NCBI RefSeq assembly: GCF_009707465.1
Contig: NZ_CP046120.1
Location: forward strand, 1,331,501-1,395,500
DNA length: 64,000 nt
Source of the DNA: Novosphingobium sp. Gsoil 351
Lineage (GTDB): Bacteria > Pseudomonadota > Alphaproteobacteria > Sphingomonadales > Sphingomonadaceae
Direction: 5' to 3'
The translations under genes and the position numbers were made by a program. Positions within the stretch are counted from its first letter, which is position 1. Every line of letters starts with the position of its first letter. Positions 1 to 64,000 of the stretch are shown here, piece by piece. The notes under the pieces are model-generated. The model did not search any database. It was given only the letters and a program-made list of their open reading frames with translations, and was not told the DNA's origin.

Positions 1-734
1 CTCCTCGATGACTTCCCGCCTTGATTGATCGAGTTGGCTATCGGCCCGCACCTTTCGCCCCAAAATAGCAGCCCATGGAAGACCATTTTTGCCTACCAAA
101 TTATAGCGTTTGGCGTCGAGATACCCTGTGAGCTGCTCGTCGGTGCGCGTACCGAGCTGCGCGCAAAGCCAACCACCGGCGCTGGATCCTGACAGCACAT
201 CGGGCAAAACCCCCTCACCGAGCAACGCATCGACCACACCGTGATGGAAATATATCCGCCCCCCCCACCGCTCAGCATAAGCGCAGAGCGACCGTAGCAG
301 AGGGAGGCCCTCTGGAAAAAATCGAGCTTCTCGCCAAAGGCCACTTCATTCTCGGGTGATCTGGCAACCACATCCAGCGCTTCAATTATTGCCGCGACGT
401 ACTGCGGTATCAAATCCTTCGTGCCGTACTTCGAACGGGCATACAGTTCCGGATTTCCCATCCCGCCCATGTTGCCGTGAATGCCCTCGCTAAGAATATT
501 GAGCAGACCTTCGCCGTCGCGAGACTCCACACTCTGACGCAAGGAATCCTGCCTTCTTCGGATGTCTGCCGCATCGAACGAGCCATCTACTTCGTCCGCC
601 TTCCATGCGTCAGCACCGGAGACCCGGTCACAACTCTTGGCGGCGGCGCTCCATTCGGCATAGGTCCTTGCCGGAACTCGACGGTTTGGCGTGTTCGACA
701 CGGTCTCGCCTTCGAGGTTTGCCATCGACAACAC
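1..734 (-). pseudogene. Patatin-like phospholipase with N-terminal DUF3336, frameshifted and cut by the window edge
   Basis: The first ~150 residues from the start at 734 match the DUF3336 lead-in of patatin-like lipases and run to the oxyanion-hole glycine loop (GRSALMLSGGGG). Reading then leaves frame at a run of eight C (259-266, eight G on the coding strand). In the next frame the protein resumes as IYFHHGVVDALLGEG, VLPDVLSGSSAGGW (nucleophile elbow G-S-S-A-G) and continues through position 1. Nine or six G would restore one frame. The catalytic Asp lies outside the window. Expected activity is hydrolysis of acyl esters of membrane lipids (family knowledge). The break is probably a homopolymer indel, either a sequencing error or a real mutation. 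No link to the neighbouring catabolic genes is visible. Confidence 0.75.
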
Positions 735-930
735 GTTCTTCCCCTACTTATCATACTAGGTTATCTATCATGAGGGATAGCGGGCCGATGCTCGGATAGC
801 AAGCTGTCCGGGTCCCCTTCCCACAAGTCTCCGCACGCTTGTATGCCCTCCCCCATGTGCTGCCGACGACGTGTGTATGCTTTCATTCAAGCTATTTGCT
901 TGCACACCTTGCCTACATAGTCCACCTAGT

Positions 931-1056
931 GCAATATGTCGGCGCAGAGGATGTGGCACGGCGATCGTGGGAGCGCGCCTAATGCCGTGCAGCAGCACCG
1001 GCTACTTGTCCCGAGCCAGATTCTCAACGTGGACGGCGGCTTGGTGCTGCACAACT
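931..1056 (+). pseudogene. Remnant of an SDR C-terminus
   Basis: Three short pieces in different frames read as the end of a classical short-chain dehydrogenase: GAEDVAR at 941-961, then AIVGARLMPCSSTGYL at 961-1008, then SQILNVDGGLVLHN and a stop at 1014-1056. The last piece matches the GQxxNVDGG tail of SDRs. At least two frameshifts separate the pieces and no upstream Rossmann half is visible, so this is a decayed fragment. It lies directly before an intact SDR gene and probably marks an old deletion or rearrangement. Confidence 0.5.
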
Positions 1057-1074
1057 GAACGAAGGACTACAACC

Positions 1075-1905
1075 TTGGCACAAGACATTCTAGGATACGC
1101 GGGCAAGCGCTGCGTCGTAATGGGCTGCTTCTCCGGCACAGGCGAGGCTCTGGCCCGCCAACTCGTGGCACTCGGTGCCGAAGTCCACGGCGCGGACATC
1201 AAGCGATCGCCGGTCGAGCTTACCTCATTCACCACGGTCGACCTCAAGGATCCATCATCGATAGCCTCGGGCGTCGCCAGTATTGGCGGTGAGATCGATG
1301 CGCTGTTCAACGTTTCTGGTCTGCCGCAGACCTTTCCCGGAGAAGACGTCGTTACCGTCAACTTCCTCGGGATTCGTGCCTGGACCGAAGCCTGCCTGCC
1401 GAGGATGCGCGATGGCGGCGCAATCGTCACCGTTTCATCGCTGGCGGGCATGGCTTGGCTCACCAAGCAGCCGCTCGTGCGCGAATTCATGGCAATCACC
1501 GATTTCACTGCCGCCCGCGACTGGTACACCGCCAACAAGGACCGAGCTGGGGATCCCTACGCCCTGTCCAAGGAAGCGATAAACACCTGGACGCAGATCT
1601 CCGCACCAATCTTGATGGAGCGGGGCATTCGCATCAACTGCACGATGCCGAGCCCGATTGACACGCCGATGCTCAATGATTTCAAGCAGATTGCGGGCGA
1701 TGCGGTGCTCGGCGCTTTTGCCAAGGCCAAGGGCCGTTACTCGACTCCCGAGGAACAGGCATTGCCACTGATCCTGCTCAACAGCGACGCGGCGGGTTTC
1801 ATCAGCGGGGTCTGCCTTCCCGTTGACGCAGGGCTGGCAGGTGGTCTTGCGACCGGGGTCCTCGATATCCAGAAGATGATCGCCGAGGCGAGTGCGGCGG
1901 CCTGA
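1075..1905 (+). CDS. SDR family oxidoreductase, coniferyl-alcohol/3-alpha-hydroxysteroid dehydrogenase-like
   Basis: Predicted NAD(P)-dependent alcohol dehydrogenase of 276 aa. The TTG start at 1075 is preferred because GAAGGA lies about 9 nt upstream and the protein then begins just before the Rossmann strand; an upstream frame to 871 only reads through the SDR remnant. The cofactor loop is GCFSGTGE, the NAG-equivalent is NVSG, the catalytic serine is in TVSSLAG and the catalytic pair is YALSK. The long insert between Ser and Tyr and the tail LPVDAGLAGG resemble the CalA/3-alpha-HSD subgroup. It acts on hydroxyl groups of a soluble substrate, identity unknown. It is the only intact gene among decayed SDR pieces, upstream of the DUF35-thiolase pair. 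Confidence 0.8.
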   Translation: MAQDILGYAGKRCVVMGCFSGTGEALARQLVALGAEVHGADIKRSPVELTSFTTVDLKDPSSIASGVASIGGEIDALFNVSGLPQTFPGEDVVTVNFLGIRAWTEACLPRMRDGGAIVTVSSLAGMAWLTKQPLVREFMAITDFTAARDWYTANKDRAGDPYALSKEAINTWTQISAPILMERGIRINCTMPSPIDTPMLNDFKQIAGDAVLGAFAKAKGRYSTPEEQALPLILLNSDAAGFISGVCLPVDAGLAGGLATGVLDIQKMIAEASAAA

Positions 1906-1965
1906 ATTCCACCATGTTGAATGAAAGTAATCGACGCACTGTCACTATGAGCGAGAGCAAGGTCC

Positions 1966-2457
1966 ATGACTGAAGGTGCGGGCCGAGGTGCGCTCGTGAC
2001 CGGTGCGTAGTAGGGCATGGGTCGCCATTTCGCGCATGCCTTCGTCAATGCAGGCTGGCGCGTCGCAGCAATCGCTCGATCCTCGGCGGTGCTGGCTTCG
2101 CTTGGCCACGACGACCGGACCATCGCATTGCCATGCAAAGTCACCGGTCCGGCTTCGGTCAACAGGCCAGTTGTTGGAACCGTCAACCCCTTCGACCGCC
2201 TTGACCCTGTCGTCGCTAACGTAGCGATCTTCCGCCTGTTCGCGTTTGAAGGCGCGAGTGATGCGGTCATTCGCGACCATATCGAGGTCAATGTCCTTGG
2301 CGCGAGCTGGACGATCCGCGCGGCGATCCCACATTTGCACGCGACTCGCGGCCAGATCGAGGCCCACTTTCATCATCGCGATCTGCCTGATCGCGACTGC
2401 AATCTGCCTGCCGCTGCCAAGCCGCCCCGCCAGTCGAACGCAAAGGAAACGGTACCG
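1966..2457 (+). pseudogene. Truncated SDR with two tandem in-frame stop codons
   Basis: Translation from ATG 1966 gives MTEGAGRGALVTGA, then TAG TAG at 2008-2013, then GMGRHFAHAFVNAGWRVA in the same frame. The two stops sit inside the Rossmann glycine motif TGAxxGMG. The frame continues through a typical SDR middle (VVANVAIFRL, HIEVNVLGASWTIRAAIPHL, ATRGQI) and loses similarity before the catalytic Ser-Tyr-Lys. It then runs in frame into the DUF35 gene, which has its own start at 2458. The gene is therefore inactivated by nonsense codons and by loss of its 3' half. No homopolymer is present at the stops, so a base-calling error is unlikely. Confidence 0.75.
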
Positions 2458-2853
2458 ATGCCGGCACTACCTGAACTGACTCCCGAGAACACGCCCTTCT
2501 GGACCGGCGGCGCACAAGGTGAGCTACGGATCGCCTTCTGCGCCGACTGTGCTCGCGCGATTCATCCGCCGCAGCTGGTTTGTCCCGGCTGCTTATCCGA
2601 ACGGGTCGAGCCTAGGGCGGTGCCGGGCACCGGTACCGTCTATACATTCACGATAAATCACCAGCCGTGGGTGCCCGACTTGGACGTGCCCTTCGCGATC
2701 GCGGTGGTCGAGATCGATGGCGCGCCAAACGTGCGGATCACCGCACGGGTGGTCGGATCCGACCCCGAGAGCGTCCACATCGGCCAACGCATGACTGTTA
2801 TTTTCCACCAGGCCGAGGACGTCTGGTTGCCACAATGGAGGCCCTTGCCATGA
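2458..2853 (+). CDS. DUF35 (Zn-ribbon plus OB-fold) protein, partner of a lipid-transfer-type thiolase
   Basis: 131-aa protein starting at ATG 2458 with AAGGAA about 10 nt upstream. Residues ~25-50 carry a rubredoxin-like zinc ribbon with two CxxC pairs (CADC and CPGC), followed by an OB-fold with GTGTVYTFT and the terminal WLPQW segment. DUF35 proteins pair with SCP-x-like thiolases; the characterised examples are the ChsH2-Ltp2 retro-aldolase of steroid side-chain degradation and acyl-CoA-binding scaffolds of ketosynthase-like enzymes. The gene overlaps the thiolase by ATGA at 2850, so the two are translationally coupled. An upstream in-frame extension belongs to the SDR pseudogene and should not be included. 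Confidence 0.85.
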   Translation: MPALPELTPENTPFWTGGAQGELRIAFCADCARAIHPPQLVCPGCLSERVEPRAVPGTGTVYTFTINHQPWVPDLDVPFAIAVVEIDGAPNVRITARVVGSDPESVHIGQRMTVIFHQAEDVWLPQWRPLP

Positions 2854-4012
2854 AGGCGGCGATAACTGGCGCAGGCTTGTCCGATATCGGGCGCAATACC
2901 GGTCGCCCGGCGATCGCGCACTTCACCGAAGCGGCAAAGCGGGCGCTGGCCTCCGCCGGTTTGACCCGCGACGACATCGACGGGATCTGCACCTACCCGG
3001 GGCGGAGCGACAACACCCCCGGCCAATCGCCGCTAGGAACCGGAGAGGTCCGCGACGCTCTGGGTCTCAAGACCCGCTGGCACTGTTCGGTTCCCGATGG
3101 CCCTTCGCAGATGGCACCGATCATGGTCGCAGCGATGGCGGTGCTGACGGGCCAGGCGCGCCACGTGCTCTGCTTTCGCGCATTAACCGAAAGCTCTTCT
3201 CAGACGGTGGGCCGCCGGGCGAGCGTCTCGGGAACGAACGGCGGGCGGGTCGGGGGTGGATCGGCTGGCTTGTCGCCGCAGGTGCGATGTCCGCGGCAAA
3301 CTGGGCCGGCTGGATGGCAACCCGCTATTTCCACGAGTTCGGGATGACCCGCGAGCACCTAGGGATGATCGCCACAGGCCAGCGGGCTTTTGCGGCCCTC
3401 AACCCTGGCGCAGTGATGCGCAAGCCGCTGACAATGGACGATTATCTCGCCGCGAGAATGATCTCCAGCCCCCTTGGACTGTTCGACTGCGACATTCCCA
3501 TCGACGGGGCCAGCGTCATAATCGTATCTGCCTCAGACGCAGCGCGCGATTGCGCTCGCCCGCCATTGTGGATCGAGGCACAGGGTGCGGCGCTGCGCAG
3601 CCAGGAAACTTGGGATCAGCGCGCCGACCTGACCACAATGGGCGCGCATGACGCCGCTGCCGACATCTGGTTGCGCACCGACTTAAAGCCCTCGGACATC
3701 GACGTGCTCGGACTCTACGACGGGTTTTCGATCTTTGTGCCCTTGTGGCTCGAGGCATTCGGTATGTGCGGACACGGCGAGGCCAAGGATTTCATCGCTG
3801 CAGGGAACATCGGTCCGGGCGGCCGCTATCCGGTCAATACTGGAGGCGGCCAGCTCTCAGGCGGTCGGCTCCACGGTTTCGGGTTGATCCACGAGACTTG
3901 CCTGCAGCTGTGGGGTGAGGCTGAGGGACGGCAGGTGACCAATGCCAAAGTCGCCGCCTGCGGGACCGGCGGTGGTTTCATTGCGGGGGCAATGTTGCTC
4001 AGGCGCGATTGA
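2850..4012 (+). pseudogene. Lipid-transfer-type (SCP-x-like) thiolase, frameshifted
   Basis: The N-terminal part (MKAAITGAGLSDIGRN, from 2850) and the C-terminal part (open frame visible from before 3287 to 4012) form one thiolase of about 387 aa read in two frames. The join falls at a G5 run at 3252-3256: the first frame reads GGRVGG and the second continues WIGWLVAAGAMSAANW. One extra G restores the frame. The C-terminal signature VNTGGGQLSGGRLHG is that of non-classical lipid-transfer thiolases rather than the GHPxGAxG form. With the DUF35 partner it would act on a beta-ketoacyl-CoA or beta-hydroxyacyl-CoA (thiolysis or retro-aldol cleavage). The frameshift may be a base-calling indel. Confidence 0.8.
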
Positions 4013-4036
4013 GCAAGGAAGCGAGCTCCTGGTCGC

Positions 4037-5275
4037 CTAGGCAATCGCCCCTTTGGTTTTCAAAGACTCGATACGCTCCCAGTCGAGGCCGATATCCATA
4101 AGTACAAGCTCGGTATGCTCGCTGGCCTCGGGCGCACGGGTGTTTTCGGCGGCTTCGCGATCGAACTGGACCGGATTGGCGACTAGTCTGATCGGTGCCC
4201 CGCCATCGGCGCTCTCGACCTCGTAGATGAACCCGTTCGCCGCGACCTGTTCGTCGCGCGCGACGTCATGGACGGTCTGATAGGGCGACCACTGGCCGCG
4301 CATCGTCTTGAGCCGCTCGATCCAGTAGGCAAAGGGTTTGGCCGCGATCGCGCTCGCCACTTCGGCGAAGGCTGCGGGCGTGTTGGCCATGATCGCCTCG
4401 GCGGTGGCAAAGCGAGGATCTTGCGCCAAATGCGGCACGTCGAAGTGGCTGAACACGTCATCGATATAGGGCCCGGGCGACAGCACGGTCAGGTTGATAA
4501 ACTTGCCGTCGGCCGTTCGGAAGGCCCCCATGAAGGGGTTGGTGCCCTTACCGATGCCCGATCCTGGCAGGTCCGCCTTGAACAGGTCCTGGGTATCGGG
4601 CAGCTCCATTGCAACGTCGATCGCACAGGCGGTAGCCCATATCCCAGACGACAGCAGCGAGACGTCGACCTCGGTCGCCTCGCCGGTCCGTTCGCGGTGG
4701 AACAGCGCCGCGGCGATGCCGCCGACTAAGTTCATCCCGCCGATCGTGTCGCCGTAAGCCGGGCCGGGCTGGAGCAGGGGGCCTTCGAGTTCCTTGGGAG
4801 TCACCATCATGGCCGATCCGCCCCGCGCCCAAAAAGCGGTCGAATCGAACCCGCCCTTGTCGCGTTCGGGGCCCTTGTCGCCGAATGCGCTGCCGCGGGC
4901 GTAGATGATTTTCGGGTTGGCGGCGCGGATATGCTCGAGATCGATCTTCAGTTTCTGCCGTTGGCTCGGCAGATAGTTGGTCAGGAACACGTCGCAGGTC
5001 TTTGCAAGTTCGTAGATAAGCTCCTGCCCTTCAGCAGTGGCAACGTCGATCCCGACGCTCTGCTTGCCGCGATTGGGGTGCTGCATCAGGCTGGAGCGCT
5101 GCGGGTTCACCGCCAGGCGCTGTAGCATCTGGATGCCGCGCTGGGCATCGCCGCGCACTGGATGCTCGACCTTGATCACTTCGGCGCCCCAATCGGTAAG
5201 TACCCCGCCCGCCGCAGGCACGAACGTAAACTGCGCGACTTCGAGCACGCGAACGCCTTGCATGACCTTGGTCAT
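4037..5275 (-). CDS. CaiB/BaiF family III CoA-transferase
   Basis: 412-aa protein with the family III opening [20 protein letters not shown] and the conserved [15 protein letters not shown] segment ([13 protein letters not shown]). The catalytic aspartate expected in this family is in [10 protein letters not shown]. It transfers CoA from a donor acyl-CoA to a free carboxylic acid, activating the substrate for beta-oxidation-type steps. GGAGA lies about 8 nt before the ATG at 5275. It is the last gene of a three-gene minus-strand operon (amidohydrolase, aldehyde dehydrogenase, CoA-transferase), 13 nt after the aldehyde dehydrogenase. The order suggests aldehyde to acid to acyl-CoA conversion, an inference. 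Confidence 0.9.
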
Positions 5276-5288
5276 CGTCCGGTCTCCA

Positions 5289-6761
5289 TCATGCCGCCTG
5301 GAAGCTGATTGTCTTTTGGTAGGTGAACTCGTTCAAGCCCTCCTCGCCATATTCGCGGCCATAGCCCGAGCGCTTGATCCCGCCGAAGGGCGCATCGGAT
5401 TGCATCGTCCCGGCCCCGCCGTTGATCGAGACCCCGCCGGTGCGGACGCGCAGCGCCATTTCATAGGCCTTGCCCGGATCGGCCGAATAGATCGCGCCTG
5501 ACAGGCCGAAGTCGCTGGCGTTGGCCATTGCAATCGCCTCGTCGTCGTCTTCGAAACCGATCACTGCGCCGATTGGGCCGAAGACCTCTTCCTGCGCCAG
5601 CCTGCTGTCGTTTCGGACGTTGTCGAACAGTGTCGGTTCGAAAAAGAAGCCCTTCTCAAGTCCCTCGGGACGGTGGCCGCCGTGGACGAGAGTCGCGCCC
5701 TCGTCGCGCGCGATCTGAACGTAATCCTCGGTACGCTTCCGAGCCACCTCGCGGATCAACGGGCCATAGCTCACGTTGGGATCGGCCGGATTGCCGATCT
5801 TGACTTGTGCCAGCATCGCCTTGAGCGCTTCGACGAATTGCGGCCGGACCGAATTGTGGACGATGTGGCGCGTGGTCAGCGCGCAGCCTTGGCCGCAGTG
5901 TGTGGTGAAGCCCATGATCCCGGCGGCAGCGGCGCTCTGGATATCGGCATCCGACCGGACGATTAGCGCCGACTTGCCGCCCAGTTCCATGACCACCCGG
6001 GTGAGATTCGGCGCCGCTTGCGCCTGGATCATCGCCCCTACCTTGTCCGAACCGGTGAAGTGGACGAGATCGACTCGCTTGTCGCTTGTCAGCAGGCGGC
6101 CCGCTTCGATGTCGCCGGTGACGACGCTGAAAGTACCTTTAGGCAGCCTCACCTCGTCCGCGATCTCGCCCAGAATTAGCGCCTGCATCGGGGTGTAGGG
6201 CGATGGCTTAAGCACCACCGTGCAGCCGACCGCCAGCGCGGGGATGACCTTGCCGATGTTGAGGAAGAACGGAAAGTTGTAAGGCGAGATAGCGGCGACC
6301 ACGCCGACTGGCTCGCGGCTGACAACGCCTGTGCCGAGCGTCGTGCCCCCTTGCCCGTTCGGGGTCAATTCGATCGGCAGTGCGCTGATCGGCGACCGGC
6401 TGGCGAGCTCCACGGTGCGCCAGGCATGTTTCATGGGAATGCCGTATTGAAGGAATTCGGCTAGCATTCGGGTTGCGCCCGCTTCGGCCACGATCAGATC
6501 GATCAGCTGCGCCTTGCGCGCCTCGATAGCGCCGAGGAAGCGGGTTAGCACCGCTTGTCGTTCGCGCACCGGCAGGTGTGGCCAGTCGCCATCGTCGAAG
6601 GCATGGCGCGCCGCAGCAATGGCGGCGTCGACCTGGGCTGTGCTGCCGACCGGAGCCTCGATTAACAGGCTCTCGTCGGCCGGGTTGATGACCGCCTCGC
6701 GCTGGTCGGTTGGCTGCCATTCGCCGCCCACGTAAATAGAATCGGGGTGCTTCAAGTACAT
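5289..6761 (-). CDS. Aldehyde dehydrogenase family protein
   Basis: NAD(P)-dependent aldehyde dehydrogenase of 490 aa from ATG 6761, which has GGAA about 9 nt upstream; an alternative TTG 15 nt earlier is less likely. Visible motifs are the cofactor-binding ISPYNFPF and VLKPSPYTP, the FTGSDKVG loop, the general base in MELGGKSA, the catalytic cysteine in [11 protein letters not shown], and EEVFGPI. It oxidises an aldehyde to the carboxylate in the cytosol. It sits 13 nt upstream of the CoA-transferase, so acid produced here could be activated directly (inference). Substrate not predictable. Confidence 0.93.
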
Positions 6762-6942
6762 CGGGCAGGGTTCCAATCAATCGGAAGGTTGCGGATCGCA
6801 TGCAAGCCGGGATCCACCGTAGTGTCCGCCCACCTGCTTGACATGAGAGGTCGAGGGCACCCGCCCGAACCACTCTCTAGCAGCACTCGCAGGGCATCGG
6901 CGGGCGCGGGCCGCACCGCTTGGGGGGCGAGCGTGGCCATCG

Positions 6943-8256
6943 TCAGGCCCCGGCGAACATGCGCTCGATGTCACCTGAAGTCACCGGACGACGCGCGTTG
7001 CCGATCGCGTCCATACTGTCGGTCTTGAGCCCGCCGAGATTATGCCGGGGGCTAACATCCACGTCTTTGCCCAGTTCGCGCAGGTGGGCGACTGAGCAAT
7101 TCTCGCGTCCACCATTGAGAGTGAAGGCATCGAAGCTGTATTCACGCATGACGTTCTGGTGCGTGATCTTGTCGATCGTGGTGGGGGCCAGCGCGTTGAC
7201 CGAGGCCCAAAGATATTCGGGCACATTGGGCCAGACCGTGTCGGAGTGCGGATAGTCGCACTCATAAGCGACCATGTCCTCGTTCATGTAGGCAAGGTTC
7301 TTCACCCCGAACTGGTCGTCGATGAAGCAGCAGATAATATGCCGCTTGAACAGGTCCGAAGGCCGCTCGCCGCCAAAATCGGTATAGGTCCACTCGTGGT
7401 GATGTTCGTGCGTGAAGTCGGCGCGCTCGAGAAAATAGGGAATCCAACCGATCCCGCCCTCGCTTAACGCCATCCGCAAGTCGGGATAGCGACGCCAGAA
7501 CTTGGCGAACGTCCAGTCCGCCGCCGAATTGGCGATCGAGATCGGCATCGCGGTGATCCATGCATCGATTGGGCTCTCGGGCGAGGGATGCATGGCCTGC
7601 GAACCGGAACCGATGTGGCAATTAATCACCATCTTGTAGTCAGAACACGCCTTCCAGAAGGGCTCCCAGTATTCGTTATGAATACTGGGCAAGCCAATGT
7701 TCGACGGGTTGTCGGAGAACGACACCGCATGGACACCGTGATCGCTCATGCGTTTCAGCTCCGCTAGGGTATCATCCATATTCCACATGGGAATAAGGCA
7801 CATCGGGATGAAGCGTCCGGGGGCGGAGGCGCACCATTCCTGCACGTGCCAGTCGTTCCAAGCGCGGCAGGCGAGCAGAGCCTCATCCGGGTCCTTGCTT
7901 GCCACCTTGACGAACGTGCCCCCGGCGAAGCTGGGCATAGTTGGAAAGTTGAGCGAGGCCAGGACGCCGTTGGCGTTCATATCCTCGACCCGCAGCTTGG
8001 GATCGTAGGTGCCGGGGCGGAGCTGCGAAAATGCCGACGGTTCCATGCCATATTCACTGCGCGGGCGACCAACGACGGCGTTGAGACCAATGGTGGGGAA
8101 TCGTTCGCCGTTCCACTGCCAGACGTCCTTGCCGCCTTCGTTGACGATGCGCGGGGCCCGGTCCTTCTTGCCTTCGGGATAGTGCCTGATGAACGCCTCG
8201 GGCGGCTCGACCGCGTGATCGTCCACGCTGATGATGATCATGTCGTTCATCTGCAT
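6943..8256 (-). CDS. Amidohydrolase family protein (amidohydrolase 2 type)
   Basis: 437-aa TIM-barrel protein beginning MQMNDMIIISVDDHAVEPP, where VDDH takes the place of the N-terminal metal-binding motif of the amidohydrolase 2 family (decarboxylases and hydrolases such as ACMSD-like enzymes). A later metal or base motif is ECDYPHSDTVWP near residue 350, and INCHIGSG lies in mid-barrel. GGGAGAG precedes the start at 8256. It is the first gene of the minus-strand operon; 181 nt separate it from the aldehyde dehydrogenase. Related proteins cleave C-C or C-N bonds of ring-derived acids, but the reaction here is unknown. Confidence 0.88.
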   Translation of the reverse strand: MQMNDMIIISVDDHAVEPPEAFIRHYPEGKKDRAPRIVNEGGKDVWQWNGERFPTIGLNAVVGRPRSEYGMEPSAFSQLRPGTYDPKLRVEDMNANGVLASLNFPTMPSFAGGTFVKVASKDPDEALLACRAWNDWHVQEWCASAPGRFIPMCLIPMWNMDDTLAELKRMSDHGVHAVSFSDNPSNIGLPSIHNEYWEPFWKACSDYKMVINCHIGSGSQAMHPSPESPIDAWITAMPISIANSAADWTFAKFWRRYPDLRMALSEGGIGWIPYFLERADFTHEHHHEWTYTDFGGERPSDLFKRHIICCFIDDQFGVKNLAYMNEDMVAYECDYPHSDTVWPNVPEYLWASVNALAPTTIDKITHQNVMREYSFDAFTLNGGRENCSVAHLRELGKDVDVSPRHNLGGLKTDSMDAIGNARRPVTSGDIERMFAGA

Positions 8257-9017
8257 CGTATCTCTCCCGCCGAGCCGTCTACGCGGTCCGAATCAAAAAT
8301 CTGATAATCCATCAGTTCCGGAGTGCCGGTTGCCGCACAAATACGCCACCGCCATACACACCTAGGGTCAGATATATAACTAGGTTCCACATCATTTGCT
8401 AGGGTTATTTGAGCAGAGAATTGATCGCCGATGCATGGATTGGTCCCTCGCGGATCCCTTCCTGCTGTCGAGTCGGATTCCCTGCCGAACATGACCACCG
8501 TCGCCAGGCTCCGGACCGCAACACATGCCGCAATGATTTTGGGCCGTCACCTCGATCGGGCAGCCGAGCGATTTGAAGCGGAGAAACGGCTTCCTCAACC
8601 GTCGGATCAGACATGACGCCCGTTTATCAATCCGCAGGTCCGCATCCGCGATTTTGGGGCCGGTAGCGGCATGACCGGTTGGTGGAGAGCAAGTGGCTAA
8701 ACCAGTCGTTCGTATCGCAGACCCTATCAGTGTAAACGAGAGGCTCGAGTTGCCATAACGCCCGTTCTCAATCTGAGCACTTTGACCGTTCAACCCTCAT
8801 CCGCAGCGGCGAGTAGATTCACGAAATTGCGCGCTAGTTCGCATCCGCCGCGTGCTCAATCGCGATGTCTAAATCGGGACCACGAACTGCAGCTCGAGCG
8901 CTTGGCGTCGGAGAGATGATCGAGTGAGCTGTTCATCACACGATCCCTGAATTGCCGGGAGGAAGGAAAAGGACACCGTTGATGGCCATGACGCGGGAGG
9001 CCCCTTCCCCGTCCAGC
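8257..9017. other. Intergenic region between catabolic operon and accessory island
   Basis: About 760 bases without a gene I can support. Short open frames on both strands show no recognisable family. The part nearest 8256 should hold the promoter of the amidohydrolase operon; two CTAG tetramers occur at 8362-8365 and 8380-8383 around a TA-rich stretch. The left boundary of the island probably lies here, but no direct repeat or inverted repeat was found. Confidence 0.5.
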
Positions 9018-12000
9018 CTAGTTCCTGCCGGCCTTCTTCGTTCTTATCTTCGATGTTGCAGCGCGTCCGGTATCGCTCTGGGCCATCGCCATGTGGAGAA
9101 AATGCCCTTCGATCCATTGGCTCAGAAATACCCGGGCAAGATCGGGGCGGCGATCGGGCGCCCATGGCATCGCCTTCAACATGCTGAATAGGATGCCGAG
9201 GATGTCCGCCCACTGGTCCCAGCGCCCGCGCAGCGCCTTGCGCAGCAGCATCGCGAAGCAGGCCCCCTTGCGCCACCCCGGCAGATCGGTCGCCCAGACC
9301 AGCGCGGCGAACTCTGCGACAGCTGCAAGGTGCGAGACCATCTCGGCCTTGGGTCCGCCGATGTAGTCGCTCGCCGCGTCGAACAGCGCGCTCGCTTCGG
9401 GCTCGCCGAGAGTTGCGATCGCGATCAGGGTTCCACCGTCGAGCGCAACGTGGCCGTGCTTGAGTGCAGCGAGATGGCCGACACTGCGCGCCAGCTCGGC
9501 CGAGGTCAGGTCGCCCTCGTCGGCGAGCAGCCGGGCGACCGCTTGGAGCCAGCCGCCGCGTCCGCTGCCGTAGCGCCGGCCGAGCTGGCGCAAGTGCAGG
9601 TCGTCGGACAGCAGGTACAGATCGTGCTGCCGAGCTAGCAGCACCGGGTCGAGCATCGCGCGGATAGTGTCGCGATTGACCAAGCTGTTGAGTTCGTGGT
9701 CGTCGCTGCCGTCGACCGGGAGGATCCGGCAACGCGCGCGCAGCGCAGCAATCGCGGCATCGAACATTGCGATCCGTCGCGCGGTATCCTCGGGCGCGTG
9801 GATGGTGCGCACCGGCTGGTCGCCCTCAAAGCCCAGCGTCATGTACTCGCGGTCGAGGTTTGGGCGCTCGCGCTCGCGCATCTCGAGCAGCTCGTCGAGC
9901 ACCGACTGCGGAATCGCCAGATGGCCAAAATGGCCTTCGAGCGCGGGCAGAAGCCCGAGATGGTGCGCGCACCACGCGGTGAACAGGTCAAGCGCGGCAC
10001 CACGTCCGGCGTATGCTGCTGCATCCGCGATCGCCTCGGCGCGCTCTTCGCCGCTGCCCAGACACGTGCGGATTTCCCCTCCCAAGTGACGGATCAGCTC
10101 GGCTACCGCGATGACCGGGCGGTGATGGAGCGCGGCGAGGACGTCGAGCGGAATCGCGAGTTTAGCGTAGGCCGTGAGAATCGCATTGCCCTGCGTGCTC
10201 GACTGGCGCGCAACTTCGAGCACCGGGGTGATGTCGTTGCCCTCGAGCGTCATCTCGCCCATCGTGGTGGACTCGGGAAAGCGCGTGCCGTGACCCTTGG
10301 TGATGTCGTGGAGCAGCCAGATCGCGCGATGCTTGACCTCGCGAATGCGGTATCGGCGGTCCGGTCCGAAAGTCTGCGCCAGCGTCACCTCGTCGCCGAC
10401 CGCCTTGCCCAGCATCGCGCGCGCCAGCGGGTGGTCGGGCGCGTAGCTGGAAACTTCCGGCACTTGGCCCTCTTCGATCAAGCCAGAGACATCGGCGACT
10501 CCCTCGCCTGCCAGGTCAACCCAGCAACCCGGCGCGACGCCGCCGCTCACCGCCACCTCCGCCGGCAAGTCATCTCGGTAAAAGATCAGGGCGGGATAGT
10601 ACTCGACAATCTCGCGGCTGCCGCGGTTGCTGGAGGCGACCGCGAACCCGAGTGCGAGCGCACGCGCATCCTCGCCGTGGCGGCGCAGCAACAACGCGAG
10701 CCGCATCCGGTCGAGCGGCGCGGCGCTTGCCGTCCTCTCGTCGAACGCGGCGACCACAGCAGCCGCATCGGCTTCGCGATCGCCGCGCATCAGCACGCTG
10801 TGGAGGATGATGAGCGCGCGCACATCGCTCGCATTGCCGGCGAGCGCTTGGCGCAAATGGGCTTCGGCCGAGGTGAGATCGCCGCGCGCCGCCTCGGCCG
10901 CGCCGGCGAGCCTGGCATAGTAGGGCTCAGCCAGCAGCGCCGGCCCCAGCCCGGCGAAGAACGCATGGGTGCGCGGACGTGTCGCGGAATTGGCGAAGGC
11001 CAGAGCAAGCCAGCGCAGCGGCGGGCTGTCGTGATCGGTCGCCAGATACCCGTCGAGCGCCCGGATGATCGTCTCGTAATCATTGTCGTGGAGCGCGAGC
11101 TCGGCCATCATCCAGCGTTCGACCTGGTGGGTGTCGGGCCCGAGCGCGGCAAGCATGCGGTCGCTGAGCGCTGGCGCGAGATCGGGCGCATGGCGCCGGG
11201 CGATCTCGGTTGCGGCGACGAGGATGCCCATGCTGTCTGGCCAGCGCGTTAGCAGCGCCTCGATCTCGCCGACGAGATCGTCCGTCGCCCCGGTCTCGGC
11301 CCGGGCGCGCAGCACCATTGTGTCGAACAGCTGCCGGTCGATGCCAGCGATTGCCTCGCCCCGCTCCGGCGTCGCCAGCGCGAGGATCGCAAGCCAGTCT
11401 TGCTTGCTGGCATGAGCAAGCAGGAGCACCAGGGTGCGCGCCGCGCTGTCCGCGACGCGCGCCATGCGCGCGATCGCAGCGTCGTCGCGGTCGTGCATGA
11501 GGTCGACATGGGCCGCTGCAATCAGCGTGTCGTTATCATCGGGCGCGAGCGCCAGCGCTTGGGCAGCAACCCGCTCGGCAGCCGGAGTGTCGCGCAGCAG
11601 GCGATAAGCCGAGATCAGGTTCAGCCCGACCCCGAGCCAATTCTTGTCGGCCGCCATCTCGTAGACGCGGATTTCATCCCAGTGGCGCTGGAGCAAGGCC
11701 GCGGCTGTCACCAACCGTTCGTGCCAGGCGCCTGTCTCGCCCGCGTTCGTGTCGTCGCCGTCGTCTGCCACCGCGCTCCCGACGTTGCGCGCCGCGATCG
11801 CAGCCTCGAGCAGTGCTTCCCCGGCCGCCCGGGCAAGCGGTCCGCTCGCCGGCCAGCGCGAATGCGCAGCGGCCGCCTCGTCCTGCCAGCTGTTGCCGCC
11901 GCGGCGGCGCAGCATGCCGATGCGCGACGGGGCAACTTCTTCCGCCTGCCACAAGGCCCTCGGTACGAACTCGTCGGGGTCGCCCGTAGCGCCCAGTTCA

Positions 12001-12995
12001 ACAGCGACATAGGCCATCGCAGCGACAGCCTCCCACGCCGGGTCTTCTTCGAGCAAACTGCGCGCTTCGGCGAGCGCGCGGTCGGGCTCGCCTGCGAGTG
12101 CCAAGCCCAGCACACGGTTGGCCCGGATTTTTCGGTCGCCGGGGTCGAGCGTCCACGCCTCGAGCAGCAGCTCGCTGGCGGCACAGGTATCATCGAGCTT
12201 GAGACAAGCGAAACCGCAATTGGCTTTGACCCGCGCGCGAACCGCGGCGGAATGCTGTGGCGTCAAGGTCTGTTCAAGCGCCTCGAGCATGGTCAGCGCG
12301 GTTCGCGGCTTGCCGTTGTTGAGCAGGTCGCGGATCTGGTCGATCTGCGCATTGAGGACGGCGTCGATCGCTAGACGGCTCGCCGAATCGCTACCGGCGA
12401 AAGTGGCCGCGAGGCTGCCGACGGCCTGGAGGATTTGCGCGCTTTGGTCAGATAATCCTCTGATCGTGGCGCGATTGGCATCGCCGGTGTCGCGGGTCTC
12501 GGTGGTGATCTCGATCAGCTGCGCGGTCGATGCGCTATGGTCGGGATCGAACGCGTTGAGCGCGACCCTATCGCCGCGGATACGGCGCTGCAGCTCGTCC
12601 CAGCCCCAAATCTGAATGTCGATCGTGCGGCCCAGCGCCGCTTGCTCCTGTCGCAACGTCAGAGCCAGGATATCATAGGCCAGATCGTCAGAAGCAGTGG
12701 TCGCGACATAGAGCTCGGTGAGCAGCGGGCGGATTGCCAGCGCGCGCGCCACATCCGAGCGGATCGCTGCCTCGCCGAGCTTGTCGCCTTTCGTCTTGAG
12801 CTTGCATTGCACCGCGACAGGCTTGTGGGGATCGCGATCCCGCGCGCCGATGAGGTCGATGCCCTGCTGGTTCTTGCCTCGCGTCGCCACCCGCTTAAAA
12901 TTGGGATCGCTGACGTGGCCCGCGAACAGCGGAACGCACTTCTCCTCAAAATCCGTATCGTTGGCCGGCATGGCGATGACGGTGTTGGCGCTCAT
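9018..12995 (-). CDS. Mrr-like nuclease/TPR/GreA-GreB-C/PIN conflict-system protein
   Basis: A 1325-aa multidomain protein. Residues ~14-115 form a restriction-endonuclease-like fold with DFEEK, GIDLIG (D47) and VAVQCK (Q63, K65), the PD-(D/E)xK variant seen in Mrr-type nucleases. Residues ~190-780 are helical TPR-like repeats. Residues ~810-910 match the GreA/GreB C-terminal domain (APDHPLARAMLGKAVGDEV). Residues ~970-1150 form a PIN RNase-like domain (IPQSVLDELLEM, VDGSDDHELN, LLSDDLHLRQLG). The TPR-GreAB-C-PIN arrangement is a predicted conflict effector family; cleavage of RNA associated with a stalled polymerase has been suggested for such proteins but I know of no test. It is a single gene with no clear Shine-Dalgarno and no obvious partner. 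Confidence 0.85.
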   Translation of the reverse strand: MSANTVIAMPANDTDFEEKCVPLFAGHVSDPNFKRVATRGKNQQGIDLIGARDRDPHKPVAVQCKLKTKGDKLGEAAIRSDVARALAIRPLLTELYVATTASDDLAYDILALTLRQEQAALGRTIDIQIWGWDELQRRIRGDRVALNAFDPDHSASTAQLIEITTETRDTGDANRATIRGLSDQSAQILQAVGSLAATFAGSDSASRLAIDAVLNAQIDQIRDLLNNGKPRTALTMLEALEQTLTPQHSAAVRARVKANCGFACLKLDDTCAASELLLEAWTLDPGDRKIRANRVLGLALAGEPDRALAEARSLLEEDPAWEAVAAMAYVAVELGATGDPDEFVPRALWQAEEVAPSRIGMLRRRGGNSWQDEAAAAHSRWPASGPLARAAGEALLEAAIAARNVGSAVADDGDDTNAGETGAWHERLVTAAALLQRHWDEIRVYEMAADKNWLGVGLNLISAYRLLRDTPAAERVAAQALALAPDDNDTLIAAAHVDLMHDRDDAAIARMARVADSAARTLVLLLAHASKQDWLAILALATPERGEAIAGIDRQLFDTMVLRARAETGATDDLVGEIEALLTRWPDSMGILVAATEIARRHAPDLAPALSDRMLAALGPDTHQVERWMMAELALHDNDYETIIRALDGYLATDHDSPPLRWLALAFANSATRPRTHAFFAGLGPALLAEPYYARLAGAAEAARGDLTSAEAHLRQALAGNASDVRALIILHSVLMRGDREADAAAVVAAFDERTASAAPLDRMRLALLLRRHGEDARALALGFAVASSNRGSREIVEYYPALIFYRDDLPAEVAVSGGVAPGCWVDLAGEGVADVSGLIEEGQVPEVSSYAPDHPLARAMLGKAVGDEVTLAQTFGPDRRYRIREVKHRAIWLLHDITKGHGTRFPESTTMGEMTLEGNDITPVLEVARQSSTQGNAILTAYAKLAIPLDVLAALHHRPVIAVAELIRHLGGEIRTCLGSGEERAEAIADAAAYAGRGAALDLFTAWCAHHLGLLPALEGHFGHLAIPQSVLDELLEMRERERPNLDREYMTLGFEGDQPVRTIHAPEDTARRIAMFDAAIAALRARCRILPVDGSDDHELNSLVNRDTIRAMLDPVLLARQHDLYLLSDDLHLRQLGRRYGSGRGGWLQAVARLLADEGDLTSAELARSVGHLAALKHGHVALDGGTLIAIATLGEPEASALFDAASDYIGGPKAEMVSHLAAVAEFAALVWATDLPGWRKGACFAMLLRKALRGRWDQWADILGILFSMLKAMPWAPDRRPDLARVFLSQWIEGHFLHMAMAQSDTGRAATSKIRTKKAGRN

Positions 12996-13312
12996 TGGGT
13001 ATGATCTGGCGTAACTGCGCTAGGAATCAACTCCGATCACAGCGCATCGTGCCGCTTAACCAAGCGTGCGGTCGCCGAGCCTCGTTCGCCATGTCAAAAT
13101 CAAAACACCCGCCGACTACCTGTCGATCATAATTTTGACGTTTGGCACAGCGGTTGCGCGCTCAATCGACGCCGACGGAGGCGTGCCCGAGTTGTCGGCG
13201 GCCCCATCGGATGTTTCTGAGCGCACCTCATGAGGCACATCGGGCCGGATGGCCGGTTACGGCGACCAATCTCAAGCGAGCAGACATAGCGGGTAGCTCA
13301 ATCCGCTTTGTC
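12996..13312. other. Intergenic region upstream of the conflict protein
   Basis: About 320 bases between two minus-strand genes. It should contain the promoter of the TPR-GreC-PIN gene; a TTGACA-like box lies on the minus strand at 13097-13092, but no convincing -10 box follows. No gene or repeat is visible. Confidence 0.4.
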
Positions 13313-13990
13313 TCATTCTTCCTCGCTTGCATCTGAAACCTGATCGCCAGTCGCTGGTGTCACGACGTTGCCGTTCGCATCCACGTATGCCGTGTCATCG
13401 CCTTCCATGGCTTCGCTCTCGGCCTCGCTTGCAGCGGCCTTCGCCGCAAGCCTGGCTACTGCTCGCTTAGTGACCCCGGCGGCGTATGCATCGAGTGCCG
13501 ACCAGCGTTCATCCATGGTCGATTGGTCGTCTGCGTGTGACTTGGCCGCAGCAAAAAAACGCCCCGCCGCGGCTTCGCCATCCAGGTAAGTCAGTTCGGC
13601 ATCGCTCCCGGTTTGCAAGCCTTCGAGCACGTTATGGACCGCCAGCGCGTCGAAGGCGCCGCATTGGTCCAACTTCGACCAGGTAAATCGCTCTTCCAGT
13701 GCCGCGTAGCAGTTCTTGCTAAAGATCATGCTGGAGGTGGCATCGTCGACTGCCGCAACCTTCGTGAACGATTCCGCACCGATGCCTAGGTCCGATTTCG
13801 ATTGGGCGAGCACAGGAGTCGGCGTCGGCGTGGGCGCATCCGTGGCTGCTGGCGCAGTGTCGAACGAGCTAGCGCTGGTCGACTGTGAGGAATCCGCGCA
13901 CTTCACGACGAGGAGGATGACGCCGACGAGCGCAACAAGCGCCAGGCATCCCTGATCTGTTTTCTCAGGTTTCGGCTTGGCGGCTGTCAT
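13313..13990 (-). CDS. Membrane-anchored hypothetical protein with proline-rich linker
   Basis: 225-aa protein of no recognised family. It has a short basic N-terminus, one hydrophobic segment at residues ~15-30 (CLALVALVGVILLVVKC), a low-complexity linker with PTPTPTP at ~55-60, a ~100-residue domain with two cysteines (NCYAALEERF, LDQCGAFDAL), and an acidic, alanine-rich C-terminus. The layout suggests a single-pass inner-membrane protein with a periplasmic domain. It is divergent from the hxs operon across ~100 bases, so the two may share a control region. No functional assignment. Confidence 0.6.
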   Translation of the reverse strand: MTAAKPKPEKTDQGCLALVALVGVILLVVKCADSSQSTSASSFDTAPAATDAPTPTPTPVLAQSKSDLGIGAESFTKVAAVDDATSSMIFSKNCYAALEERFTWSKLDQCGAFDALAVHNVLEGLQTGSDAELTYLDGEAAAGRFFAAAKSHADDQSTMDERWSALDAYAAGVTKRAVARLAAKAAASEAESEAMEGDDTAYVDANGNVVTPATGDQVSDASEEE

Positions 13991-14091
13991 CCTGAAGATC
14001 GGCTCCCCTCAACCGATGAAATTCCAACTGGGGTTCTTCGATACAAGGTCTTCGAAATCAATTCCAAGCGCAATCGCAATGCGTTAGGAAA

Positions 14092-14352
14092 GTGGCGGAG
14101 GGGGCCATCACTATTCGTATCGCAATTCCCGAGGGTCTTTCCGACGGTCAAGTCGTGACCGCGATTGCGCACATGCTCGACGAATTTCCAGAGTTCGCGA
14201 TTTTCGCTGATCAGTCGTGGATCCACGCTGACGGCGCCTGCCTCAGCGATCGGTCGCTGCGTGGAATTTTCATGTCCGCCCTTGCCAACGCGCGCCTAGA
14301 GCAGGTCCGCGCCGAGGCCCACGCAAGGCTCCTCGAGCACCTTCTCGCATGA
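14092..14352 (+). CDS. hxsD: His-Xaa-Ser system protein HxsD
   Basis: 86-aa protein starting at GTG 14092. It has no catalytic motif; the C-terminal helix (FMSALANARLEQ, EAHARLLEHLLA) resembles the conserved end of HxsD proteins, and it lies exactly where HxsD occurs in Hxs operons. It overlaps hxsB by four bases (ATGA at 14349), implying coupled translation. HxsD function is unknown; a small chaperone or recognition role for the maturases would be a guess. The assignment rests on position plus weak tail similarity. Confidence 0.6.
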   Translation: MAEGAITIRIAIPEGLSDGQVVTAIAHMLDEFPEFAIFADQSWIHADGACLSDRSLRGIFMSALANARLEQVRAEAHARLLEHLLA

Positions 14353-15752
14353 GGATGGCGCCCCTCAAACTTCGGGCGCGGCGCGACGGCGACGTTCTTT
14401 GCGTGTCCAGCTCAGGCGACTTCTTTCAGGCTTCCGCTGACTTTGCGGTCCGCTTGGCAACTGACGCGCTTACGACCGGAGATGCGAGCCAGCTCCAACG
14501 CTGGGGTTTGATGGCGGCGGCAGATCTTGACTGGAACTTGCAGGGTCTGAAGCTTGCTCGGCGGATGAGCGTGGTTCGCGAACTCGACTATCTCATCCTC
14601 GTTCCAACGCTTCGTTGCAATCTGAGCTGCAGTTATTGCCAAGTGTCGCGGGTCAACGAAACGCAGGTGGGGTTCGACTGGAGCGAGGAGACTCTCGCCG
14701 GTGTGCTGGCTTTGATCGATAGCCTTCCGAGCGATCAGATCAAGGTCGAGTTCCAGGGTGGCGAGCCGACGTTACGTCCGGACTTGATCGAAGCCGTAAT
14801 CGCGCGATGCGCCCGCTTCACCCATGCGGAATTTGTCGTCTGCACCAACTTGCAGTCACTCAGCGATGTGGCAATAGCGCTGTTTGATCGCTCGGACGTG
14901 TTCATCAGCACTTCGCTGGATGGCAGCGCAGCTACACATCGACGGCAGCGCACCGCCACCGACGAAGCGAATACCCAATTCCACGAGAATTTGCGGTTCC
15001 TGGTCGATCGGTATGGACCCGGAAAGATTTCGGCCCTGCCAACCATCGATCCGGCAAACCCTCCCGATCCCGACGACCTGATCGGCGCCTACTCCAGTCT
15101 GGGCCTAGCCAGCATCTTTCTTCGTCCGATCAATTTTCAGGGCTTTGCGCGCAAGCGCCACGCGGGTTCGAAATCGCTTCCAAGGACGTGGAGTGATTAC
15201 CACGAGAGGTTCGTCCGGCGAATGATCGCGCGAAACTGGGATGATCGGACGCGCGTGCTCGAAGAAACGTATCTGAGCATCTGCCTGCGCCGGATTTTCC
15301 AGCCGGGCGCAGAGCGTCACGTCGATCTTCGCAACCCCAACCCGATGGGAATCGACTATCTCGTCGTCGATCACGATGGGACATTTTACCCGACTGACGA
15401 AGCGCGGATGCTTGCGCGATCAGGCGTGATCGACCTTTCGATAGGCAGTATCTCAGCCGGCATTGATCTGGAGAAGCGCGCGCTGCTAAACCGGCACGCA
15501 ACCAACAGTTTCGATCCCGACTGCATCCGCTGCGCATACCAGCCATTCTGCGGACGCGACGTTGTCGACGATCTCTCACGCTATGGCACGATTGATGTGC
15601 GGCGCCTCAATACCGAGTTCTGCCGCCGGCATAGAGACATCTTCGATTTCGCCTTCGAGCTCATCTACTCCGAGGACGAAGCAACGCGCTATTCGCTTTG
15701 CCGCTGGCTCGGCTTGTCGGGTGAAATTCCCCTTGGGGAGGTTCTCCAGTGA
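14349..15752 (+). CDS. hxsB: His-Xaa-Ser system radical SAM maturase HxsB
   Basis: 467-aa radical SAM enzyme. The [4Fe-4S]/SAM motif is CxxxCxxC at C90, C94 and C97 (LRCNLSCSYCQ), followed by the glycine-rich EFQGGEPTLRPDL segment. A cysteine-rich SPASM-like C-terminal region (CIRCAYQPFCGRD, later EFCRRH) would hold auxiliary iron-sulfur clusters, as in peptide-modifying maturases. It is predicted to modify the His-Xaa-Ser repeat protein encoded two genes downstream; the chemistry is unknown. The start at ATG 14349 overlaps hxsD and the end overlaps hxsC, both by four bases. Confidence 0.9.
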   Translation: MRMAPLKLRARRDGDVLCVSSSGDFFQASADFAVRLATDALTTGDASQLQRWGLMAAADLDWNLQGLKLARRMSVVRELDYLILVPTLRCNLSCSYCQVSRVNETQVGFDWSEETLAGVLALIDSLPSDQIKVEFQGGEPTLRPDLIEAVIARCARFTHAEFVVCTNLQSLSDVAIALFDRSDVFISTSLDGSAATHRRQRTATDEANTQFHENLRFLVDRYGPGKISALPTIDPANPPDPDDLIGAYSSLGLASIFLRPINFQGFARKRHAGSKSLPRTWSDYHERFVRRMIARNWDDRTRVLEETYLSICLRRIFQPGAERHVDLRNPNPMGIDYLVVDHDGTFYPTDEARMLARSGVIDLSIGSISAGIDLEKRALLNRHATNSFDPDCIRCAYQPFCGRDVVDDLSRYGTIDVRRLNTEFCRRHRDIFDFAFELIYSEDEATRYSLCRWLGLSGEIPLGEVLQ

Positions 15753-16840
15753 TCCCGCTGCGCCTGCCGGCAGCCATCGAAGCCGAAAGGCCATTCGTCA
15801 CGCGGATTGAGGATGCCGGCGCGAGGCCCGCGGGCAAGCGGCGGTTCCAAAGCTGGATTGTTGGCGACGACGTGTTCGGCCTAGCTCTGGCCGGTGATCA
15901 AGGCCTATTCACAATCGATGGAATCCAAGCATCACAAGTGGTCGGTGATGTACTGCTGGTCGATCCCATTCGGCAGCAGGCGGAGCGCCTGATCCGGGCT
16001 GATTCCTTGCACAACACGCTGCTAGTAACTGAGCGCTGCGATCAACTTTGCCAGATGTGCTCGCAGCCGCCGAAGAAAACCCATGAGGATCGTTTCGAGC
16101 TTCTTCGTCAGGCGAGCTTGTTGGCTCCAGAAGGCGCCACCCTTGGCATCACGGGAGGGGAGCCGACCCTCTACAAGAACGAACTCTTCGATCTTATCGA
16201 AATCACGCTAGGTGAACGTCCCGACATGTCGTTTCACGTGCTTTCCAACGGCCAGCACTTCGAACAACATGACGTCGGGCGGCTGCGGAACCCGGCGTTC
16301 GCGAGAGTCACTTGGGGCATTCCGCTGTACTCGTCGGCCGCGTCAGAACATGACGCAATCGTTGGCAAACCCGGCGCGTTCGAGAGGCTTCACCAGAGCT
16401 TTGGTCGTCTCGTGGAGGCGGGAGCGAGGGTCGAGCTTCGCACTGTTGTTCTGAGCTCCAACGCTTTCGAGTTACCGGCGCTTGCAAAGCACATCGTCTG
16501 GCGGCTCCCGTTCATCGGGAGCTGGTCCGTCATGCAGCTTGAAAACATAGGGTTCGCCAAGAACCGCTGGTCCAAATTGTTCTTCGATCACCGGGCGAAC
16601 TTTACGCCGATAGCCGAGGCCCTGGATCGGGCGAGCCTTCACGCGCTTCAAGCGCGTCTCTTCAACTTTCCTCTGTGCACAGTGCCGCCGGCCTACCGTT
16701 CGTACGCTGTCCGCTCGATCTCCGACTGGAAGCAGAAATATGTCGCCGCGTGCGACGATTGCTCACTGAAGCCGCGGTGTGCTGGCTTTTTCGAATGGCA
16801 TTCCGGGGAGCACGCAAACGCGTGGGTGAGGCCAGAATGA
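15749..16840 (+). CDS. hxsC: His-Xaa-Ser system radical SAM maturase HxsC
   Basis: 363-aa second radical SAM protein of the operon. The cluster-binding motif is at C97, C101 and C104 (TERCDQLCQMCSQ), followed by GITGGEPTLYKNELF. The C-terminus has a further cysteine group, ACDDCSLKPRCAGFF, typical of HxsC. Two different maturases acting on one substrate is the hallmark of Hxs loci. Four-base overlaps join it to hxsB upstream and hxsA downstream. The product of the reaction is not known. Confidence 0.9.
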   Translation: MIPLRLPAAIEAERPFVTRIEDAGARPAGKRRFQSWIVGDDVFGLALAGDQGLFTIDGIQASQVVGDVLLVDPIRQQAERLIRADSLHNTLLVTERCDQLCQMCSQPPKKTHEDRFELLRQASLLAPEGATLGITGGEPTLYKNELFDLIEITLGERPDMSFHVLSNGQHFEQHDVGRLRNPAFARVTWGIPLYSSAASEHDAIVGKPGAFERLHQSFGRLVEAGARVELRTVVLSSNAFELPALAKHIVWRLPFIGSWSVMQLENIGFAKNRWSKLFFDHRANFTPIAEALDRASLHALQARLFNFPLCTVPPAYRSYAVRSISDWKQKYVAACDDCSLKPRCAGFFEWHSGEHANAWVRPE

Positions 16841-17508
16841 GGGCGGGGCGTTTTCTTGTCGCGAGCCTGGTAACGGCCGGCTTTGGCGATGTCAGCCTCG
16901 CCCAGGAGCGACTGGTTGGCATTGCTACGGGCTCGGATCCTGGCGCCAACGAAAGCCTTCTCGAGCAAGCCTACGCCCGTGAGCACCTATTCACGCTCGC
17001 CGGTCATCGTAGCCATTCCAGCCATAGCAGCCACTCTAGCCATCGATCGTCGTACGGCGGGACGGGCCATTCCAGCCACGTCAGCCACACGAGTCATCGC
17101 TCCAGCACCGGCGGCGGCGGATACGACTACGTTGCCCCACCGGCAGCGGTCTACACCAGCCCACAAACCACCACGGCACCTCGGCGAAGCCAGCCTTCGG
17201 TCCCCTACGAAGACACCGGCTCATCGAGTTCGAACACCCAACGTTACGGCTTCATTTCGCCGAGCAACGATGAGTCGAGGTCTTCTGGTTTGAAGCCCCT
17301 CACGGGGCGGAGCGAGCGGTTTCGAATGATCGTGTGCAGGGTTCAGCTGGCGCTGGCTGCCCGGGATTTCTATTCGGGCGCGATCGATTGCACTGTGGGG
17401 CCTAAACTTCGCGGTGCGCTGCGGCGCTTCCAGGATTCTCACAAACTCAACGGGACAGGCACGATAACACCGGAGGTGTTAGACGCATTGATGGTATCAA
17501 CAGATTGA
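16837..17508 (+). CDS. hxsA: His-Xaa-Ser repeat protein HxsA (modification substrate) with peptidoglycan-binding domain
   Basis: 223-aa protein starting at ATG 16837 inside the hxsC stop; longer in-frame starts lie wholly within hxsC. Residues 1-23 look like a signal peptide (VSLAQ before the mature region). Residues 57-71 contain five His-x-Ser triplets and residues 78-89 four more, in a Ser/Gly-rich low-complexity tract. Residues ~164-219 match a peptidoglycan-binding type 1 helical domain (FYSGAIDCTVGPKLRGALRRF). It is the presumed substrate of HxsB and HxsC, exported and held on the cell wall. Biological role unknown. Confidence 0.9.
   Translation: MRAGRFLVASLVTAGFGDVSLAQERLVGIATGSDPGANESLLEQAYAREHLFTLAGHRSHSSHSSHSSHRSSYGGTGHSSHVSHTSHRSSTGGGGYDYVAPPAAVYTSPQTTTAPRRSQPSVPYEDTGSSSSNTQRYGFISPSNDESRSSGLKPLTGRSERFRMIVCRVQLALAARDFYSGAIDCTVGPKLRGALRRFQDSHKLNGTGTITPEVLDALMVSTD
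17005..17103 (+). repeat. His-Xaa-Ser triplet array inside hxsA
   Basis: Two blocks of His-x-Ser codons: five triplets at 17005-17049 and four at 17068-17103. Histidine codons are all CAT or CAC but serine codons vary (AGC, TCC, TCT, TCG, AGT). The repeat is therefore conserved as protein rather than as recent DNA duplication. Confidence 0.85.
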
Positions 17509-17612
17509 ATCTCGGGAATTTTCTGAGGACTATGGCGGGGCCGGAAGCAGTCCATCTGGTGTTAAGCTGAGCATTGCCAAAAGCAGACCATCGCTCGCTA
17601 ACACTCCCGTTG

Positions 17613-19451
17613 TCAGGGAAAAACTAGGTCACCCATTCCAACAAAACTAGCTCCGCAGGCCAATGCCGACGCGCGCGCCGCCAACATTAGAGTGTCAATC
17701 TGCCGAATCCGCATCGCATAGCTAGGGGCCGCCCCATCCGCACGGCACCTGATGTGTTCACGTTTCGTCACGCGAGGCTGCAATACGATGAGTACCTTGC
17801 TCGCACTGGCAGGCAACGCCTGGATTGCCGCAAGCATCGCAGTACGGTTGGGTTGCTTTATGCCATTGTGCCAGACGGCGGCACCAATCTTGCGGCCCTT
17901 CCCCTTTTTCAACTCGGCAGCAAGATTGCGGCGGTCGAGGTGGCGAAGGTTCTTCACGGCCTGAGCGACCACCACCTCATAATCGGTAGGTGCCGCGGAA
18001 CGATCATCGCCAGTCTTGCTCGAGGCCTTGACATGCACCAGGCTAATTATCGCTTTGACCGGATCGATATGGATAAAATCTGCTAGTTCCATTGAGCCGT
18101 CGTCGCTAGCGAGCCAGCCGCTCGGCTGCCCTTGATCGTCAAGAAACATTTTCTGCACGACATAAGCGAAGAGCGACGTATCGCCTGCGGTCGCGATTTC
18201 CGCTGCGAGAGTTGAGCCCGCGGGTACGACTGGCTTTTCTCGATCGATCTCATAGCCATCGAAGGTTCGGAAGTCCCATTCGAAAGGCTGATCCGAATAG
18301 CCACCACGGTAGCAATGCCCCTGCGCGATGGCATGCCCGCTCTCGTAAAAGATTTTCACCTGATGCGGATCGCTAAGATATCGTGCGCATTCGTTGCGCT
18401 CGACTTCCTTGCCTGCGACAGTCGCGCTCCAGATCAATGTGAATGCAGCCTCCCCGTTGACCATGTTTACGCCGAGATCGGCGGTCCCGATGGGCTGTCC
18501 GTCGAGTGCCACCGCTACACGCAGCGACAGCCCTGGAAGTGGCTCGACCTCAAAGGTGGCGTCGAACGCCCAGCGTCGAGCACGCTCGCGTTCAGCGGCG
18601 GCGATCTCATCTTCCGACAGAAGCTCGCCAGGAATAATCGTGATACCGTAGGCCACCGCTACCTCAGCGACGTCTTCGACGGGCTGGGAAAGCGCGGCGA
18701 ACGGGCTCGGTGGCCGAGCGCCATTCAAAGCATGGTCGATGATTACCGCAATTACGCGACGATAGTCTTCCCAATCAGTCGCCCGCCGCACCCAAAGACG
18801 TGAGTTGCCGGGTGCAGCACCAACCAGCGGCTTTTTGAGATCGGCGGGTTTGCCGAGGCCGGCGACATCTGGAACAGTGCGCGCAGCAGCGCAGTAATAC
18901 GTCTGATCGCCGATTGGATCGATCGCGTATTCGAGCGCAATACCAGTGATCGCCTTGCTATCGGCCTTTGACGCGGTCGGCGTGTGCGCGCCACTCAACC
19001 ACAACGCGCGCGCCTCGTCGCCAATAAAGGCCGCGATCGCATCGCGCGGCATTTTGCGAACTGCGTTGCACTCCTTGACGATCCTATCGCGCATAGTGCC
19101 GTCGGAAGCTGAAAGCGCGACGATCTTGTCGCGCACTGCAATCACGAGCAATTGATGATCTTCGTTTTCGAGAGCAATCGTCCCAGCCCAAGCCGGCTGA
19201 CTGGTCTCCCGGTAAATGACCGCCTGGAGAATTAGCCCGTCCCCTTCATCGATGCCTGTCGTGCGTACAATCCGGCGACGAACATGATTCGAGCTAGCGC
19301 GGGCCAGTTCCGCTGACTTGTTAACGAGCCGCCTCAATAAATCCGCGCCTCGCAGTTCGCCCACTGCTTCAAGCAAAACGGGCGCAATGAAAGGTCTAAG
19401 CTGCGGAAAATCTATCTCGGGCTGTGGCATCAGGTCCCCCGTCCCATCCAT
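17613..19451 (-). CDS. Large hypothetical island protein with nuclease-like HxK motif
   Basis: 612-aa soluble protein that I cannot assign to a named family. Around residues 455-476 it has ELADFIHID, then ISLVHVKASS, a D-n-(H/E)xK pattern compatible with a PD-(D/E)xK-like nuclease core, followed by YEVVVAQAVKNLRHLD. A beta-rich middle region around residues 300-430 has no obvious motif. It stands alone between the hxs operon and the ABC-three-component genes, transcribed toward hxsA. Its location suggests a defence role, which is inference. Confidence 0.6.
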   Translation of the reverse strand: MDGTGDLMPQPEIDFPQLRPFIAPVLLEAVGELRGADLLRRLVNKSAELARASSNHVRRRIVRTTGIDEGDGLILQAVIYRETSQPAWAGTIALENEDHQLLVIAVRDKIVALSASDGTMRDRIVKECNAVRKMPRDAIAAFIGDEARALWLSGAHTPTASKADSKAITGIALEYAIDPIGDQTYYCAAARTVPDVAGLGKPADLKKPLVGAAPGNSRLWVRRATDWEDYRRVIAVIIDHALNGARPPSPFAALSQPVEDVAEVAVAYGITIIPGELLSEDEIAAAERERARRWAFDATFEVEPLPGLSLRVAVALDGQPIGTADLGVNMVNGEAAFTLIWSATVAGKEVERNECARYLSDPHQVKIFYESGHAIAQGHCYRGGYSDQPFEWDFRTFDGYEIDREKPVVPAGSTLAAEIATAGDTSLFAYVVQKMFLDDQGQPSGWLASDDGSMELADFIHIDPVKAIISLVHVKASSKTGDDRSAAPTDYEVVVAQAVKNLRHLDRRNLAAELKKGKGRKIGAAVWHNGIKQPNRTAMLAAIQALPASASKVLIVLQPRVTKREHIRCRADGAAPSYAMRIRQIDTLMLAARASALACGASFVGMGDLVFP

Positions 19452-19792
19452 GATCTGTGACTACAGAGCTTACCGCTTATCGTGTCTTTTGGCTCCTTGA
19501 TCGGCTCAATCCCGCTTGTCTCCTATCAGCCGTCGTTTCGCGGTCCTACTACGCTGATCGCAATAAGCAGAGATTCGGATCCCCACGGACAAGATTGCGC
19601 ATGAAGTGCCGCTGCTTGGGCTTACAGGGGGGGCGGTTGCAGAGTGTCAGCTCGAGGCTAGGCTCCCGCGAAAATCGGACTCGACCGTCGACACGATGGG
19701 TCCCGTGGAGATGGGTCGTAAGCGTGATATCGAGTTCTTTCCTGCTTGCGGCAAAATCCGTGTTCTGTAATTCTCGCCGTGCAGGGGGCTAG
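19452..19792. other. Divergent intergenic region
   Basis: About 340 bases between the divergent 612-aa gene and the ABC-three-component operon, so it must hold at least one promoter. A G7 run lies at 19627-19633. An open frame on the plus strand ending at 19792 shows no family similarity and is not called. Confidence 0.4.
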
Positions 19793-20713
19793 ATGGCAAT
19801 TCGACGTGAATGGAAGGGTGATGAGTGGCAGGAATTCGCCCTGCAACTTGTCCAGCGCCGACACGGCGCCGAAAACGTGCAGATAGTTCCGGACAAGGTA
19901 AAAGGTGATGCGGGACTGGAGTTCTTCACAACCTGTGGTTGCTTTTATCAGTGCTATGCGCCGCAAGAAGCATCGGATGTAGCCAAGGCCGCGAGCGCCA
20001 TGAAAGCCAAAGCCGGTCGCGATCTGCCCAAATTGATAAAGAACAAAACGATAATCGAAAAGCTTCTGGCTGGCACAAAGGGTAAGCGATGGATTCTCCT
20101 CTGTCCGTTCCTCGATAACAAAGAAGTTGTCGCCTCCGTGCGGGAGCGCGGTCTTACAATAAGGGCAGAGAATCTCGCCTTCCTCACGTCGGAATTTGAA
20201 GCGCCTTGTCACTCTCAGCAGGACTTTCTGGCGGAAATCGAGCAACTGAAGGCCCTTTCGCTAGGGCCACCGCTCAGTGTTGCATCGCCGACCGCGGAAG
20301 AGGTGAAGGATGCAGCCGGTGACACGGAGATAGGCGTGCGGATCGATGCCAAGCTAGGCCGGGCGTTCGGCCCAAACGCCCCCGGTGGTCAAATCGTGGC
20401 ACGCCGCGACCAGTATGTTAAGGCCCACCTCCACCGCGAGAACGCGCTCGAACAGTTGCGCGATAACCACGCGGTACTTTGGGAGCGTGCGTTCGAGACG
20501 ATCGAAGCGGAGGAAGCCCGACTTATTGCCGTCGGCGCGACGTCGACCATACCTGGTCAGCAGCTACAGGAGAGCATGAACCGGATGGAGAATTCGCTTG
20601 CGCAAGCGTTGCCGACTCTGAATCCAGCACTCCGAACGCGCATCGCGCTCGGCACCATTAGCGATTGGCTGATCCGGTGCCCGCTCGACTTTCCGGAAAG
20701 CGATCTGAGTTGA
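19793..20713 (+). CDS. ABC-three-component system effector-side protein with nuclease-like N-terminus
   Basis: 306-aa first gene of a three-gene operon. The N-terminal ~60 residues carry KGDAGLEFF (D39, E43) and FYQCYAPQE (Q53), resembling the D-n-(D/E)xQ core of restriction-like nucleases, though the catalytic Lys is not evident. The C-terminal third ends with GTISDWLIRCPLDF, similar to the C-terminal domain by which ABC-3C effectors dock to their partners. It overlaps the next gene by four bases (TTGA). ABC-3C systems are predicted anti-phage conflict systems; here the effector would be nucleolytic (inference). Confidence 0.7.
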   Translation: MAIRREWKGDEWQEFALQLVQRRHGAENVQIVPDKVKGDAGLEFFTTCGCFYQCYAPQEASDVAKAASAMKAKAGRDLPKLIKNKTIIEKLLAGTKGKRWILLCPFLDNKEVVASVRERGLTIRAENLAFLTSEFEAPCHSQQDFLAEIEQLKALSLGPPLSVASPTAEEVKDAAGDTEIGVRIDAKLGRAFGPNAPGGQIVARRDQYVKAHLHRENALEQLRDNHAVLWERAFETIEAEEARLIAVGATSTIPGQQLQESMNRMENSLAQALPTLNPALRTRIALGTISDWLIRCPLDFPESDLS

Positions 20714-21189
20714 GCAGCGAGGAATTCGCCCATACGCGCTTTTCGTTCGAGCGGCGGCCGACGCCGGTGCCCGGTGATTTGCGGATTACCTGGCGCGTGT
20801 CGCTGATTCTCCTCATGCTCTCGGCGTCGCGATCGAGCCGGGCATCCCTTGCGAAGCTCCACATAGTGAATGACGCGATCCGGTCCAATCAGATCGCGCG
20901 GCTTCGGGATGCAACCGACGCAGACGCCAAGATTCTACCCTGGAATCTGCGTGTCGAGCCGGCATTCGCCCGGGCGATCGATTTCGTCGTCGGAGAACGC
21001 CTCGCAGAATGGACTAGAACCGGCGGCCGCGCTTCGCTGCAGCTCACGAGTAGAGGGCTATCAGCGGCAAAACAGATCGAGAAGGTCGATGACGCACTTG
21101 AGCGTGAACGAGCAATCGTTTTCGAACACGCCAAGAAACTTACCGAAATCCGCGTGTCCGCACTGTTGGGCGAGCGACAAGCAGCATGA
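20710..21189 (+). CDS. ABC-three-component system middle component
   Basis: 159-aa protein read from TTG 20710, which overlaps the preceding stop; no closer ATG fits. The segment PVPGDLRITWRVSLILLML and the following SRASLAKLHIVNDAIRS are typical of middle-component winged-helix proteins of ABC-3C systems, which bridge the ATPase and effector. The C-terminus is a helical stretch rich in charge. It overlaps the ATPase gene by ATGA at 21186. The small size and position between effector and ATPase support the call. Confidence 0.7.
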   Translation: MSSEEFAHTRFSFERRPTPVPGDLRITWRVSLILLMLSASRSSRASLAKLHIVNDAIRSNQIARLRDATDADAKILPWNLRVEPAFARAIDFVVGERLAEWTRTGGRASLQLTSRGLSAAKQIEKVDDALERERAIVFEHAKKLTEIRVSALLGERQAA

Positions 21190-23262
21190 TACGGCTCCGC
21201 CATCTGCGGTTGCGATCGTTCACCGCCGAACACGCCTATGGGGCGGACATTCCGTTCAGTCCGGGCCTCAACATCATTCAAGCGCCCAACACGTCGGGCA
21301 AATCGACCTGCCTTCAGGCGATCATTTACGCGCTCGGGCTCGAGCGGTCACTTGGTCCACAGCTAACTATCCCGCTCCCCTATGCGATGCGCGAGCGTAT
21401 CCATGCTGTTGAAAGCGACCCATATGAGGTCGTGCTGCAGTCATTCGTCGAATTGGAGATCGAGAATAGCCGTGGTGAGATCGTCGTGCTGCATCGAGAT
21501 GTGGTCGGGGCGAAGGATAGCAGACTGATCCAAGTGACGTTCGGCGCATCGCTGAGCCAAGACGCTCCGCGAAGCCGACAGCGCGACTTCTATGTGTTGG
21601 ACGGCGGATCGGCGGTTCAGGAAGACGGGTTTCACCGCTACTTCGCCGGTTTTCTCGGTTGGGAGCTGCCGATCGTTGCGCGCTATGACGGCACTGAGTG
21701 CCCGCTCTATCTCGAAACTATCTTTCCGATGCTGTTCGTCGAACAGAAGCGAGGCTGGTCTACGATCCAAGGGCCGTTCCCGACATTCTTCCGCATCCAG
21801 GACGTGGCGCGCCGGGTGATGGAGTTCCTGTTGAATCTCGATGTAGCGCAGTTTCGACGGCAGCGCTCGGAGTTGCGCAATACCATTGCGGAACTCAACC
21901 ATCGCTGGACTAACGAGCGCAACAAACTAGCCGAAGCCGCGGCGAGAATAGGGCGCGTCCGTGGACTCCCACAGCAGCCGAGCGCCGAGTTCGCGCAGGA
22001 TTCGCAAATCGATTTACAGTTGTATCAGGAGGGCGAGTGGGTACCGCTCTCAACCCTAATCACCGAAATCGAAACGCTTGTTTCGGAGCTTGAAGCCGCG
22101 CAGTTGCAGACGGTTGACGCGGTCGCACCGCAGCTTGAGGCGCGGGTTGCAACGCTACGCAGCCAGATCGACACGGAAAGTGCGATTCTCGAGGCTGTGC
22201 GAAGCGAATATGCCGCCGAGACCCAAGATAGTCAGGCAATGGGTGCACGCGTTCGATCGCTGGAGGTCGACTTGCGCCGAAATCAAGACGCCCAAAAGCT
22301 TCAACGACTAGGGTCCGAGCTTGGCAAGGCGTCCTCAGAACATGTCTGCCCAACCTGTCATCAAGGCGTATCGAACGAACTGCTTCCAACCGTCGAGGCG
22401 GTGGGCATGGGCATCGAAGAAAATATCGCCTTCGTGAAGTCTCAGCTTGAGCTTTACCGATCCGCACAGGGCGCGTCGGGCGAACGAATTCAGGAGATTG
22501 CCGGGCGCTTCCGCGGCGTGGAGCGCAACCTGCAGGACAAGCAAAAGGAATTGCGCAGTTTGCGCCAGGAATTGGTCCGACCCGGCACGTCACCGTCGCG
22601 TGCCGCGATTGAAAATCTGGTTCGGCAGCAGAATTTCCTGGCACAGCTCAGTGGTGTCGACGATCTAGCGATCTCACTGCTGGACGAACTCAAGGCCATA
22701 GCAATTGAATGGGCAAAGACTAAGGACGCGCTGGCCCGGCTTCCCCCCCGACAATCTCACGAATGAGGACCTCAAAAAGGTCGAGATCCTCACAACGAAG
22801 ATCTATGAACAGCTAAAAAGCTATGGTTTCCGGTCCTTCCAGCCAGGTGAGATCGCGCTATCGACGGACAATTTCCGTCCGCTTGTCCGTGAGCGCAAGG
22901 GAAGCGAGATAGTCGAGAAGGAGATCAATTTCGAAGTTTCGGCAAGCGACGCGATTCGTCTTAAATGGGCTTATCTTCTTGCCGCCTTCGAACTGATGCG
23001 CGACCGCCCCACGAACCACCCCGGACTGGTGATCTTCGACGAGCCCGGACAACAAGAGATCGATTCGGGAAGCCTGTTTGCTTTCTTAAAGCGCTCGGCC
23101 ACCGCCGCTCAGACGGGTCAGGTCATTGTTTCAACGTCCGAGCCCTTGGTGTCAGTGCGTCACGAGATGGGCACGAGCGGACAGATTATCGATTTCCCTG
23201 GTTTTATCCTCCAACCTGCGATGAACTACTCCCCTGGCGAGTTTGATGAACTACTTGGATAG
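21186..23262 (+). pseudogene. ABC-three-component system Rad50/SMC-like ATPase, frameshifted
   Basis: Rad50-like ABC ATPase split over two frames. The first part (from ATG 21186) has Walker A APNTSGKST at residues ~33-41, long coiled-coil arms and a zinc-hook-like CPTCHQ near residue 387. It leaves frame at a C7 run (22743-22749). In the next frame the protein continues PDNLTNEDLKKVEIL, the ABC signature region ASDAIRLKWAYLL, Walker B PGLVIFDEP and the switch region IVSTSEP, ending at 23262. Six C instead of seven gives one continuous protein of about 690 aa. It would power the three-component conflict system. The shift may be a base-calling indel or, less likely, phase variation. Confidence 0.8.
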
Positions 23263-23309
23263 GGCGCAACCTGAGCGGCACCTCTGGAGATGCGATTGGA
23301 GCGTGCGGA

Positions 23310-23618
23310 ATGACTGGAATGGAAGCGCACAGCCGCCGGTCTGAAAAGCTCCGTCTCGACTTCCTCGCGATCCGGCGCATGGTCCGCGACATGTCGACCG
23401 AGCCGGACTTCTCGACCCACGACCTGGTTGCCCATCTCTGCCTGGAGGCTGGTCGCATCATGGAAGACACGAGCGTCGAGTTTGCGCTGACGCTTCCCGA
23501 GGAGCAACAGCAGCGAACCGACCGTTTGGATCGACTGCATCAAGCTGGCAGCGACATCGTCGCACTCGCTGTGGCGGCGCAGGCGCTGCGCCGCCGCTAC
23601 TGTCTCGCGTCCGTTTGA
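23310..23618 (+). CDS. Small hypothetical protein
   Basis: 102-aa helical, charged protein, no family recognised. It follows the ABC-3C ATPase by 47 nt on the same strand and may belong to that operon or be independent. It ends four bases before the convergent MucR gene. No membrane segment, cysteine cluster or catalytic motif is visible. Confidence 0.5.
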   Translation: MTGMEAHSRRSEKLRLDFLAIRRMVRDMSTEPDFSTHDLVAHLCLEAGRIMEDTSVEFALTLPEEQQQRTDRLDRLHQAGSDIVALAVAAQALRRRYCLASV

Positions 23619-23621
23619 GCT

Positions 23622-24335
23622 CTACGGTGCCTTGGGCTTGCGCCCTCGCTTGGCCGGCGGCGAAGTCACTGGCGTAGCTGTTGCAGGCGCGGCAGCATTA
23701 GGCCCTGCAGGTTTTGAGGCCGAAGCTTTGGGTGATGCGGATTTCTTCGAGACGGGTTTTGCCGCGGCTGGTTTTGCTGCGGCTGGCTTTTTCGATGCCG
23801 GTTTTGCCGCCGTGGGCTTGGGCGTCGCAGCAGGTTTTTCCGCGGCAGCCTTTAGCGCCGCAGCTTTCGGCGTAACTGCGTCCGGCGCCGGCGCTTTCGC
23901 GGGAGCTGCCGCCACCTTGGCCGCAGGCTTTCGGCCCAGGCCGATCCTCTTCGCCATATCGCGGCGAACTTCGGAGTAGCTCGCCGAGACCATCGGATAG
24001 TCGGACTTGAGGTTATAGCGCTGGCGATATTGCTCGGGCGTCAGTCCATGACCTGACAGGTGCCGCCGTAGCGTCTTGTAGGGCTTGCCATCGATCAATG
24101 AGATGATGTGGTCCTTCGAGGACAGCGAACGACGCACCGTGACCGCTGGGATATATTCGGGTTCGGCCGGTTGTTCGGCAGGAGCCGTGGTCAGGTTGAT
24201 CACCGCCTGATGCATGTTCTGCAAAAACGCTGGCACGTCTTCGCTCGATGCTTTGGTGTTGGGATTGGCGAGCCAGGCGATCGTAAGTTCGGTGGCGAGC
24301 TCAACTGAATCGGTTGAAGCTGTATCTTCGGCCAT
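23622..24335 (-). CDS. MucR family transcriptional regulator with long Ala/Lys/Pro-rich tail
   Basis: 237-aa protein from ATG 24335, preceded by GGAGGA; upstream in-frame codons to 24446 are not needed. Residues ~65-130 match the MucR/Ros domain (YIPAVTVRRSL, YKTLRRHLSGHGLTPEQYR). The cysteines of the Ros zinc finger are replaced (SSKDHIISLIDG), as in cysteine-less MucR homologues. From about residue 135 to the end the protein is an Ala/Lys/Pro/Ser-rich tail with repeated AAKPAA and KKPAAAKP units and a terminal RGRKPKAP AT-hook-like motif, like histone H1 or AlgP tails. A DNA-binding, possibly nucleoid-structuring role is inferred. Confidence 0.88.
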   Translation of the reverse strand: MAEDTASTDSVELATELTIAWLANPNTKASSEDVPAFLQNMHQAVINLTTAPAEQPAEPEYIPAVTVRRSLSSKDHIISLIDGKPYKTLRRHLSGHGLTPEQYRQRYNLKSDYPMVSASYSEVRRDMAKRIGLGRKPAAKVAAAPAKAPAPDAVTPKAAALKAAAEKPAATPKPTAAKPASKKPAAAKPAAAKPVSKKSASPKASASKPAGPNAAAPATATPVTSPPAKRGRKPKAP

Positions 24336-24566
24336 CAATGTATCCTCCCGTTTGTCGCACTGCTCTAACGGACCAGCAGTATTCGTCAATTGCGCGACGT
24401 TATTCCGTAATACTGAACATTCCATTCGACTTGTGGCGCGCACCAAGCATTGGTGTCGTCACCGAACGCCGGGAAGCAAGGCGACGGTGTCCCCGACGAT
24501 GCGCTCGATCGGGGCTGTGGGTGGTGGGAGCCGCGACTGGCGCGGCTCGATGATGGAGCACCACCC

Positions 24567-24920
24567 ATGAACACCACCACGACTGAAGTCACCGCCCCGG
24601 CCAGCAACGCCGCAACGAAGGCCCGCAAGGGAACTCCGGCCAAGCGCCGCATGGCGCGAGAGGTCAGCAGCCCGACCGCAAATGAAGAGGCAAAGCCGCA
24701 CGACACTGCGACCCCTGCTCGCGCGCCCAGCAAGATCGCTGGGGTCGTCGCACTGCTCGAGCGCAAGCAAGGCGCCACGCTCGCCGAAATGGTCGAGGCC
24801 ACCGGCTGGCTCCCGCACACCACCCGCGCCGCGCTGACCGGGCTCAAGAAGAAGGGCCGCACCATCACCAAAGACAAGCGCGGTGACGTGACCTGCTACC
24901 ACGTCGCGGCGAGCGCCTGA
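24567..24920 (+). CDS. DUF3489 domain-containing protein
   Basis: 117-aa protein from ATG 24567. A basic, disordered N-terminus is followed by a winged-helix-like DUF3489 domain at residues ~55-117 (KIAGVVALLERKQGATLAEM, TGWLPHTTRAALTGLKKKG). DUF3489 genes are regularly found in front of DUF2924 and large serine recombinase genes in alphaproteobacteria; here the stop overlaps the next start (24918-24920). A DNA-binding accessory role in the mobile cassette is likely. Confidence 0.85.
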   Translation: MNTTTTEVTAPASNAATKARKGTPAKRRMAREVSSPTANEEAKPHDTATPARAPSKIAGVVALLERKQGATLAEMVEATGWLPHTTRAALTGLKKKGRTITKDKRGDVTCYHVAASA

Positions 24921-25345
24921 TGCGCCGCGACGCGATCGAAACGACCCTGGCTGCGCTGGCGACAATGTCGCCGGCGCAGCTGCGCGAGGAGTGGACCCTC
25001 ACCACGGACAAACCCCTGCCCCGCCTGAGCAGCGCGATGCTCCGCCTGGCGCTCGGCTATGAGCTGCAATGCAGGGCCTGTGGTGGTCTGACGCGCCAGA
25101 CCCGCCAGCGGCTCGATCAGCTGGCTGCGGCAAGGACCGAGACCCGCAGCACGGTCCCCGGGATGCGGCTGGTCCGCGAGCATAACGGTCAGGTCCACAT
25201 CGTCACCATCGGTGAGGACGGCGCAGTCGAATGGAATGGGCGGACTTGGAGGTCGCTGAGCGAGGTTGCCCGCACGATCACCGGCACGCACTGGTCAGGG
25301 CCCGCCTTCTTCGGGCTCAAGCAGAAGAAGAGGAAAGCGGCATGA
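24920..25345 (+). CDS. DUF2924 domain-containing protein
   Basis: 141-aa protein with the DUF2924 hallmarks LSSAMLRLALGYELQ near residues 34-48 and VEWNGRTWRSLSEVARTITG, GPAFFGLK near the C-terminus. It is sandwiched by one- to four-base overlaps between DUF3489 and the serine recombinase and probably assists recombination. Function in detail is unknown. Confidence 0.88.
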   Translation: MRRDAIETTLAALATMSPAQLREEWTLTTDKPLPRLSSAMLRLALGYELQCRACGGLTRQTRQRLDQLAAARTETRSTVPGMRLVREHNGQVHIVTIGEDGAVEWNGRTWRSLSEVARTITGTHWSGPAFFGLKQKKRKAA

Positions 25346-27009
25346 ACAAGGTTCGCTGCGCGATCTACACCCGCAAATCGAGCGAGGAGGGTCTCGAGCA
25401 GGATTTCAATTCGCTCCACGCTCAGCGCGAAGCGTGCGCGGCCTATGTGCTAAGCCAGGCCAGCGAAGGCTGGTCGGCGCTGCCCGAGGTGTATGACGAC
25501 GGCGGGATATCGGGCGGGACGCTCGAGCGCCCTGCCCTCAAGCGGCTGCTCGACGACATCGCCGCGGGCAAAATCGACATCGTGGTCGTCTACAAGGTCG
25601 ATCGGCTGACGCGCTCGCTGCTCGACTTCTCCAAACTGGTCGAAGTCTTCGACAAGGCCGGGGTCAGCTTTGTGTCGATCACCCAGTCGTTCAACACCAC
25701 CACGAGCATGGGGCGGCTGACGCTCAACATGCTGCTCAGCTTCGCCCAGTTCGAGCGCGAGGTCACCGCCGAGCGGATCCGCGACAAGATCGCAGCGTCC
25801 AAGGCGCGGGGCATGTGGATGGGTGGCACGCCGCCACTCGGCTATCGGCCCGATGGACGAAGCCTCGCGGTTGTGGATAACGATGCTGCCCTGGTGCGCG
25901 ACATCTTCGCCCGCTATCGCGCTTGCGGCAATGTGCGCATGGTCGCGGAGGAACTCGCAACCGAAGGCGTGTTCGCTCCGGTGCGGCATACCTCGCAGGG
26001 CCGGACATTCGGTGGGGTCCGGTTCAGCCGCGGGCAGATCTACAAGCACCTTTCCAACCCGATCTACGTCGGGGAAATCCACCACCGCGGAACTGCATAC
26101 AACGGACAGCACGAAGGCATCATCGAGCGGCAACTGTGGGACGAGGTCCAGGACATGCTTGCCGGCAACCTGCAGGGCGAGCGGACGGGCACGCGAATTC
26201 GGTCGCCAAGCTTGCTCGCCGGATTGATCGTCGACGACGAGGGCGAGTCGCTGGTCGCGACCCATGCCTGCAAGGGTAAGATCCGCTACCGCTATTACGT
26301 CAGCAAGGCGCTGCAGCATGACGCGGCTGCCAGCAGCGCAGACGGAATGCGCATCCCGGCCAAGGAGCTGGAGGGCGCGGTTGTTGCGCGACTGGCCGAG
26401 GCGCTCGACGATCCGCTCGCACTTCTGGCCTCAACCGGGACTCCGCTGGATCCGACGGAGCTGCGGACCGCAATCGCCAAGGCCGAGGCTCTCGCCCGGT
26501 CGACTCGGAACAAGGATCGAGGTCTTGTCCGATCGCTGGTGTCGCGGGTTACAATCCATCCCCGCCAAACCCGGATCGAGCTGCGTGCCAGCCCCTTGCT
26601 CAAGATGCTCGGTGTGCACGATCACATCCCCGCGGGCGAAACCATCGAACTTGTCAGCGTGGTTCGCTTGACCCGCACCGGCCTGGCGATGCGGCTGGTG
26701 CAAGCCAATGGCAAGGCCGCGGTCGCACGCGGACCCGACCCCGCGCTCATCCGGCTACTCCTCAAGGCACGCAGCTGGTGGTCGAGGCTGGCGACCGGCG
26801 AGATCGACATCGCGACGCTGGCACGCGAAGAGCAGGTCAATGATTCCTGGATGACGCGGGTGGTCCGGCTCAACTTCCTCGCACCCGAGATCGTCGAAGC
26901 GATCCTCAATGGCGAGCAGCCCGCACGTCTGACCGCCGATAGCCTGGCCCTGATCAGCCCCCTTCCCATCGCGTGGCGCGAGCAGCGCGAGGCGGTTGCC
27001 GCACTCTAG
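25342..27009 (+). CDS. Large serine recombinase (resolvase/invertase family)
   Basis: 555-aa recombinase starting at ATG 25342 inside the DUF2924 stop. The N-terminal resolvase domain has the catalytic serine in YTRKSSEEG (S13), VYKVDRLTRSLLDFSKL and QFEREVTAERIRDKI. A recombinase domain follows (~160-270, PPLGYRPDG, NPIYVGEI), then a zinc-beta-ribbon-like region with fewer cysteines than usual (THACKGKIRYRYYVS). Large serine recombinases integrate and excise mobile elements. As the last gene before tRNA-Ser and housekeeping genes, it is the likely integrase for part or all of the island; no att repeats were found. Confidence 0.93.
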   Translation: MNKVRCAIYTRKSSEEGLEQDFNSLHAQREACAAYVLSQASEGWSALPEVYDDGGISGGTLERPALKRLLDDIAAGKIDIVVVYKVDRLTRSLLDFSKLVEVFDKAGVSFVSITQSFNTTTSMGRLTLNMLLSFAQFEREVTAERIRDKIAASKARGMWMGGTPPLGYRPDGRSLAVVDNDAALVRDIFARYRACGNVRMVAEELATEGVFAPVRHTSQGRTFGGVRFSRGQIYKHLSNPIYVGEIHHRGTAYNGQHEGIIERQLWDEVQDMLAGNLQGERTGTRIRSPSLLAGLIVDDEGESLVATHACKGKIRYRYYVSKALQHDAAASSADGMRIPAKELEGAVVARLAEALDDPLALLASTGTPLDPTELRTAIAKAEALARSTRNKDRGLVRSLVSRVTIHPRQTRIELRASPLLKMLGVHDHIPAGETIELVSVVRLTRTGLAMRLVQANGKAAVARGPDPALIRLLLKARSWWSRLATGEIDIATLAREEQVNDSWMTRVVRLNFLAPEIVEAILNGEQPARLTADSLALISPLPIAWREQREAVAAL

Positions 27010-27193
27010 AATCGCACGCTACTTCAACCACTTGTAAGGCTGCACCTCGGTGCCGCCTTTACTTTTGCTGCAGTGCGGGAAGTCGGCGGCAAAGGCCCAC
27101 TCCGTAGTGCGCAAGTGGCCTCCAGAGAAACCTCACGATTTGATGGTATTAGCGGGGCTAGTTGGGGCTCTCTCTGCACCGGACCGGCTCGGC

Positions 27194-27217
27194 AAAGGCC
27201 GCGGAATTGCGGCCTTT
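27194..27217. terminator. Inverted repeat, probable terminator
   Basis: Perfect 9-bp stem (AAAGGCCGC with GCGGCCTTT) around a 6-nt loop. A T5 run follows on the plus strand at 27226-27230. It lies between the recombinase gene and the convergent tRNA-Ser, so it could end either transcript. Confidence 0.5.
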
Positions 27218-27259
27218 CTGAGGCATTTTTCCATTCTATATCAATAACTTACGACTTGG

Positions 27260-27350
27260 TGGCGGAGCGGGAGGGATTCGAACCCTCGATACGCTTTTGG
27301 CGTATACTCACTTTCCAGGCGAGCGCCTTCGACCACTCGGCCACCGCTCC
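27260..27350 (-). tRNA. tRNA-Ser (GGA)
   Basis: 91-nt class II tRNA on the minus strand, starting GGAGCGGTGGCCGAG and ending with a T-arm GGTTCGAATCC and encoded CCA. The anticodon loop CTGGAAA gives GGA. A variable arm with an ATACGC/GCGTAT stem is present as expected for tRNA-Ser. It separates the island from core genes and is a plausible old integration landmark. Confidence 0.97.
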
Positions 27351-27508
27351 GCATGCCTTTCAGCGGGGTGCGCCCTAGACTTGGACCCCGCCGATAGCAA
27401 CCGGCATGACGCGCAGCGCCCGCTTCCGCACCATCGCCTTGCCCTCTCGCCCGCCATCCCCTACGCGCCAGCGCGTTTGCGCCACGGGGCGCGGGGAGTT
27501 TCCGGCAG

Positions 27509-28793
<1,285 letters not shown>

Positions 28794-28813
<20 letters not shown>

Positions 28814-29273
28814 CTTCGTTATGCTCCTCGCCGCACCCGCTGCGGCGCAGCCGGCCGCGCCCGTCGACCTCGTCCTCGTCGACAAGTCCGACCGCACCCT
28901 GACCCTCTACACCGAGGGCCGGGCGGTGCGCACCTACACCGGCATCCAGCTTGGCGACGAGCCGGTCGGCGCCAAGCATTTCGAGGGCGACGAGCGCACC
29001 CCCGAAGGGCGCTACACGATCGACTACGGCAACCCGCGCAGCGCCTACCATCTCTCGCTCCACGTCTCGTACCCCAGCGACGCGGATCGCGCCTACGCCC
29101 GCGCACGGGGCCGCTCGCCCGGCGGCGACATCTTTGTTCATGGCCAGCCCAACAGCGCTGGCGAACGGCTCGAGGGCGACTGGACCGACGGCTGCATTGC
29201 CTTGTCCGACCCCGAGATCGAAGAGCTATGGTCGCTCGTCGGCGATGGCACGCTCATCGAGATCGTCGCCTGA
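28794..29273 (+). CDS. L,D-transpeptidase family (YkuD domain) protein
   Basis: 159-aa exported protein read from GTG 28794, which gives a short signal peptide ending AAPAAAQP. The YkuD domain has the catalytic motif HGQPN (H of the active site) and [11 protein letters not shown] with the nucleophilic cysteine. Such enzymes form 3-3 peptidoglycan crosslinks or attach proteins to the wall. The gene overlaps purA by 20 bases and is probably co-transcribed with it. Confidence 0.9.
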
Positions 29274-29343
29274 TCCGCAAGTATTCTTGATGTGATCTCT
29301 GTTGTTCTCTTCCTGTTTGCACAACGCTTCGCGAGCGATCGGA

Positions 29344-30334
29344 ATGCCCCAAGCCCTTCCGCTTCGACCCGGCTTGGGACGAGGCGCCCTCTTATCGCGC
29401 GGGCCACCTCGCGTTGTCTGTCGCGCTGTTCGCCGATCGCGCCGGCTTGCGCGGCGAGATGCCAAAGCCGCCGGGTTCCGCCCGACCCACCGCGGCACCC
29501 TGACCGGGCTCCACGGCGAGGAAGCATGCCCGCTGGGCGAGGTCGTGCTGATCGATGCGCCGTTTGTCGACGGCGCGACACTGGCGGCGCTCGCCCGGAA
29601 CGATCTGCGCGCCGCGCACGCGGGCGCGCAGCTTGTTGTTTCGATCAGCCTTGCCGCGCTCGACGACGTGTTCGGCTGCCTCGACCGCTCGGGCGCGCAA
29701 GTGCGGTCGAACCGAGCCGGGCCGAGCGGGTGATCGCGCTCGGCCAGGTTCTGGCCGGCATGCCGCGCGGGCGCGTGCGCGAACCGACCGCCGACGACCG
29801 CGTGACCCTGCTCCGCCTGACCGAGCAGGTCGGCCGGCTGGCGGAGGGATGGAGCGGTTCGATACGCCGTCCGCGGCGCCACACGCCCGGCCCACAAGCC
29901 TGCGGGTCGAGACTGCGTCGACCCCGTTCGACGGCGCGCCGGGCGAGGACGGTCGGCACCGTCCGGCGGGCGCGCCCCACCCTGTCTCGCTTGATCCGCG
30001 ACTGATCCGCCGGATCATCCGCCAACGCCAGGCTCGCGCACGGTTTTTCGATGGCGAGCTGTTCGCCGACCCGGCGTGGGACATGCTGCTCGATCTCGCC
30101 GCCGCGCGGGCCGAGCGCCAACGCGTCTCGGTCACCAGCCTGTGCATTGCCAGCGGCGTTCCGCCCACCACCGCGCTGCGCTGGATCGCGCTGATGACAG
30201 AAGCCGGACTGCTCGAGCGGGTAGAGGACGCGATCGACCGCCGCCGCGCCTCCATTGCCCCGACCGATCGCGCCGCCGAGGCGATGATCCGCTATTTCGC
30301 CGAGATCGGCAAAGGGGCCGAGTACGCGGTCTAA
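29344..30334 (+). pseudogene. Winged-helix (MarR-like) regulator broken by several frameshifts
   Basis: One protein can be followed through three frameshifts: FRFDPAWDEAP (from ~29348) in one frame, LTGLHGEEACPLGEVVLIDA (to ~29700) in a second, AERVIALGQVLAGMP (to ~29845) in a third, and the intact winged-helix domain (ADPAWDMLLDLAAARAE, PTTALRWIALMTEAGLLERV) to 30334 in a fourth. Shifts fall near 29460, 29700 and 29848, and the first frame has no start codon near 29344. None coincides with a long homopolymer. The last ~160 codons are well preserved, so a shorter active protein could be made. An intact relative lies next door at 30431-30946. Confidence 0.65.
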
Positions 30335-30430
30335 GCGCGTCACAACACCGGCAGAGCGATCCCGCCCGGTCGGGCATTTCAGCTTTTGTCGAAGCGGCGA
30401 AATCATCACGGTCGTAACAGTTCCGTGCAT

Positions 30431-30946
30431 TCAGGACGGCTCGCTTTTGACGAGCATGAACGGGACTGGCTGAGACTGACGAACGTGGCGACTTGCCGCG
30501 ATCAGGTATCTGGTGATCGTTCGTTCCCCCTCGCGGGTCAGGCCGAGGAAGGTGCGACGCCGATCGCTATCGTCGACCTCGCGAACGATCAGGTTGCGGC
30601 TAACCAGCAGGTTGATCCAGCGCAGAGCCGTCGTTTCCGGAACGTGCGCGGCCATGCAGGCGCCCTTGACGTCGACCCGCCGCCCGGCGGCGCGCTGCAC
30701 GTAGAAGTCGAGGAGCATGTCCCAGGCCGGGTCCGCGAACAGGTCGGGATCGAAATGCGTGTCGCGCAGGCGGCGGGCGCGCAGCATCGATTCGGCCAGG
30801 CGCCCGAGCAGGACCGGATCGCCCGCGCCCTCAGAGTCCGATCCATACGGAACGGTCTCGCTCCGGACCCAGGGCTGATGATCCTCGTCATCGGCGAGCT
30901 GAAGCAGGCGATGCGCGATCTCGCGGATTTCCTGACCGCGGCTCAC
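30431..30946 (-). CDS. Winged-helix DNA-binding protein (MarR-like)
   Basis: 171-aa regulator. Residues ~65-150 form a winged helix with FADPAWDMLLDFYVQRAAG, PETTALRWINLLVSRNLIVR and the wing DDSDRRRTFLGLTREGE. It shares this region with the broken gene at 29344-30334, suggesting an old duplication. No ligand domain is visible. It overlaps radC by four bases (30943-30946), so the two are probably co-transcribed. Confidence 0.8.
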   Translation of the reverse strand: MSRGQEIREIAHRLLQLADDEDHQPWVRSETVPYGSDSEGAGDPVLLGRLAESMLRARRLRDTHFDPDLFADPAWDMLLDFYVQRAAGRRVDVKGACMAAHVPETTALRWINLLVSRNLIVREVDDSDRRRTFLGLTREGERTITRYLIAASRHVRQSQPVPFMLVKSEPS

Positions 30947-31560
30947 AGCAGCCCCGCCCGCGACATGCTGAAGACGGCATTGCCACCGACGATCAGATGG
31001 TCTCGCACCACGATCCCCAGCAGTTTGGCGTCGCGGACCACGCGACGAGTCGATGCGAGGTCGTCCGCGCTGGGTTGGGCGATGCCCGAAGGATGATTGT
31101 GGGCCAGCACGATTTCCACCGCGCCGAGCGCCACGGCGCGCCGAAACAGCTGGGCCGGTGAGAATTCCATGCGGTGCGAAGGTCCCGCCGCCACGGTTTC
31201 ATGATCGATGAACTGGCCGCCGGCATTGCCGAACAGCGCGAGCATCTCCTCGTGCTGTAGTCCGCAGAAATGTGCCACCACGAATTGCAGGAGGCTCGGC
31301 GACGCGGAATCGAGCGGTCCGCGCGTGACCTGCTCGCGCAAGCCGGCGTGCAGCAGCCTCCTCACGGCTGCAATCTGGCCGGGCAGGGTCGAGCCGGGGC
31401 CGAACACTTCGGCCAACTCGCGCCGGCGCGCGGCCGCGACTCCGGCTATTGAGCCGAACCGATCGAGCAGCGAAACCGAATGGGTCGGCGCCTGATCACC
31501 GCTCAGCGGAGCGAGCAGCGCGGCTAGGTAGTCAGCCTGGGGTTTCGCGTGCGATCGTTG
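30943..31560 (-). CDS. radC: RadC family JAB-domain protein
   Basis: About 206 aa. The JAB/MPN metalloprotease-like motif is clear: FIDHETVAAG, then VLAHNHPSGIAQPSADD (HxHPSG plus Asp). The start is unresolved: no ATG, GTG or TTG lies in frame between the end of the membrane-protein gene and the conserved region, so coding is given up to about 31560. Possible explanations are a rare start codon, or an indel in this overlap. RadC proteins are linked to DNA transactions but their activity is unsettled. Confidence 0.8.
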   Translation of the reverse strand, partial: QRSHAKPQADYLAALLAPLSGDQAPTHSVSLLDRFGSIAGVAAARRRELAEVFGPGSTLPGQIAAVRRLLHAGLREQVTRGPLDSASPSLLQFVVAHFCGLQHEEMLALFGNAGGQFIDHETVAAGPSHRMEFSPAQLFRRAVALGAVEIVLAHNHPSGIAQPSADDLASTRRVVRDAKLLGIVVRDHLIVGGNAVFSMSRAGLL

Positions 31561-31952
31561 AGATAAGTGCCCACGGCGAGGAGCAATATCAGCAAATACG
31601 AGGGAGCCGTGGCTATTGCCCAGTAAACCACCGGGGGCGTCTCCACCTCGATGATGCGCAGGAAGTGGCCGAGCGTCGCGACAAGCTGGACCGAGGCTAG
31701 CCATATCGGCCAGACCCGTGGTGCCCGCAACGCCAGCCACACGAGGGTGCCGAGCAGAGCGAGGTCGAGGCTCATGTGCCACAGGTCGACCTCGCGATAG
31801 TTAGGCGCGGCCACGAGGAGGTGGAAGGCGCGATCGACCACCTCCTGGGAGACGAACGCCGCGGCTGCAACACGTTCGGGCTGACCGCCGCGACGCCAGG
31901 CGTACGCGGCGACGGCAAGCATGAGCGCCATTTGCAGCAGGTAGCGAAGCAT
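31524..31952 (-). CDS. Small multi-pass membrane protein
   Basis: 142-aa hydrophobic protein from ATG 31952, which has AGGAG 5 nt upstream. Four segments look membrane-spanning (LLQMALMLAVAAYAW, SLDLALLGTLVWLAL, WLASVQLVATLGHFL, YLLILLLAVGTYL). No family recognised. Its 3' end overlaps the 5' region of radC. Confidence 0.65.
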   Translation of the reverse strand: MLRYLLQMALMLAVAAYAWRRGGQPERVAAAAFVSQEVVDRAFHLLVAAPNYREVDLWHMSLDLALLGTLVWLALRAPRVWPIWLASVQLVATLGHFLRIIEVETPPVVYWAIATAPSYLLILLLAVGTYLNDRTRNPRLTT

Positions 31953-32006
31953 CGACTCCTGTCGAACACTTCGCACCCGGTTTGGTCAAGCATGGCGAGC
32001 AGCGCC

Positions 32007-32366
32007 TCAGGCCACCGCGTCCAATGCCTGATTGTCGTCAAGCAGGCCCGAAGGTTCGGTCGGGTCTTCCCAAATCATCAGCGTCCTGGCGAGCCGCGAG
32101 AGCTCGTCATGGACGCGGAAGGTGTCGCTCGATGCAGCCACAAGCTGCGCCTGGGCGCGTTGCAGGCGGATAAGCGCCAACTGACCGGCGTGAACCGGCA
32201 GCCCGCTGTCTCGGCGGGTGTCGACGATGGTGGCCGCGAGCGCCGCGGCGTGGGCGATCGACTGGTCGATCGATGCTTCGAGGGCAGCTATCTCCCGGGC
32301 GACCTTGGCGGCGGCGGCCTGGCTGACCGGGGGAACTTCGGTATTCGCGGCGACGATGGTGAGCAT
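32007..32366 (-). CDS. Hypothetical helical protein
   Basis: 119-aa protein from ATG 32366 with GAGGAG about 8 nt upstream. It is mostly alpha-helical and alanine-rich (REIAALEASIDQSIAHAAAL) and may form a short coiled coil. It follows the membrane-bound HTH gene on the same strand. No family recognised. Confidence 0.55.
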   Translation of the reverse strand: MLTIVAANTEVPPVSQAAAAKVAREIAALEASIDQSIAHAAALAATIVDTRRDSGLPVHAGQLALIRLQRAQAQLVAASSDTFRVHDELSRLARTLMIWEDPTEPSGLLDDNQALDAVA

Positions 32367-32407
32367 CGATGGACTCCTCGGGTTGGTGTGTCCCGAGGCG
32401 ACCCCGC

Positions 32408-32992
32408 TCAGCCGCCGTCGACCAGCCTCTTCAGGCTCTCGACGACCGCCAGCCCAATGAGCACCAGCGTCAGGATCGAGACGGCGCCGATCATGATCCA
32501 CACGATCCGGTCCCGCGATCCCGACGCCGCACTGGGCAGCCCCGGCACGAACCGCTGCCATGCGGCCGGGTCGACGGGGGTGCTGTCTTCCCAGGCGGGA
32601 CCGCCGGAGAAGTGCAGCGCATCGCCAAACACGTAAAGCGGCTGTTCGCCAGCCATCCCTCCCCGCTCTGCCCCGCTTTCGCCAAGCAGGAACGGCTCAC
32701 TAGTTAGCCCTTCACTGGTGCGGACGAGGGCGTTGAACTTGCGCGCCGCCTCGAAGCGGCTGGCCGCGCCCAGGGTGATGCGGGCGGCGTCGAGGCGCTG
32801 ATCGACCGAGCGCGGGGCGATGCCCAGCTCGCGTCCGATTTCCTTGGACGACTTGCGGACGAGGGCGAGGCGCAGCACCTCGCGCTGCTTCGGGGTGATC
32901 CGGGCCAGCTGTGCGCGCTGCTCTTCGCCGAGGCGGCCGTCGTCCTCGATCAGATCCGGACACTCGGGAAATTGCGCGATCTGGTGCATCAT
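32408..32992 (-). CDS. LuxR-type helix-turn-helix protein with C-terminal membrane anchor
   Basis: 194-aa protein. Residues ~30-80 match a LuxR/sigma-4-type HTH (LARITPKQREVLRLALVRKS, KEIGRELGIAPRSVDQRL). The C-terminus has one transmembrane helix (IVWIMIGAVSILTLVLIGLA). GAGGGACC precedes the start. The layout suggests a membrane-tethered regulator with a cytoplasmic DNA-binding head; the signal is unknown. Confidence 0.8.
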   Translation of the reverse strand: MMHQIAQFPECPDLIEDDGRLGEEQRAQLARITPKQREVLRLALVRKSSKEIGRELGIAPRSVDQRLDAARITLGAASRFEAARKFNALVRTSEGLTSEPFLLGESGAERGGMAGEQPLYVFGDALHFSGGPAWEDSTPVDPAAWQRFVPGLPSAASGSRDRIVWIMIGAVSILTLVLIGLAVVESLKRLVDGG

Positions 32993-33044
32993 GGTCCCTC
33001 GCCGCGTAGGCTATACCCGCGCGCCCGGCATTCGCCAAATACGG

Positions 33045-33269
33045 TCAGCTTATCTCCGCCTCCGTGGGCTGCGGCCCGCCCGGCTTGGCCAGCGCGCCGC
33101 AATGCTCCTTGCCCAGTTCGTAGGCGAGCGAGACATGCGTGGCGATGCTGGGAAGTTCCAGAGCATCGAGAATCGCGAGCGCCCGCGACAGCGCCGCCAG
33201 GGCTTCCTCGATCCGGGAATCCCCGTGGGAACAGCCTTCGTCCAGCGGCGCGGCCGGCGCATGGGTCAT
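33045..33269 (-). CDS. Small hypothetical protein
   Basis: 74-aa protein with a helical middle (IEEALAALSRALAILDALEL). GGAGGGACC lies upstream of the ATG at 33269, supporting real translation. It precedes the membrane-tethered HTH gene on the same strand and may be in its operon. No family recognised. Confidence 0.5.
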   Translation of the reverse strand: MTHAPAAPLDEGCSHGDSRIEEALAALSRALAILDALELPSIATHVSLAYELGKEHCGALAKPGGPQPTEAEIS

Positions 33270-33517
33270 ACCAAGTGGTCCCTCCGATCCAATCGATTAC
33301 CCGATGGCGCGTATCCTAGCCCCACTCGCGCCCCAACGCCATACGCTGTTCTACTCGCCTGGCGAGTCCGGGGAAAGTCTCCGCCAAGCCCTCGCCGCGC
33401 CGGCCCGGCGAGGCCCGGCCTGCCCTTTTCCGGCGCCGCCTGCCGCATCCGGGCATTGACGACCGCCGCGATCCCGCGCATCTGCGCGCCTGTCGCACGC
33501 CCCCGCGGGGCGCCTGC

Positions 33518-33593
33518 GGGCGGTTAGCTCAGTTGGTAGAGCATCTCGTTTACACCGAGAGGGTCGGCGGTTCGAGCCCGTCACCGCCCACCA
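33518..33593 (+). tRNA. tRNA-Val (TAC)
   Basis: 76-nt tRNA starting GGGCGGTTAGCTCAGTTGG and ending in an encoded CCA. The anticodon loop TTTACAC gives TAC (valine). The acceptor GGGCGG pairs with CCGCCC and the T-loop is GGTTCGAGCC. No integrase lies next to it. Confidence 0.97.
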
Positions 33594-33785
33594 TGCCCGG
33601 CCCCACCGGGCGGCGTGTCCGGGGGAGCCCGCGCGCCACATTACAAATCGGTCAGGTTCGCGTTCGCGCGGAACGATGCCCGCGCCGGGCGATTGAGCCG
33701 ACGCCACGCGGCTTCCCGCAAGCCGTGTCAGCGTGGCGCCGCCGCGACCCTGCGGAAGCGCCGTGCACCACCAGGAGAGAAACCG

Positions 33786-34103
33786 ATGCGTAGCCTGATC
33801 CTTGCCGCCGCCGCCCTGATCGGCGTCACCGGCGCCACCGCCGCCACCGCGCAGATGCCGGTGAAGCAGACCACCACCGTCACCACGCCCGCGGGCACCA
33901 CCAAGACCACCACCCGCACCCACGTCGACGGGATGAGCGGCCGCACCGACCAGCGCGTCACCACCCGCACCAAGACCGCGGTGGCCACGCGCCACGGCCA
34001 CACCGCGGTCGCGAGCGCGTCGCGCCACTGCAAGACCTGGTGGAAGCACGGGCGCCGGATGCGCAGCTGCAAGTCGGTGACCCGCGTCCGCCACCTGGGC
34101 TGA
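33786..34103 (+). CDS. Small secreted Thr/Arg-rich protein
   Basis: 105-aa protein from ATG 33786 with AGGAGAG upstream. The signal peptide ends ATAATAQ at about residue 23. The mature protein is Thr- and Arg-rich (TTTVTTPAGTTKTTTRTH) and ends in a basic region with two cysteines (HCKTWWKHGRRMRSC). No family recognised; probably periplasmic. Confidence 0.65.
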   Translation: MRSLILAAAALIGVTGATAATAQMPVKQTTTVTTPAGTTKTTTRTHVDGMSGRTDQRVTTRTKTAVATRHGHTAVASASRHCKTWWKHGRRMRSCKSVTRVRHLG

Positions 34104-34123
34104 AGCCGACGCGCGGTGGCGCG

Positions 34124-34363
34124 TCACTCGGCGTAATGCCAGCCGTCGGGAACGTCGTTCGGTCCCGGCGGCACCACCAGCCACCAGCGCTCGACGCCCT
34201 GCTCGAACGCGATGAGCTGCCGCTTGTCGACCCTGCCCTCGTCATGGCCGGGAAACTCGTGCGGCTCCAGGACCCCCGGGGGGCGCGCCGCGTCCATCCG
34301 CGCGAGCCGCTTGCCATACCACCGGCAGTCGTCCTCGGTCAGGCAGTCGCGGGGCCGAGGCAC
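34124..34363 (-). CDS. Small hypothetical protein
   Basis: 79-aa protein with an HxxPDGWHYAE-like end and a WWLVVPPGPNDVP segment, no recognised family. The basic Arg/Asp-rich N-terminus suggests a soluble cytoplasmic protein. It is isolated between a secreted protein gene and uvrA. Confidence 0.5.
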   Translation of the reverse strand: MPRPRDCLTEDDCRWYGKRLARMDAARPPGVLEPHEFPGHDEGRVDKRQLIAFEQGVERWWLVVPPGPNDVPDGWHYAE

Positions 34364-34522
34364 CTCCGCCGCACCCGGGAAAGTCGCCCTCGTCGTCCTC
34401 CTCTCCGTCGAGGCTGGATCATTTGGACCACTGTCCAGGGGATTTTTCTTCGGATCCCGCCGATGCGGGGGCGCAGGCGGCGAGGGCGGCGCCTCCGGTC
34501 TAGCACCGTTTGATTGGGGGCT

Positions 34523-37498
34523 CTAAGCCGCCACCGTCTTCCGCCCCTTGCGCACCGGAGCCTTCTCCACCACCGCGGCCGCCTGCCGCTCCAGCAGCGG
34601 CTTGAGGTAGAACCCCGTCACGCTTCTCTTATCCGCCGCGACCTTCTCGGGCGTGCCTTCGGCGACGATCTCGCCGCCGCGCACCCCGCCGCCCGGCCCC
34701 AGATCGAGCACCCAGTCGGCGGTCTTGATCACGTCGAGGTTGTGTTCGATCACCACCACGCTGTTGCCCTGGTCGACGAGGCGGTGGAGCACTTCGAGGA
34801 GTTTGCGGACATCCTCGAAATGCAGCCCAGTGGTCGGCTCGTCGAGGATGTAGAGCGTCTGCCCGGTGCTGCGGCGGCTGAGTTCCTTGGCGAGCTTGAC
34901 CCGCTGGGCCTCGCCGCCGCTCAGCGTGGTCGCCTGCTGGCCGACCTTGACGTAGCCCAGGCCGACCTCGCCCAGCATGTGCATCTTCTCGCGGATCGAT
35001 GGCACCGCCTTGAAGAAGGCTTCCGCGTCCTCGATCGTCATGTCGAGCACGTCGGCGATGCTGTGGCCCTTGAACTTCACCTCAAGCGTCTCACGGTTGT
35101 AGCGCCGCCCGCCGCATTCCTCGCAGGTGACGTAGACGTCGGGAAGGAAGTGCATCTCGATCTTGATCAGCCCGTCGCCCTGGCACGCCTCGCACCGCCC
35201 GCCCTTGACGTTGAAGCTGAACCGCCCGGGCTTGTAGCCGCGGGCGAGGCTTTCGGGGAGGCCGGCGAACCAGTCGCGGATCTGGGTGAAGGCGCCGGTG
35301 TAGGTCGCGGGGTTGGAGCGCGGGGTGCGGCCGATCGGCGACTGGTCGATCTCGATCACCTTGTCGCACAGCTCCAGCCCCTTGATCCGGTCGTGCGCGC
35401 CCGCCAGCACCCGCGCGCCGTTGAGCGCGCGCGCGGCGCCGGCATAGAGCGTGTCGATCGTCAGGCTCGACTTGCCGCTGCCCGAAACCCCGGTGACGCA
35501 GCAGAACGTGCCGAGCGGGAACTTCGCCGTCACCCCGCGCAGGTTGTTGGCGCGGGCGTTCTCGACCACGATGTGGTGGCCGTTGCCGCGGCGGCGGACC
35601 GGCGGCACCGCGATCTTGCGCGCGCCCGACAGGTACTGGCCGGTGAGGCTTTCGGGCGCGGCGAGGATGTCGGCCAGTACCCCCTGCGCGACGATCTCGC
35701 CGCCGTGGACCCCGGCGCCGGGGCCGAGATCGACGATATGGTCGGCGTGGCGGATCGCGTCCTCGTCGTGCTCGACCACGATCACGGTGTTGCCCAGATC
35801 GCGCAGGCGTTTCAGGGTTTCGAGCAGCCGGTCGTTGTCGCGCTGGTGGAGGCCGATGCTCGGCTCGTCGAGCACGTAGAGAACGCCCGACAGGCCGCTG
35901 CCGATCTGGCTGGCAAGGCGGATGCGCTGCGATTCGCCGCCCGACAGCGTACCTGAAGTTCGGTCGAGGTTCAGGTAATCGAGCCCGACATTATCAAGGA
36001 AACCAAGCCGTTCGTTGATCTCCTTGAGGATCGCCCGCGCGATCTGCTGCTGCTGGTTGTTCAGTTTCGGCTCGAGCGCGAGGAACCACGCCTTGGCGTC
36101 GGCGACGCTGAGCCGGACCGGGCCGGAGATGCTCTCGCCCGCGATTCGGACGCTCAGCGCCTCGGGCTTGAGCCGCGCGCCGTGGCAGGTCTCGCACGGT
36201 TGCGCGGTCTGGTACTTGCCCAGCTCCTCGCGCATCCACGTGCTCTCGGTCTGAAGCAGGCGGCGGTTGAGGTTGCCGATCACCCCTTCGAACGACTTGC
36301 GCACGGTGTAGGATTTGCGCCCGTCCTTGAAGGTCAGCGGGATCGGCTTGCCCTTGGTCCCGAACAGGATGGTGTCGTGCACCGCCTCGCCCAGCTCGCT
36401 CCACGGGGTGTCGAGATCGAACCCGTACTCCGCGCCCAGGCTGGCGAGGACCTGCATGTAGTAGGGGCTCGGCGGGTTGGACTTGGCCCACGGCACCACC
36501 GCGCCCTTCTTGAGGCTGAGCGCCTCGTTGGGGACGACGAGCTGCGGATCGAACAGCAGCTTTTCGCCCAGCCCGTCGCACGCCGGGCACGCGCCCTGCG
36601 GGGCGTTGAAGCTGAACAGCCGCGGCTCGATGGCTTCCAGGGTGAAGCCGGAGACCGGGCAGGCGAACTTCTCGCTGAACACGATGCGGTTGGGGGGCAG
36701 GCCCGCCCCTTTCAGGTTGGTGCCCTGCGCGTCCTCTTCCTCGCGGCCCGGGACGTTGCCGTCGGCCAGATCGACATAGGCCAGCCCGTCGGCCAGCTTG
36801 AGCGCCTGTTCGAAGCTGTCGGCCAGCCGCGTCTCCACGCCCCCTTGTTCGGGAGTACTGGCGCGCACCGCGATCCGGTCGACCACCACCTCGATGTCGT
36901 GCTTGAACTTCTTGTCGAGCGCGGGGGCGTCCTCGATCGCCATCGTCTCGCCATCGATGCGCACGCGGGTGAAGCCGGCGCGCTGCCATTCGGCGAGCTC
37001 CTTGCGGTATTCGCCCTTGCGCCCGCGCACCACCGGGGCGAGCAGGAACAGCCGCGTCCCCTCGGGCAGCGCCATCACCCGGTCGACCATCGTGCTGACC
37101 GTCTGCGCCTCGATCGGCAGGCCGGTCGCGGGCGAATAAGGCACCCCGACGCGCGCCCACAGCAGGCGCATGTAGTCGTAGATCTCGGTCACCGTCGCCA
37201 CCGTGCTGCGCGGGTTGCGACTGGTGGTCTTCTGCTCGATGCTGATCGCGGGGCTGAGGCCGTCGATATGCTCGACATTGGGCTTCTGCATCATCTCGAG
37301 GAACTGGCGGGCGTAGGCCGAGAGCGACTCGACATAGCGCCGCTGGCCCTCGGCATAGATCGTGTCGAACGCCAGGCTGGACTTGCCGCTGCCGCTCAGC
37401 CCGGTGATCACGATCAGCGAGTCGCGTGGCAGCGCCACGTCGAAACCCTTGAGATTATGCTCGCGCGCGCCCCGCACGACGATCTGATTGACGGACAT
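34523..37498 (-). CDS. uvrA: Excinuclease ABC subunit UvrA
   Basis: 991-aa ATPase of nucleotide excision repair, from ATG 37498 ([19 protein letters not shown]). It carries two ABC modules: Walker [17 protein letters not shown] near residue 30 and [17 protein letters not shown] in the second half, signatures [13 protein letters not shown] and [13 protein letters not shown], and Walker [11 protein letters not shown] and [10 protein letters not shown]. Zinc-binding cysteine pairs ([28 protein letters not shown]) are in place. UvrA dimers recognise distorted DNA and load UvrB. The gene stands alone. Confidence 0.98.
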
Positions 37499-37767
37499 AA
37501 GGGTGGTTCTGTTCCAGATTTGTTCGCGGGAGGCAAGGGGAAGGCAGGAGAAGGCCACAGGTGGGGGGCGCAGGCCAAGGTTGCAACTCGGCAAGCGCGC
37601 GATCGGGCGATGCGATGGCCCCAAAGTAACCCGCGCGGGAAACGGCGGACGGCGCGCGCCGAACCGCCCTGCCCGCGCGCCCGGCTGCGCTGCGTTTACC
37701 CCAACGCACTGGAAAGACTTAACCCTCTCGGCGAATACTTGGCGGGAGGGAAAAGGGAGGGTCACCC

Positions 37768-38091
37768 ATGAATACCAGGCTGTTCGCCGGCGCACTGGCG
37801 CTGGGCATCGCGTTCGTCTCCACCGCGGCGGTCGCCGACGATCCACGCGATCCGTCGATGCGCAGCCCCGCGGCGCGGGCGCGCGACAAGGCGATCATCA
37901 AGCGGCTCAACGAAGACCAGCTCGCCTATATCCAGCAGCGCGACGCGCGCTACGCCGAAGGCTGGCGCGCCTACCGCGAAGGGCCGCGGGTCAACGCCTC
38001 GCGCCAGGCGCAATACGAACGCGAGATGGCCGCCTGGCGCCGCGCGGTCGCCAAGTGCCGTGCCGGCTATCGCGAGTATTGTGCGCGCTAG
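37768..38091 (+). CDS. Small secreted hypothetical protein
   Basis: 107-aa protein from ATG 37768 with a GGGAGGGT-type ribosome site. The signal peptide ends STAAVADD near residue 24. The mature part is helical and Arg-rich with two cysteines near the end ([11 protein letters not shown]). Probably periplasmic; no family recognised. Confidence 0.65.
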
Positions 38092-38671
38092 TCCCCGGCT
38101 TCACCCCAGCCGCCGTCCTTGCGGCTCGCCCGCAAAGGCACCAACAGCACCGAGCCGTCGCGATAGGGGCCGCCGATGCGCCGCGGGCGGCGAGGCGCTG
38201 GGGGCTGCCCTGCCTGGTCGCTCGTCGCTCGGCATCGGCGTCTCGTCCCCCGGTCGGGCATAAATCGGCGAATGTCGAATTGGTACAATTTTCTGCGAAT
38301 CGCTTGGCTTAAGGAGAGCCTGACGACGCCCCACGTCGGACAATGCCTCCCCAGGCTCCACCCGTTCGAGACCACGCTGATGACCGCCGATACCGCCCCC
38401 CGCCCCACCGCTCCCGCCATCGGCCTGTTCGGCGGCGGAAAGCCTGCCCCTCAGGCCGCCGAGCCCCAAGCCGCCGTGTCTGACCAGGGCGAGCCGACCT
38501 CGACCCAGCGCAAGTCGTTCGCCGACTTGTTCCGCGCCGATGGGACAGAACTTCACGCGGCCTGAACAATCGCCGCCAGCCGCCCGGCCACTTCCGCAAG
38601 TGTGAGCCGCCTCACCGCGGTATCGCCGCGTGGATGCGATACTGAGAATCATGATGTACTGGAGATCGACG
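38092..38671. other. Sparse region with one doubtful small frame
   Basis: About 580 bases with no well-supported gene. A 61-codon frame at 38380-38565 (MTADTAPRPTAPAIGLFGGG to FADLFRADGTELHAA) has natural-looking composition but no ribosome site and no family, so it is mentioned only as a candidate. Confidence 0.4.
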
Positions 38672-38959
38672 ATGCGCTTGTTGATGCGCAGCCAGGCCCG
38701 TGCGGCACATGCTCCGACGATCCGCGCAGCGGCCAAACCGATCGCCGGCGAAGAACGCCGCGCGTGGATCGAGGCGCTGTTTGGCGATCATCTGCCCCGC
38801 ACCCGCCCCGAGCGCGAGCGCGCGATCGAGGTGCTGGTGGGTGACGCAGGAGTGTGGCGGATGCTCCACCAGGTCCGCCACTCGATGGCCGAGACCAGCG
38901 CCACGATCGAACGCCTCGCCCGCGCGGCGCTGGAGGATAAGCCGCTGAGGGCAGCGTAA
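38672..38959 (+). CDS. Small protein resembling a TetR C-terminal domain
   Basis: 95-aa protein from ATG 38672, with GGAG 7 nt upstream. The region RTRPERERAIEVLVGDAGVW and following helices resemble the ligand-binding C-terminal half of TetR regulators, but no HTH half is present. It could be a remnant of a TetR gene or an independent helical protein. Confidence 0.45.
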   Translation: MRLLMRSQARAAHAPTIRAAAKPIAGEERRAWIEALFGDHLPRTRPERERAIEVLVGDAGVWRMLHQVRHSMAETSATIERLARAALEDKPLRAA

Positions 38960-38968
38960 GCGAACCCT

Positions 38969-39631
38969 CTAGGCTTTGGGCGCTCCTTGCGGGTGGTTGG
39001 GCACCAACACCAGTTCGCCATCCTCCACCCGCCAGCCCTTCAGCCGCGAGAGGAAGTTCATCCCCAGCACGTTCATCCCCTCCATGCCCGGCACGATCAC
39101 CGCATCGAGATCGCGCGCGACGACGTTGCCGAAGCTGAACTCGCCGATCGTCGCAATGCGCGCCATCAGCGTCCCGCTCGCGGTGCGCAGTTGCACCGGC
39201 ATCCGTCCCGGCGAAGGCTGGATACCGCTCTTCCCGGCAAAGACCTCGGAAACCGCGGTCAGCGTCGCGCCGGTATCGACCAGGAACCGCCGCGGCTCGC
39301 CGTTGACCATCGCCTCGATCCAATAGTGCCCGTCGGGCGAGAGGGGGATGCGGGTCTCGCTACCCACGATGCGCTGCGCGGGCAGGCCGACTTGCGGTAG
39401 CGCCAGGTCGAGTGCAGGGTTTGACAGCCGCGCGACTTGGAGCACGGTCATCCCGACCACCGCGATCAGCGCCAGATTGCCGCCTGCGCGCATGATCCGG
39501 CCGGCCCGCGGGGTCGCGCCGCCGATCAGCGAGCCGGCGAGCGTCACGACCATTGCGATCACCGCCGCGGCAAGCAGCGGCGACTGCATCAGGCCCGAGG
39601 TCCAGCCGGGCAAGGCTCCATCCACGTCCAT
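38969..39631 (-). CDS. Retropepsin-like aspartic protease, membrane-anchored
   Basis: 220-aa protein from ATG 39631. Two hydrophobic segments near the N-terminus (LLAAAVIAMVVTLAGSLIGG and LALIAVVGMTVLQVA) anchor it. The periplasmic domain has the single-copy active-site motif FLVDTGATLTAVS and the flap and core segments DLDAVIVPGM, NVLGMNFLSRL typical of clan AA (TIGR02281-type) bacterial proteases, which act as dimers. Substrate unknown. Divergent from the cysteine peptidase gene. Confidence 0.88.
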   Translation of the reverse strand: MDVDGALPGWTSGLMQSPLLAAAVIAMVVTLAGSLIGGATPRAGRIMRAGGNLALIAVVGMTVLQVARLSNPALDLALPQVGLPAQRIVGSETRIPLSPDGHYWIEAMVNGEPRRFLVDTGATLTAVSEVFAGKSGIQPSPGRMPVQLRTASGTLMARIATIGEFSFGNVVARDLDAVIVPGMEGMNVLGMNFLSRLKGWRVEDGELVLVPNHPQGAPKA

Positions 39632-39769
39632 CTTCGGAAGATCGTGGCGGGCCGCGCCTTTCGCAAGCCTGAAGCCCCAGACGGCAGGCATTCTGGTTAA
39701 GCCTGCGAAGGCTGGCGTTAACCAGGTTGCTCCACCCAGCCTTGAGGGGGGCTGCGGCAGAAGCGCGCC

Positions 39770-40672
39770 ATGCACCGGCGCATTCTTGCCGCGACCATCG
39801 CCACACTGGCCGCCACCGCGCTGCCAGCGGCCGCGCATGCCGCGGTCGCGTTGGGGACGATGCCGCTGGCGCTGGCCGCCGCCGCGTCGTTCGAGCAGGG
39901 CCAATGCGCCGCGCTCGCCCAGCCCGCCGCGGGCGAGGCGCGCGCGGTTCCGGCGGCGCTGAGCAAGTCGGCGGCGATCCTCGGCGGACAGCCCAGTGCG
40001 CTCGAGTTGATGCGCCAGCAGCAGGCCGGGCTGGCGCCATCTGCCGCCGTACCGGCGCTGCCTGGCACTGGCCTGGTCCCGCGCTCGGGCGGGGAGTGCG
40101 CAATGTTCGTGCGCCCGGAAGTCGATTTCGCGACGATGCGACCGGGATTAGGCGTCCGCGTGCCAGGTGCCGACGATTTTCTTGGCAGCCGCCGCCTTGC
40201 GGTGCGCAAAACCGGGTTCGACGCGCAGTGGAACCGCGTGCGTCATGGAAGTTTGGGGGCGGGCTTGGCCGGGGTGAGTGGGGGCCATCCCGGCCAAGCT
40301 GCCATCGCGGCGGTCAACAGCTGGGCCAACGCGAAGATCCGTTACGTCGAAGACCGCCAGCTCTATGGTCAAGCCGACTATTGGGCCGACGCGCGGACCA
40401 CGCTCAAGCGCCGCGCGGGCGATTGCGAGGACATCGCGCTGCTCAAGATGGCGCTGCTCGCGGGGGCCGGGGTGCGCGGCGAGGACATGTACCTGACCAT
40501 CGCCCGCGATCTCGCCCGGGGCGCCGACCACGCCCTGCTGGTGGTCAGGAGCGAGGGCCGTTTCTGGCTGCTCGACAACAACACCGACCGCTTGCTCGAC
40601 GCCAGCGAGGCCAACGATTACCGCCCGATCCTGAGCTACAGCTCAGGCGGAAAGTGGCTGCACGGGTACTGA
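39770..40672 (+). CDS. Bacterial transglutaminase-like cysteine peptidase (BTLCP)
   Basis: 300-aa exported protein with a signal peptide ending PAAAHA near residue 23. The catalytic triad is visible: Cys in RRAGDCEDIALLK, His in GADHALLVV and Asp in FWLLDNNTDRLLD. BTLCP proteins are periplasmic peptidases; characterised relatives (LapG) release surface adhesins under c-di-GMP control. No LapD-like gene is in the window, so that role is only possible. Confidence 0.88.
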   Translation: MHRRILAATIATLAATALPAAAHAAVALGTMPLALAAAASFEQGQCAALAQPAAGEARAVPAALSKSAAILGGQPSALELMRQQQAGLAPSAAVPALPGTGLVPRSGGECAMFVRPEVDFATMRPGLGVRVPGADDFLGSRRLAVRKTGFDAQWNRVRHGSLGAGLAGVSGGHPGQAAIAAVNSWANAKIRYVEDRQLYGQADYWADARTTLKRRAGDCEDIALLKMALLAGAGVRGEDMYLTIARDLARGADHALLVVRSEGRFWLLDNNTDRLLDASEANDYRPILSYSSGGKWLHGY

Positions 40673-40700
40673 TCTTCAGGTGTTGCGCTCCGGCGCGCCC

Positions 40701-40738
40701 ATAAAAAGCGGCCGGGCGAGGATACCTCGCCCGGCCGC
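40701..40738 (-). terminator. Rho-independent terminator of the TonB receptor gene
   Basis: Perfect 14-bp GC-rich stem (40708-40721 with 40725-40738) around a 3-nt loop, followed on the minus strand by five T (40707-40703). It lies 18 bases past the stop codon of the TonB-dependent receptor. Confidence 0.9.
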
Positions 40739-40756
40739 CTTGCGTGACAGGCTAAC

Positions 40757-43372
40757 TCAGAACTTGACGCTGCCCTCAACGTAGACCTGGCGGCCGCGGT
40801 TCTGGTTGAGGATGATGTCGTCGCCGACCGGGACCCCGAAGCCGTTGGCGGGCGCCAGGAACGGACGGTCGCCAGAGGTCTGGGTGACGATCTTGTCGGC
40901 CAGGTTGACCCCGACCAGGGCGATTTTCCACCGATCGTCGCGCTCGCCGAAGGAAATTCGACCGTCGATCGTCGCAAACGACTTCTGGACGTAGTCGGTC
41001 CGCCGCGCATTATTGGTGATGTAGCGCCCCGAATATACCACGTTCGCGCCCAAGCCGAGCGCCATCGTATCGCCCACCGGGACCTTATAATCGAACGCCA
41101 CGTTGCCCGCGAACTTCGGCGCGCGCGAAAGCTTGCGCCCGCTTAGATTCACGTCGTCGGCTGTGCCGAGCACCACGTCTGGGCCGGGCAGAATGAACTT
41201 CTTATATTTGGCATCGAGGTAAGCAAGATTTGCGGAGAAATTCAGCCCCTCGACCGGCGAGCGCCAGCCCAATTCGAGCTCCGCCCCCTTGGTCGTTGCC
41301 TTACCCGCATTGAGGGTGATGAACTGGACCGCGGTGGCATTGAAGATCTGAATCTGCAGGTTCGTAAAGTTGTAGTAGTAGACGGTCCCATTCAGGGTAA
41401 ACGTCCGATCGGCAAGTTGCGACTTGAAGCCAATTTCGCCGCCCTTCGACTTTTCGGACTTGTAGATCAAAGCGCCGAAATTACCGGTCAGGGCAGCCTG
41501 GCTGAGGCTGTTCGAAGGTAGCGCCGAGTTGTCGATGCCACCGGACTTGAAGCCGGTCTTGTAGGAAGCGAAGACGTTGAAGTCCGGGCTGACCTTGTAT
41601 TTGATCGTCGCTTCGGGCGAGACATTGCTATCCTTGAACCGGATCGGCCCCGAGCGGAATCCGCTCTGGAGGAAGACCGGGCTGGGCTTGTAGATTCCCG
41701 AACCCGGGGATGTTTCGACATAGGCCAGTCGGTTGTTCACGTAGGGAACGTAGATCGTGTTCACCTTCTTTTCGTCGGTGTAACGCAACCCTCCGGAAAT
41801 TTCGAGCTGATCGGTCGGCTTGTAGGTCAGGCTGCCGAAGACCGAATAGGCCTTCGTCTTCGTGATATGGATCTTCTTGTAATCGAACGTGTAGCCTGTT
41901 CCGATTGCTTGTCCGCCACCCTGCAGGTTGCGCGTGACGTCAGGTCCGATCAGCGAGATGTTGACCGCTTGCTGCGCGGTATCGAAGGTGAACTTGCGAT
42001 CTTCGTAGAACCCGCCGACCATGAAGTTGAGCGGCCCGTCGAAGTCGCTTTGGATGCGCAACTCCTGGCTGAACTGGCGCAGCTTATTGACCGGATCGCT
42101 GGTTCCGACGCCCAGCGGGACGCCTGGCCCGTTGATCGCTCCTAGCGCGGGGGCAAGCGCTGCAAGCGGAAGCCCGAGCGCGTTGCCCAGCGGCGAGAAC
42201 GCCGGGCCGATGCCGCTGTACGAGTAGTTATCGACGTCCTGCGCGTTAAGATCGACGTACCCGCTGACCGAAGTCACTTTCAGCGCATCGGTGACGTCGT
42301 AGTCCATCCGCAGTCGGCTGAAATAGAGGTCCGTCTTGCCGAACGGCACGCCGTTGAAGCCCGCAGCCTTGGACGGCAGCGGCACCGACGAGGCGAGCGG
42401 CGGGGCAGTATCGGGAGTGAAATACTTGCCGTTGCCGACCTTGCAATCGTAGCCCGCCGGGATCGCCACCACGCCGCTCAACAGATACACTTCGTCGGCG
42501 CGGCCATTCACACCGCAGAAGATATCCGACTGCGCGATCGCGCCGTCGTTCTCGTTGCGGACGTATTGGGCCTTCAGGTTGGCGGTAAAGCGGTCGCTTG
42601 GCTCCCAGTTCAACGTTACGCGACCGACGAAGTCCTTGAGTCGACGAGGATTGTGGACTGCCGGAGTGTTCGCCTGAAGGCGCTGATAGCGGTCGATGTC
42701 GGTATACTGCCCGGCAATGCGGATGCCCAGCGTGTCACTGATCGGCCCGGAGAGATAAGCGCCAAAGACTTTGCCTTTTTCCTCGAACTCGTAGGAAGCC
42801 TTGGCACCGTATTCCCAAGTGCGGGTGGGATCGGCCGACTTGATCGAGAACACGCCGGCCGAGGCGCTCTTGCCGTAGTACAGCGACTGCGGGCCCTTGA
42901 GCACTTCGATCTGGCCGACGTCGTAGAACCCGGCCTGGACCAGTCGCATCGTGCTGACCTGGATGCCGTCGAAATCGAACGCGATCGCCGAATCGAACGA
43001 GGCCGAGATCGCCGACGAGCCGACCCCGCGCAGCGCGATCGTGCCGCCAGAGCCAGAACCGCCAACCTGAACGTTGAGCGTGGGCACCCGGCTGGCGACG
43101 TCTTCGGCCTTGGTCGCGTGGTAGTCGTCGAGGGTTTTGCCGCTGACCACCGCGATCGTCACCGGAACTTCCTGGAGCGTTTCGTTCTGCTTGCGCGCGG
43201 TGACTATAATCTCGCCCTGGGGCACGTCGGCGTCTTCGCTGGCCTGGGGCGCGGTCGCATCCTGCGCGAACGCGGCCTGGGGCAGGATCATGGCCGCGAG
43301 CATCGCCGAGGATGCCAACAGGCCATTGCGAACGATCGGATTCTTGCGGGTATTGCGCGCCGAACTAGCCAT
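40757..43372 (-). CDS. TonB-dependent receptor
   Basis: 871-aa outer-membrane receptor from ATG 43372, preceded by GGGAGGG. The signal peptide ends PQAAFAQD near residue 37. The plug begins GEIIVTARKQNETLQEVPVT, followed by VTLNW-type barrel strands; conserved plug segments are IALRGVG and IEVLKGPQSLYYGKS, and the barrel ends VEGSVKF with the terminal Phe. It imports a substrate across the outer membrane with energy from TonB-ExbBD. Sphingomonads use such receptors for aromatic and steroid-like compounds. A strong terminator follows. A Rieske oxygenase gene lies 123 bases upstream on the same strand, so the two may share a promoter or be regulated together. Confidence 0.95.
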   Translation of the reverse strand: MASSARNTRKNPIVRNGLLASSAMLAAMILPQAAFAQDATAPQASEDADVPQGEIIVTARKQNETLQEVPVTIAVVSGKTLDDYHATKAEDVASRVPTLNVQVGGSGSGGTIALRGVGSSAISASFDSAIAFDFDGIQVSTMRLVQAGFYDVGQIEVLKGPQSLYYGKSASAGVFSIKSADPTRTWEYGAKASYEFEEKGKVFGAYLSGPISDTLGIRIAGQYTDIDRYQRLQANTPAVHNPRRLKDFVGRVTLNWEPSDRFTANLKAQYVRNENDGAIAQSDIFCGVNGRADEVYLLSGVVAIPAGYDCKVGNGKYFTPDTAPPLASSVPLPSKAAGFNGVPFGKTDLYFSRLRMDYDVTDALKVTSVSGYVDLNAQDVDNYSYSGIGPAFSPLGNALGLPLAALAPALGAINGPGVPLGVGTSDPVNKLRQFSQELRIQSDFDGPLNFMVGGFYEDRKFTFDTAQQAVNISLIGPDVTRNLQGGGQAIGTGYTFDYKKIHITKTKAYSVFGSLTYKPTDQLEISGGLRYTDEKKVNTIYVPYVNNRLAYVETSPGSGIYKPSPVFLQSGFRSGPIRFKDSNVSPEATIKYKVSPDFNVFASYKTGFKSGGIDNSALPSNSLSQAALTGNFGALIYKSEKSKGGEIGFKSQLADRTFTLNGTVYYYNFTNLQIQIFNATAVQFITLNAGKATTKGAELELGWRSPVEGLNFSANLAYLDAKYKKFILPGPDVVLGTADDVNLSGRKLSRAPKFAGNVAFDYKVPVGDTMALGLGANVVYSGRYITNNARRTDYVQKSFATIDGRISFGERDDRWKIALVGVNLADKIVTQTSGDRPFLAPANGFGVPVGDDIILNQNRGRQVYVEGSVKF

Positions 43373-43495
43373 AGTGCCCTCCCAAATACGCCGCGCGAAG
43401 CTTGGCGCTTCGCTGTCGGCAAGGCGCCGCTTAGATTGCGGGCGCCGGGGGCACTGTCTATGCAATGCGCGCCGCGGGCACATTTAGCAAAACCG

Positions 43496-44824
43496 CTAGG
43501 GCGATCCCGCGAGCGCGGTTTCCGCTACGGCATGCGCGGTTGCAGCGCGCATCTGAGCGACCCGCGGATCGTTCGGCCAGACCCACTCGGGGCCGATCAC
43601 CGGATCGACGCGCAAGTTGGCCGGGACGTTCTGCGGCCCGATCATCCGGTCGCAACTCTGGTGGAAGGAATAGATGCGGGCTTCCTGGTAGCTGAGCGGC
43701 ACGCTTTGGAAGCCATGGCTTTCCATCGATTTCTGGATCGCCTCGCCGAACTGGGTGTCTTCCAGGATGATCTTGCTCATGACTCGGCCGTTGACGGTGT
43801 CGGCGTCGGGCACGGTCCACAGATCGGGCGCGGGGCCATCTCCCCAGTCGGGCGCCATCGTGATCAGCTCGAGCCGCGTCGTGCCCAGCGAAGTCGGCCA
43901 GAACAGCAGTGGCGGAACGAAGTAGTTCGACAACGGCGAGACCCAGTTGGGAAACAGCGTGTAACTCTGCGTGGCGGTGCGGGCGAGTTCGCCGGCGGTT
44001 TCGATCTGACGCCAGTTGGCCATGCTATCGAGTGCACGGACGTGCTCGCGGTTGGTCTGACGCGGCGCGGGCGCGAGCATCCGGGCGTGGCCGTTGGGGT
44101 AGAAACTGTTGAAGTTGCGCCTGCTGTCGACCAACGGCGCGACCGTTTCGGCATGGATGAAGGGCACATGGTAGACCTCCATGTTGGCCTCCATCGCGAC
44201 CTTCCAGTTGCACTGCAGATCGAACGAATGGCGCGAGGCGAGGCGCAGGCTGTCAAAGCCGAACTCGTCCCACTCGTCCCACAGCGGTCCCATCCACTCG
44301 CGCAAAGTCTGGGCGCCGTCGTCGAAATTGACGAAGATGAGCTTGCCCAGCCTCTCGCAGCGCACCGCTATCAGGCTTCGGCAGGATAGATCGAGATCGG
44401 CGAAGTCGCGGCGCTCGGGCACGCCCACCAGGGTGCCGTCGGTCTTGTAGGTCCAGTGATGATAGCCGCACACCAGCCGCGCGGCTTTGCCGCGATCCTC
44501 GGTAACGACCGGCGCGCCGCGATGGCGGCAGGTGTTGTAGAACGCGCGGACCACGCCGTCGTGGCCGTGGACGATGACGATCGGATCGCCGGCGTTGTGC
44601 CAGCGCATGTAGCAACCCGGTTCGGGCACCTCGTCGAGATGGGCGGCGAAGAGCCAGCTCTTGCGAAAGATATGCTGCTGTTCGAGCGCGAAGTATTCGG
44701 GCGAGGTGTAGCGAGCGGCAGGCATGTCGGGCAATGCGGGAAAGCCGTCGGGCGGCGCAGTGCGCGCACCCTCCCATTCCATCATCGCCTTGAGCCGGGC
44801 GACTTCCTCGACGCTCATCGTCAT
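43496..44824 (-). CDS. Rieske aromatic-ring-hydroxylating oxygenase alpha subunit
   Basis: 442-aa oxygenase component from ATG 44824, with GAGGAG 9 nt upstream; a GTG at 44833 is too close to that site. The Rieske [2Fe-2S] ligands are in NTCRHRGAP and LVCGYHHWTY, and the mononuclear iron ligands in EANMEVYHVPFIH. It uses O2 and electrons to hydroxylate or demethylate a substrate. No beta subunit, ferredoxin or reductase gene is nearby, so redox partners come from elsewhere. Lies between the TonB receptor and a divergent SDR. Confidence 0.93.
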   Translation of the reverse strand: MTMSVEEVARLKAMMEWEGARTAPPDGFPALPDMPAARYTSPEYFALEQQHIFRKSWLFAAHLDEVPEPGCYMRWHNAGDPIVIVHGHDGVVRAFYNTCRHRGAPVVTEDRGKAARLVCGYHHWTYKTDGTLVGVPERRDFADLDLSCRSLIAVRCERLGKLIFVNFDDGAQTLREWMGPLWDEWDEFGFDSLRLASRHSFDLQCNWKVAMEANMEVYHVPFIHAETVAPLVDSRRNFNSFYPNGHARMLAPAPRQTNREHVRALDSMANWRQIETAGELARTATQSYTLFPNWVSPLSNYFVPPLLFWPTSLGTTRLELITMAPDWGDGPAPDLWTVPDADTVNGRVMSKIILEDTQFGEAIQKSMESHGFQSVPLSYQEARIYSFHQSCDRMIGPQNVPANLRVDPVIGPEWVWPNDPRVAQMRAATAHAVAETALAGSP

Positions 44825-44953
44825 CGCGCGCACTCCTCTCCTCCGGGCCTTAGACCGGCGCGGCGCGGTCCATAACTCTCACAAGTGCCTAGCGGCTTTG
44901 ATGGTATGGCTACCGCGGCCACGCCCTTACCATGGCGCCAAGCTTTGGGAGAA

Positions 44954-45718
44954 ATGGCCATGTCGGGACGTGTCGAGGGCAAAGTGGCGCTGGTCACCGG
45001 TGGAGCGATGGGGCTGGGCAAGGCCGATTGCCTGCGCCTGGCCGAAGAGGGCGCCAAGGTCGTCGTCACCGACATCGATCTGGGCAAGGCCCAGGCAGTC
45101 GCCGACGCGATCGGCGGGCACGCTTTCGCCCAGGACGTGCGCGACGAGGCACGTTGGCAGGAGATTATCAGCGAGGTCGAGCGGCTTCACGGCAGGCTCG
45201 ACATACTCGTCAACAATGCCGGCAACGTGATCTTCGAATCGATCGAGGATTGCTCGGCCGACAACTTCCGCCTGCACATGGCTATCCATGTCGAGGGCAC
45301 GTTCTTCGGCTGCAAGTACGCGCTGCCGCTGATGAAGGCTTCTGGCGGCGGTTCGATCATCAACATGGCCTCGACCGCCGCGCTGATGGGATACGGAACG
45401 ATCGTCGCCTACACCGCGGCAAAGGGCGCGATCCGCGCGATGACCAAGTCGATCGCGATGCACTGCCAGGACAACAACTACGGCGTCCGCTGCAACGTGC
45501 TGATGCCCGGCGGGATCGAGACCCCGATGGTCCAGGCGGTATCGGGTCGGCCAGGCAAGGAAGAGCCGGTGCCCGAGGGCGTGCTGCCCGCGATGGCGCT
45601 GGGCGCGCCCCGCGACGTCGCCAACATGATCCTTTATCTCGCGTCCGACGAGGCGCGCTTCCTGACCGGCAACGAGTATCCGATCGACAACGGCCTCAAT
45701 GCCCGCCCCCATCACTGA
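44954..45718 (+). CDS. SDR family NAD(P)-dependent oxidoreductase
   Basis: 254-aa classical SDR; a second ATG at 44960 gives better spacing from GGGAGA and may be the true start. Cofactor loop TGGAMGLGK, adenine-pocket acid VVVTDID (NAD preference), NNAG, catalytic Ser in NMASTAALMG and YTAAK. It oxidises a secondary alcohol or reduces a ketone. It overlaps the MFS gene by 20 bases, so product formation and transport are co-expressed. Confidence 0.93.
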   Translation: MAMSGRVEGKVALVTGGAMGLGKADCLRLAEEGAKVVVTDIDLGKAQAVADAIGGHAFAQDVRDEARWQEIISEVERLHGRLDILVNNAGNVIFESIEDCSADNFRLHMAIHVEGTFFGCKYALPLMKASGGGSIINMASTAALMGYGTIVAYTAAKGAIRAMTKSIAMHCQDNNYGVRCNVLMPGGIETPMVQAVSGRPGKEEPVPEGVLPAMALGAPRDVANMILYLASDEARFLTGNEYPIDNGLNARPHH

Positions 45719-46964
45719 TCCCGAGACGCCTGGCCCATACCGCTGGTATGTGCTTGGCGTCCTGGTCTGCACCGGGATCTTCAGCATCGCCGATCGGCTG
45801 GTGCTGTCGATCCTGCTAGAGGACATCAAGGCGGAGTTCGCGCTGTCCGACACCCAGCTAGGGTTGCTGACGGGACTGGCGTTCTCGCTGTTCTACGTGA
45901 CCTTCGGCTTTCCGTTCGCGCGGCTCGCCGACCGCCGGACGCGCAAGACCATCATCGCCTTCGCGATCACCCTGTGGAGCGCGATGACCGCGTTGTGCGG
46001 GGCGGCGTTGGGGTTTTGGTCGCTGTTCTTCGCCCGGATGGGCGTCGGCGTCGGCGAAGCCGCCAGCGGTCCGGCGGGGCAATCGCTGATCGCCGACTAC
46101 TTCCGCCGCCATGAATTGGGCCGAGCGATGGGAGTACTGTCGCTGGGCTCGACGATCGGGACCGCGACCGGCCTGATCGCGGGCGGACTGCTCGCCCAAG
46201 CGTTCGGCTGGCGGATGGCGTTCGTGCTGCTTGGCGCGCCGGGAATCGTGCTCGGCGCGCTGCTTTATCTCACCGTCCGCGAACCGCCCCGCGGCCGCTA
46301 CGCACCGGGCGGTGCGGCAGAGGCCCGTCAGCGACCGCTGGGCGAGACCATCCGGCGGCTCGCGAAAAACCGGGTCTACCTGGGTGTCATGACCGGGTGG
46401 GCGGTGCAAATCATGATCGGCTACGCCATCGCGATCTGGACCGCGCCGGTCATGATCCGACAGTTCGGCGTGACGCCCGCCGTCGTCGGAACGTTTCTCG
46501 GCCTTGCGTTCATCATCGGCGGCATTCCCGGGCCGATCCTGGGCGGCCTGTTGACCGACCGCCTGGCGCGACGGGACGAACGTTGGCGCGCGTGGTTGCC
46601 GGGGATTGCCGGAGTAGCTTGCATCGTGCCGCTCGCTTTGGCGCTGAACCAGTCTGAATTCTGGCCGTTCCTTGCGCTGTTCGTGGTGTTCTACGCTATC
46701 TTCCTGCTGACCCAGGCACCTATTCTGTCGCTGATACAAACCTCGCTCGATGCCGGCGAACGCGCTTTCGGGGTCGCGCTCGCGTTGTTCTTCAACAACC
46801 TTATCGGCCAAACGGTGGGAGCAGGCACGGTCGGCTGGTTGAGCGACCGGCTCGGCCCGGGATCATTGGGCGCTGCAATCCTGATCGTATGTGCCGTGGG
46901 GGGCGTCTTGGCGCTCGCCATCTTCCTGTGGACGGGCCGTCAGATGCGACTCGGTGCAGGCTAG
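45699..46964 (+). CDS. MFS transporter (spinster-like)
   Basis: 421-aa permease with about twelve membrane segments and the MFS motif between helices 2 and 3 (PFARLADRRTRKTII), plus a related loop after helix 8 (LLTDRLARRDERW). The N-terminal IADRLVLSILLEDI and motif GVGEAASGPAGQSLIADYF match the spinster-type family common in sphingomonad catabolic clusters. Probably imports the substrate across the inner membrane or exports an intermediate. Convergent with and overlapping the next SDR by four bases. Confidence 0.92.
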   Translation: MPAPITDPETPGPYRWYVLGVLVCTGIFSIADRLVLSILLEDIKAEFALSDTQLGLLTGLAFSLFYVTFGFPFARLADRRTRKTIIAFAITLWSAMTALCGAALGFWSLFFARMGVGVGEAASGPAGQSLIADYFRRHELGRAMGVLSLGSTIGTATGLIAGGLLAQAFGWRMAFVLLGAPGIVLGALLYLTVREPPRGRYAPGGAAEARQRPLGETIRRLAKNRVYLGVMTGWAVQIMIGYAIAIWTAPVMIRQFGVTPAVVGTFLGLAFIIGGIPGPILGGLLTDRLARRDERWRAWLPGIAGVACIVPLALALNQSEFWPFLALFVVFYAIFLLTQAPILSLIQTSLDAGERAFGVALALFFNNLIGQTVGAGTVGWLSDRLGPGSLGAAILIVCAVGGVLALAIFLWTGRQMRLGAG

Positions 46965-47728
46965 AGTCCCGGATGGATCGCCAATGCGCCGCCATCGACC
47001 AGCAGGTCGGCCCCGGTCATAAACCGGCATTCGTCCGAAGCGAGGAACGCGATCGCGGCTGCGGTCTCCGTCGGGTCGGCCAAACGGTTCATCGGTGACA
47101 TTCTTGCCGCCACCGCCTTGAAACCCGGCATATCCGCGTCGCCCTTGGCGAGGATCCCGGTGTCGGTCGCGCCGGGAATCACGGTGTTGCAGCGTATCGC
47201 GTAGCCTTGCCGTGCACACCAGGTTGCAATCCCCTTAGACATGTTGAGAACGGCGGCCTTGCTTGCCGAATAGGCGATATCGTTAGGCAGCGGCGTCAGC
47301 GCGGTCGTCGACCCGATGTTGATGATCGAGCCGGTGGCGCCACCGGGATTGGCGATCATCGCGGAAATCGCGGCGCGGCATCCCGCCATCGTGCCAGTGA
47401 GGTTCACCGCAAGGACGCGGTCCCACGCCTCGTCATTGGTCTCGGCGATAGACGATCCACCCACCATCCCGGCGTTGTTGACGAGAATGTCGAGCCGCCC
47501 GTAGCTACTCAGCGCTTGGGCAACGATTGCCGGCCACGCGGCGCGTTCGCCCACATCCTGCTGCGCGAACGAGACGCCGGTTTCTTCGGCAAGCAGCCGC
47601 CCGGCGTCTTTGGCTAGGTCGGTCCCCAGCACCTGCGCCCCGTCAGCGCGCAACCGCCGGACGGTCGCCGCGCCGATGCCCGATGCGCAACCGGTGACGA
47701 TCGCGACCTTGCCCGAAAGATCGGGCAC
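46961..47728 (-). CDS. SDR family NAD(P)-dependent oxidoreductase
   Basis: 255-aa classical SDR with TGCASGIGAATV, acidic GTDLAKD after strand 2, NNAGMVGG, catalytic serine in NIGSTTALTP and YSASK. The C-terminal MTGADLLVDGG tail is typical. The start at 47728 adjoins the GST stop at 47729, so the pair is co-transcribed with GST first. Confidence 0.93.
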   Translation of the reverse strand: MPDLSGKVAIVTGCASGIGAATVRRLRADGAQVLGTDLAKDAGRLLAEETGVSFAQQDVGERAAWPAIVAQALSSYGRLDILVNNAGMVGGSSIAETNDEAWDRVLAVNLTGTMAGCRAAISAMIANPGGATGSIINIGSTTALTPLPNDIAYSASKAAVLNMSKGIATWCARQGYAIRCNTVIPGATDTGILAKGDADMPGFKAVAARMSPMNRLADPTETAAAIAFLASDECRFMTGADLLVDGGALAIHPGL

Positions 47729-48361
47729 CTATTCGCTGTCCTGCCAAACTTTCGCAGAGGGGCGCTGATTGGTTTGCTCGACCAGCCTGGCGAGATTGGC
47801 CGTCCCTTCCGGCAGCGTCCATCCGACGGTGAAGCCGAAGTTGATGAAGCAAAACACGATCAGGTCGGCGAGGGTGAAGCGCCCGAGCGCGAGATGATGG
47901 CGATCACCGAGCCGGCCGTCGAGCCAAACGAAGTTGGCGTTGGCCATCGCGGTCAGCTCTTCCGCAGCGGCCGGGCTCACGACTCGCATCCGCGGTTCGA
48001 ACATCGGCCGCCCCCCGCCACCACGGAAGCCCATCGTCATCGGCACCACGACGTCCTGGTCGAACCAGCGGACCCAGCGGCGCACCTCCGCGCGCTCCAA
48101 CGCGGTGCGGCCGATGAGATTGGGTTCGGGATGCACTTCCTCAAGATATTCGCAAATGGGCCAGGACTCGGTCAGGAAAGTGCCATCTTCCAGTTCAAGC
48201 ACCGGTAGTGTCTGGAGCGGGTTCTTCGCCGTCAAGGCCGCTGACTTGCGATTCTCGCCGCCGATGATGTCGTAGTGGATGCGCTCCGCCTCGATCCCCT
48301 TCTCGATAAGGAACATCCGTACGAGGCGCGGATTGGGGCCGAGGCTTGAATGGAGTTTCAT
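47729..48361 (-). CDS. Glutathione S-transferase family protein
   Basis: 210-aa protein from ATG 48361 with GGGAGAG upstream. The thioredoxin-fold N-terminal domain has SSLGPNPRLVRMFLIEKG, NPLQTLPVLELEDG (cis-Pro) and the glutathione-contacting ESWPICEYLEE. The C-terminal helical domain includes FTLADLIVFCFINFGF. In sphingomonad aromatic clusters such enzymes cleave ether bonds or isomerise ring-fission products; the reaction here is unknown. First gene of a GST-SDR operon, divergent from the next SDR. Confidence 0.9.
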   Translation of the reverse strand: MKLHSSLGPNPRLVRMFLIEKGIEAERIHYDIIGGENRKSAALTAKNPLQTLPVLELEDGTFLTESWPICEYLEEVHPEPNLIGRTALERAEVRRWVRWFDQDVVVPMTMGFRGGGGRPMFEPRMRVVSPAAAEELTAMANANFVWLDGRLGDRHHLALGRFTLADLIVFCFINFGFTVGWTLPEGTANLARLVEQTNQRPSAKVWQDSE

Positions 48362-48512
48362 CGCGTACTCTCCCGTTCGGACGATACTGCCGCTATGGTC
48401 GTCACCTGCCATAACGCACAGGCCCGCGCGGCTCTTACTTTTGCTGATTAACCCGCACCATCCATTCCTCTAGGCAACCTCATATTGCACAAAATATGCG
48501 GAGGAGCGGGCG

Positions 48513-49277
48513 ATGGATCTGGGTCTGAAGGGCAAGAAGGTCATCATGAACGGCGGGGCGCACGGCCTCGGCCTCCACAGCCTCAAGCATTTCGTCGCCG
48601 AGGGTGCCGATGTCGCTTTCATGAGCCGCAAGGAAGACAAGATCGAGGCGGCGAAGGCGACGATCTCCGCCGCCGGTTCGGGCAAGGTCGTCGGCGACGT
48701 GGTGGACCTCGCCGACGGACCCGATGCCTATAAGGCGTGGCTGGCGAAGGCGCGCGACGCTCTCGGCGGGTGCGATATCTTCGTCCACATGGCTAGCTCG
48801 TCGGGCGCGGGCGCGACCGGAGACTGGCAGAAGACGCTCGACATGGATATCATGGCGGCGGTCAACGCGGTCGAGGTGCTGACCCCGGCGCTGGCCGAAA
48901 GCGGCACCGGCTCGATCGTGTTCATGTCTTCGACCGCTGCGCTCGAAACCTTCATCGCCCCGCAGGCGTTCAACGCGCTCAAGGCCGCGCTGATCACCTA
49001 TGGCTCGCAGCTCAGCCAGGCGCTGGCGGCGCAGAAGATCCGGGTCAACTGCGTCTCCCCCGGCGCTATCCATTACGGCGACGGCAACTGGGAAACGATC
49101 AAGCAGCACGTCCGCCCGCTGTTCGACGCCACGCTCGCGAAGATGCCGCTGGGCCGCTACGGCGAGCCCGACGAGGTCGCCAAGGCGGTGGTGTTCGTCG
49201 CCAGCCCGGCCTGCCCGTACATGACCGGCGCGAACGTCGTGGTCGACGGCGGCTTCACCCAGCGCGTTCAGTTCTAA
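48513..49277 (+). CDS. SDR family protein with Phe at the catalytic tyrosine position
   Basis: 254-aa SDR starting after GGAGGAG. The cofactor loop is NGGAHGLG rather than TGGxxGIG, the NAG-equivalent is HMASSSG, and the serine is in MSSTAAL. The expected YxxxK reads FNALK (AFNALKAAL), so the catalytic tyrosine is replaced by phenylalanine. It may still bind NAD(P) but standard hydride-transfer chemistry would be impaired unless another residue supplies the proton. It lies 20 bases upstream of the E1 alpha gene in a plus-strand operon. Confidence 0.9.
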   Translation: MDLGLKGKKVIMNGGAHGLGLHSLKHFVAEGADVAFMSRKEDKIEAAKATISAAGSGKVVGDVVDLADGPDAYKAWLAKARDALGGCDIFVHMASSSGAGATGDWQKTLDMDIMAAVNAVEVLTPALAESGTGSIVFMSSTAALETFIAPQAFNALKAALITYGSQLSQALAAQKIRVNCVSPGAIHYGDGNWETIKQHVRPLFDATLAKMPLGRYGEPDEVAKAVVFVASPACPYMTGANVVVDGGFTQRVQF

Positions 49278-49297
49278 GTCAAACGAAAGACCAGCAC

Positions 49298-50269
49298 ATG
49301 GCCGAGATCGACCGCGACAAGCTGCGCGACATCTATACCCGCACGATGAAGGTGAACCGGACGGACGAGAAGTTCCGCTCGCTGCTGATGGGCGGCAAGG
49401 TCGCGGTGATGTATTACTGCGTCCGCGGGCAGGAGCTGGTCTCCGCCGCGATGATGGCCGCGCTGGAGGACGACGACTACGTCGTGTGCACCTATCGCGG
49501 TCAGGGCGAGCAGACCGCCAAGGGCATCCCGGCCGAGAAGTGGTGGGCCGAATGCCTCGGCCGCGCCACTGGCACGTGCAAGGGCAAGGGCGGGACGATG
49601 CACATCACCCACCCCGAAAAGGGCATCATGGTCACCACCGGGGTGGTCGGGTCGGGCCTGCCGATCGCCAATGGCCTGGCCATGGCCAGCCAGAACAACG
49701 GCGACGGGCGGGTCACCGTGGTCAGCTTCGGTGACGGCGCCTCGAACATCGGGGGTTTCCACGAAGCGATGAACATGGCCCAGCTCTACAAGCTTCCAGT
49801 GATCTTCCTGTGCCAGAACAACCGCTATGGCGAGCACACCGCCTATGCCGACCATACCGACACGCGTTCGATCTCGGATCGCGCCGTCGGCTACGGGATG
49901 AAGGGGGTAACCGTCGACGGCAACGACGTCCACGCGATGTACGGTGCCGCGAAGGACGCGGTCGAGCGGGCCCGCGCCGGTGAAGGACCGACGCTGATCG
50001 AGGCGATGTGCTACCGCATGATGGGGCACTTCTTCGGCGCCGACTTCAGCTACATGCCGCCCGAGCACATCGCCGAGATGCAAGCCGAGGACCCGCTGCC
50101 CAAGCTGCGCAAGGTTATGCTCGAGCACCAGTTCACCGAGGAGGAACTCGACAGGATCGTCGCCGAGATCGACGCAGAGATCGACGCCGCGGTCGAAAGC
50201 GCGCTGGCCGCACCCCTGCCCGATCCGGCAGAACTGAAACTCGATGTGTTCGAGGAGGAGATGGCCTGA
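49298..50269 (+). CDS. Thiamine-dependent 2-oxoacid/acetoin dehydrogenase E1 alpha subunit
   Basis: 323-aa E1 alpha with the thiamine diphosphate motif FGDGASNIGGFHEA to FLCQNN and the active-site region GTCKGKGGTMH. It is most like acetoin/pyruvate dehydrogenase E1 alpha chains. With E1 beta it decarboxylates a 2-oxoacid or cleaves an acyloin and passes the acyl group to a lipoyl domain. Overlaps the E1 beta start by one base (ATGGCCTGATG). Substrate unknown. Confidence 0.93.
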   Translation: MAEIDRDKLRDIYTRTMKVNRTDEKFRSLLMGGKVAVMYYCVRGQELVSAAMMAALEDDDYVVCTYRGQGEQTAKGIPAEKWWAECLGRATGTCKGKGGTMHITHPEKGIMVTTGVVGSGLPIANGLAMASQNNGDGRVTVVSFGDGASNIGGFHEAMNMAQLYKLPVIFLCQNNRYGEHTAYADHTDTRSISDRAVGYGMKGVTVDGNDVHAMYGAAKDAVERARAGEGPTLIEAMCYRMMGHFFGADFSYMPPEHIAEMQAEDPLPKLRKVMLEHQFTEEELDRIVAEIDAEIDAAVESALAAPLPDPAELKLDVFEEEMA

Positions 50270-51255
50270 TGGGCATGATCACGATGACCCAGGCGCTCAA
50301 TCACGCCATTGACCAGGCTATGGCCGAAGACGCCGGGGTTTTCTGCCTGGGCGAGGACGTCGCAGCCAAGCAGGGCGGCGGGGTGTTCAAGATTACCTCG
50401 GGGCTGACCGAAAAATACGGCGAGAACCGCATCCGCGCGACCCCGATTTCGGAAACCGCGATCATCGGCGCCGCGATCGGCGCGGCGCTGGCGGGGCAGC
50501 GTCCGATCGCGGAGATCATGCTGATGAACTTCGTCGGCGTGTGCATGGACCAGATCGTCAACCACGCCGCCAAGCTGCGCTTCATGTCGGGTGGGCAAAC
50601 GTCCGTGCCGATGGTGATCCGCACCACGACTGGAGTCGGCGTTGGATTCGGCGGCCAGCATTCGGACATGCTCGAAGCGTGGTTCGCGCACGTCGCCGGG
50701 ATCAAGGTCGTGACGCCGTCGAACGCCGCCGATGCCAAGGGTTTGATGCGCGCCTCGATCGATTGCAACGATCCGGTGATCTTCATCGAGAACATCCTTT
50801 GCTATGGCCTCAAGTCCGAAGATCCCGGCCCCGGCTATCGGGTGCCGTTGGGCAAGGCGGCAATCGCGCGCGAGGGCAGCGACGTCTCGCTGATCACCTA
50901 TGGCCGGACGGTCCTCGACGCATTGGCGGTGGCTGAGGAACTGAGCAAGGAAGGCATCTCGGTCGAAGTTGTCGATCTGCGGACGATCGCGCCCTACGAC
51001 GAGGCGACCGTTCTCGCTTCGGTCCGCAAGACCGGCCGTGCGATCACGCTGCACGAAGCGGTGCGCCCGTTCGGCACCGGCGCGGAGTTCGCCGCCAACA
51101 TCCAGGAAAAGTGCTGGGACCAGCTCAAGGGTCCGGTGCTGCGGATCGGCGGGACATTCTCCGCAGTCCCGTTCGCCACCGTTCTGGAACAGGCGTGGAT
51201 TCCCACGAAGCCGCAGATCGTCGAAGCGATCAAGGCCAGCGTCGGAAGGGCGTGA
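50269..51255 (+). CDS. Thiamine-dependent 2-oxoacid/acetoin dehydrogenase E1 beta subunit
   Basis: 328-aa transketolase-fold subunit (MTQALNHAIDQAM, LGEDVAAKQGG, TPISETAIIGAAIG, GQHSDMLEAWFAHV, C-terminal VLRIGGTFSAVPF). It partners E1 alpha upstream. The start ATG at 50269 shares a base with the preceding stop. Five bases separate it from the lipoyl-domain gene. Confidence 0.93.
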   Translation: MGMITMTQALNHAIDQAMAEDAGVFCLGEDVAAKQGGGVFKITSGLTEKYGENRIRATPISETAIIGAAIGAALAGQRPIAEIMLMNFVGVCMDQIVNHAAKLRFMSGGQTSVPMVIRTTTGVGVGFGGQHSDMLEAWFAHVAGIKVVTPSNAADAKGLMRASIDCNDPVIFIENILCYGLKSEDPGPGYRVPLGKAAIAREGSDVSLITYGRTVLDALAVAEELSKEGISVEVVDLRTIAPYDEATVLASVRKTGRAITLHEAVRPFGTGAEFAANIQEKCWDQLKGPVLRIGGTFSAVPFATVLEQAWIPTKPQIVEAIKASVGRA

Positions 51256-51259
51256 GACG

Positions 51260-51490
51260 ATGGCATCCGAAATCCGCATCCCCAAGCTGGGGATGAGCGC
51301 CACCGAAATGACCCTGCTCGAATGGATGTTCGGCGACGGCGACCAGGTCGAAAAGGGCGACATCATCTACACGGTCGAAACCGACAAGAGCACGACCGAG
51401 GTCGAGGCGCAGGAATCGGGAACGATTCGCACGACCGGGCAGGAAGGCGAGGTTTATCAGGTCGGCGACCTGATCGGGACGATCGAGTAA
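51260..51490 (+). CDS. Stand-alone lipoyl/biotinyl-attachment domain protein
   Basis: 76-aa protein consisting only of a lipoyl domain: IRIPKLGMSATEMTL, then the attachment loop VETDKSTTEVEA with the modified lysine, then GDLIGTIE. Normal E2 proteins continue with a subunit-binding domain and acyltransferase domain; these are absent and no E2 core or E3 is encoded nearby. It may act as a free acyl carrier for the E1 pair. Confidence 0.9.
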   Translation: MASEIRIPKLGMSATEMTLLEWMFGDGDQVEKGDIIYTVETDKSTTEVEAQESGTIRTTGQEGEVYQVGDLIGTIE

Positions 51491-51496
51491 GTCGAA

Positions 51497-52414
51497 ATGG
51501 CAATCGAGAAAGTCTGCGTCCTGGGCGCTCCTGCGGACCAGGGCCTCCCGCTCGTGGCGGAGTTGCTTACCAAGGGCTTTGCAGTGACCGCAGGCGTGCG
51601 CCGGGCGGACGCGATGGCGGGAACTCCGTTTCCCGATCTACCGACGGTTGCCGCCGACATTACCGATGCCGATTCAATGGCACAGGCGTTCGCCGGCCAG
51701 GATGCCGCCGCATTTCACCTCCCGTTCGAATTCGATCGCGCCCGCGCCGCAGGTTTTGGACGGGCGATTGCCACCGGAGCCAAACGCGCCGGGCTGCAAA
51801 AGATCGTCTTCAACACTGCCTGCTTCGTCGCCAACCGCGACCTTGACCTCTCTGCCCACGACGGCCGCCGTGACATCGAGGCCGCGCTGGAGGCCACCGG
51901 CATCCCTTGCGTCTTCATCGAACCGACCGTGTTCATGGACAACGCCTATCGCATCTGGACCCGCCCGCTGATCATGCGCGAAGGCGTGTTCGCCTATCCC
52001 GCCAAGCCGTCGCTGAAGATCAACTGGGTGTGCATCGAAGACGTCGCGCAGGCGATGGTCGCCAGCCTGCTGACAACTGCCGCCGACGGGCGCCATGTCC
52101 CGCTGGGCGGCCCCGAGGCGCTGGTCGGCGACGAGGTCGCCGAGCGCTTGTCGGAAGGCCTGGGCAAACCGGTCAGCTTCCAGAGCCTCGACCCCAACGA
52201 GTTCGCCAGTCGGATGAGCAAGCTGGTGACCGGATCGAGCGCGATCGCCCCACACAGCATATACCACGGCATGGCGGCGTTCTATTCGTGGTACAACGCC
52301 CAGCCCAGCTCGCCGCTGACCGTCGATCCGGCGCTGGCCGCCGATTTACTAGGGGTAGTTGGGACACCCTATATCGATTGGGTCAGGTCGAAGGACTGGA
52401 ACGCGGGGCTTTAG
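51497..52414 (+). CDS. NmrA-like NAD(P)-binding protein
   Basis: 305-aa atypical SDR. The N-terminal VCVLGAPADQGLPLVAELL is a Rossmann GxxxxxG variant and VTAGVRRADAM supplies basic residues for NADP. Later segments INWVCIEDVAQAMV and LGGPEALVGDEVAE are typical of NmrA/HSCARG relatives, which are reductases or redox sensors. Last gene of the plus-strand operon; its end overlaps the convergent VOC gene by four bases. Confidence 0.85.
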   Translation: MAIEKVCVLGAPADQGLPLVAELLTKGFAVTAGVRRADAMAGTPFPDLPTVAADITDADSMAQAFAGQDAAAFHLPFEFDRARAAGFGRAIATGAKRAGLQKIVFNTACFVANRDLDLSAHDGRRDIEAALEATGIPCVFIEPTVFMDNAYRIWTRPLIMREGVFAYPAKPSLKINWVCIEDVAQAMVASLLTTAADGRHVPLGGPEALVGDEVAERLSEGLGKPVSFQSLDPNEFASRMSKLVTGSSAIAPHSIYHGMAAFYSWYNAQPSSPLTVDPALAADLLGVVGTPYIDWVRSKDWNAGL

Positions 52415-52950
52415 ATCGGCGGGCGCTCCGCCCACGGCAGCAAAGCAAGGTCGCCCGGGCGTTCTGCCGCCGCATCGCGGGCTTGCGCGTACATCGCGCG
52501 GATCAGCGACAGGTCGGGATAGATCTCGATCATGTGACCGAGCAGCGGGCGCGTATCGACGTAGCAGATGCGCCGCCCGGAAAATGAGAACTCGCTGGCC
52601 ACAGGATAGCCCTGCTCCACGAAACGTTGCCGGGTGGCCTCGTAGTCAACGGCGAACAGCGCGCTGTGGTGTAGTCCTTCGCGGCGCTCGCCCCCGAACA
52701 TGTCGTGGAAAGCGCTGGGGGTGTCTGACACCAGCTCGATCAGCTCGATGTTGAGGTCACCCGACTGGACGAAGACGCCGCGAATGCGGATCGGTTCGGC
52801 GGGCTGCCCGCGGTAGACATGATCGGCGAGCACGCCCTCGCCGCCCCCGACGAAAGGTCCCACACCAAACAGCCGGTTGAACCGATCGCACGCGCTTTCC
52901 AGATTGGCGACGACGTAAGCGTTCTGGACGATCGCCAGCGGCGCACTCAT
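52411..52950 (-). CDS. VOC family (glyoxalase/dioxygenase fold) protein
   Basis: 179-aa protein with one vicinal-oxygen-chelate module pair: VQNAYVVANLESACDRFNRL at the start, GLHHSALFAVDYEATRQRF with a metal-ligand His, and GHMIEIYPDL with the ligand Glu. Related proteins isomerise or open rings or bind acyl-CoA. The start overlaps the upstream TIM-barrel gene by four bases. Confidence 0.88.
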   Translation of the reverse strand: MSAPLAIVQNAYVVANLESACDRFNRLFGVGPFVGGGEGVLADHVYRGQPAEPIRIRGVFVQSGDLNIELIELVSDTPSAFHDMFGGERREGLHHSALFAVDYEATRQRFVEQGYPVASEFSFSGRRICYVDTRPLLGHMIEIYPDLSLIRAMYAQARDAAAERPGDLALLPWAERPPI

Positions 52951-53753
52951 GCGGCGGCCTCGTGCGCATCTAGCCAGGCGCGGCTGGTCCGCGCGACTTC
53001 TCGGGCGCGGCCGTTGAGATCAGGGAATGCGTCGCGCAGGGTAGCTGAACGTTCCTCGATCGCCACCGGCAATCCGGTGGGCAGCGCGTCGACCATCGCG
53101 GCGATCGGCAAGCCGCCCTGCCCCATCGCGACACGGCGGTTGATCGCATCGTCGATGATCGCGTCCATGTCGGACTGGTCGGGCCCGGCGGCGGGGGCGT
53201 CACAGAGCTGGGCGTAACCGAGCCATTCGCGCGGCAGGGCGCGGATCGCCTCCGCGGTTCCGCCCGAACGCGCCCAGTGCAGCGTATCGCACAGCAGGCC
53301 CCTGGCGGCGCCCTCGATCCGGCCGACAATTGTTGCTGCTGCGCCGATTGTCTTGACCTGGGTGAACAGGCCGAACTCCAGATTGACGCGGACGCCGGTG
53401 CCCGCGGCCCGATCGACCATTGCCTGGAGCTTGGCGGTGGTGGCGGCCGGATCGGGGTCGCTCGACACGCACAAAAGGTTCGGCGCGCCGAGTTCGGCCG
53501 CGATATCAACCAGTTCGAGCAGCCAGGGATCGGGCGGGCCGGGCATGATCCACGCCACCTCGACATCGAGCAACGCCAGCCCGGCATCTCCCAGTTGCGC
53601 CTTTACTGCACGAGTTGTGGCAGCAGTCCACTGCTCCTTTTCGACCCACATCCCCCCGAAATCGAACCGTCCCGAAACCGCCGCCTCTATCAACTGGGCA
53701 GGCGAAGCTTCGGGCATGATCCCCGCCGCCATCGAGATGGGACGGGTCACCAC
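52947..53753 (-). CDS. Sugar phosphate isomerase/epimerase-like TIM-barrel protein
   Basis: 268-aa xylose-isomerase-like barrel (VEVAWIMPGPP, VNLEFGLFTQV with metal-ligand Glu, LLCDTLHWARSGG with Asp and His, YAQLCDAPA, LPVAIEERS with Glu). In catabolic clusters such proteins often process ring-cleavage or hydroxyacid intermediates. It follows the second Rieske oxygenase gene by one base and overlaps the VOC gene, forming a three-gene minus-strand operon. Confidence 0.85.
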   Translation of the reverse strand: MVTRPISMAAGIMPEASPAQLIEAAVSGRFDFGGMWVEKEQWTAATTRAVKAQLGDAGLALLDVEVAWIMPGPPDPWLLELVDIAAELGAPNLLCVSSDPDPAATTAKLQAMVDRAAGTGVRVNLEFGLFTQVKTIGAAATIVGRIEGAARGLLCDTLHWARSGGTAEAIRALPREWLGYAQLCDAPAAGPDQSDMDAIIDDAINRRVAMGQGGLPIAAMVDALPTGLPVAIEERSATLRDAFPDLNGRAREVARTSRAWLDAHEAAA

Positions 53754-53754
53754 C

Positions 53755-55182
53755 TTAGCTCGGAAGCTCTCCGTCGATGTACTTCATCAGCGTGCGGTTG
53801 AAGTGCCGCACCCGGCTGTCCTGATAGGCGCCGAGTTCCATCACGCCGTTGGCCGAGGCCTTCATCCCGGTCTGGACGTGCGGCAGGTTGGCCATGTCCT
53901 GGTCGAACACCCCGGCCAGCGCTTCGCCCATCAGATGCTTGGCCCACGCGAACGGCTGGTCGTCGGGAATATACGTGCGCTCGACCGCGCGGGAGCGCTT
54001 CTCGCCCTTGGCCGTCGGGAACAGCAGGCGGATCTCCATGACGCACCAGTCGGCCGTGTCGCCGGGCAGCCAGCGATAGACCAGGGTCGGCAGATAGCCG
54101 ATCCACGGCGAGAAGTTGGGGAAGATGTTGTAGGTGAAATTGTCCAGGATCTCGGCGTCCGACTTGTCCGAATAGTCGTGGCCATATTGCGTGGTGAAGC
54201 CCTTGCGGCTTGCCTCGGCGAGAACCTTGCGCGCGTGCAGCGGATCGTTGGGATCGAACTCGACGGCATCGTTGCTGGCGCTGAACCGCCGGTTGGTCTT
54301 GGCGTCGCTCCCGCCCGAGAATTCGGCCATCTTGTCCAGCACGTATTGCTGGTCCTTGCCCGACATGTGCGGGCTGAGCACGCCCGACGGGGTGATGGCG
54401 CGGTTGAAATGATCGCCGATCAGATCGTAGCGCGAATTGGCGTCGCCGAGGAATCCGAGCAGTTGCGGATGGGTGGTGACAGAATGCCACGCCTCCATGA
54501 ACGCCTCGGCGGTGGCCTTCCAGTTTGCCGGAATACGTTTCGCCACCCACATCCCGGTGTAGCGGTTTTCGAAATCGTAGGCCTCGTAGTGGCTCGCCGC
54601 GGGCCCGAGCCACTCGGCGAAATCAGGGATATCGGCGTTTTCGGTAATCATGATAAACCCTTGCCACAGGTTCACGCGCACTTCGGGCAAGCTCATGTCC
54701 TTGCCCTCGAGGTGCTTGAAATCCCATGCGCACGGGATTTCCTTCAGCGACCCGTCGTTGCGCCAGGTGAAGCCGTGGAAGGCGCAGCGCAGTTGGGTGG
54801 CGTTGCCCGCCTTCGTCCGTAGCTTGCGCCCGCGATGAAGACAGACGTTGTAGAACGCGCGCACGCCGCCGTCCTTCTGACGGACCAGCAGGAACGACTT
54901 GTCGTTGATCTCGAACACCACGGTATCGCCGGTGTCGGGCATCTCGTCCTCGCGCGCCGCGAACAGCCAGACGTTGGGCCACATTTTCTCGCGTTCGAGC
55001 CGCGCGAATTCCTCGCTGACATAGGGTTCGATCGGGATGGCGTCGGTCGGCATGTCGAAGCCCGATTCCTCGAACAGGTAATCGGGCACGCGCCGGGTAT
55101 CGGCCTCGAGCATGTCGGTATAGCTCATTCCCGGGCAGCGCTCGCCGGCCGAGATTTTGGTCGTTTCGTTCACCGTGGTCAC
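53755..55182 (-). CDS. Rieske aromatic-ring-hydroxylating oxygenase alpha subunit
   Basis: 475-aa oxygenase alpha subunit, distinct from the one at 43.5 kb. Rieske ligands are in NVCLHRGRKL and LRCAFHGFTWR; the catalytic iron site is AEAFMEAWHSVTTHPQ with two His, and the Asp that bridges Rieske and iron sites is probably in the region before it. It would hydroxylate or O-demethylate the pathway substrate. No dedicated reductase or ferredoxin gene is visible. First gene of the operon with the TIM-barrel and VOC proteins. Confidence 0.93.
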   Translation of the reverse strand: MTTVNETTKISAGERCPGMSYTDMLEADTRRVPDYLFEESGFDMPTDAIPIEPYVSEEFARLEREKMWPNVWLFAAREDEMPDTGDTVVFEINDKSFLLVRQKDGGVRAFYNVCLHRGRKLRTKAGNATQLRCAFHGFTWRNDGSLKEIPCAWDFKHLEGKDMSLPEVRVNLWQGFIMITENADIPDFAEWLGPAASHYEAYDFENRYTGMWVAKRIPANWKATAEAFMEAWHSVTTHPQLLGFLGDANSRYDLIGDHFNRAITPSGVLSPHMSGKDQQYVLDKMAEFSGGSDAKTNRRFSASNDAVEFDPNDPLHARKVLAEASRKGFTTQYGHDYSDKSDAEILDNFTYNIFPNFSPWIGYLPTLVYRWLPGDTADWCVMEIRLLFPTAKGEKRSRAVERTYIPDDQPFAWAKHLMGEALAGVFDQDMANLPHVQTGMKASANGVMELGAYQDSRVRHFNRTLMKYIDGELPS

Positions 55183-55265
55183 TCTTCATTTGCGCAGTGG
55201 GCAATGCTGCGAAGATTGCACAGCGTGGTGCAAGCGTATCCTAGCGTAACTATGAGGTAGCGGCG

Positions 55266-55802
55266 ATGACCCACAAGCGCGGACTGGCGACACTGGGCCC
55301 GGTGATGCAACTCGCCTGGCTCCCCAGCGATTTCGATGCAGCGTTACGCCATTGGACCCAGACGATGGGAGTGGGTCCGTTCTTCCTGATGGAGAACATC
55401 CGACTGGAGGAAATGCGCTATCGCGGTGCGCCGACCGACGCGATGTTTTCGCTGGCGCTGGCCTATTGGGGCGACGTCCAGATCGAACTGATTCGCCCGG
55501 AAAACGACGCGCCGTCGATCTACAATGGCGAATATGCGGTGCGCGACCGGCTCCACCACGTCTGCGTACTGGTCGATGACATCGCCGAGGCCTACGCCGC
55601 CTGCGCGGACCAAGGGGCGGAAATCCTGGTCGAGGGCAAAGTCGGCGAAGCCGGGCGGGTCATCTACGCCGATCCCGGCGGCGGGCCGGGGAGCGTGATC
55701 GAAGTGCTGCAGACCCAGCCGGGCACCGCCGAACTGTTCGGCATGATCAAGCAAGCGGGGATCGGCTGGGACGGCAGCGAGCCGCTGCGTAAGCTGGGCT
55801 GA
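55266..55802 (+). CDS. VOC family protein
   Basis: 178-aa single-chain VOC protein (PVMQLAWLPSDFDAALRHW, RLHHVCVLVDDIAEAYAAC with a metal-ligand His, PGSVIEVLQ with Glu). It is divergent from the second Rieske oxygenase gene across 83 bases. It may act on a cyclic or CoA-linked intermediate; the reaction is unknown. Confidence 0.85.
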   Translation: MTHKRGLATLGPVMQLAWLPSDFDAALRHWTQTMGVGPFFLMENIRLEEMRYRGAPTDAMFSLALAYWGDVQIELIRPENDAPSIYNGEYAVRDRLHHVCVLVDDIAEAYAACADQGAEILVEGKVGEAGRVIYADPGGGPGSVIEVLQTQPGTAELFGMIKQAGIGWDGSEPLRKLG

Positions 55803-55827
55803 GGGGAAGTGCAAAACGAACACCCGC

Positions 55828-55854
55828 GCCCTCACCCCTGAAAGGGGAGAGGGC
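55828..55854. repeat. Imperfect hairpin between convergent genes
   Basis: 12-bp stem with one mismatch (GCCCTCACCCCT with AGGGGAGAGGGC) and a GAA loop, between the VOC and LuxR gene ends. It resembles the CCCTC/GAGGG palindromes scattered between proteobacterial genes and may serve as a bidirectional terminator. Confidence 0.6.
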
Positions 55855-55879
55855 AGGTAGGCGGCAAGAATCTGTCCGC

Positions 55880-56722
55880 CTAGGCGCTCGAGCCCAGGTA
55901 CCCCAATTGCCCCGCCTTGAAGATGGTCTGGGCGCGGTTGACCGAGTCAAGCTTTTCGCCGGCGCGGTGGACGTGATAGCGGATCGTGGCGTGGCTGCGG
56001 CCCACGATCATGCTGATTTCCTTGTCGGTCTTGCCGATCGCCGCCCAGCGCAGGCATTCGACCTCGCGCTTCGACAGCACGCAATTCGAGGGAATCCGCC
56101 GTTTCGAGCGATTGGCCTGGACGTAGCCAGCGATGAAGCGTCGCATGACGAGACCGAACAGGTCACCATACAGCGCGAATTCCTCGCTAAGGTTTTCCTT
56201 CTCGCGATCGAGCGGCACGAAGCTGTTGGCCGAAATCTGCCCGAACGGCAGATGGACAGGGATCACGATCGCGGCGTCGCACAGCGAACGCTTCTTGAAA
56301 TCGTGCAGTTCCATCTCGTCGAGATAGGAGTTGCGCCAGCGTGTGTAGTATCCGTGCTGGTTGACCCAGAACGGCTCGCTCTCATACCGGCAGGCGCGCG
56401 GCAGCGGCGAACGCAGCGCCAGCCGATGATCTTCCCACCAGCGCTTGCCGTCCTCGACCCAGCCGAACAGGTCGGCGTTGATGATCGTGCCCTCGCCATC
56501 GACCATCGGTTCCTTGCTGGAAATGTCGTCGCAGGTGCAGACCTGGAAGCCGCGCTCGTTGGCGATCGTGCTCAGCGCCACCGCGGCATCGTGGATGTCG
56601 TCAATGCAGCGGACGCTGACCTGCTCGAGCAGGTCGTCGTAGGGAAGCTGGCTGCGGGGCGTGCGAAGCTCGACGACATTTGTGGCCATGCACCGGCTAT
56701 CGGTCATTCGTAATGATTCCAC
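55880..56722 (-). CDS. LuxR-type transcriptional regulator
   Basis: 280-aa regulator; GTG 56722 is the longest start and ATG 56689 an alternative, neither with a good ribosome site. The N-terminal ~200 residues resemble an autoinducer-binding-type sensor domain (VNQHGYYTRWRNSY). The C-terminal HTH has LSKREVECLRWAAIGKTDKE and HATIRYHVHRAGEKL. It lies at the end of the acyl-CoA dehydrogenase/P450 operon and beside the Rieske operon, so it is the most likely local regulator. Ligand unknown; no luxI-like gene is present. Confidence 0.88.
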   Translation of the reverse strand: MESLRMTDSRCMATNVVELRTPRSQLPYDDLLEQVSVRCIDDIHDAAVALSTIANERGFQVCTCDDISSKEPMVDGEGTIINADLFGWVEDGKRWWEDHRLALRSPLPRACRYESEPFWVNQHGYYTRWRNSYLDEMELHDFKKRSLCDAAIVIPVHLPFGQISANSFVPLDREKENLSEEFALYGDLFGLVMRRFIAGYVQANRSKRRIPSNCVLSKREVECLRWAAIGKTDKEISMIVGRSHATIRYHVHRAGEKLDSVNRAQTIFKAGQLGYLGSSA

Positions 56723-56768
56723 AAGGGTTCGCTACCACGACATTTCGTTGCGCGAGGGCCGCACACGT

Positions 56769-57977
56769 TCAAAGTCCAAGGACTGACTTGGCGATGATGT
56801 TCTTTTGGACCTCGTTCGATCCCCCGAAAATGGTCGCCGCGCGGTTGTTCAGGTAGCGGCCCATCGCCACCTGAGCGCCCTCGTCACCAATCGGCTCGGG
56901 GGCTTCGTTGCCATAGAGCGGCCGCTCCAGGGGCAGCTGCAGCGCGTCGTATCCGTAAAGCTCGAGTCGCAAGGTATCGACTTGCTGGCCCAGATTGGAG
57001 CCAAGCAGCTTGGCCAGCGAAGTCTGCGGCCCCGGCGCGCGCCCCTTGGCGAGGTCGGCGAGGATGCGCAGTTCGGTCACCTCGAGCGCCTGGGCCTCGA
57101 GCCGCGCGCGCGACAGGCGGTCGCGAAAGCGGGGATCGTGGATTAGCGCGCCGTTGACGCCCGAAGGGGCTTCCTTGGCGAGGCGCCCCACTTCGTCGAT
57201 CTGGCGCAGAAGCCGCGGCGCGTAGCACGAACCGCCACGTTCGTTCTCGAGCAGGTACTTGGCGATGGTCCAGCCCTGCCCCTCCTCGCCGACCCGGTTC
57301 TCGACCCCGGTGCGGGCATCGGTGAGGAACACCTGGTTGACCTCGTGGTCGCCCGACATCGAGACGATCGGCGCGACCTCGATCCCCGGCTGGTCCATCG
57401 GCACCAGCAGAAAGCTGATCCCCCGCTGCGGTTTCACATCGGGATCGGTGCGCACGAGCGCGAACATCCAGTTGGCGTGGTGCGCGTGGGTGGTCCAGAT
57501 TTTGGAGCCGTTGATCACGTACTCGTCGCCTTCGAGCCGCGCGCGGGTGCGCAGCGAGGCGAGGTCCGAACCGCTGCCGGGCTCGGAATAGCCCTGGCAC
57601 CAGTAATCCTCGCCGGACAAGATGCGCGGCAGGAAACTGGCCTTCTGCTCCGGCGTGCCGAACGCGCAGATCACCGGGCCGACCAGCCTGAGGCCGAGAA
57701 CCGACAGCGAGGGAGCCCCCGCGAGGCCGCACTCCTTTTCGAACAGGAAGCGCTGCGTGGGGGTCCAGCCGGTTCCGCCGTTTTCCTTGGGCCAGTGATA
57801 GGCCACCCAACCCTTGCGGTTGAGGATACGGTGCCATTCCAGTCCGATGTCGGGTTCGACGAACACCCCGGCGGTGCGCCGTGCCCCCACCCGGATGCGA
57901 TCGGGCAGGTTTTCGGCAAGGAAAGCGCGAACCTCGTCGCGAAACGCCAGGTCTTCGGGCGAAAAGTCCATGTCCAT
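56769..57977 (-). CDS. Acyl-CoA dehydrogenase family protein
   Basis: 402-aa flavoenzyme from ATG 57977 with AAGGAG upstream. Motifs: YSEPGSGSDLASLRTRA, WTTHAHHANW, and the C-terminal FGGSNEVQKNIIAKSVLGL. Desaturates an acyl-CoA at C2-C3. Paired in the same operon with a second, shorter homologue at 61048-62121, which suggests a heteromeric (alpha2beta2) enzyme like the FadE pairs of steroid degradation. Its start lies 2 bases after the ThuA gene. Confidence 0.93.
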   Translation of the reverse strand: MDMDFSPEDLAFRDEVRAFLAENLPDRIRVGARRTAGVFVEPDIGLEWHRILNRKGWVAYHWPKENGGTGWTPTQRFLFEKECGLAGAPSLSVLGLRLVGPVICAFGTPEQKASFLPRILSGEDYWCQGYSEPGSGSDLASLRTRARLEGDEYVINGSKIWTTHAHHANWMFALVRTDPDVKPQRGISFLLVPMDQPGIEVAPIVSMSGDHEVNQVFLTDARTGVENRVGEEGQGWTIAKYLLENERGGSCYAPRLLRQIDEVGRLAKEAPSGVNGALIHDPRFRDRLSRARLEAQALEVTELRILADLAKGRAPGPQTSLAKLLGSNLGQQVDTLRLELYGYDALQLPLERPLYGNEAPEPIGDEGAQVAMGRYLNNRAATIFGGSNEVQKNIIAKSVLGL

Positions 57978-57979
57978 GG

Positions 57980-58723
57980 TCAGTCTCCTTCCCGCATGGC
58001 CCAGGCAATGCCACGCCGCAGAAGTTCGTAATAGACCCCATAATTCCAGGCGCATTTTTCTGGGTTGGGATAGAAATCGACCATTCCGGGCAAGTCGTAA
58101 TGCCCGCGGCAATGGCCCAGCGCGTTGTACGAGACCATGCCCTGGCCGATCGGGCGGGTGTAGACGACCGGCACCACGGTTTCCGTCCACTGGCCGGCGG
58201 TAAAGCCAGTCGCCTCGCCGGCGAAGCGGGTCTGCATCAGGATGTCGATCTCGGCAGTGGTGTTCGACAGATAGAGCTCATCGACGACCTCGAAGTCGTC
58301 GATCCCGCGGGTCAGTTCGTGATCCCGGTTCACCACCTCGACCTTGAACGGGCCGATCGGCGGGTGCGCCTTGAACTGGGTGCCGAGGATTTCCATCACG
58401 TCGGCCCGGTCGTTCGGGGTATCGACCTGCCCGCCTTCGGTAAACACCAGGATCGAGTTGGTGCCGTGCAACGCGAGCCACTTGCCGCCGCCTTCCAGCC
58501 AGCTGCGGATTGCGGCGGTTTCCTCCGCGCTCGGCATCAGGTCGCAGGTGTAGCTGACGAGGAACCGGCAGGCGGCGATGCGGTCGGTCGCGGCATAGTC
58601 GCAGCCGACCGTGGTGCGGATCTGGGGATGCTCGGCGAGCAGCTTGAGCACTTCGAGCCGGGCGAAGTCGATGTCGTGATACTTGCCCGCGGCAACAAAA
58701 TGGGCGTCAATCCGTGCGCTCAT
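57980..58723 (-). CDS. ThuA-like (class I glutamine amidotransferase-fold) protein
   Basis: 247-aa protein with GKYHDIDFARLEVLKLL, GGKWLALHGTNS, and PVVYTRPIGQGMVSYNALGHC, the typical ThuA-like end. The fold resembles glutamine amidotransferases without the full catalytic triad. ThuA proteins occur in sugar and other catabolic operons without a settled function. A second ThuA-like gene starts the same operon at the right edge. Confidence 0.85.
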   Translation of the reverse strand: MSARIDAHFVAAGKYHDIDFARLEVLKLLAEHPQIRTTVGCDYAATDRIAACRFLVSYTCDLMPSAEETAAIRSWLEGGGKWLALHGTNSILVFTEGGQVDTPNDRADVMEILGTQFKAHPPIGPFKVEVVNRDHELTRGIDDFEVVDELYLSNTTAEIDILMQTRFAGEATGFTAGQWTETVVPVVYTRPIGQGMVSYNALGHCRGHYDLPGMVDFYPNPEKCAWNYGVYYELLRRGIAWAMREGD

Positions 58724-58727
58724 GGTC

Positions 58728-59498
58728 TCATGCTCTTATCGAACCGCCGCCATCGACCGTGAAGTCGACCCCGGTGGTGAAGCTGGCCTCGTCGCTGGCG
58801 AGGAACACGACTGCGCGGGCGACCTCGTCGGGTTCGCCGATCCGGTTCATCGGGTGCGTGGCGGCAAACGAAGTTTCGATCTCTTCGGGTGGCGCCATCC
58901 CGGAATACTTGTAGCGCTCGTACATCGGGGTCCGGATCGCGCCAGGGTGGACCAGGTTCGCGCGGATCGGAACGCCCCGCGCCGCGCAATCGAGCGCGAT
59001 CGACTTGGTCAGCGCGGCGACGCCCGCCTTCGACGCCGCATAGGAGGCGAACATTGCCCCCGGACGCATCGCGATCATCGAGCCCATATTGACGATCGCG
59101 CCCTTTTCGCCGCTGGCCTCCATCGCGGGCAGCGCCGCGCGGCAGCCGTGGAAGGTGCCATTGAGGTTGATGTCGATGGTCCGCTGCCAGCTATCGAGCG
59201 AGACTTCGATCACGTTGCCCGGCTCCGAAATGCCGGCGACGTTGCAAAGGACGTTGAGCTTGCCGAAGCGTTCGACCGTGGCGGCAACCGCCCGGTCCCA
59301 CTGCGCCAGATCGCGCACATCGAGTTCGATCGCGGCGGCGCGATCGCCAAGCTTGGCGGCGTGCCCTTTGGCCTTGTCCGCCTGGATGTCGCCCAGCATC
59401 ACGCTTCCGCCCTCGGCAACGATGAGCTCGCCGATCGCCGCGCCCAATCCTTCGGCGCCCCCGGAGATCAACGCGACCTTGCCGTCCATTCGCCCCAT
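58728..59498 (-). CDS. SDR family NAD(P)-dependent oxidoreductase
   Basis: 256-aa classical SDR: SGGAEGLGAAIG, acidic MLGDIQAD (NAD), NVAGISE, catalytic serine in NMGSMIAMRP, and YAASK. The tail TTGVDFTVDGGGSIRA is standard. It lies 6 bases after the thiolase and 4 before ThuA. As the hydroxyacyl/alcohol dehydrogenase of this operon it could oxidise a beta-hydroxy group before thiolysis. Confidence 0.92.
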   Translation of the reverse strand: MGRMDGKVALISGGAEGLGAAIGELIVAEGGSVMLGDIQADKAKGHAAKLGDRAAAIELDVRDLAQWDRAVAATVERFGKLNVLCNVAGISEPGNVIEVSLDSWQRTIDINLNGTFHGCRAALPAMEASGEKGAIVNMGSMIAMRPGAMFASYAASKAGVAALTKSIALDCAARGVPIRANLVHPGAIRTPMYERYKYSGMAPPEEIETSFAATHPMNRIGEPDEVARAVVFLASDEASFTTGVDFTVDGGGSIRA

Positions 59499-59504
59499 TG
59501 CCCG

Positions 59505-60650
59505 CTACCTCTGAAGTATCGCGACGCCCGATAGCCCGGGAGCACCATAGACGTGGCTGTACGCGGTCTTGGGCGAGTTCGGCACCTGGCGGGCGCCTCC
59601 ACGCCCGCGCAATTGCTGCACGTTCTCATAAACCTGGCGCAGCCCGGAGGCGCCGATCGGCTCGCCGCAGGCCAGGCAGCCGCCGTCGGTGTTGACCGGC
59701 AGCTTGCCATTGGGTTTCGTCCAGCCGTCGGCCAGCCACTGTTCCTGGTCGCCGTCCTTGCAGAAGCCGTTCTCGGCCATGTGCATGATCTCGGCCCCGC
59801 TCTCGGTATCCTGGAGCTGGGCGACGTCGATGTCCTCAGGGCCCATTCCGGCGATTTCGAAGGCCTTTTTCGAGGCCAGTACGGTCGGTTTGCCGCCGTC
59901 CTTGACGCTGATCGCGGGCTGGAACACCTCGAAGCTGTCCGGCGGGCGGGTCTTGACCGCCACCGCGCCGATGCGGACGCCGTCGCTGCCAAGCTCGCGC
60001 ATCTTCTTTTCGCTCGCCAGGATCAGCGCGACTCCGCCCTCGGCGGGCGAGCAGAACATGAACTTGGTCAGCGGATCGTTGATCATCGGCGCGTTGAGGA
60101 TCGTGTCGAGATCGACCTCGCTGCGGCGCCAGGCGTGATCGGTCTTCGCGCCGTTGGCGAAGGCCTTCTCGGCCACCAGCCCGAGCGTGCGCTTGGTGAT
60201 CCCGTGAAGCTGCATGTAGCGCTGGATCTTGAGCGCGAAGAACTGTGTCGTCAGCATCATCCCGGTCTGCCCGTACCATTCGGGCAGGCCATAGGCGGCG
60301 GGCGTGGCGTTGAACGCGCCGCGCGGATGCTTGTCGAACCCGACCGCCAGCGCCAGATCGAACGCGCCCGAGGCCACTGCCCACTGCGCCGATGCCAGCG
60401 CGCTGCCGCCAGTGGCGCAACCGTTGTTGACGTTGATGAACGGCAGCCCCGTCAGGCCGAGCTCGTTGACCATAACGTCGGCCGAGCCGGATGCGGCCGA
60501 ACCGCCATAGGCGCACTCGAGATCGGCCCATTCGAGCCCGGCGTCGGCAAGCGCCTGGCGCACCGCGAACACGCCCTGTTCGCGCCCCGAACGGCTGTCG
60601 GTCCTGCCGAACGGGTGGATTCCCGCACCGATGATGTAAACCGGGTTCAT
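59505..60650 (-). CDS. Lipid-transfer-type thiolase
   Basis: 381-aa thiolase. The nucleophile region is NVNNGCATGGSALASAQWA, and the C-terminal signature is NTDGGCLACGEPIGASGLRQ, of the SCP-x/lipid-transfer subgroup. It overlaps the DUF35 gene by four bases, the same pairing as at 2458-4012. Likely acts on a bulky beta-ketoacyl-CoA or in retro-aldol cleavage. GGAGAAG precedes its start. Confidence 0.9.
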   Translation of the reverse strand: MNPVYIIGAGIHPFGRTDSRSGREQGVFAVRQALADAGLEWADLECAYGGSAASGSADVMVNELGLTGLPFINVNNGCATGGSALASAQWAVASGAFDLALAVGFDKHPRGAFNATPAAYGLPEWYGQTGMMLTTQFFALKIQRYMQLHGITKRTLGLVAEKAFANGAKTDHAWRRSEVDLDTILNAPMINDPLTKFMFCSPAEGGVALILASEKKMRELGSDGVRIGAVAVKTRPPDSFEVFQPAISVKDGGKPTVLASKKAFEIAGMGPEDIDVAQLQDTESGAEIMHMAENGFCKDGDQEQWLADGWTKPNGKLPVNTDGGCLACGEPIGASGLRQVYENVQQLRGRGGARQVPNSPKTAYSHVYGAPGLSGVAILQR

Positions 60651-61051
60651 GCGGTCTTCTCCGGCCGGAAGGCGAACGTGGCGCGGGTCGCGTCGAAGGG
60701 CGTGAGGGTGAATTCCATCGGCATTCCGAGCTTGAGCTCGCCCAGCTCGGCATCGACGATGTAGCTCTCGACGATCACCTCGCCGGGCAGTTCGACATAA
60801 CCGATCAGATAGGGCTTGAAGTCATGCGGACCCGTGCTCGGACCCTCATAGGGCGATTTCGGGCGGAAGTCCTGCCGGGTCCACGACCACAGCTTGCCGT
60901 GGCGCGACAGCGGATGGGGTTCGATCCCGTTGGCGGCATCGCCGTTCGGCATCGGAAACACGATCTCGCCCGTCGGCAGCTTGCCGCCGATGAGCCGGGG
61001 TTCGGCTTCCTCGGTCCACAAGTCAGGGGCGATGGGGGCCAGCGCGGTCAT
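60647..61051 (-). CDS. DUF35 OB-fold protein lacking the zinc-ribbon cysteines
   Basis: 134-aa partner of the thiolase. The ribbon region reads LIGGKLPTGEIVFPMP with no cysteine, in place of two CxxC pairs. The OB-fold part is recognisable (WSWTRQDFRPKSPY, PYLIGYVELPGEVIVESYI). GGAGG lies before the ATG. Four-base overlaps with the acyl-CoA dehydrogenase and thiolase genes indicate strict coupling. Confidence 0.85.
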   Translation of the reverse strand: MTALAPIAPDLWTEEAEPRLIGGKLPTGEIVFPMPNGDAANGIEPHPLSRHGKLWSWTRQDFRPKSPYEGPSTGPHDFKPYLIGYVELPGEVIVESYIVDAELGELKLGMPMEFTLTPFDATRATFAFRPEKTA

Positions 61052-62121
61052 GCCGCCTCCGCGTATTCGGTCAGCACAGTATCCTCATCGCCGAACAGCC
61101 GGTTCAGCAGCAGCACTCGTTTGAGCGCATGGCCGATCGCAAGCTCGTCGGTCACGCCCATCCCGCCGTGCATCTGCACCGCCTCGCGCGCGATACGGTC
61201 GGCCTGCGCGCCGACATAGGCCTTGGCCCCCGCCGCCGCGCGCGGCCAGTCCGCGCCGCCCGCCTGAAGGGCGACGCGATAGACCATCGAACGCCCCTGC
61301 TCGAGCGCGGCATAGCACTCGACCAGCCGGTGCTGGAGCGCCTGGAACGAGCCGATGGCCACCCCGAACTGCTCGCGCGTTTTCACATAGGCGATCGTGT
61401 CGTCGAACAACCGCTGGGCCAACCCGAGCATTTCCGCCGCGGCCAGCAGCCGGACCAGCGCCACCACGCCGGTCAGCGCCACCGGGTCGATGGCAAGGTC
61501 TGCATCGCTGGCTAACGGCACCCGGTTGAAGCGCAGCTCGCTCGCGATGCTCCCGTCGACCAGGCGATAGCGATGGTGAACGATACCCGCGCTGTCGGCG
61601 GGGACGGTAACGATGGTCGGCACGCCTTTGCGGTCGGCCAGGACCAGCAATTGCCCGGCCAGCGGCGCACCGGAGACGAAGGTCTTTTCGCCGCGCAATT
61701 CGTCGCCGCCGCCCGCTGGCTCGATCACGACAGCACGCGGCGCGAGCGAGAACCGGCGCGCGCGCTCGGCAAAGGCGAATGCGAAGAACGTGTCGCCCGA
61801 TACGGCGCTCTCCACCAGGTCCTCGCGCCCCGCGGCCGCCAGCAGGAGAGCGGGCAGAACGCCGTTTTCGAGCCAGGGATCCGGCGCAATGCCATGGCCC
61901 AACGTTTCGGCGACGAGCGCCAGATCGATCGGCGATCCGCCCATCCCTCCGGCGCTCTCGGGCACCGCGAGCGCCAGCAGACCGAGCCCGGCCAGCTCGC
62001 GCCAGCGATCCAGCGAGTAGCCCCCCTCGGCGGAGCGTAACCCACGCCGATCCGCGTTCGCCGCGAACCGGCGCACGCTGTCGCGAATCTGCTCCTGCTC
62101 GGCGGAGAGATCGAAATTCAT
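61048..62121 (-). CDS. Acyl-CoA dehydrogenase family protein
   Basis: 357-aa flavoprotein from ATG 62121 (MNFDLSAEQEQIRDSVRRF). C-terminal half has REQFGVAIGSFQALQHRL and QMHGGMGVTDELAIGHALKR. Shorter than the partner at 56769-57977, with a divergent FAD-binding middle, as in beta subunits of heteromeric acyl-CoA dehydrogenases. The longer apparent frame running upstream to 63897 crosses the broken P450 gene and is not one protein. Confidence 0.92.
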   Translation of the reverse strand: MNFDLSAEQEQIRDSVRRFAANADRRGLRSAEGGYSLDRWRELAGLGLLALAVPESAGGMGGSPIDLALVAETLGHGIAPDPWLENGVLPALLLAAAGREDLVESAVSGDTFFAFAFAERARRFSLAPRAVVIEPAGGGDELRGEKTFVSGAPLAGQLLVLADRKGVPTIVTVPADSAGIVHHRYRLVDGSIASELRFNRVPLASDADLAIDPVALTGVVALVRLLAAAEMLGLAQRLFDDTIAYVKTREQFGVAIGSFQALQHRLVECYAALEQGRSMVYRVALQAGGADWPRAAAGAKAYVGAQADRIAREAVQMHGGMGVTDELAIGHALKRVLLLNRLFGDEDTVLTEYAEAA

Positions 62122-63354
62122 GCCGCGCGCTTGAAGCGGATCGGCAGGTTGACGACCCCGCGCAGAAGCACGTTGGGGAATACCGTAACCTGATTGTCGT
62201 CCGCTACCTCGAAATCGGTCAGCCGTTCGAGTAGCTCGTCGAACGCGACGAACATTTCCTTGCGGCTGAGCATGTTGCCAACGCACATGTGCGGACCCTT
62301 GCCGAACGCCAGGTGGCTGCGCGCATTCTGCCGGGTGACGTCGAATTTGTCGGGATTCTCGTACTTCGCGGGATCGCGGTTGGCCGCGGCATAGCGCAGC
62401 TGGAGCAGCGAACCCTTGGCCAGCGCCACGCCCCCCCAGTTCGGTGTCGTTGGTGACGATCCGCCACATCCCCGCGGTCGGCGTCTCGTACCGCAGCGAT
62501 TCCTCGACCAGGTTCTGGATCAGCTTGGGATCGCGCCCGCCGGCGGCCGCCTTGGCCAGCGCCATCTGATCGGGATTGCGGATGAGCTGGAGCAGCCCGC
62601 CCGCCAGCGTCGAGGTCGTCGTCTCGTTACCCGCGACCATGAACTGCTGCATGATCGACATGATCTCGGGATCGGTCAGCGGGGTTTCCCCCTCGACCCG
62701 CGCCTCGACCAGATCGGTGAGCAGATCGTCGCCGCCGTTGGCGCGGCGATCGTCGATCTTGGCCTTCATGTAGCGCTGATAGTCGACGAACAGGCGCGCG
62801 CATTCGAGCTGGCGCTCGCGCCCGATCATCTGGCTGAAGCGGTCGACCGCGGCGTCCGACCATTCCTTGACCTGGGTCGGATCGTTGTCGAGCCCGATCT
62901 GCTGGGCGATCATCGCCACCGGCAGCGGAACCGCGAAAGCCTTGACGAATTCGCACTCGCCTGCGCCCGCCATCGCCTCGATCAGCTCGATCGACTTGAC
63001 CCGCATGTCCTGCTCGATCGCGTTGACCCGCGGCGCCGAGAACGCGAGGTTGACCAGTTTGCGGTTGCGCGTGTGGACCGGAGCGTCGGCGGTCAGCAGC
63101 GTCGGCGGATTGTCCCATCCGGTCGCCAGGATCGCGTCGATCTCGGGATCGGCGGCGCCCATCATCGCGCCGAAGTCGTTGGAGAAGTCCTGCGGCCGCC
63201 CGGTCGCTTCGGAGCACAGGTCGTAGCTGTAGACGACGTGCGCGTTCATCTCGGGGATGTGTTCGATTGTCGTCCCCGCCGCGTGGGCTTCGCGATAGAA
63301 GTCGAAAGGATCGACCAGTGTCGCGGGGGAAAACAGGCTGACGTGCTCGTTCAT
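62118..63354 (-). pseudogene. Cytochrome P450, frameshifted
   Basis: P450 of about 411 aa from ATG 63354. The I-helix AGNETTTSTL, K-helix ESLRYETP and the heme-binding FGKGPHMCVGNML are all present, but the frame breaks at a run of seven C (62431-62437; G on the coding strand) between TELGG and VALAKGS. Removing one base restores 412 continuous codons including the stop. The enzyme would hydroxylate a pathway substrate using ferredoxin-supplied electrons; no ferredoxin is encoded nearby. Overlaps the acyl-CoA dehydrogenase by ATGA. Break probably a base-calling insertion. Confidence 0.88.
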
Positions 63355-63422
63355 GCGTGGAAGTCCGATCTTGCAGAATCGTCTTAGGCCGAGCGAGCCG
63401 GGGGTTGCGATGGTTGAATTTG

Positions 63423-64000
63423 CTAGGTCGGCGGCGACGCGACGAAATCGAGCGCATTGGCGAGCAGCCTGCGCACATGCGGATTGGCGTAGGTCGCCGG
63501 GCCATCGCCGAACTGGAGATACACCAGCCGCGCATTGAGCGCCGGCTTGGCCCAGGCGACGCAGTCGTTGCCGTCCGGATGCTCCCATCCCGCATTCGAA
63601 AACATCCGCCCTTCGACCGCCGCGGCGGCGGAAAAGAAATTGTCCCGCACGAAATCGTGCCGGGCGCGGATCAACGGAACGATGTCGTCGCCGAAGACGG
63701 GCGCGAGATAGAGCTCGTCGGTCACCGGGAATTCGCTCGGCAGACCGCGCGTGACCGGGTGATCGACGATTACCTGCGCGGTGTAGCTCACATCGTGGCG
63801 GTAACCCGAGTCCGGCTGTGCCCGCCCACGCACCTCGCCCTGCTGATAGAGGAACCTGCCGCCGACAAGCTCGGCCCATTCGGGCCACAGCGCCCACCCT
63901 GCCAGCGCATGGTGCATCGCCACCGCGCCGCGCCCGGCGGCGAAACGGGCCATAAGCGCGCGGCGGAATGCCTCGCTCGGGGGGCTAGAAATCACCTTGC
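63423..64000 (-). CDS. ThuA-like protein, partial at window edge
   Basis: At least 190 residues of a ThuA-like protein, open to the right end of the window (typical length ~240). Motifs include RGAVAMHHALAGW, VTRGLPSEFPVTDELYL and the C-terminal LVYLQFGDGPATYANPHVRRLL. It is a divergent relative of the protein at 57980-58723. It lies 68 bases upstream of the P450 gene on the same strand. Confidence 0.8.
   Translation of the reverse strand, partial: KVISSPPSEAFRRALMARFAAGRGAVAMHHALAGWALWPEWAELVGGRFLYQQGEVRGRAQPDSGYRHDVSYTAQVIVDHPVTRGLPSEFPVTDELYLAPVFGDDIVPLIRARHDFVRDNFFSAAAAVEGRMFSNAGWEHPDGNDCVAWAKPALNARLVYLQFGDGPATYANPHVRRLLANALDFVASPPT

Follow-up and report, generated by a model that had tools for sequence, protein, structure and literature searches.

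The His-Xaa-Ser (Hxs) system, initially reported in 2011 by Haft and Basu, is represented by the NCBIfam models TIGR03976–03979, TIGR03981 and TIGR03982. It occurs in E. coli and on Klebsiella plasmids, yet neither a function nor a modification was found in the publications that a literature search returned, in agreement with an earlier, sequence-only reading of the locus described here, which held both to be unestablished. Enzymes offering comparison include the triceptide (three-residue cyclophane) synthases XncB, MscB, HaaB, YhhB and ChlB, which act on repeated motifs having histidine or another aromatic residue at position i and a target at i+2, with a C–C bond running from residue i to the C-beta of i+2; the CteB-type thioether maturases (PDB 5wgg and 5why, titled as concerning sactipeptide thioether formation, which we take to be CteB) and PapB; and the di-haem enzymes MauG and MbnH.

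The window (the whole analysed stretch, 64,000 nucleotides of Novosphingobium sp. Gsoil 351) contains a real Hxs operon of four forward-strand genes in the described order D-B-C-A: an hxsD-like gene (14092..14352, 86 aa, GTG start), the radical SAM maturase genes hxsB (14349..15752, 467 aa) and hxsC (15749..16840, 363 aa, GTG start), and hxsA (16837..17508, 223 aa, with a longer mechanical reading frame from 16675 likewise open), encoding a His-x-Ser repeat protein. The genes are joined, as the sequence-only reading had it and at the coordinates it gave, by four-base overlaps, the three junctions being ATGA, GTGA and ATGA. HxsB and HxsC, whose identity that reading had treated as decisive, both score above the equivalog cut-offs of their models (TIGR03978, 380.5 bits against 370, exceeded at one place in this genome; TIGR03977, 307.6 bits against 267.9). 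In the profile search it had proposed, the other two genes fell short: HxsA scores 117.1 bits against TIGR03979 (E 9.2e-34), 4.5 bits short of the 121.65 cut-off, and an NCBIfam profile search gave no match of the hxsD open reading frame to TIGR03976. In addition, no NCBIfam family was matched by the gene 3′ of hxsA, hence the MauG-like/TIGR03982 pair of some Hxs loci is missing there, and ‘complete’ was too strong a description of the operon. HxsA nevertheless has the repeat, the peptidoglycan-binding domain and the operon position of its family. Further departures from described Hxs loci are an extra divergent gene and an HxsC that falls in a separate lineage (25 rows, support 100/100).

Since TIGR03976 does not match it, the D-position product is named ‘HxsD-like’ only. 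The same model detects canonical HxsD in 3/3 loci tried (L061, 97.5 bits; L063, 72.4 bits; L066, 40 bits, below the cut-off of 50), and the window protein is linked to canonical HxsD solely through chains of profiles. By hhalign the window group (6) scored 95.2% with a rhizobial group (14), which in turn scored 64.6% with canonical HxsD (9); the whole lineage (20) scored 83.8% with canonical HxsD, compared with 13.5% for the window group directly and 0.25–0.93% for reversed controls. The current HxsD model would on this evidence miss a large branch of D-position proteins. Related loci L057, L058 and L149 have no hxsD-like open reading frame, so a D-position protein is not always needed. The AF2 model of the HxsD-like protein (pLDDT 84.9) predicts strand-helix-strand-strand-long helix. 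A role as a RiPP recognition element (RRE, PqqD-like fold) was considered and set aside, the predicted element order being different and a fold search pointing to no clear relative; the matches listed included no RRE chain, which in itself excludes nothing.

The two radical SAM enzymes carry CxxxCxxC motifs at residues 90/94/97 (HxsB) and 97/101/104 (HxsC) and have cysteine-rich C-termini, all as previously described from the sequence, and four further conserved cysteines were located in each (392/395/401/425 in HxsB; 310/335/338/344 in HxsC). With two near-duplicate loci excluded, all seven HxsB positions are cysteine in 20/20 aligned rows; in HxsC the first two are cysteine in 20/20 rows (one of 21 being gapped there) and the other five in 21/21. 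SPASM domains with two auxiliary clusters have a seven-cysteine pattern. This auxiliary set is absent from HxsB and HxsC, and the four auxiliary cysteines of each fit one predicted cluster, as reported for twitch domains (PMC9012708). Among the best 25 of 72 families, HxsB fails the cyclophane-synthase models (YhhB, 45.7 against 445 bits; AmcB, 42.5 against 425; FxsB, 31.4 against 370), and outside the Hxs models it matches best the thioether (ranthipeptide) family PapB (75.7 against 340 bits). Its nearest solved relative by sequence is ChlB, a multiple cyclophane synthase. The AF2 model of HxsB, built from a four-sequence alignment, is middling (pLDDT 69.8, several stretches below 50); within the whole protein, the N-terminus is predicted to have the RRE/PqqD-like element order of three strands then three helices, and fold alignments with CteB and TigE begin at residues 4 and 1, respectively.

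HxsA begins with a signal-peptide-like stretch, judged from sequence (residues 1–22; 16837..16902, + strand), the core of which is kept in the lineage (majority letters FLI.SL.AAG, 12 HxsA aligned), and the protein is probably exported. Its nine His-x-Ser triplets, the number given by the sequence-only reading, lie in two clusters (residues 57–71 and 78–89; 17005..17103, + strand), whereas 2000 shuffles averaged 1.71 triplets and never exceeded 6. The second cluster is present in 5/12 aligned HxsA of the lineage (window, L052, L059, L060 and L071). Triplet codons vary (His CAT/CAC; Ser AGC/TCG/AGT/TCC), which argues for selection at the protein level rather than a recent repeat in the DNA. The peptidoglycan-binding domain also proved as claimed (PG_binding_1, PF01471, E 5.9e-9, residues 166–218; 17332..17490, + strand). 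In contrast to the substrates of CteB-type maturases and PapB, the repeat contains no cysteine, so that no thioether is possible within it.

We put at about 0.5 the probability that this divergent-lineage operon makes a cross-linked, wall-bound repeat protein. From the observed gene content, conserved residues, domains and repeat conservation we infer the order of events, leader binding, export and the type of bond. In the cytoplasm, the conserved N-terminal part of HxsA would be bound by the HxsD-like protein and by an RRE-like domain at the N-terminus of HxsB. The maturases HxsB and HxsC, which very probably modify the triplets, would then each use their radical-SAM cluster and single auxiliary cluster to link His(i) with Ser(i+2) in the triplets, giving strained three-residue rings resembling triceptides. 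Export would follow cross-linking, and the modified protein would then be held on peptidoglycan by PG_binding_1; that HxsA is displayed on the wall seems likely. The His(i)-Ser(i+2) bond is the least certain step and is proposed tentatively, at somewhat less than even odds; the relationship to ChlB together with the i, i+2 spacing makes it a definite chemical prediction. Against this reading stand the failed cyclophane models, PapB as the best non-Hxs match, the lack of the seven-cysteine SPASM set, the middling HxsB model, an export signal judged from sequence and the loci without an hxsD-like frame; moreover, simple ring formation does not explain two radical SAM enzymes per motif. The system likewise differs from triceptide synthases in passing none of the cyclophane models shown, in having two radical SAM enzymes with one auxiliary cluster site each, and in having a wall-type protein, not a small peptide, as its target.

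Clustered histidines, modified or not, might alternatively bind copper, iron or haem in a wall protein that handles metal or peroxide, further oxidised in some loci by a periplasmic MauG-like enzyme. We consider this unlikely. A MauG-like/TIGR03982 pair does follow hxsA in L054, L057, L058 and L149 (TIGR03981, 391.7 bits in L054 and 380 in L057 against a cut-off of 340; TIGR03982, 81.9 bits in L054 against 40; homologues of both proteins in L058, both annotated in L149), and copper binding by the lanthipeptide noursin is reported to depend on a His cross-link (PMC10206099). The L054 enzyme is a relative of MauG and MbnH scoring below both families' cut-offs (66.3 and 95.2 bits). Loci with the pair are, however, only 4/25 of the lineage, a CCP_MauG search of the window's genome gave no match, the middle of the triplets is mostly occupied by Ser or Arg, neither of them a usual ligand, and no metal-uptake gene stood out among the recurrent neighbour families, a minority of which were identified. 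The short repetitive core and RiPP-type enzymes would also suit a precursor of a released peptide acting on other cells, and hxs genes adjoin YhhB cyclophane-peptide genes in L143 and L144 (with YhhA also in L144). This we hold to be very unlikely, given that hxsB of L143 is reduced to its last third, that Pfam recognised no protease or peptide exporter among the tested window genes around hxs, and that the conserved C-terminal PG_binding_1 domain suits anchoring better.

The interest of the locus lies less in the operon itself than in its HxsC lineage and in a new observation, that Hxs loci lie among phage-defence genes. At E≤1e-20, 11/30 Hxs neighbours from 15 loci matched PADLOC, compared with at most 6/60 controls from 15 arbitrary regions (Fisher p 0.0035), the neighbours having been hand-picked as large and near, for some in L054, L061, L063, L066, L073 and L074 with family results already known, and the controls being the four largest open reading frames per region, not the nearest, judged at E≤1e-20 only. 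The test was run without L068 and L069, and separate searches served for the window, L057 and L072. CBASS genes lie beside hxs in 5/25 lineage loci: L057, L138 (noticed before the other 13 plasmid loci were retrieved), L140, L141 and L072 (from homologues of the Cap2- and Cap3-like genes of L057). Their order and side vary among L138, L140 and L141. Lamassu genes occur near hxs in the window and L058, and an annotated ABC-three-component system adjoins hxs in L134. A DncV-like synthase was found in 3/9 Hxs genomes, near hxs only in G089, against 1/115 background Alphaproteobacteria.

These neighbours, CBASS above all, allow a testable hypothesis to be framed for what was an ‘unknown peptide modification’: Hxs as an envelope phage-defence or conflict system, in which cross-linked, peptidoglycan-bound HxsA would guard or change the wall or obstruct an incoming element, and which would travel with CBASS, Lamassu, Thoeris-like, AbiE and reverse-transcriptase systems because it does related work. 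The window lineage would be one branch with its own HxsD-like protein, and the window's family would have an extra probable membrane partner. The variation in CBASS order and side counts in favour, as do the PADLOC excess and the DncV-like synthase frequency. Islands, however, gather defence genes with any mobile cargo, and the link may be just one of shared islands; the compared proteins were selected by hand as described; 6/15 loci (L059, L060, L064, L065, L067 and L070) gave no PADLOC match at E≤1e-5 for two proteins each; a search for the DncV-like CD-NTase (PF21654) gave 0 matches in the window's genome; and Pfam assigns none of the four Hxs proteins a nuclease, NADase or other killing domain. 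On balance we judge a defence role somewhat unlikely.

The divergent gene beside the operon (13313..13990, − strand, 225 aa) encodes one hydrophobic stretch near the N-terminus, judged from sequence, followed by a conserved-cysteine domain of no Pfam family. Homologues lie near hxs in L052, L058, L059, L060 and L071, making, with the window, 6/11 chromosome or contig loci of the lineage; neither these homologues nor the phage-defence neighbours had been remarked in the sequence-only reading. Further left is a TPR-GreAB-C-PIN type conflict protein (9018..12995, − strand; PF20698, E 1.5e-29), with weak sub-cut-off Mrr-like matches at its N-terminus and no match in PADLOC. To the right of hxsA, a 612-aa protein (17613..19451, − strand) has a partial match to the defence candidate PDC-S71 (E 6.2e-8, residues 424–515) and none in Pfam or NCBIfam. 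It is followed on the + strand by LmuA-like (19793..20713, E 3.9e-15), LmuC-like (20665..21189, E 1.9e-15) and LmuB-like SMC/ABC ATPase (21186..23262, E 5.7e-81 and 1.1e-21, profile positions 2–449 and 454–587) genes of Lamassu. The last is split in the assembly into overlapping open reading frames (21186–22766 and 22705–23262); LmuA and LmuB were both found by PADLOC, used here with no curated cut-off.

The mobile-looking character earlier ascribed to these surroundings is upheld by a large serine recombinase (25231..27009, + strand; PF00239, E 6.1e-39; PF07508, E 2e-13), a tRNA-Ser(gga) beside it (27260..27350, − strand), a possible integration site, and the near absence of 8309–27508 from 17 stretches of relatives, which match only the tRNA-Ser plus, in one, about 58 bases beside it and, in another, 170 bases at 68%. 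Synteny at the tRNA-Ser was rejected as a means of proving where the island ends on the right: its flanks are unmatched in 5/7 relatives, the other two giving the 170-base match (L112) and the roughly 58 adjoining bases (L113), and in 8/8 relatives retrieved for the gene at 27509 that gene occupies another place, lacking this tRNA. A candidate attachment site lies 168 kb to the left, where 24 bases of the tRNA-Ser 3′ end recur; the one neighbour identified there, a 422-aa gene, encodes a cyclase-type protein, not an integrase.

Among the loci compared, the contig scan contributed five, of which L053 is an apparent duplicate of L057 (identical match scores), L055 a contig of 4.5 kb in which hxsC is broken, and L056 a weak match; L062, a near-copy of L061, was excluded from counts. 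Plasmid loci were taken by rank from distinct organisms with near-duplicates skipped, L145 and L152 proving close, and the PLSDB gene table is incomplete, making the absence of an annotated gene there weak evidence. Relatives of HxsC occur in 431/72,556 plasmid records, 333 of them Klebsiella, with 329/431 covering at least 80% of the query. DNA similar to L061, a query of the canonical lineage, is present in 153/5426 E. coli genomes. Phages yielded 2/50,697 records with an HxsC match: one, from a Leptospira phage, is annotated as hxsC (35% over 75% of the query), and the other is unannotated (28% over 72%).

The four open reading frames proposed from sequence alone were borne out, with their coordinates, on re-reading of the window (hxsD-like 14092–14352, hxsB 14349–15752, hxsC 15749–16840 and hxsA 16837–17508, all on the forward strand), and the four-base overlaps were confirmed, there being three that join the four genes. 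Both radical SAM enzymes carry CxxxCxxC motifs as described, the proposed peptidoglycan-binding domain of HxsA matched PG_binding_1, and HxsA indeed contains nine H-x-S triplets, against a maximum of six in 2000 shuffles of the protein. The profile check suggested by the sequence-only reading was passed in part: HxsB (TIGR03978, 380.5 bits, cut-off 370) and HxsC (TIGR03977, 307.6 bits, cut-off 267.9) scored above threshold, HxsA (TIGR03979, 117.1 bits) fell below the curated cut-off of 121.65, and the hxsD ORF matched no family among the NCBIfam models. The genome (3.82 Mb, one contig) contained one site above the HxsB cut-off. The operon in the window is real and intact; its family is already known, and the lineage it comes from is divergent. 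Modification of HxsA and a cell-wall role are likely, and the predicted ring chemistry is plausible.

HxsC occurred sporadically, with above-cut-off matches in 5/298 genomes of the same family and 15/398 of the phylum (window's genome included in both); the numerous weaker matches in these scans were other radical SAM proteins, also found in 13/14 control genomes. A 34-row HxsC tree, midpoint-rooted as a drawing aid only, separated a canonical group of nine rows (100/100) from the window's lineage of 25 (100/100). The nearest HxsC by identity (59%) was that of locus L052, from Novosphingobium guangzhouense. Transfer is suggested by the tree, because canonical rows L064 and L065 derive from the window's own class, and lineage row L074, on a very long branch and of unsure placement, comes from outside it.

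The small protein encoded upstream of hxsB (the D position) would best be termed HxsD-like in the window. TIGR03976 recovered canonical HxsD in L061, L063 and L066 (the last below cut-off), and gave no match to the D-position proteins of the window, L052, L054, L072, L073 or L074. None of 14 lineage plasmid loci (L138, L140–L152) had a gene named HxsD; the position was annotated ‘hypothetical protein’ in nine and held an unannotated ORF in three more. Profile comparison gave 95.2% between the window and rhizobial groups of D-position proteins and 83.8% between those of the whole lineage and canonical HxsD, but just 13.5% for the window group against canonical HxsD directly (reversed controls <1%). 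Reading frames revealed no D ORF adjoining hxsB in L057, L058 or L149, nor did the lineage D profile match anywhere in these loci at E≤0.5 (best 0.64, in L058, distant from hxs). The D ORF was also missing from L143, where only the last third of hxsB remains.

Outside the window, Hxs is found on mobile DNA. It was present on 431/72,556 plasmid records and in 153/5426 E. coli genomes, in all of them chromosomal; of five E. coli loci inspected, four had integrase, recombinase or relaxase genes near hxs and one lay among phage tail genes. Two papers likewise mention hxs, one next to genes of an integrative element and of phage (PMC8446631), the other at a strain-variable position (PMC6537148). 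In the window, the left flank was collinear with two relatives, to 8308 and 8270, its genes being present at length in just a few of 31 genus genomes, and the right flank matched relatives from 27509 on (8/8 stretches), the gene there being present in 30/31 genomes. Between the flanks, 17 relative stretches shared just tRNA-Ser, approximately 58 bases adjoining it in L113 and, in L112, 170 bases matching at 68%. G+C was 0.61 over this stretch and 0.60 in hxs, compared with 0.62 leftward and 0.66 rightward, and base composition is thus weak evidence. A 24-base sequence identical to the 3′ end of the tRNA-Ser, and in the same orientation, lies 168 kb left of the tRNA (L116 7573–7596; G000, the window's genome, C1:1190572–1190595), with a cyclase-type protein encoded by one neighbouring gene; this sequence could be the attachment-site scar left by a larger element.

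The stretch between the flanks also carries a TPR-GreAB-C-PIN protein, Lamassu-like genes and a serine recombinase. The first (9018–12995, 1325 aa) has weak Mrr-like N-terminal matches, and G+C in its gene reaches 0.70, above its surroundings. The LmuB-like gene (21186–23262) occupies two overlapping ORFs, which may reflect assembly error, a pseudogene or a real frame change; its L058 counterpart is a single ORF of 629 aa.

Phage-defence genes were associated with Hxs more widely. At E≤1e-20, profiles of the defence set PADLOC matched 11/30 Hxs neighbour proteins from 15 loci, compared with at most 6/60 proteins taken as controls from 15 regions picked arbitrarily in Hxs genomes (Fisher p 0.0035). 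The 11 neighbour matches were AbiE (L052), two Lamassu proteins (L058), two proteins of a reverse-transcriptase system (L071), a type IV restriction enzyme (L061), SIR2-like and ThsB-like proteins (L063), AriA/OLD-like and ThsA-like proteins (L066), and, in L054, an SbcC-like ATPase similar to LmuB but probably not Lamassu, since an SbcD-like gene adjoins it. By locus the count was 7/15, or six without L054; L073 (protease domain) and L074 (phospholipase) gave weaker matches, which were left out of the count. Control matches were one each to mad3, GlgB (C3a214), two GajB/UvrD models, RTasHel and mad8. Among lineage plasmid loci other than L138, L140 and L141, AbiE genes were present in L151 and an endonuclease/UvrD pair in L150; in most of these loci, annotation named no defence system. 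This is a new, testable association, whose chief weaknesses are that the test proteins were chosen by hand and that shared island biology could account for it. In the literature searched on His-Xaa-Ser or Hxs, with subscription papers mostly outside its scope, no Hxs function or defence link was found, although published work on either may nonetheless exist; a passage of one defence-island paper names a radical SAM protein that flanks a hotspot, without mention of Hxs.

CBASS genes lay within ~3 kb of hxs in five of the 25 lineage loci: L057, L138, L140, L141 and L072, the last represented by homologues of the L057 Cap2- and Cap3-like genes. Because these five loci occupy two parts of the HxsC tree, the association arose at least twice and they should not be counted as five independent cases. 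A DncV-like synthase was detected in 3/9 Hxs genomes, compared with 1/115 background genomes: near hxs in G089, on other contigs in G011, and on a different contig from hxs in the fragmented assembly of G351.

Gene content varied among loci. A MauG-like/TIGR03982 pair was found in four lineage loci (L054, L057, L058 and L149), three of which are missing the D ORF; the window has D and a divergent gene (13313–13990), and no MauG-like gene. The divergent gene's family was present in 6/11 chromosome or contig loci, the window counted (homologues in L052, L058, where it lies downstream, L059, L060 and L071), five of which, L058 being the exception, have a second H-x-S cluster in HxsA. As the loci are few and related, no correlation is claimed among these features.

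Several further neighbours were observed. At ssrA in an E. coli chromosome, the genes immediately upstream of hxsD encode an ABC-three-component system (L134 5156–9309). Directly 3′ of hxsA, a TIGR04141/DUF6119 protein is encoded in four of the five E. coli loci (L133 13422–15026; L134 13452–15264, frameshifted; L136 13417–15024; L137 13423–15030) and in L061 (10984–12594). On two rhizobial plasmids (L142 9727–13087, L150 8646–12003) genes for a VWA protein, for a PP2C phosphatase and for a large protein (a kinase by annotation in L150) come after hxsA and may form a further partner set. A second peptidoglycan-binding protein is encoded divergently from the D-position gene in L147 (4509–5093) and L151 (4554–5075), and YhhB cyclophane-peptide genes lie near hxs on two rhizobial plasmids (L143 89–1243; L144 482–2897, with YhhA also present in the latter).
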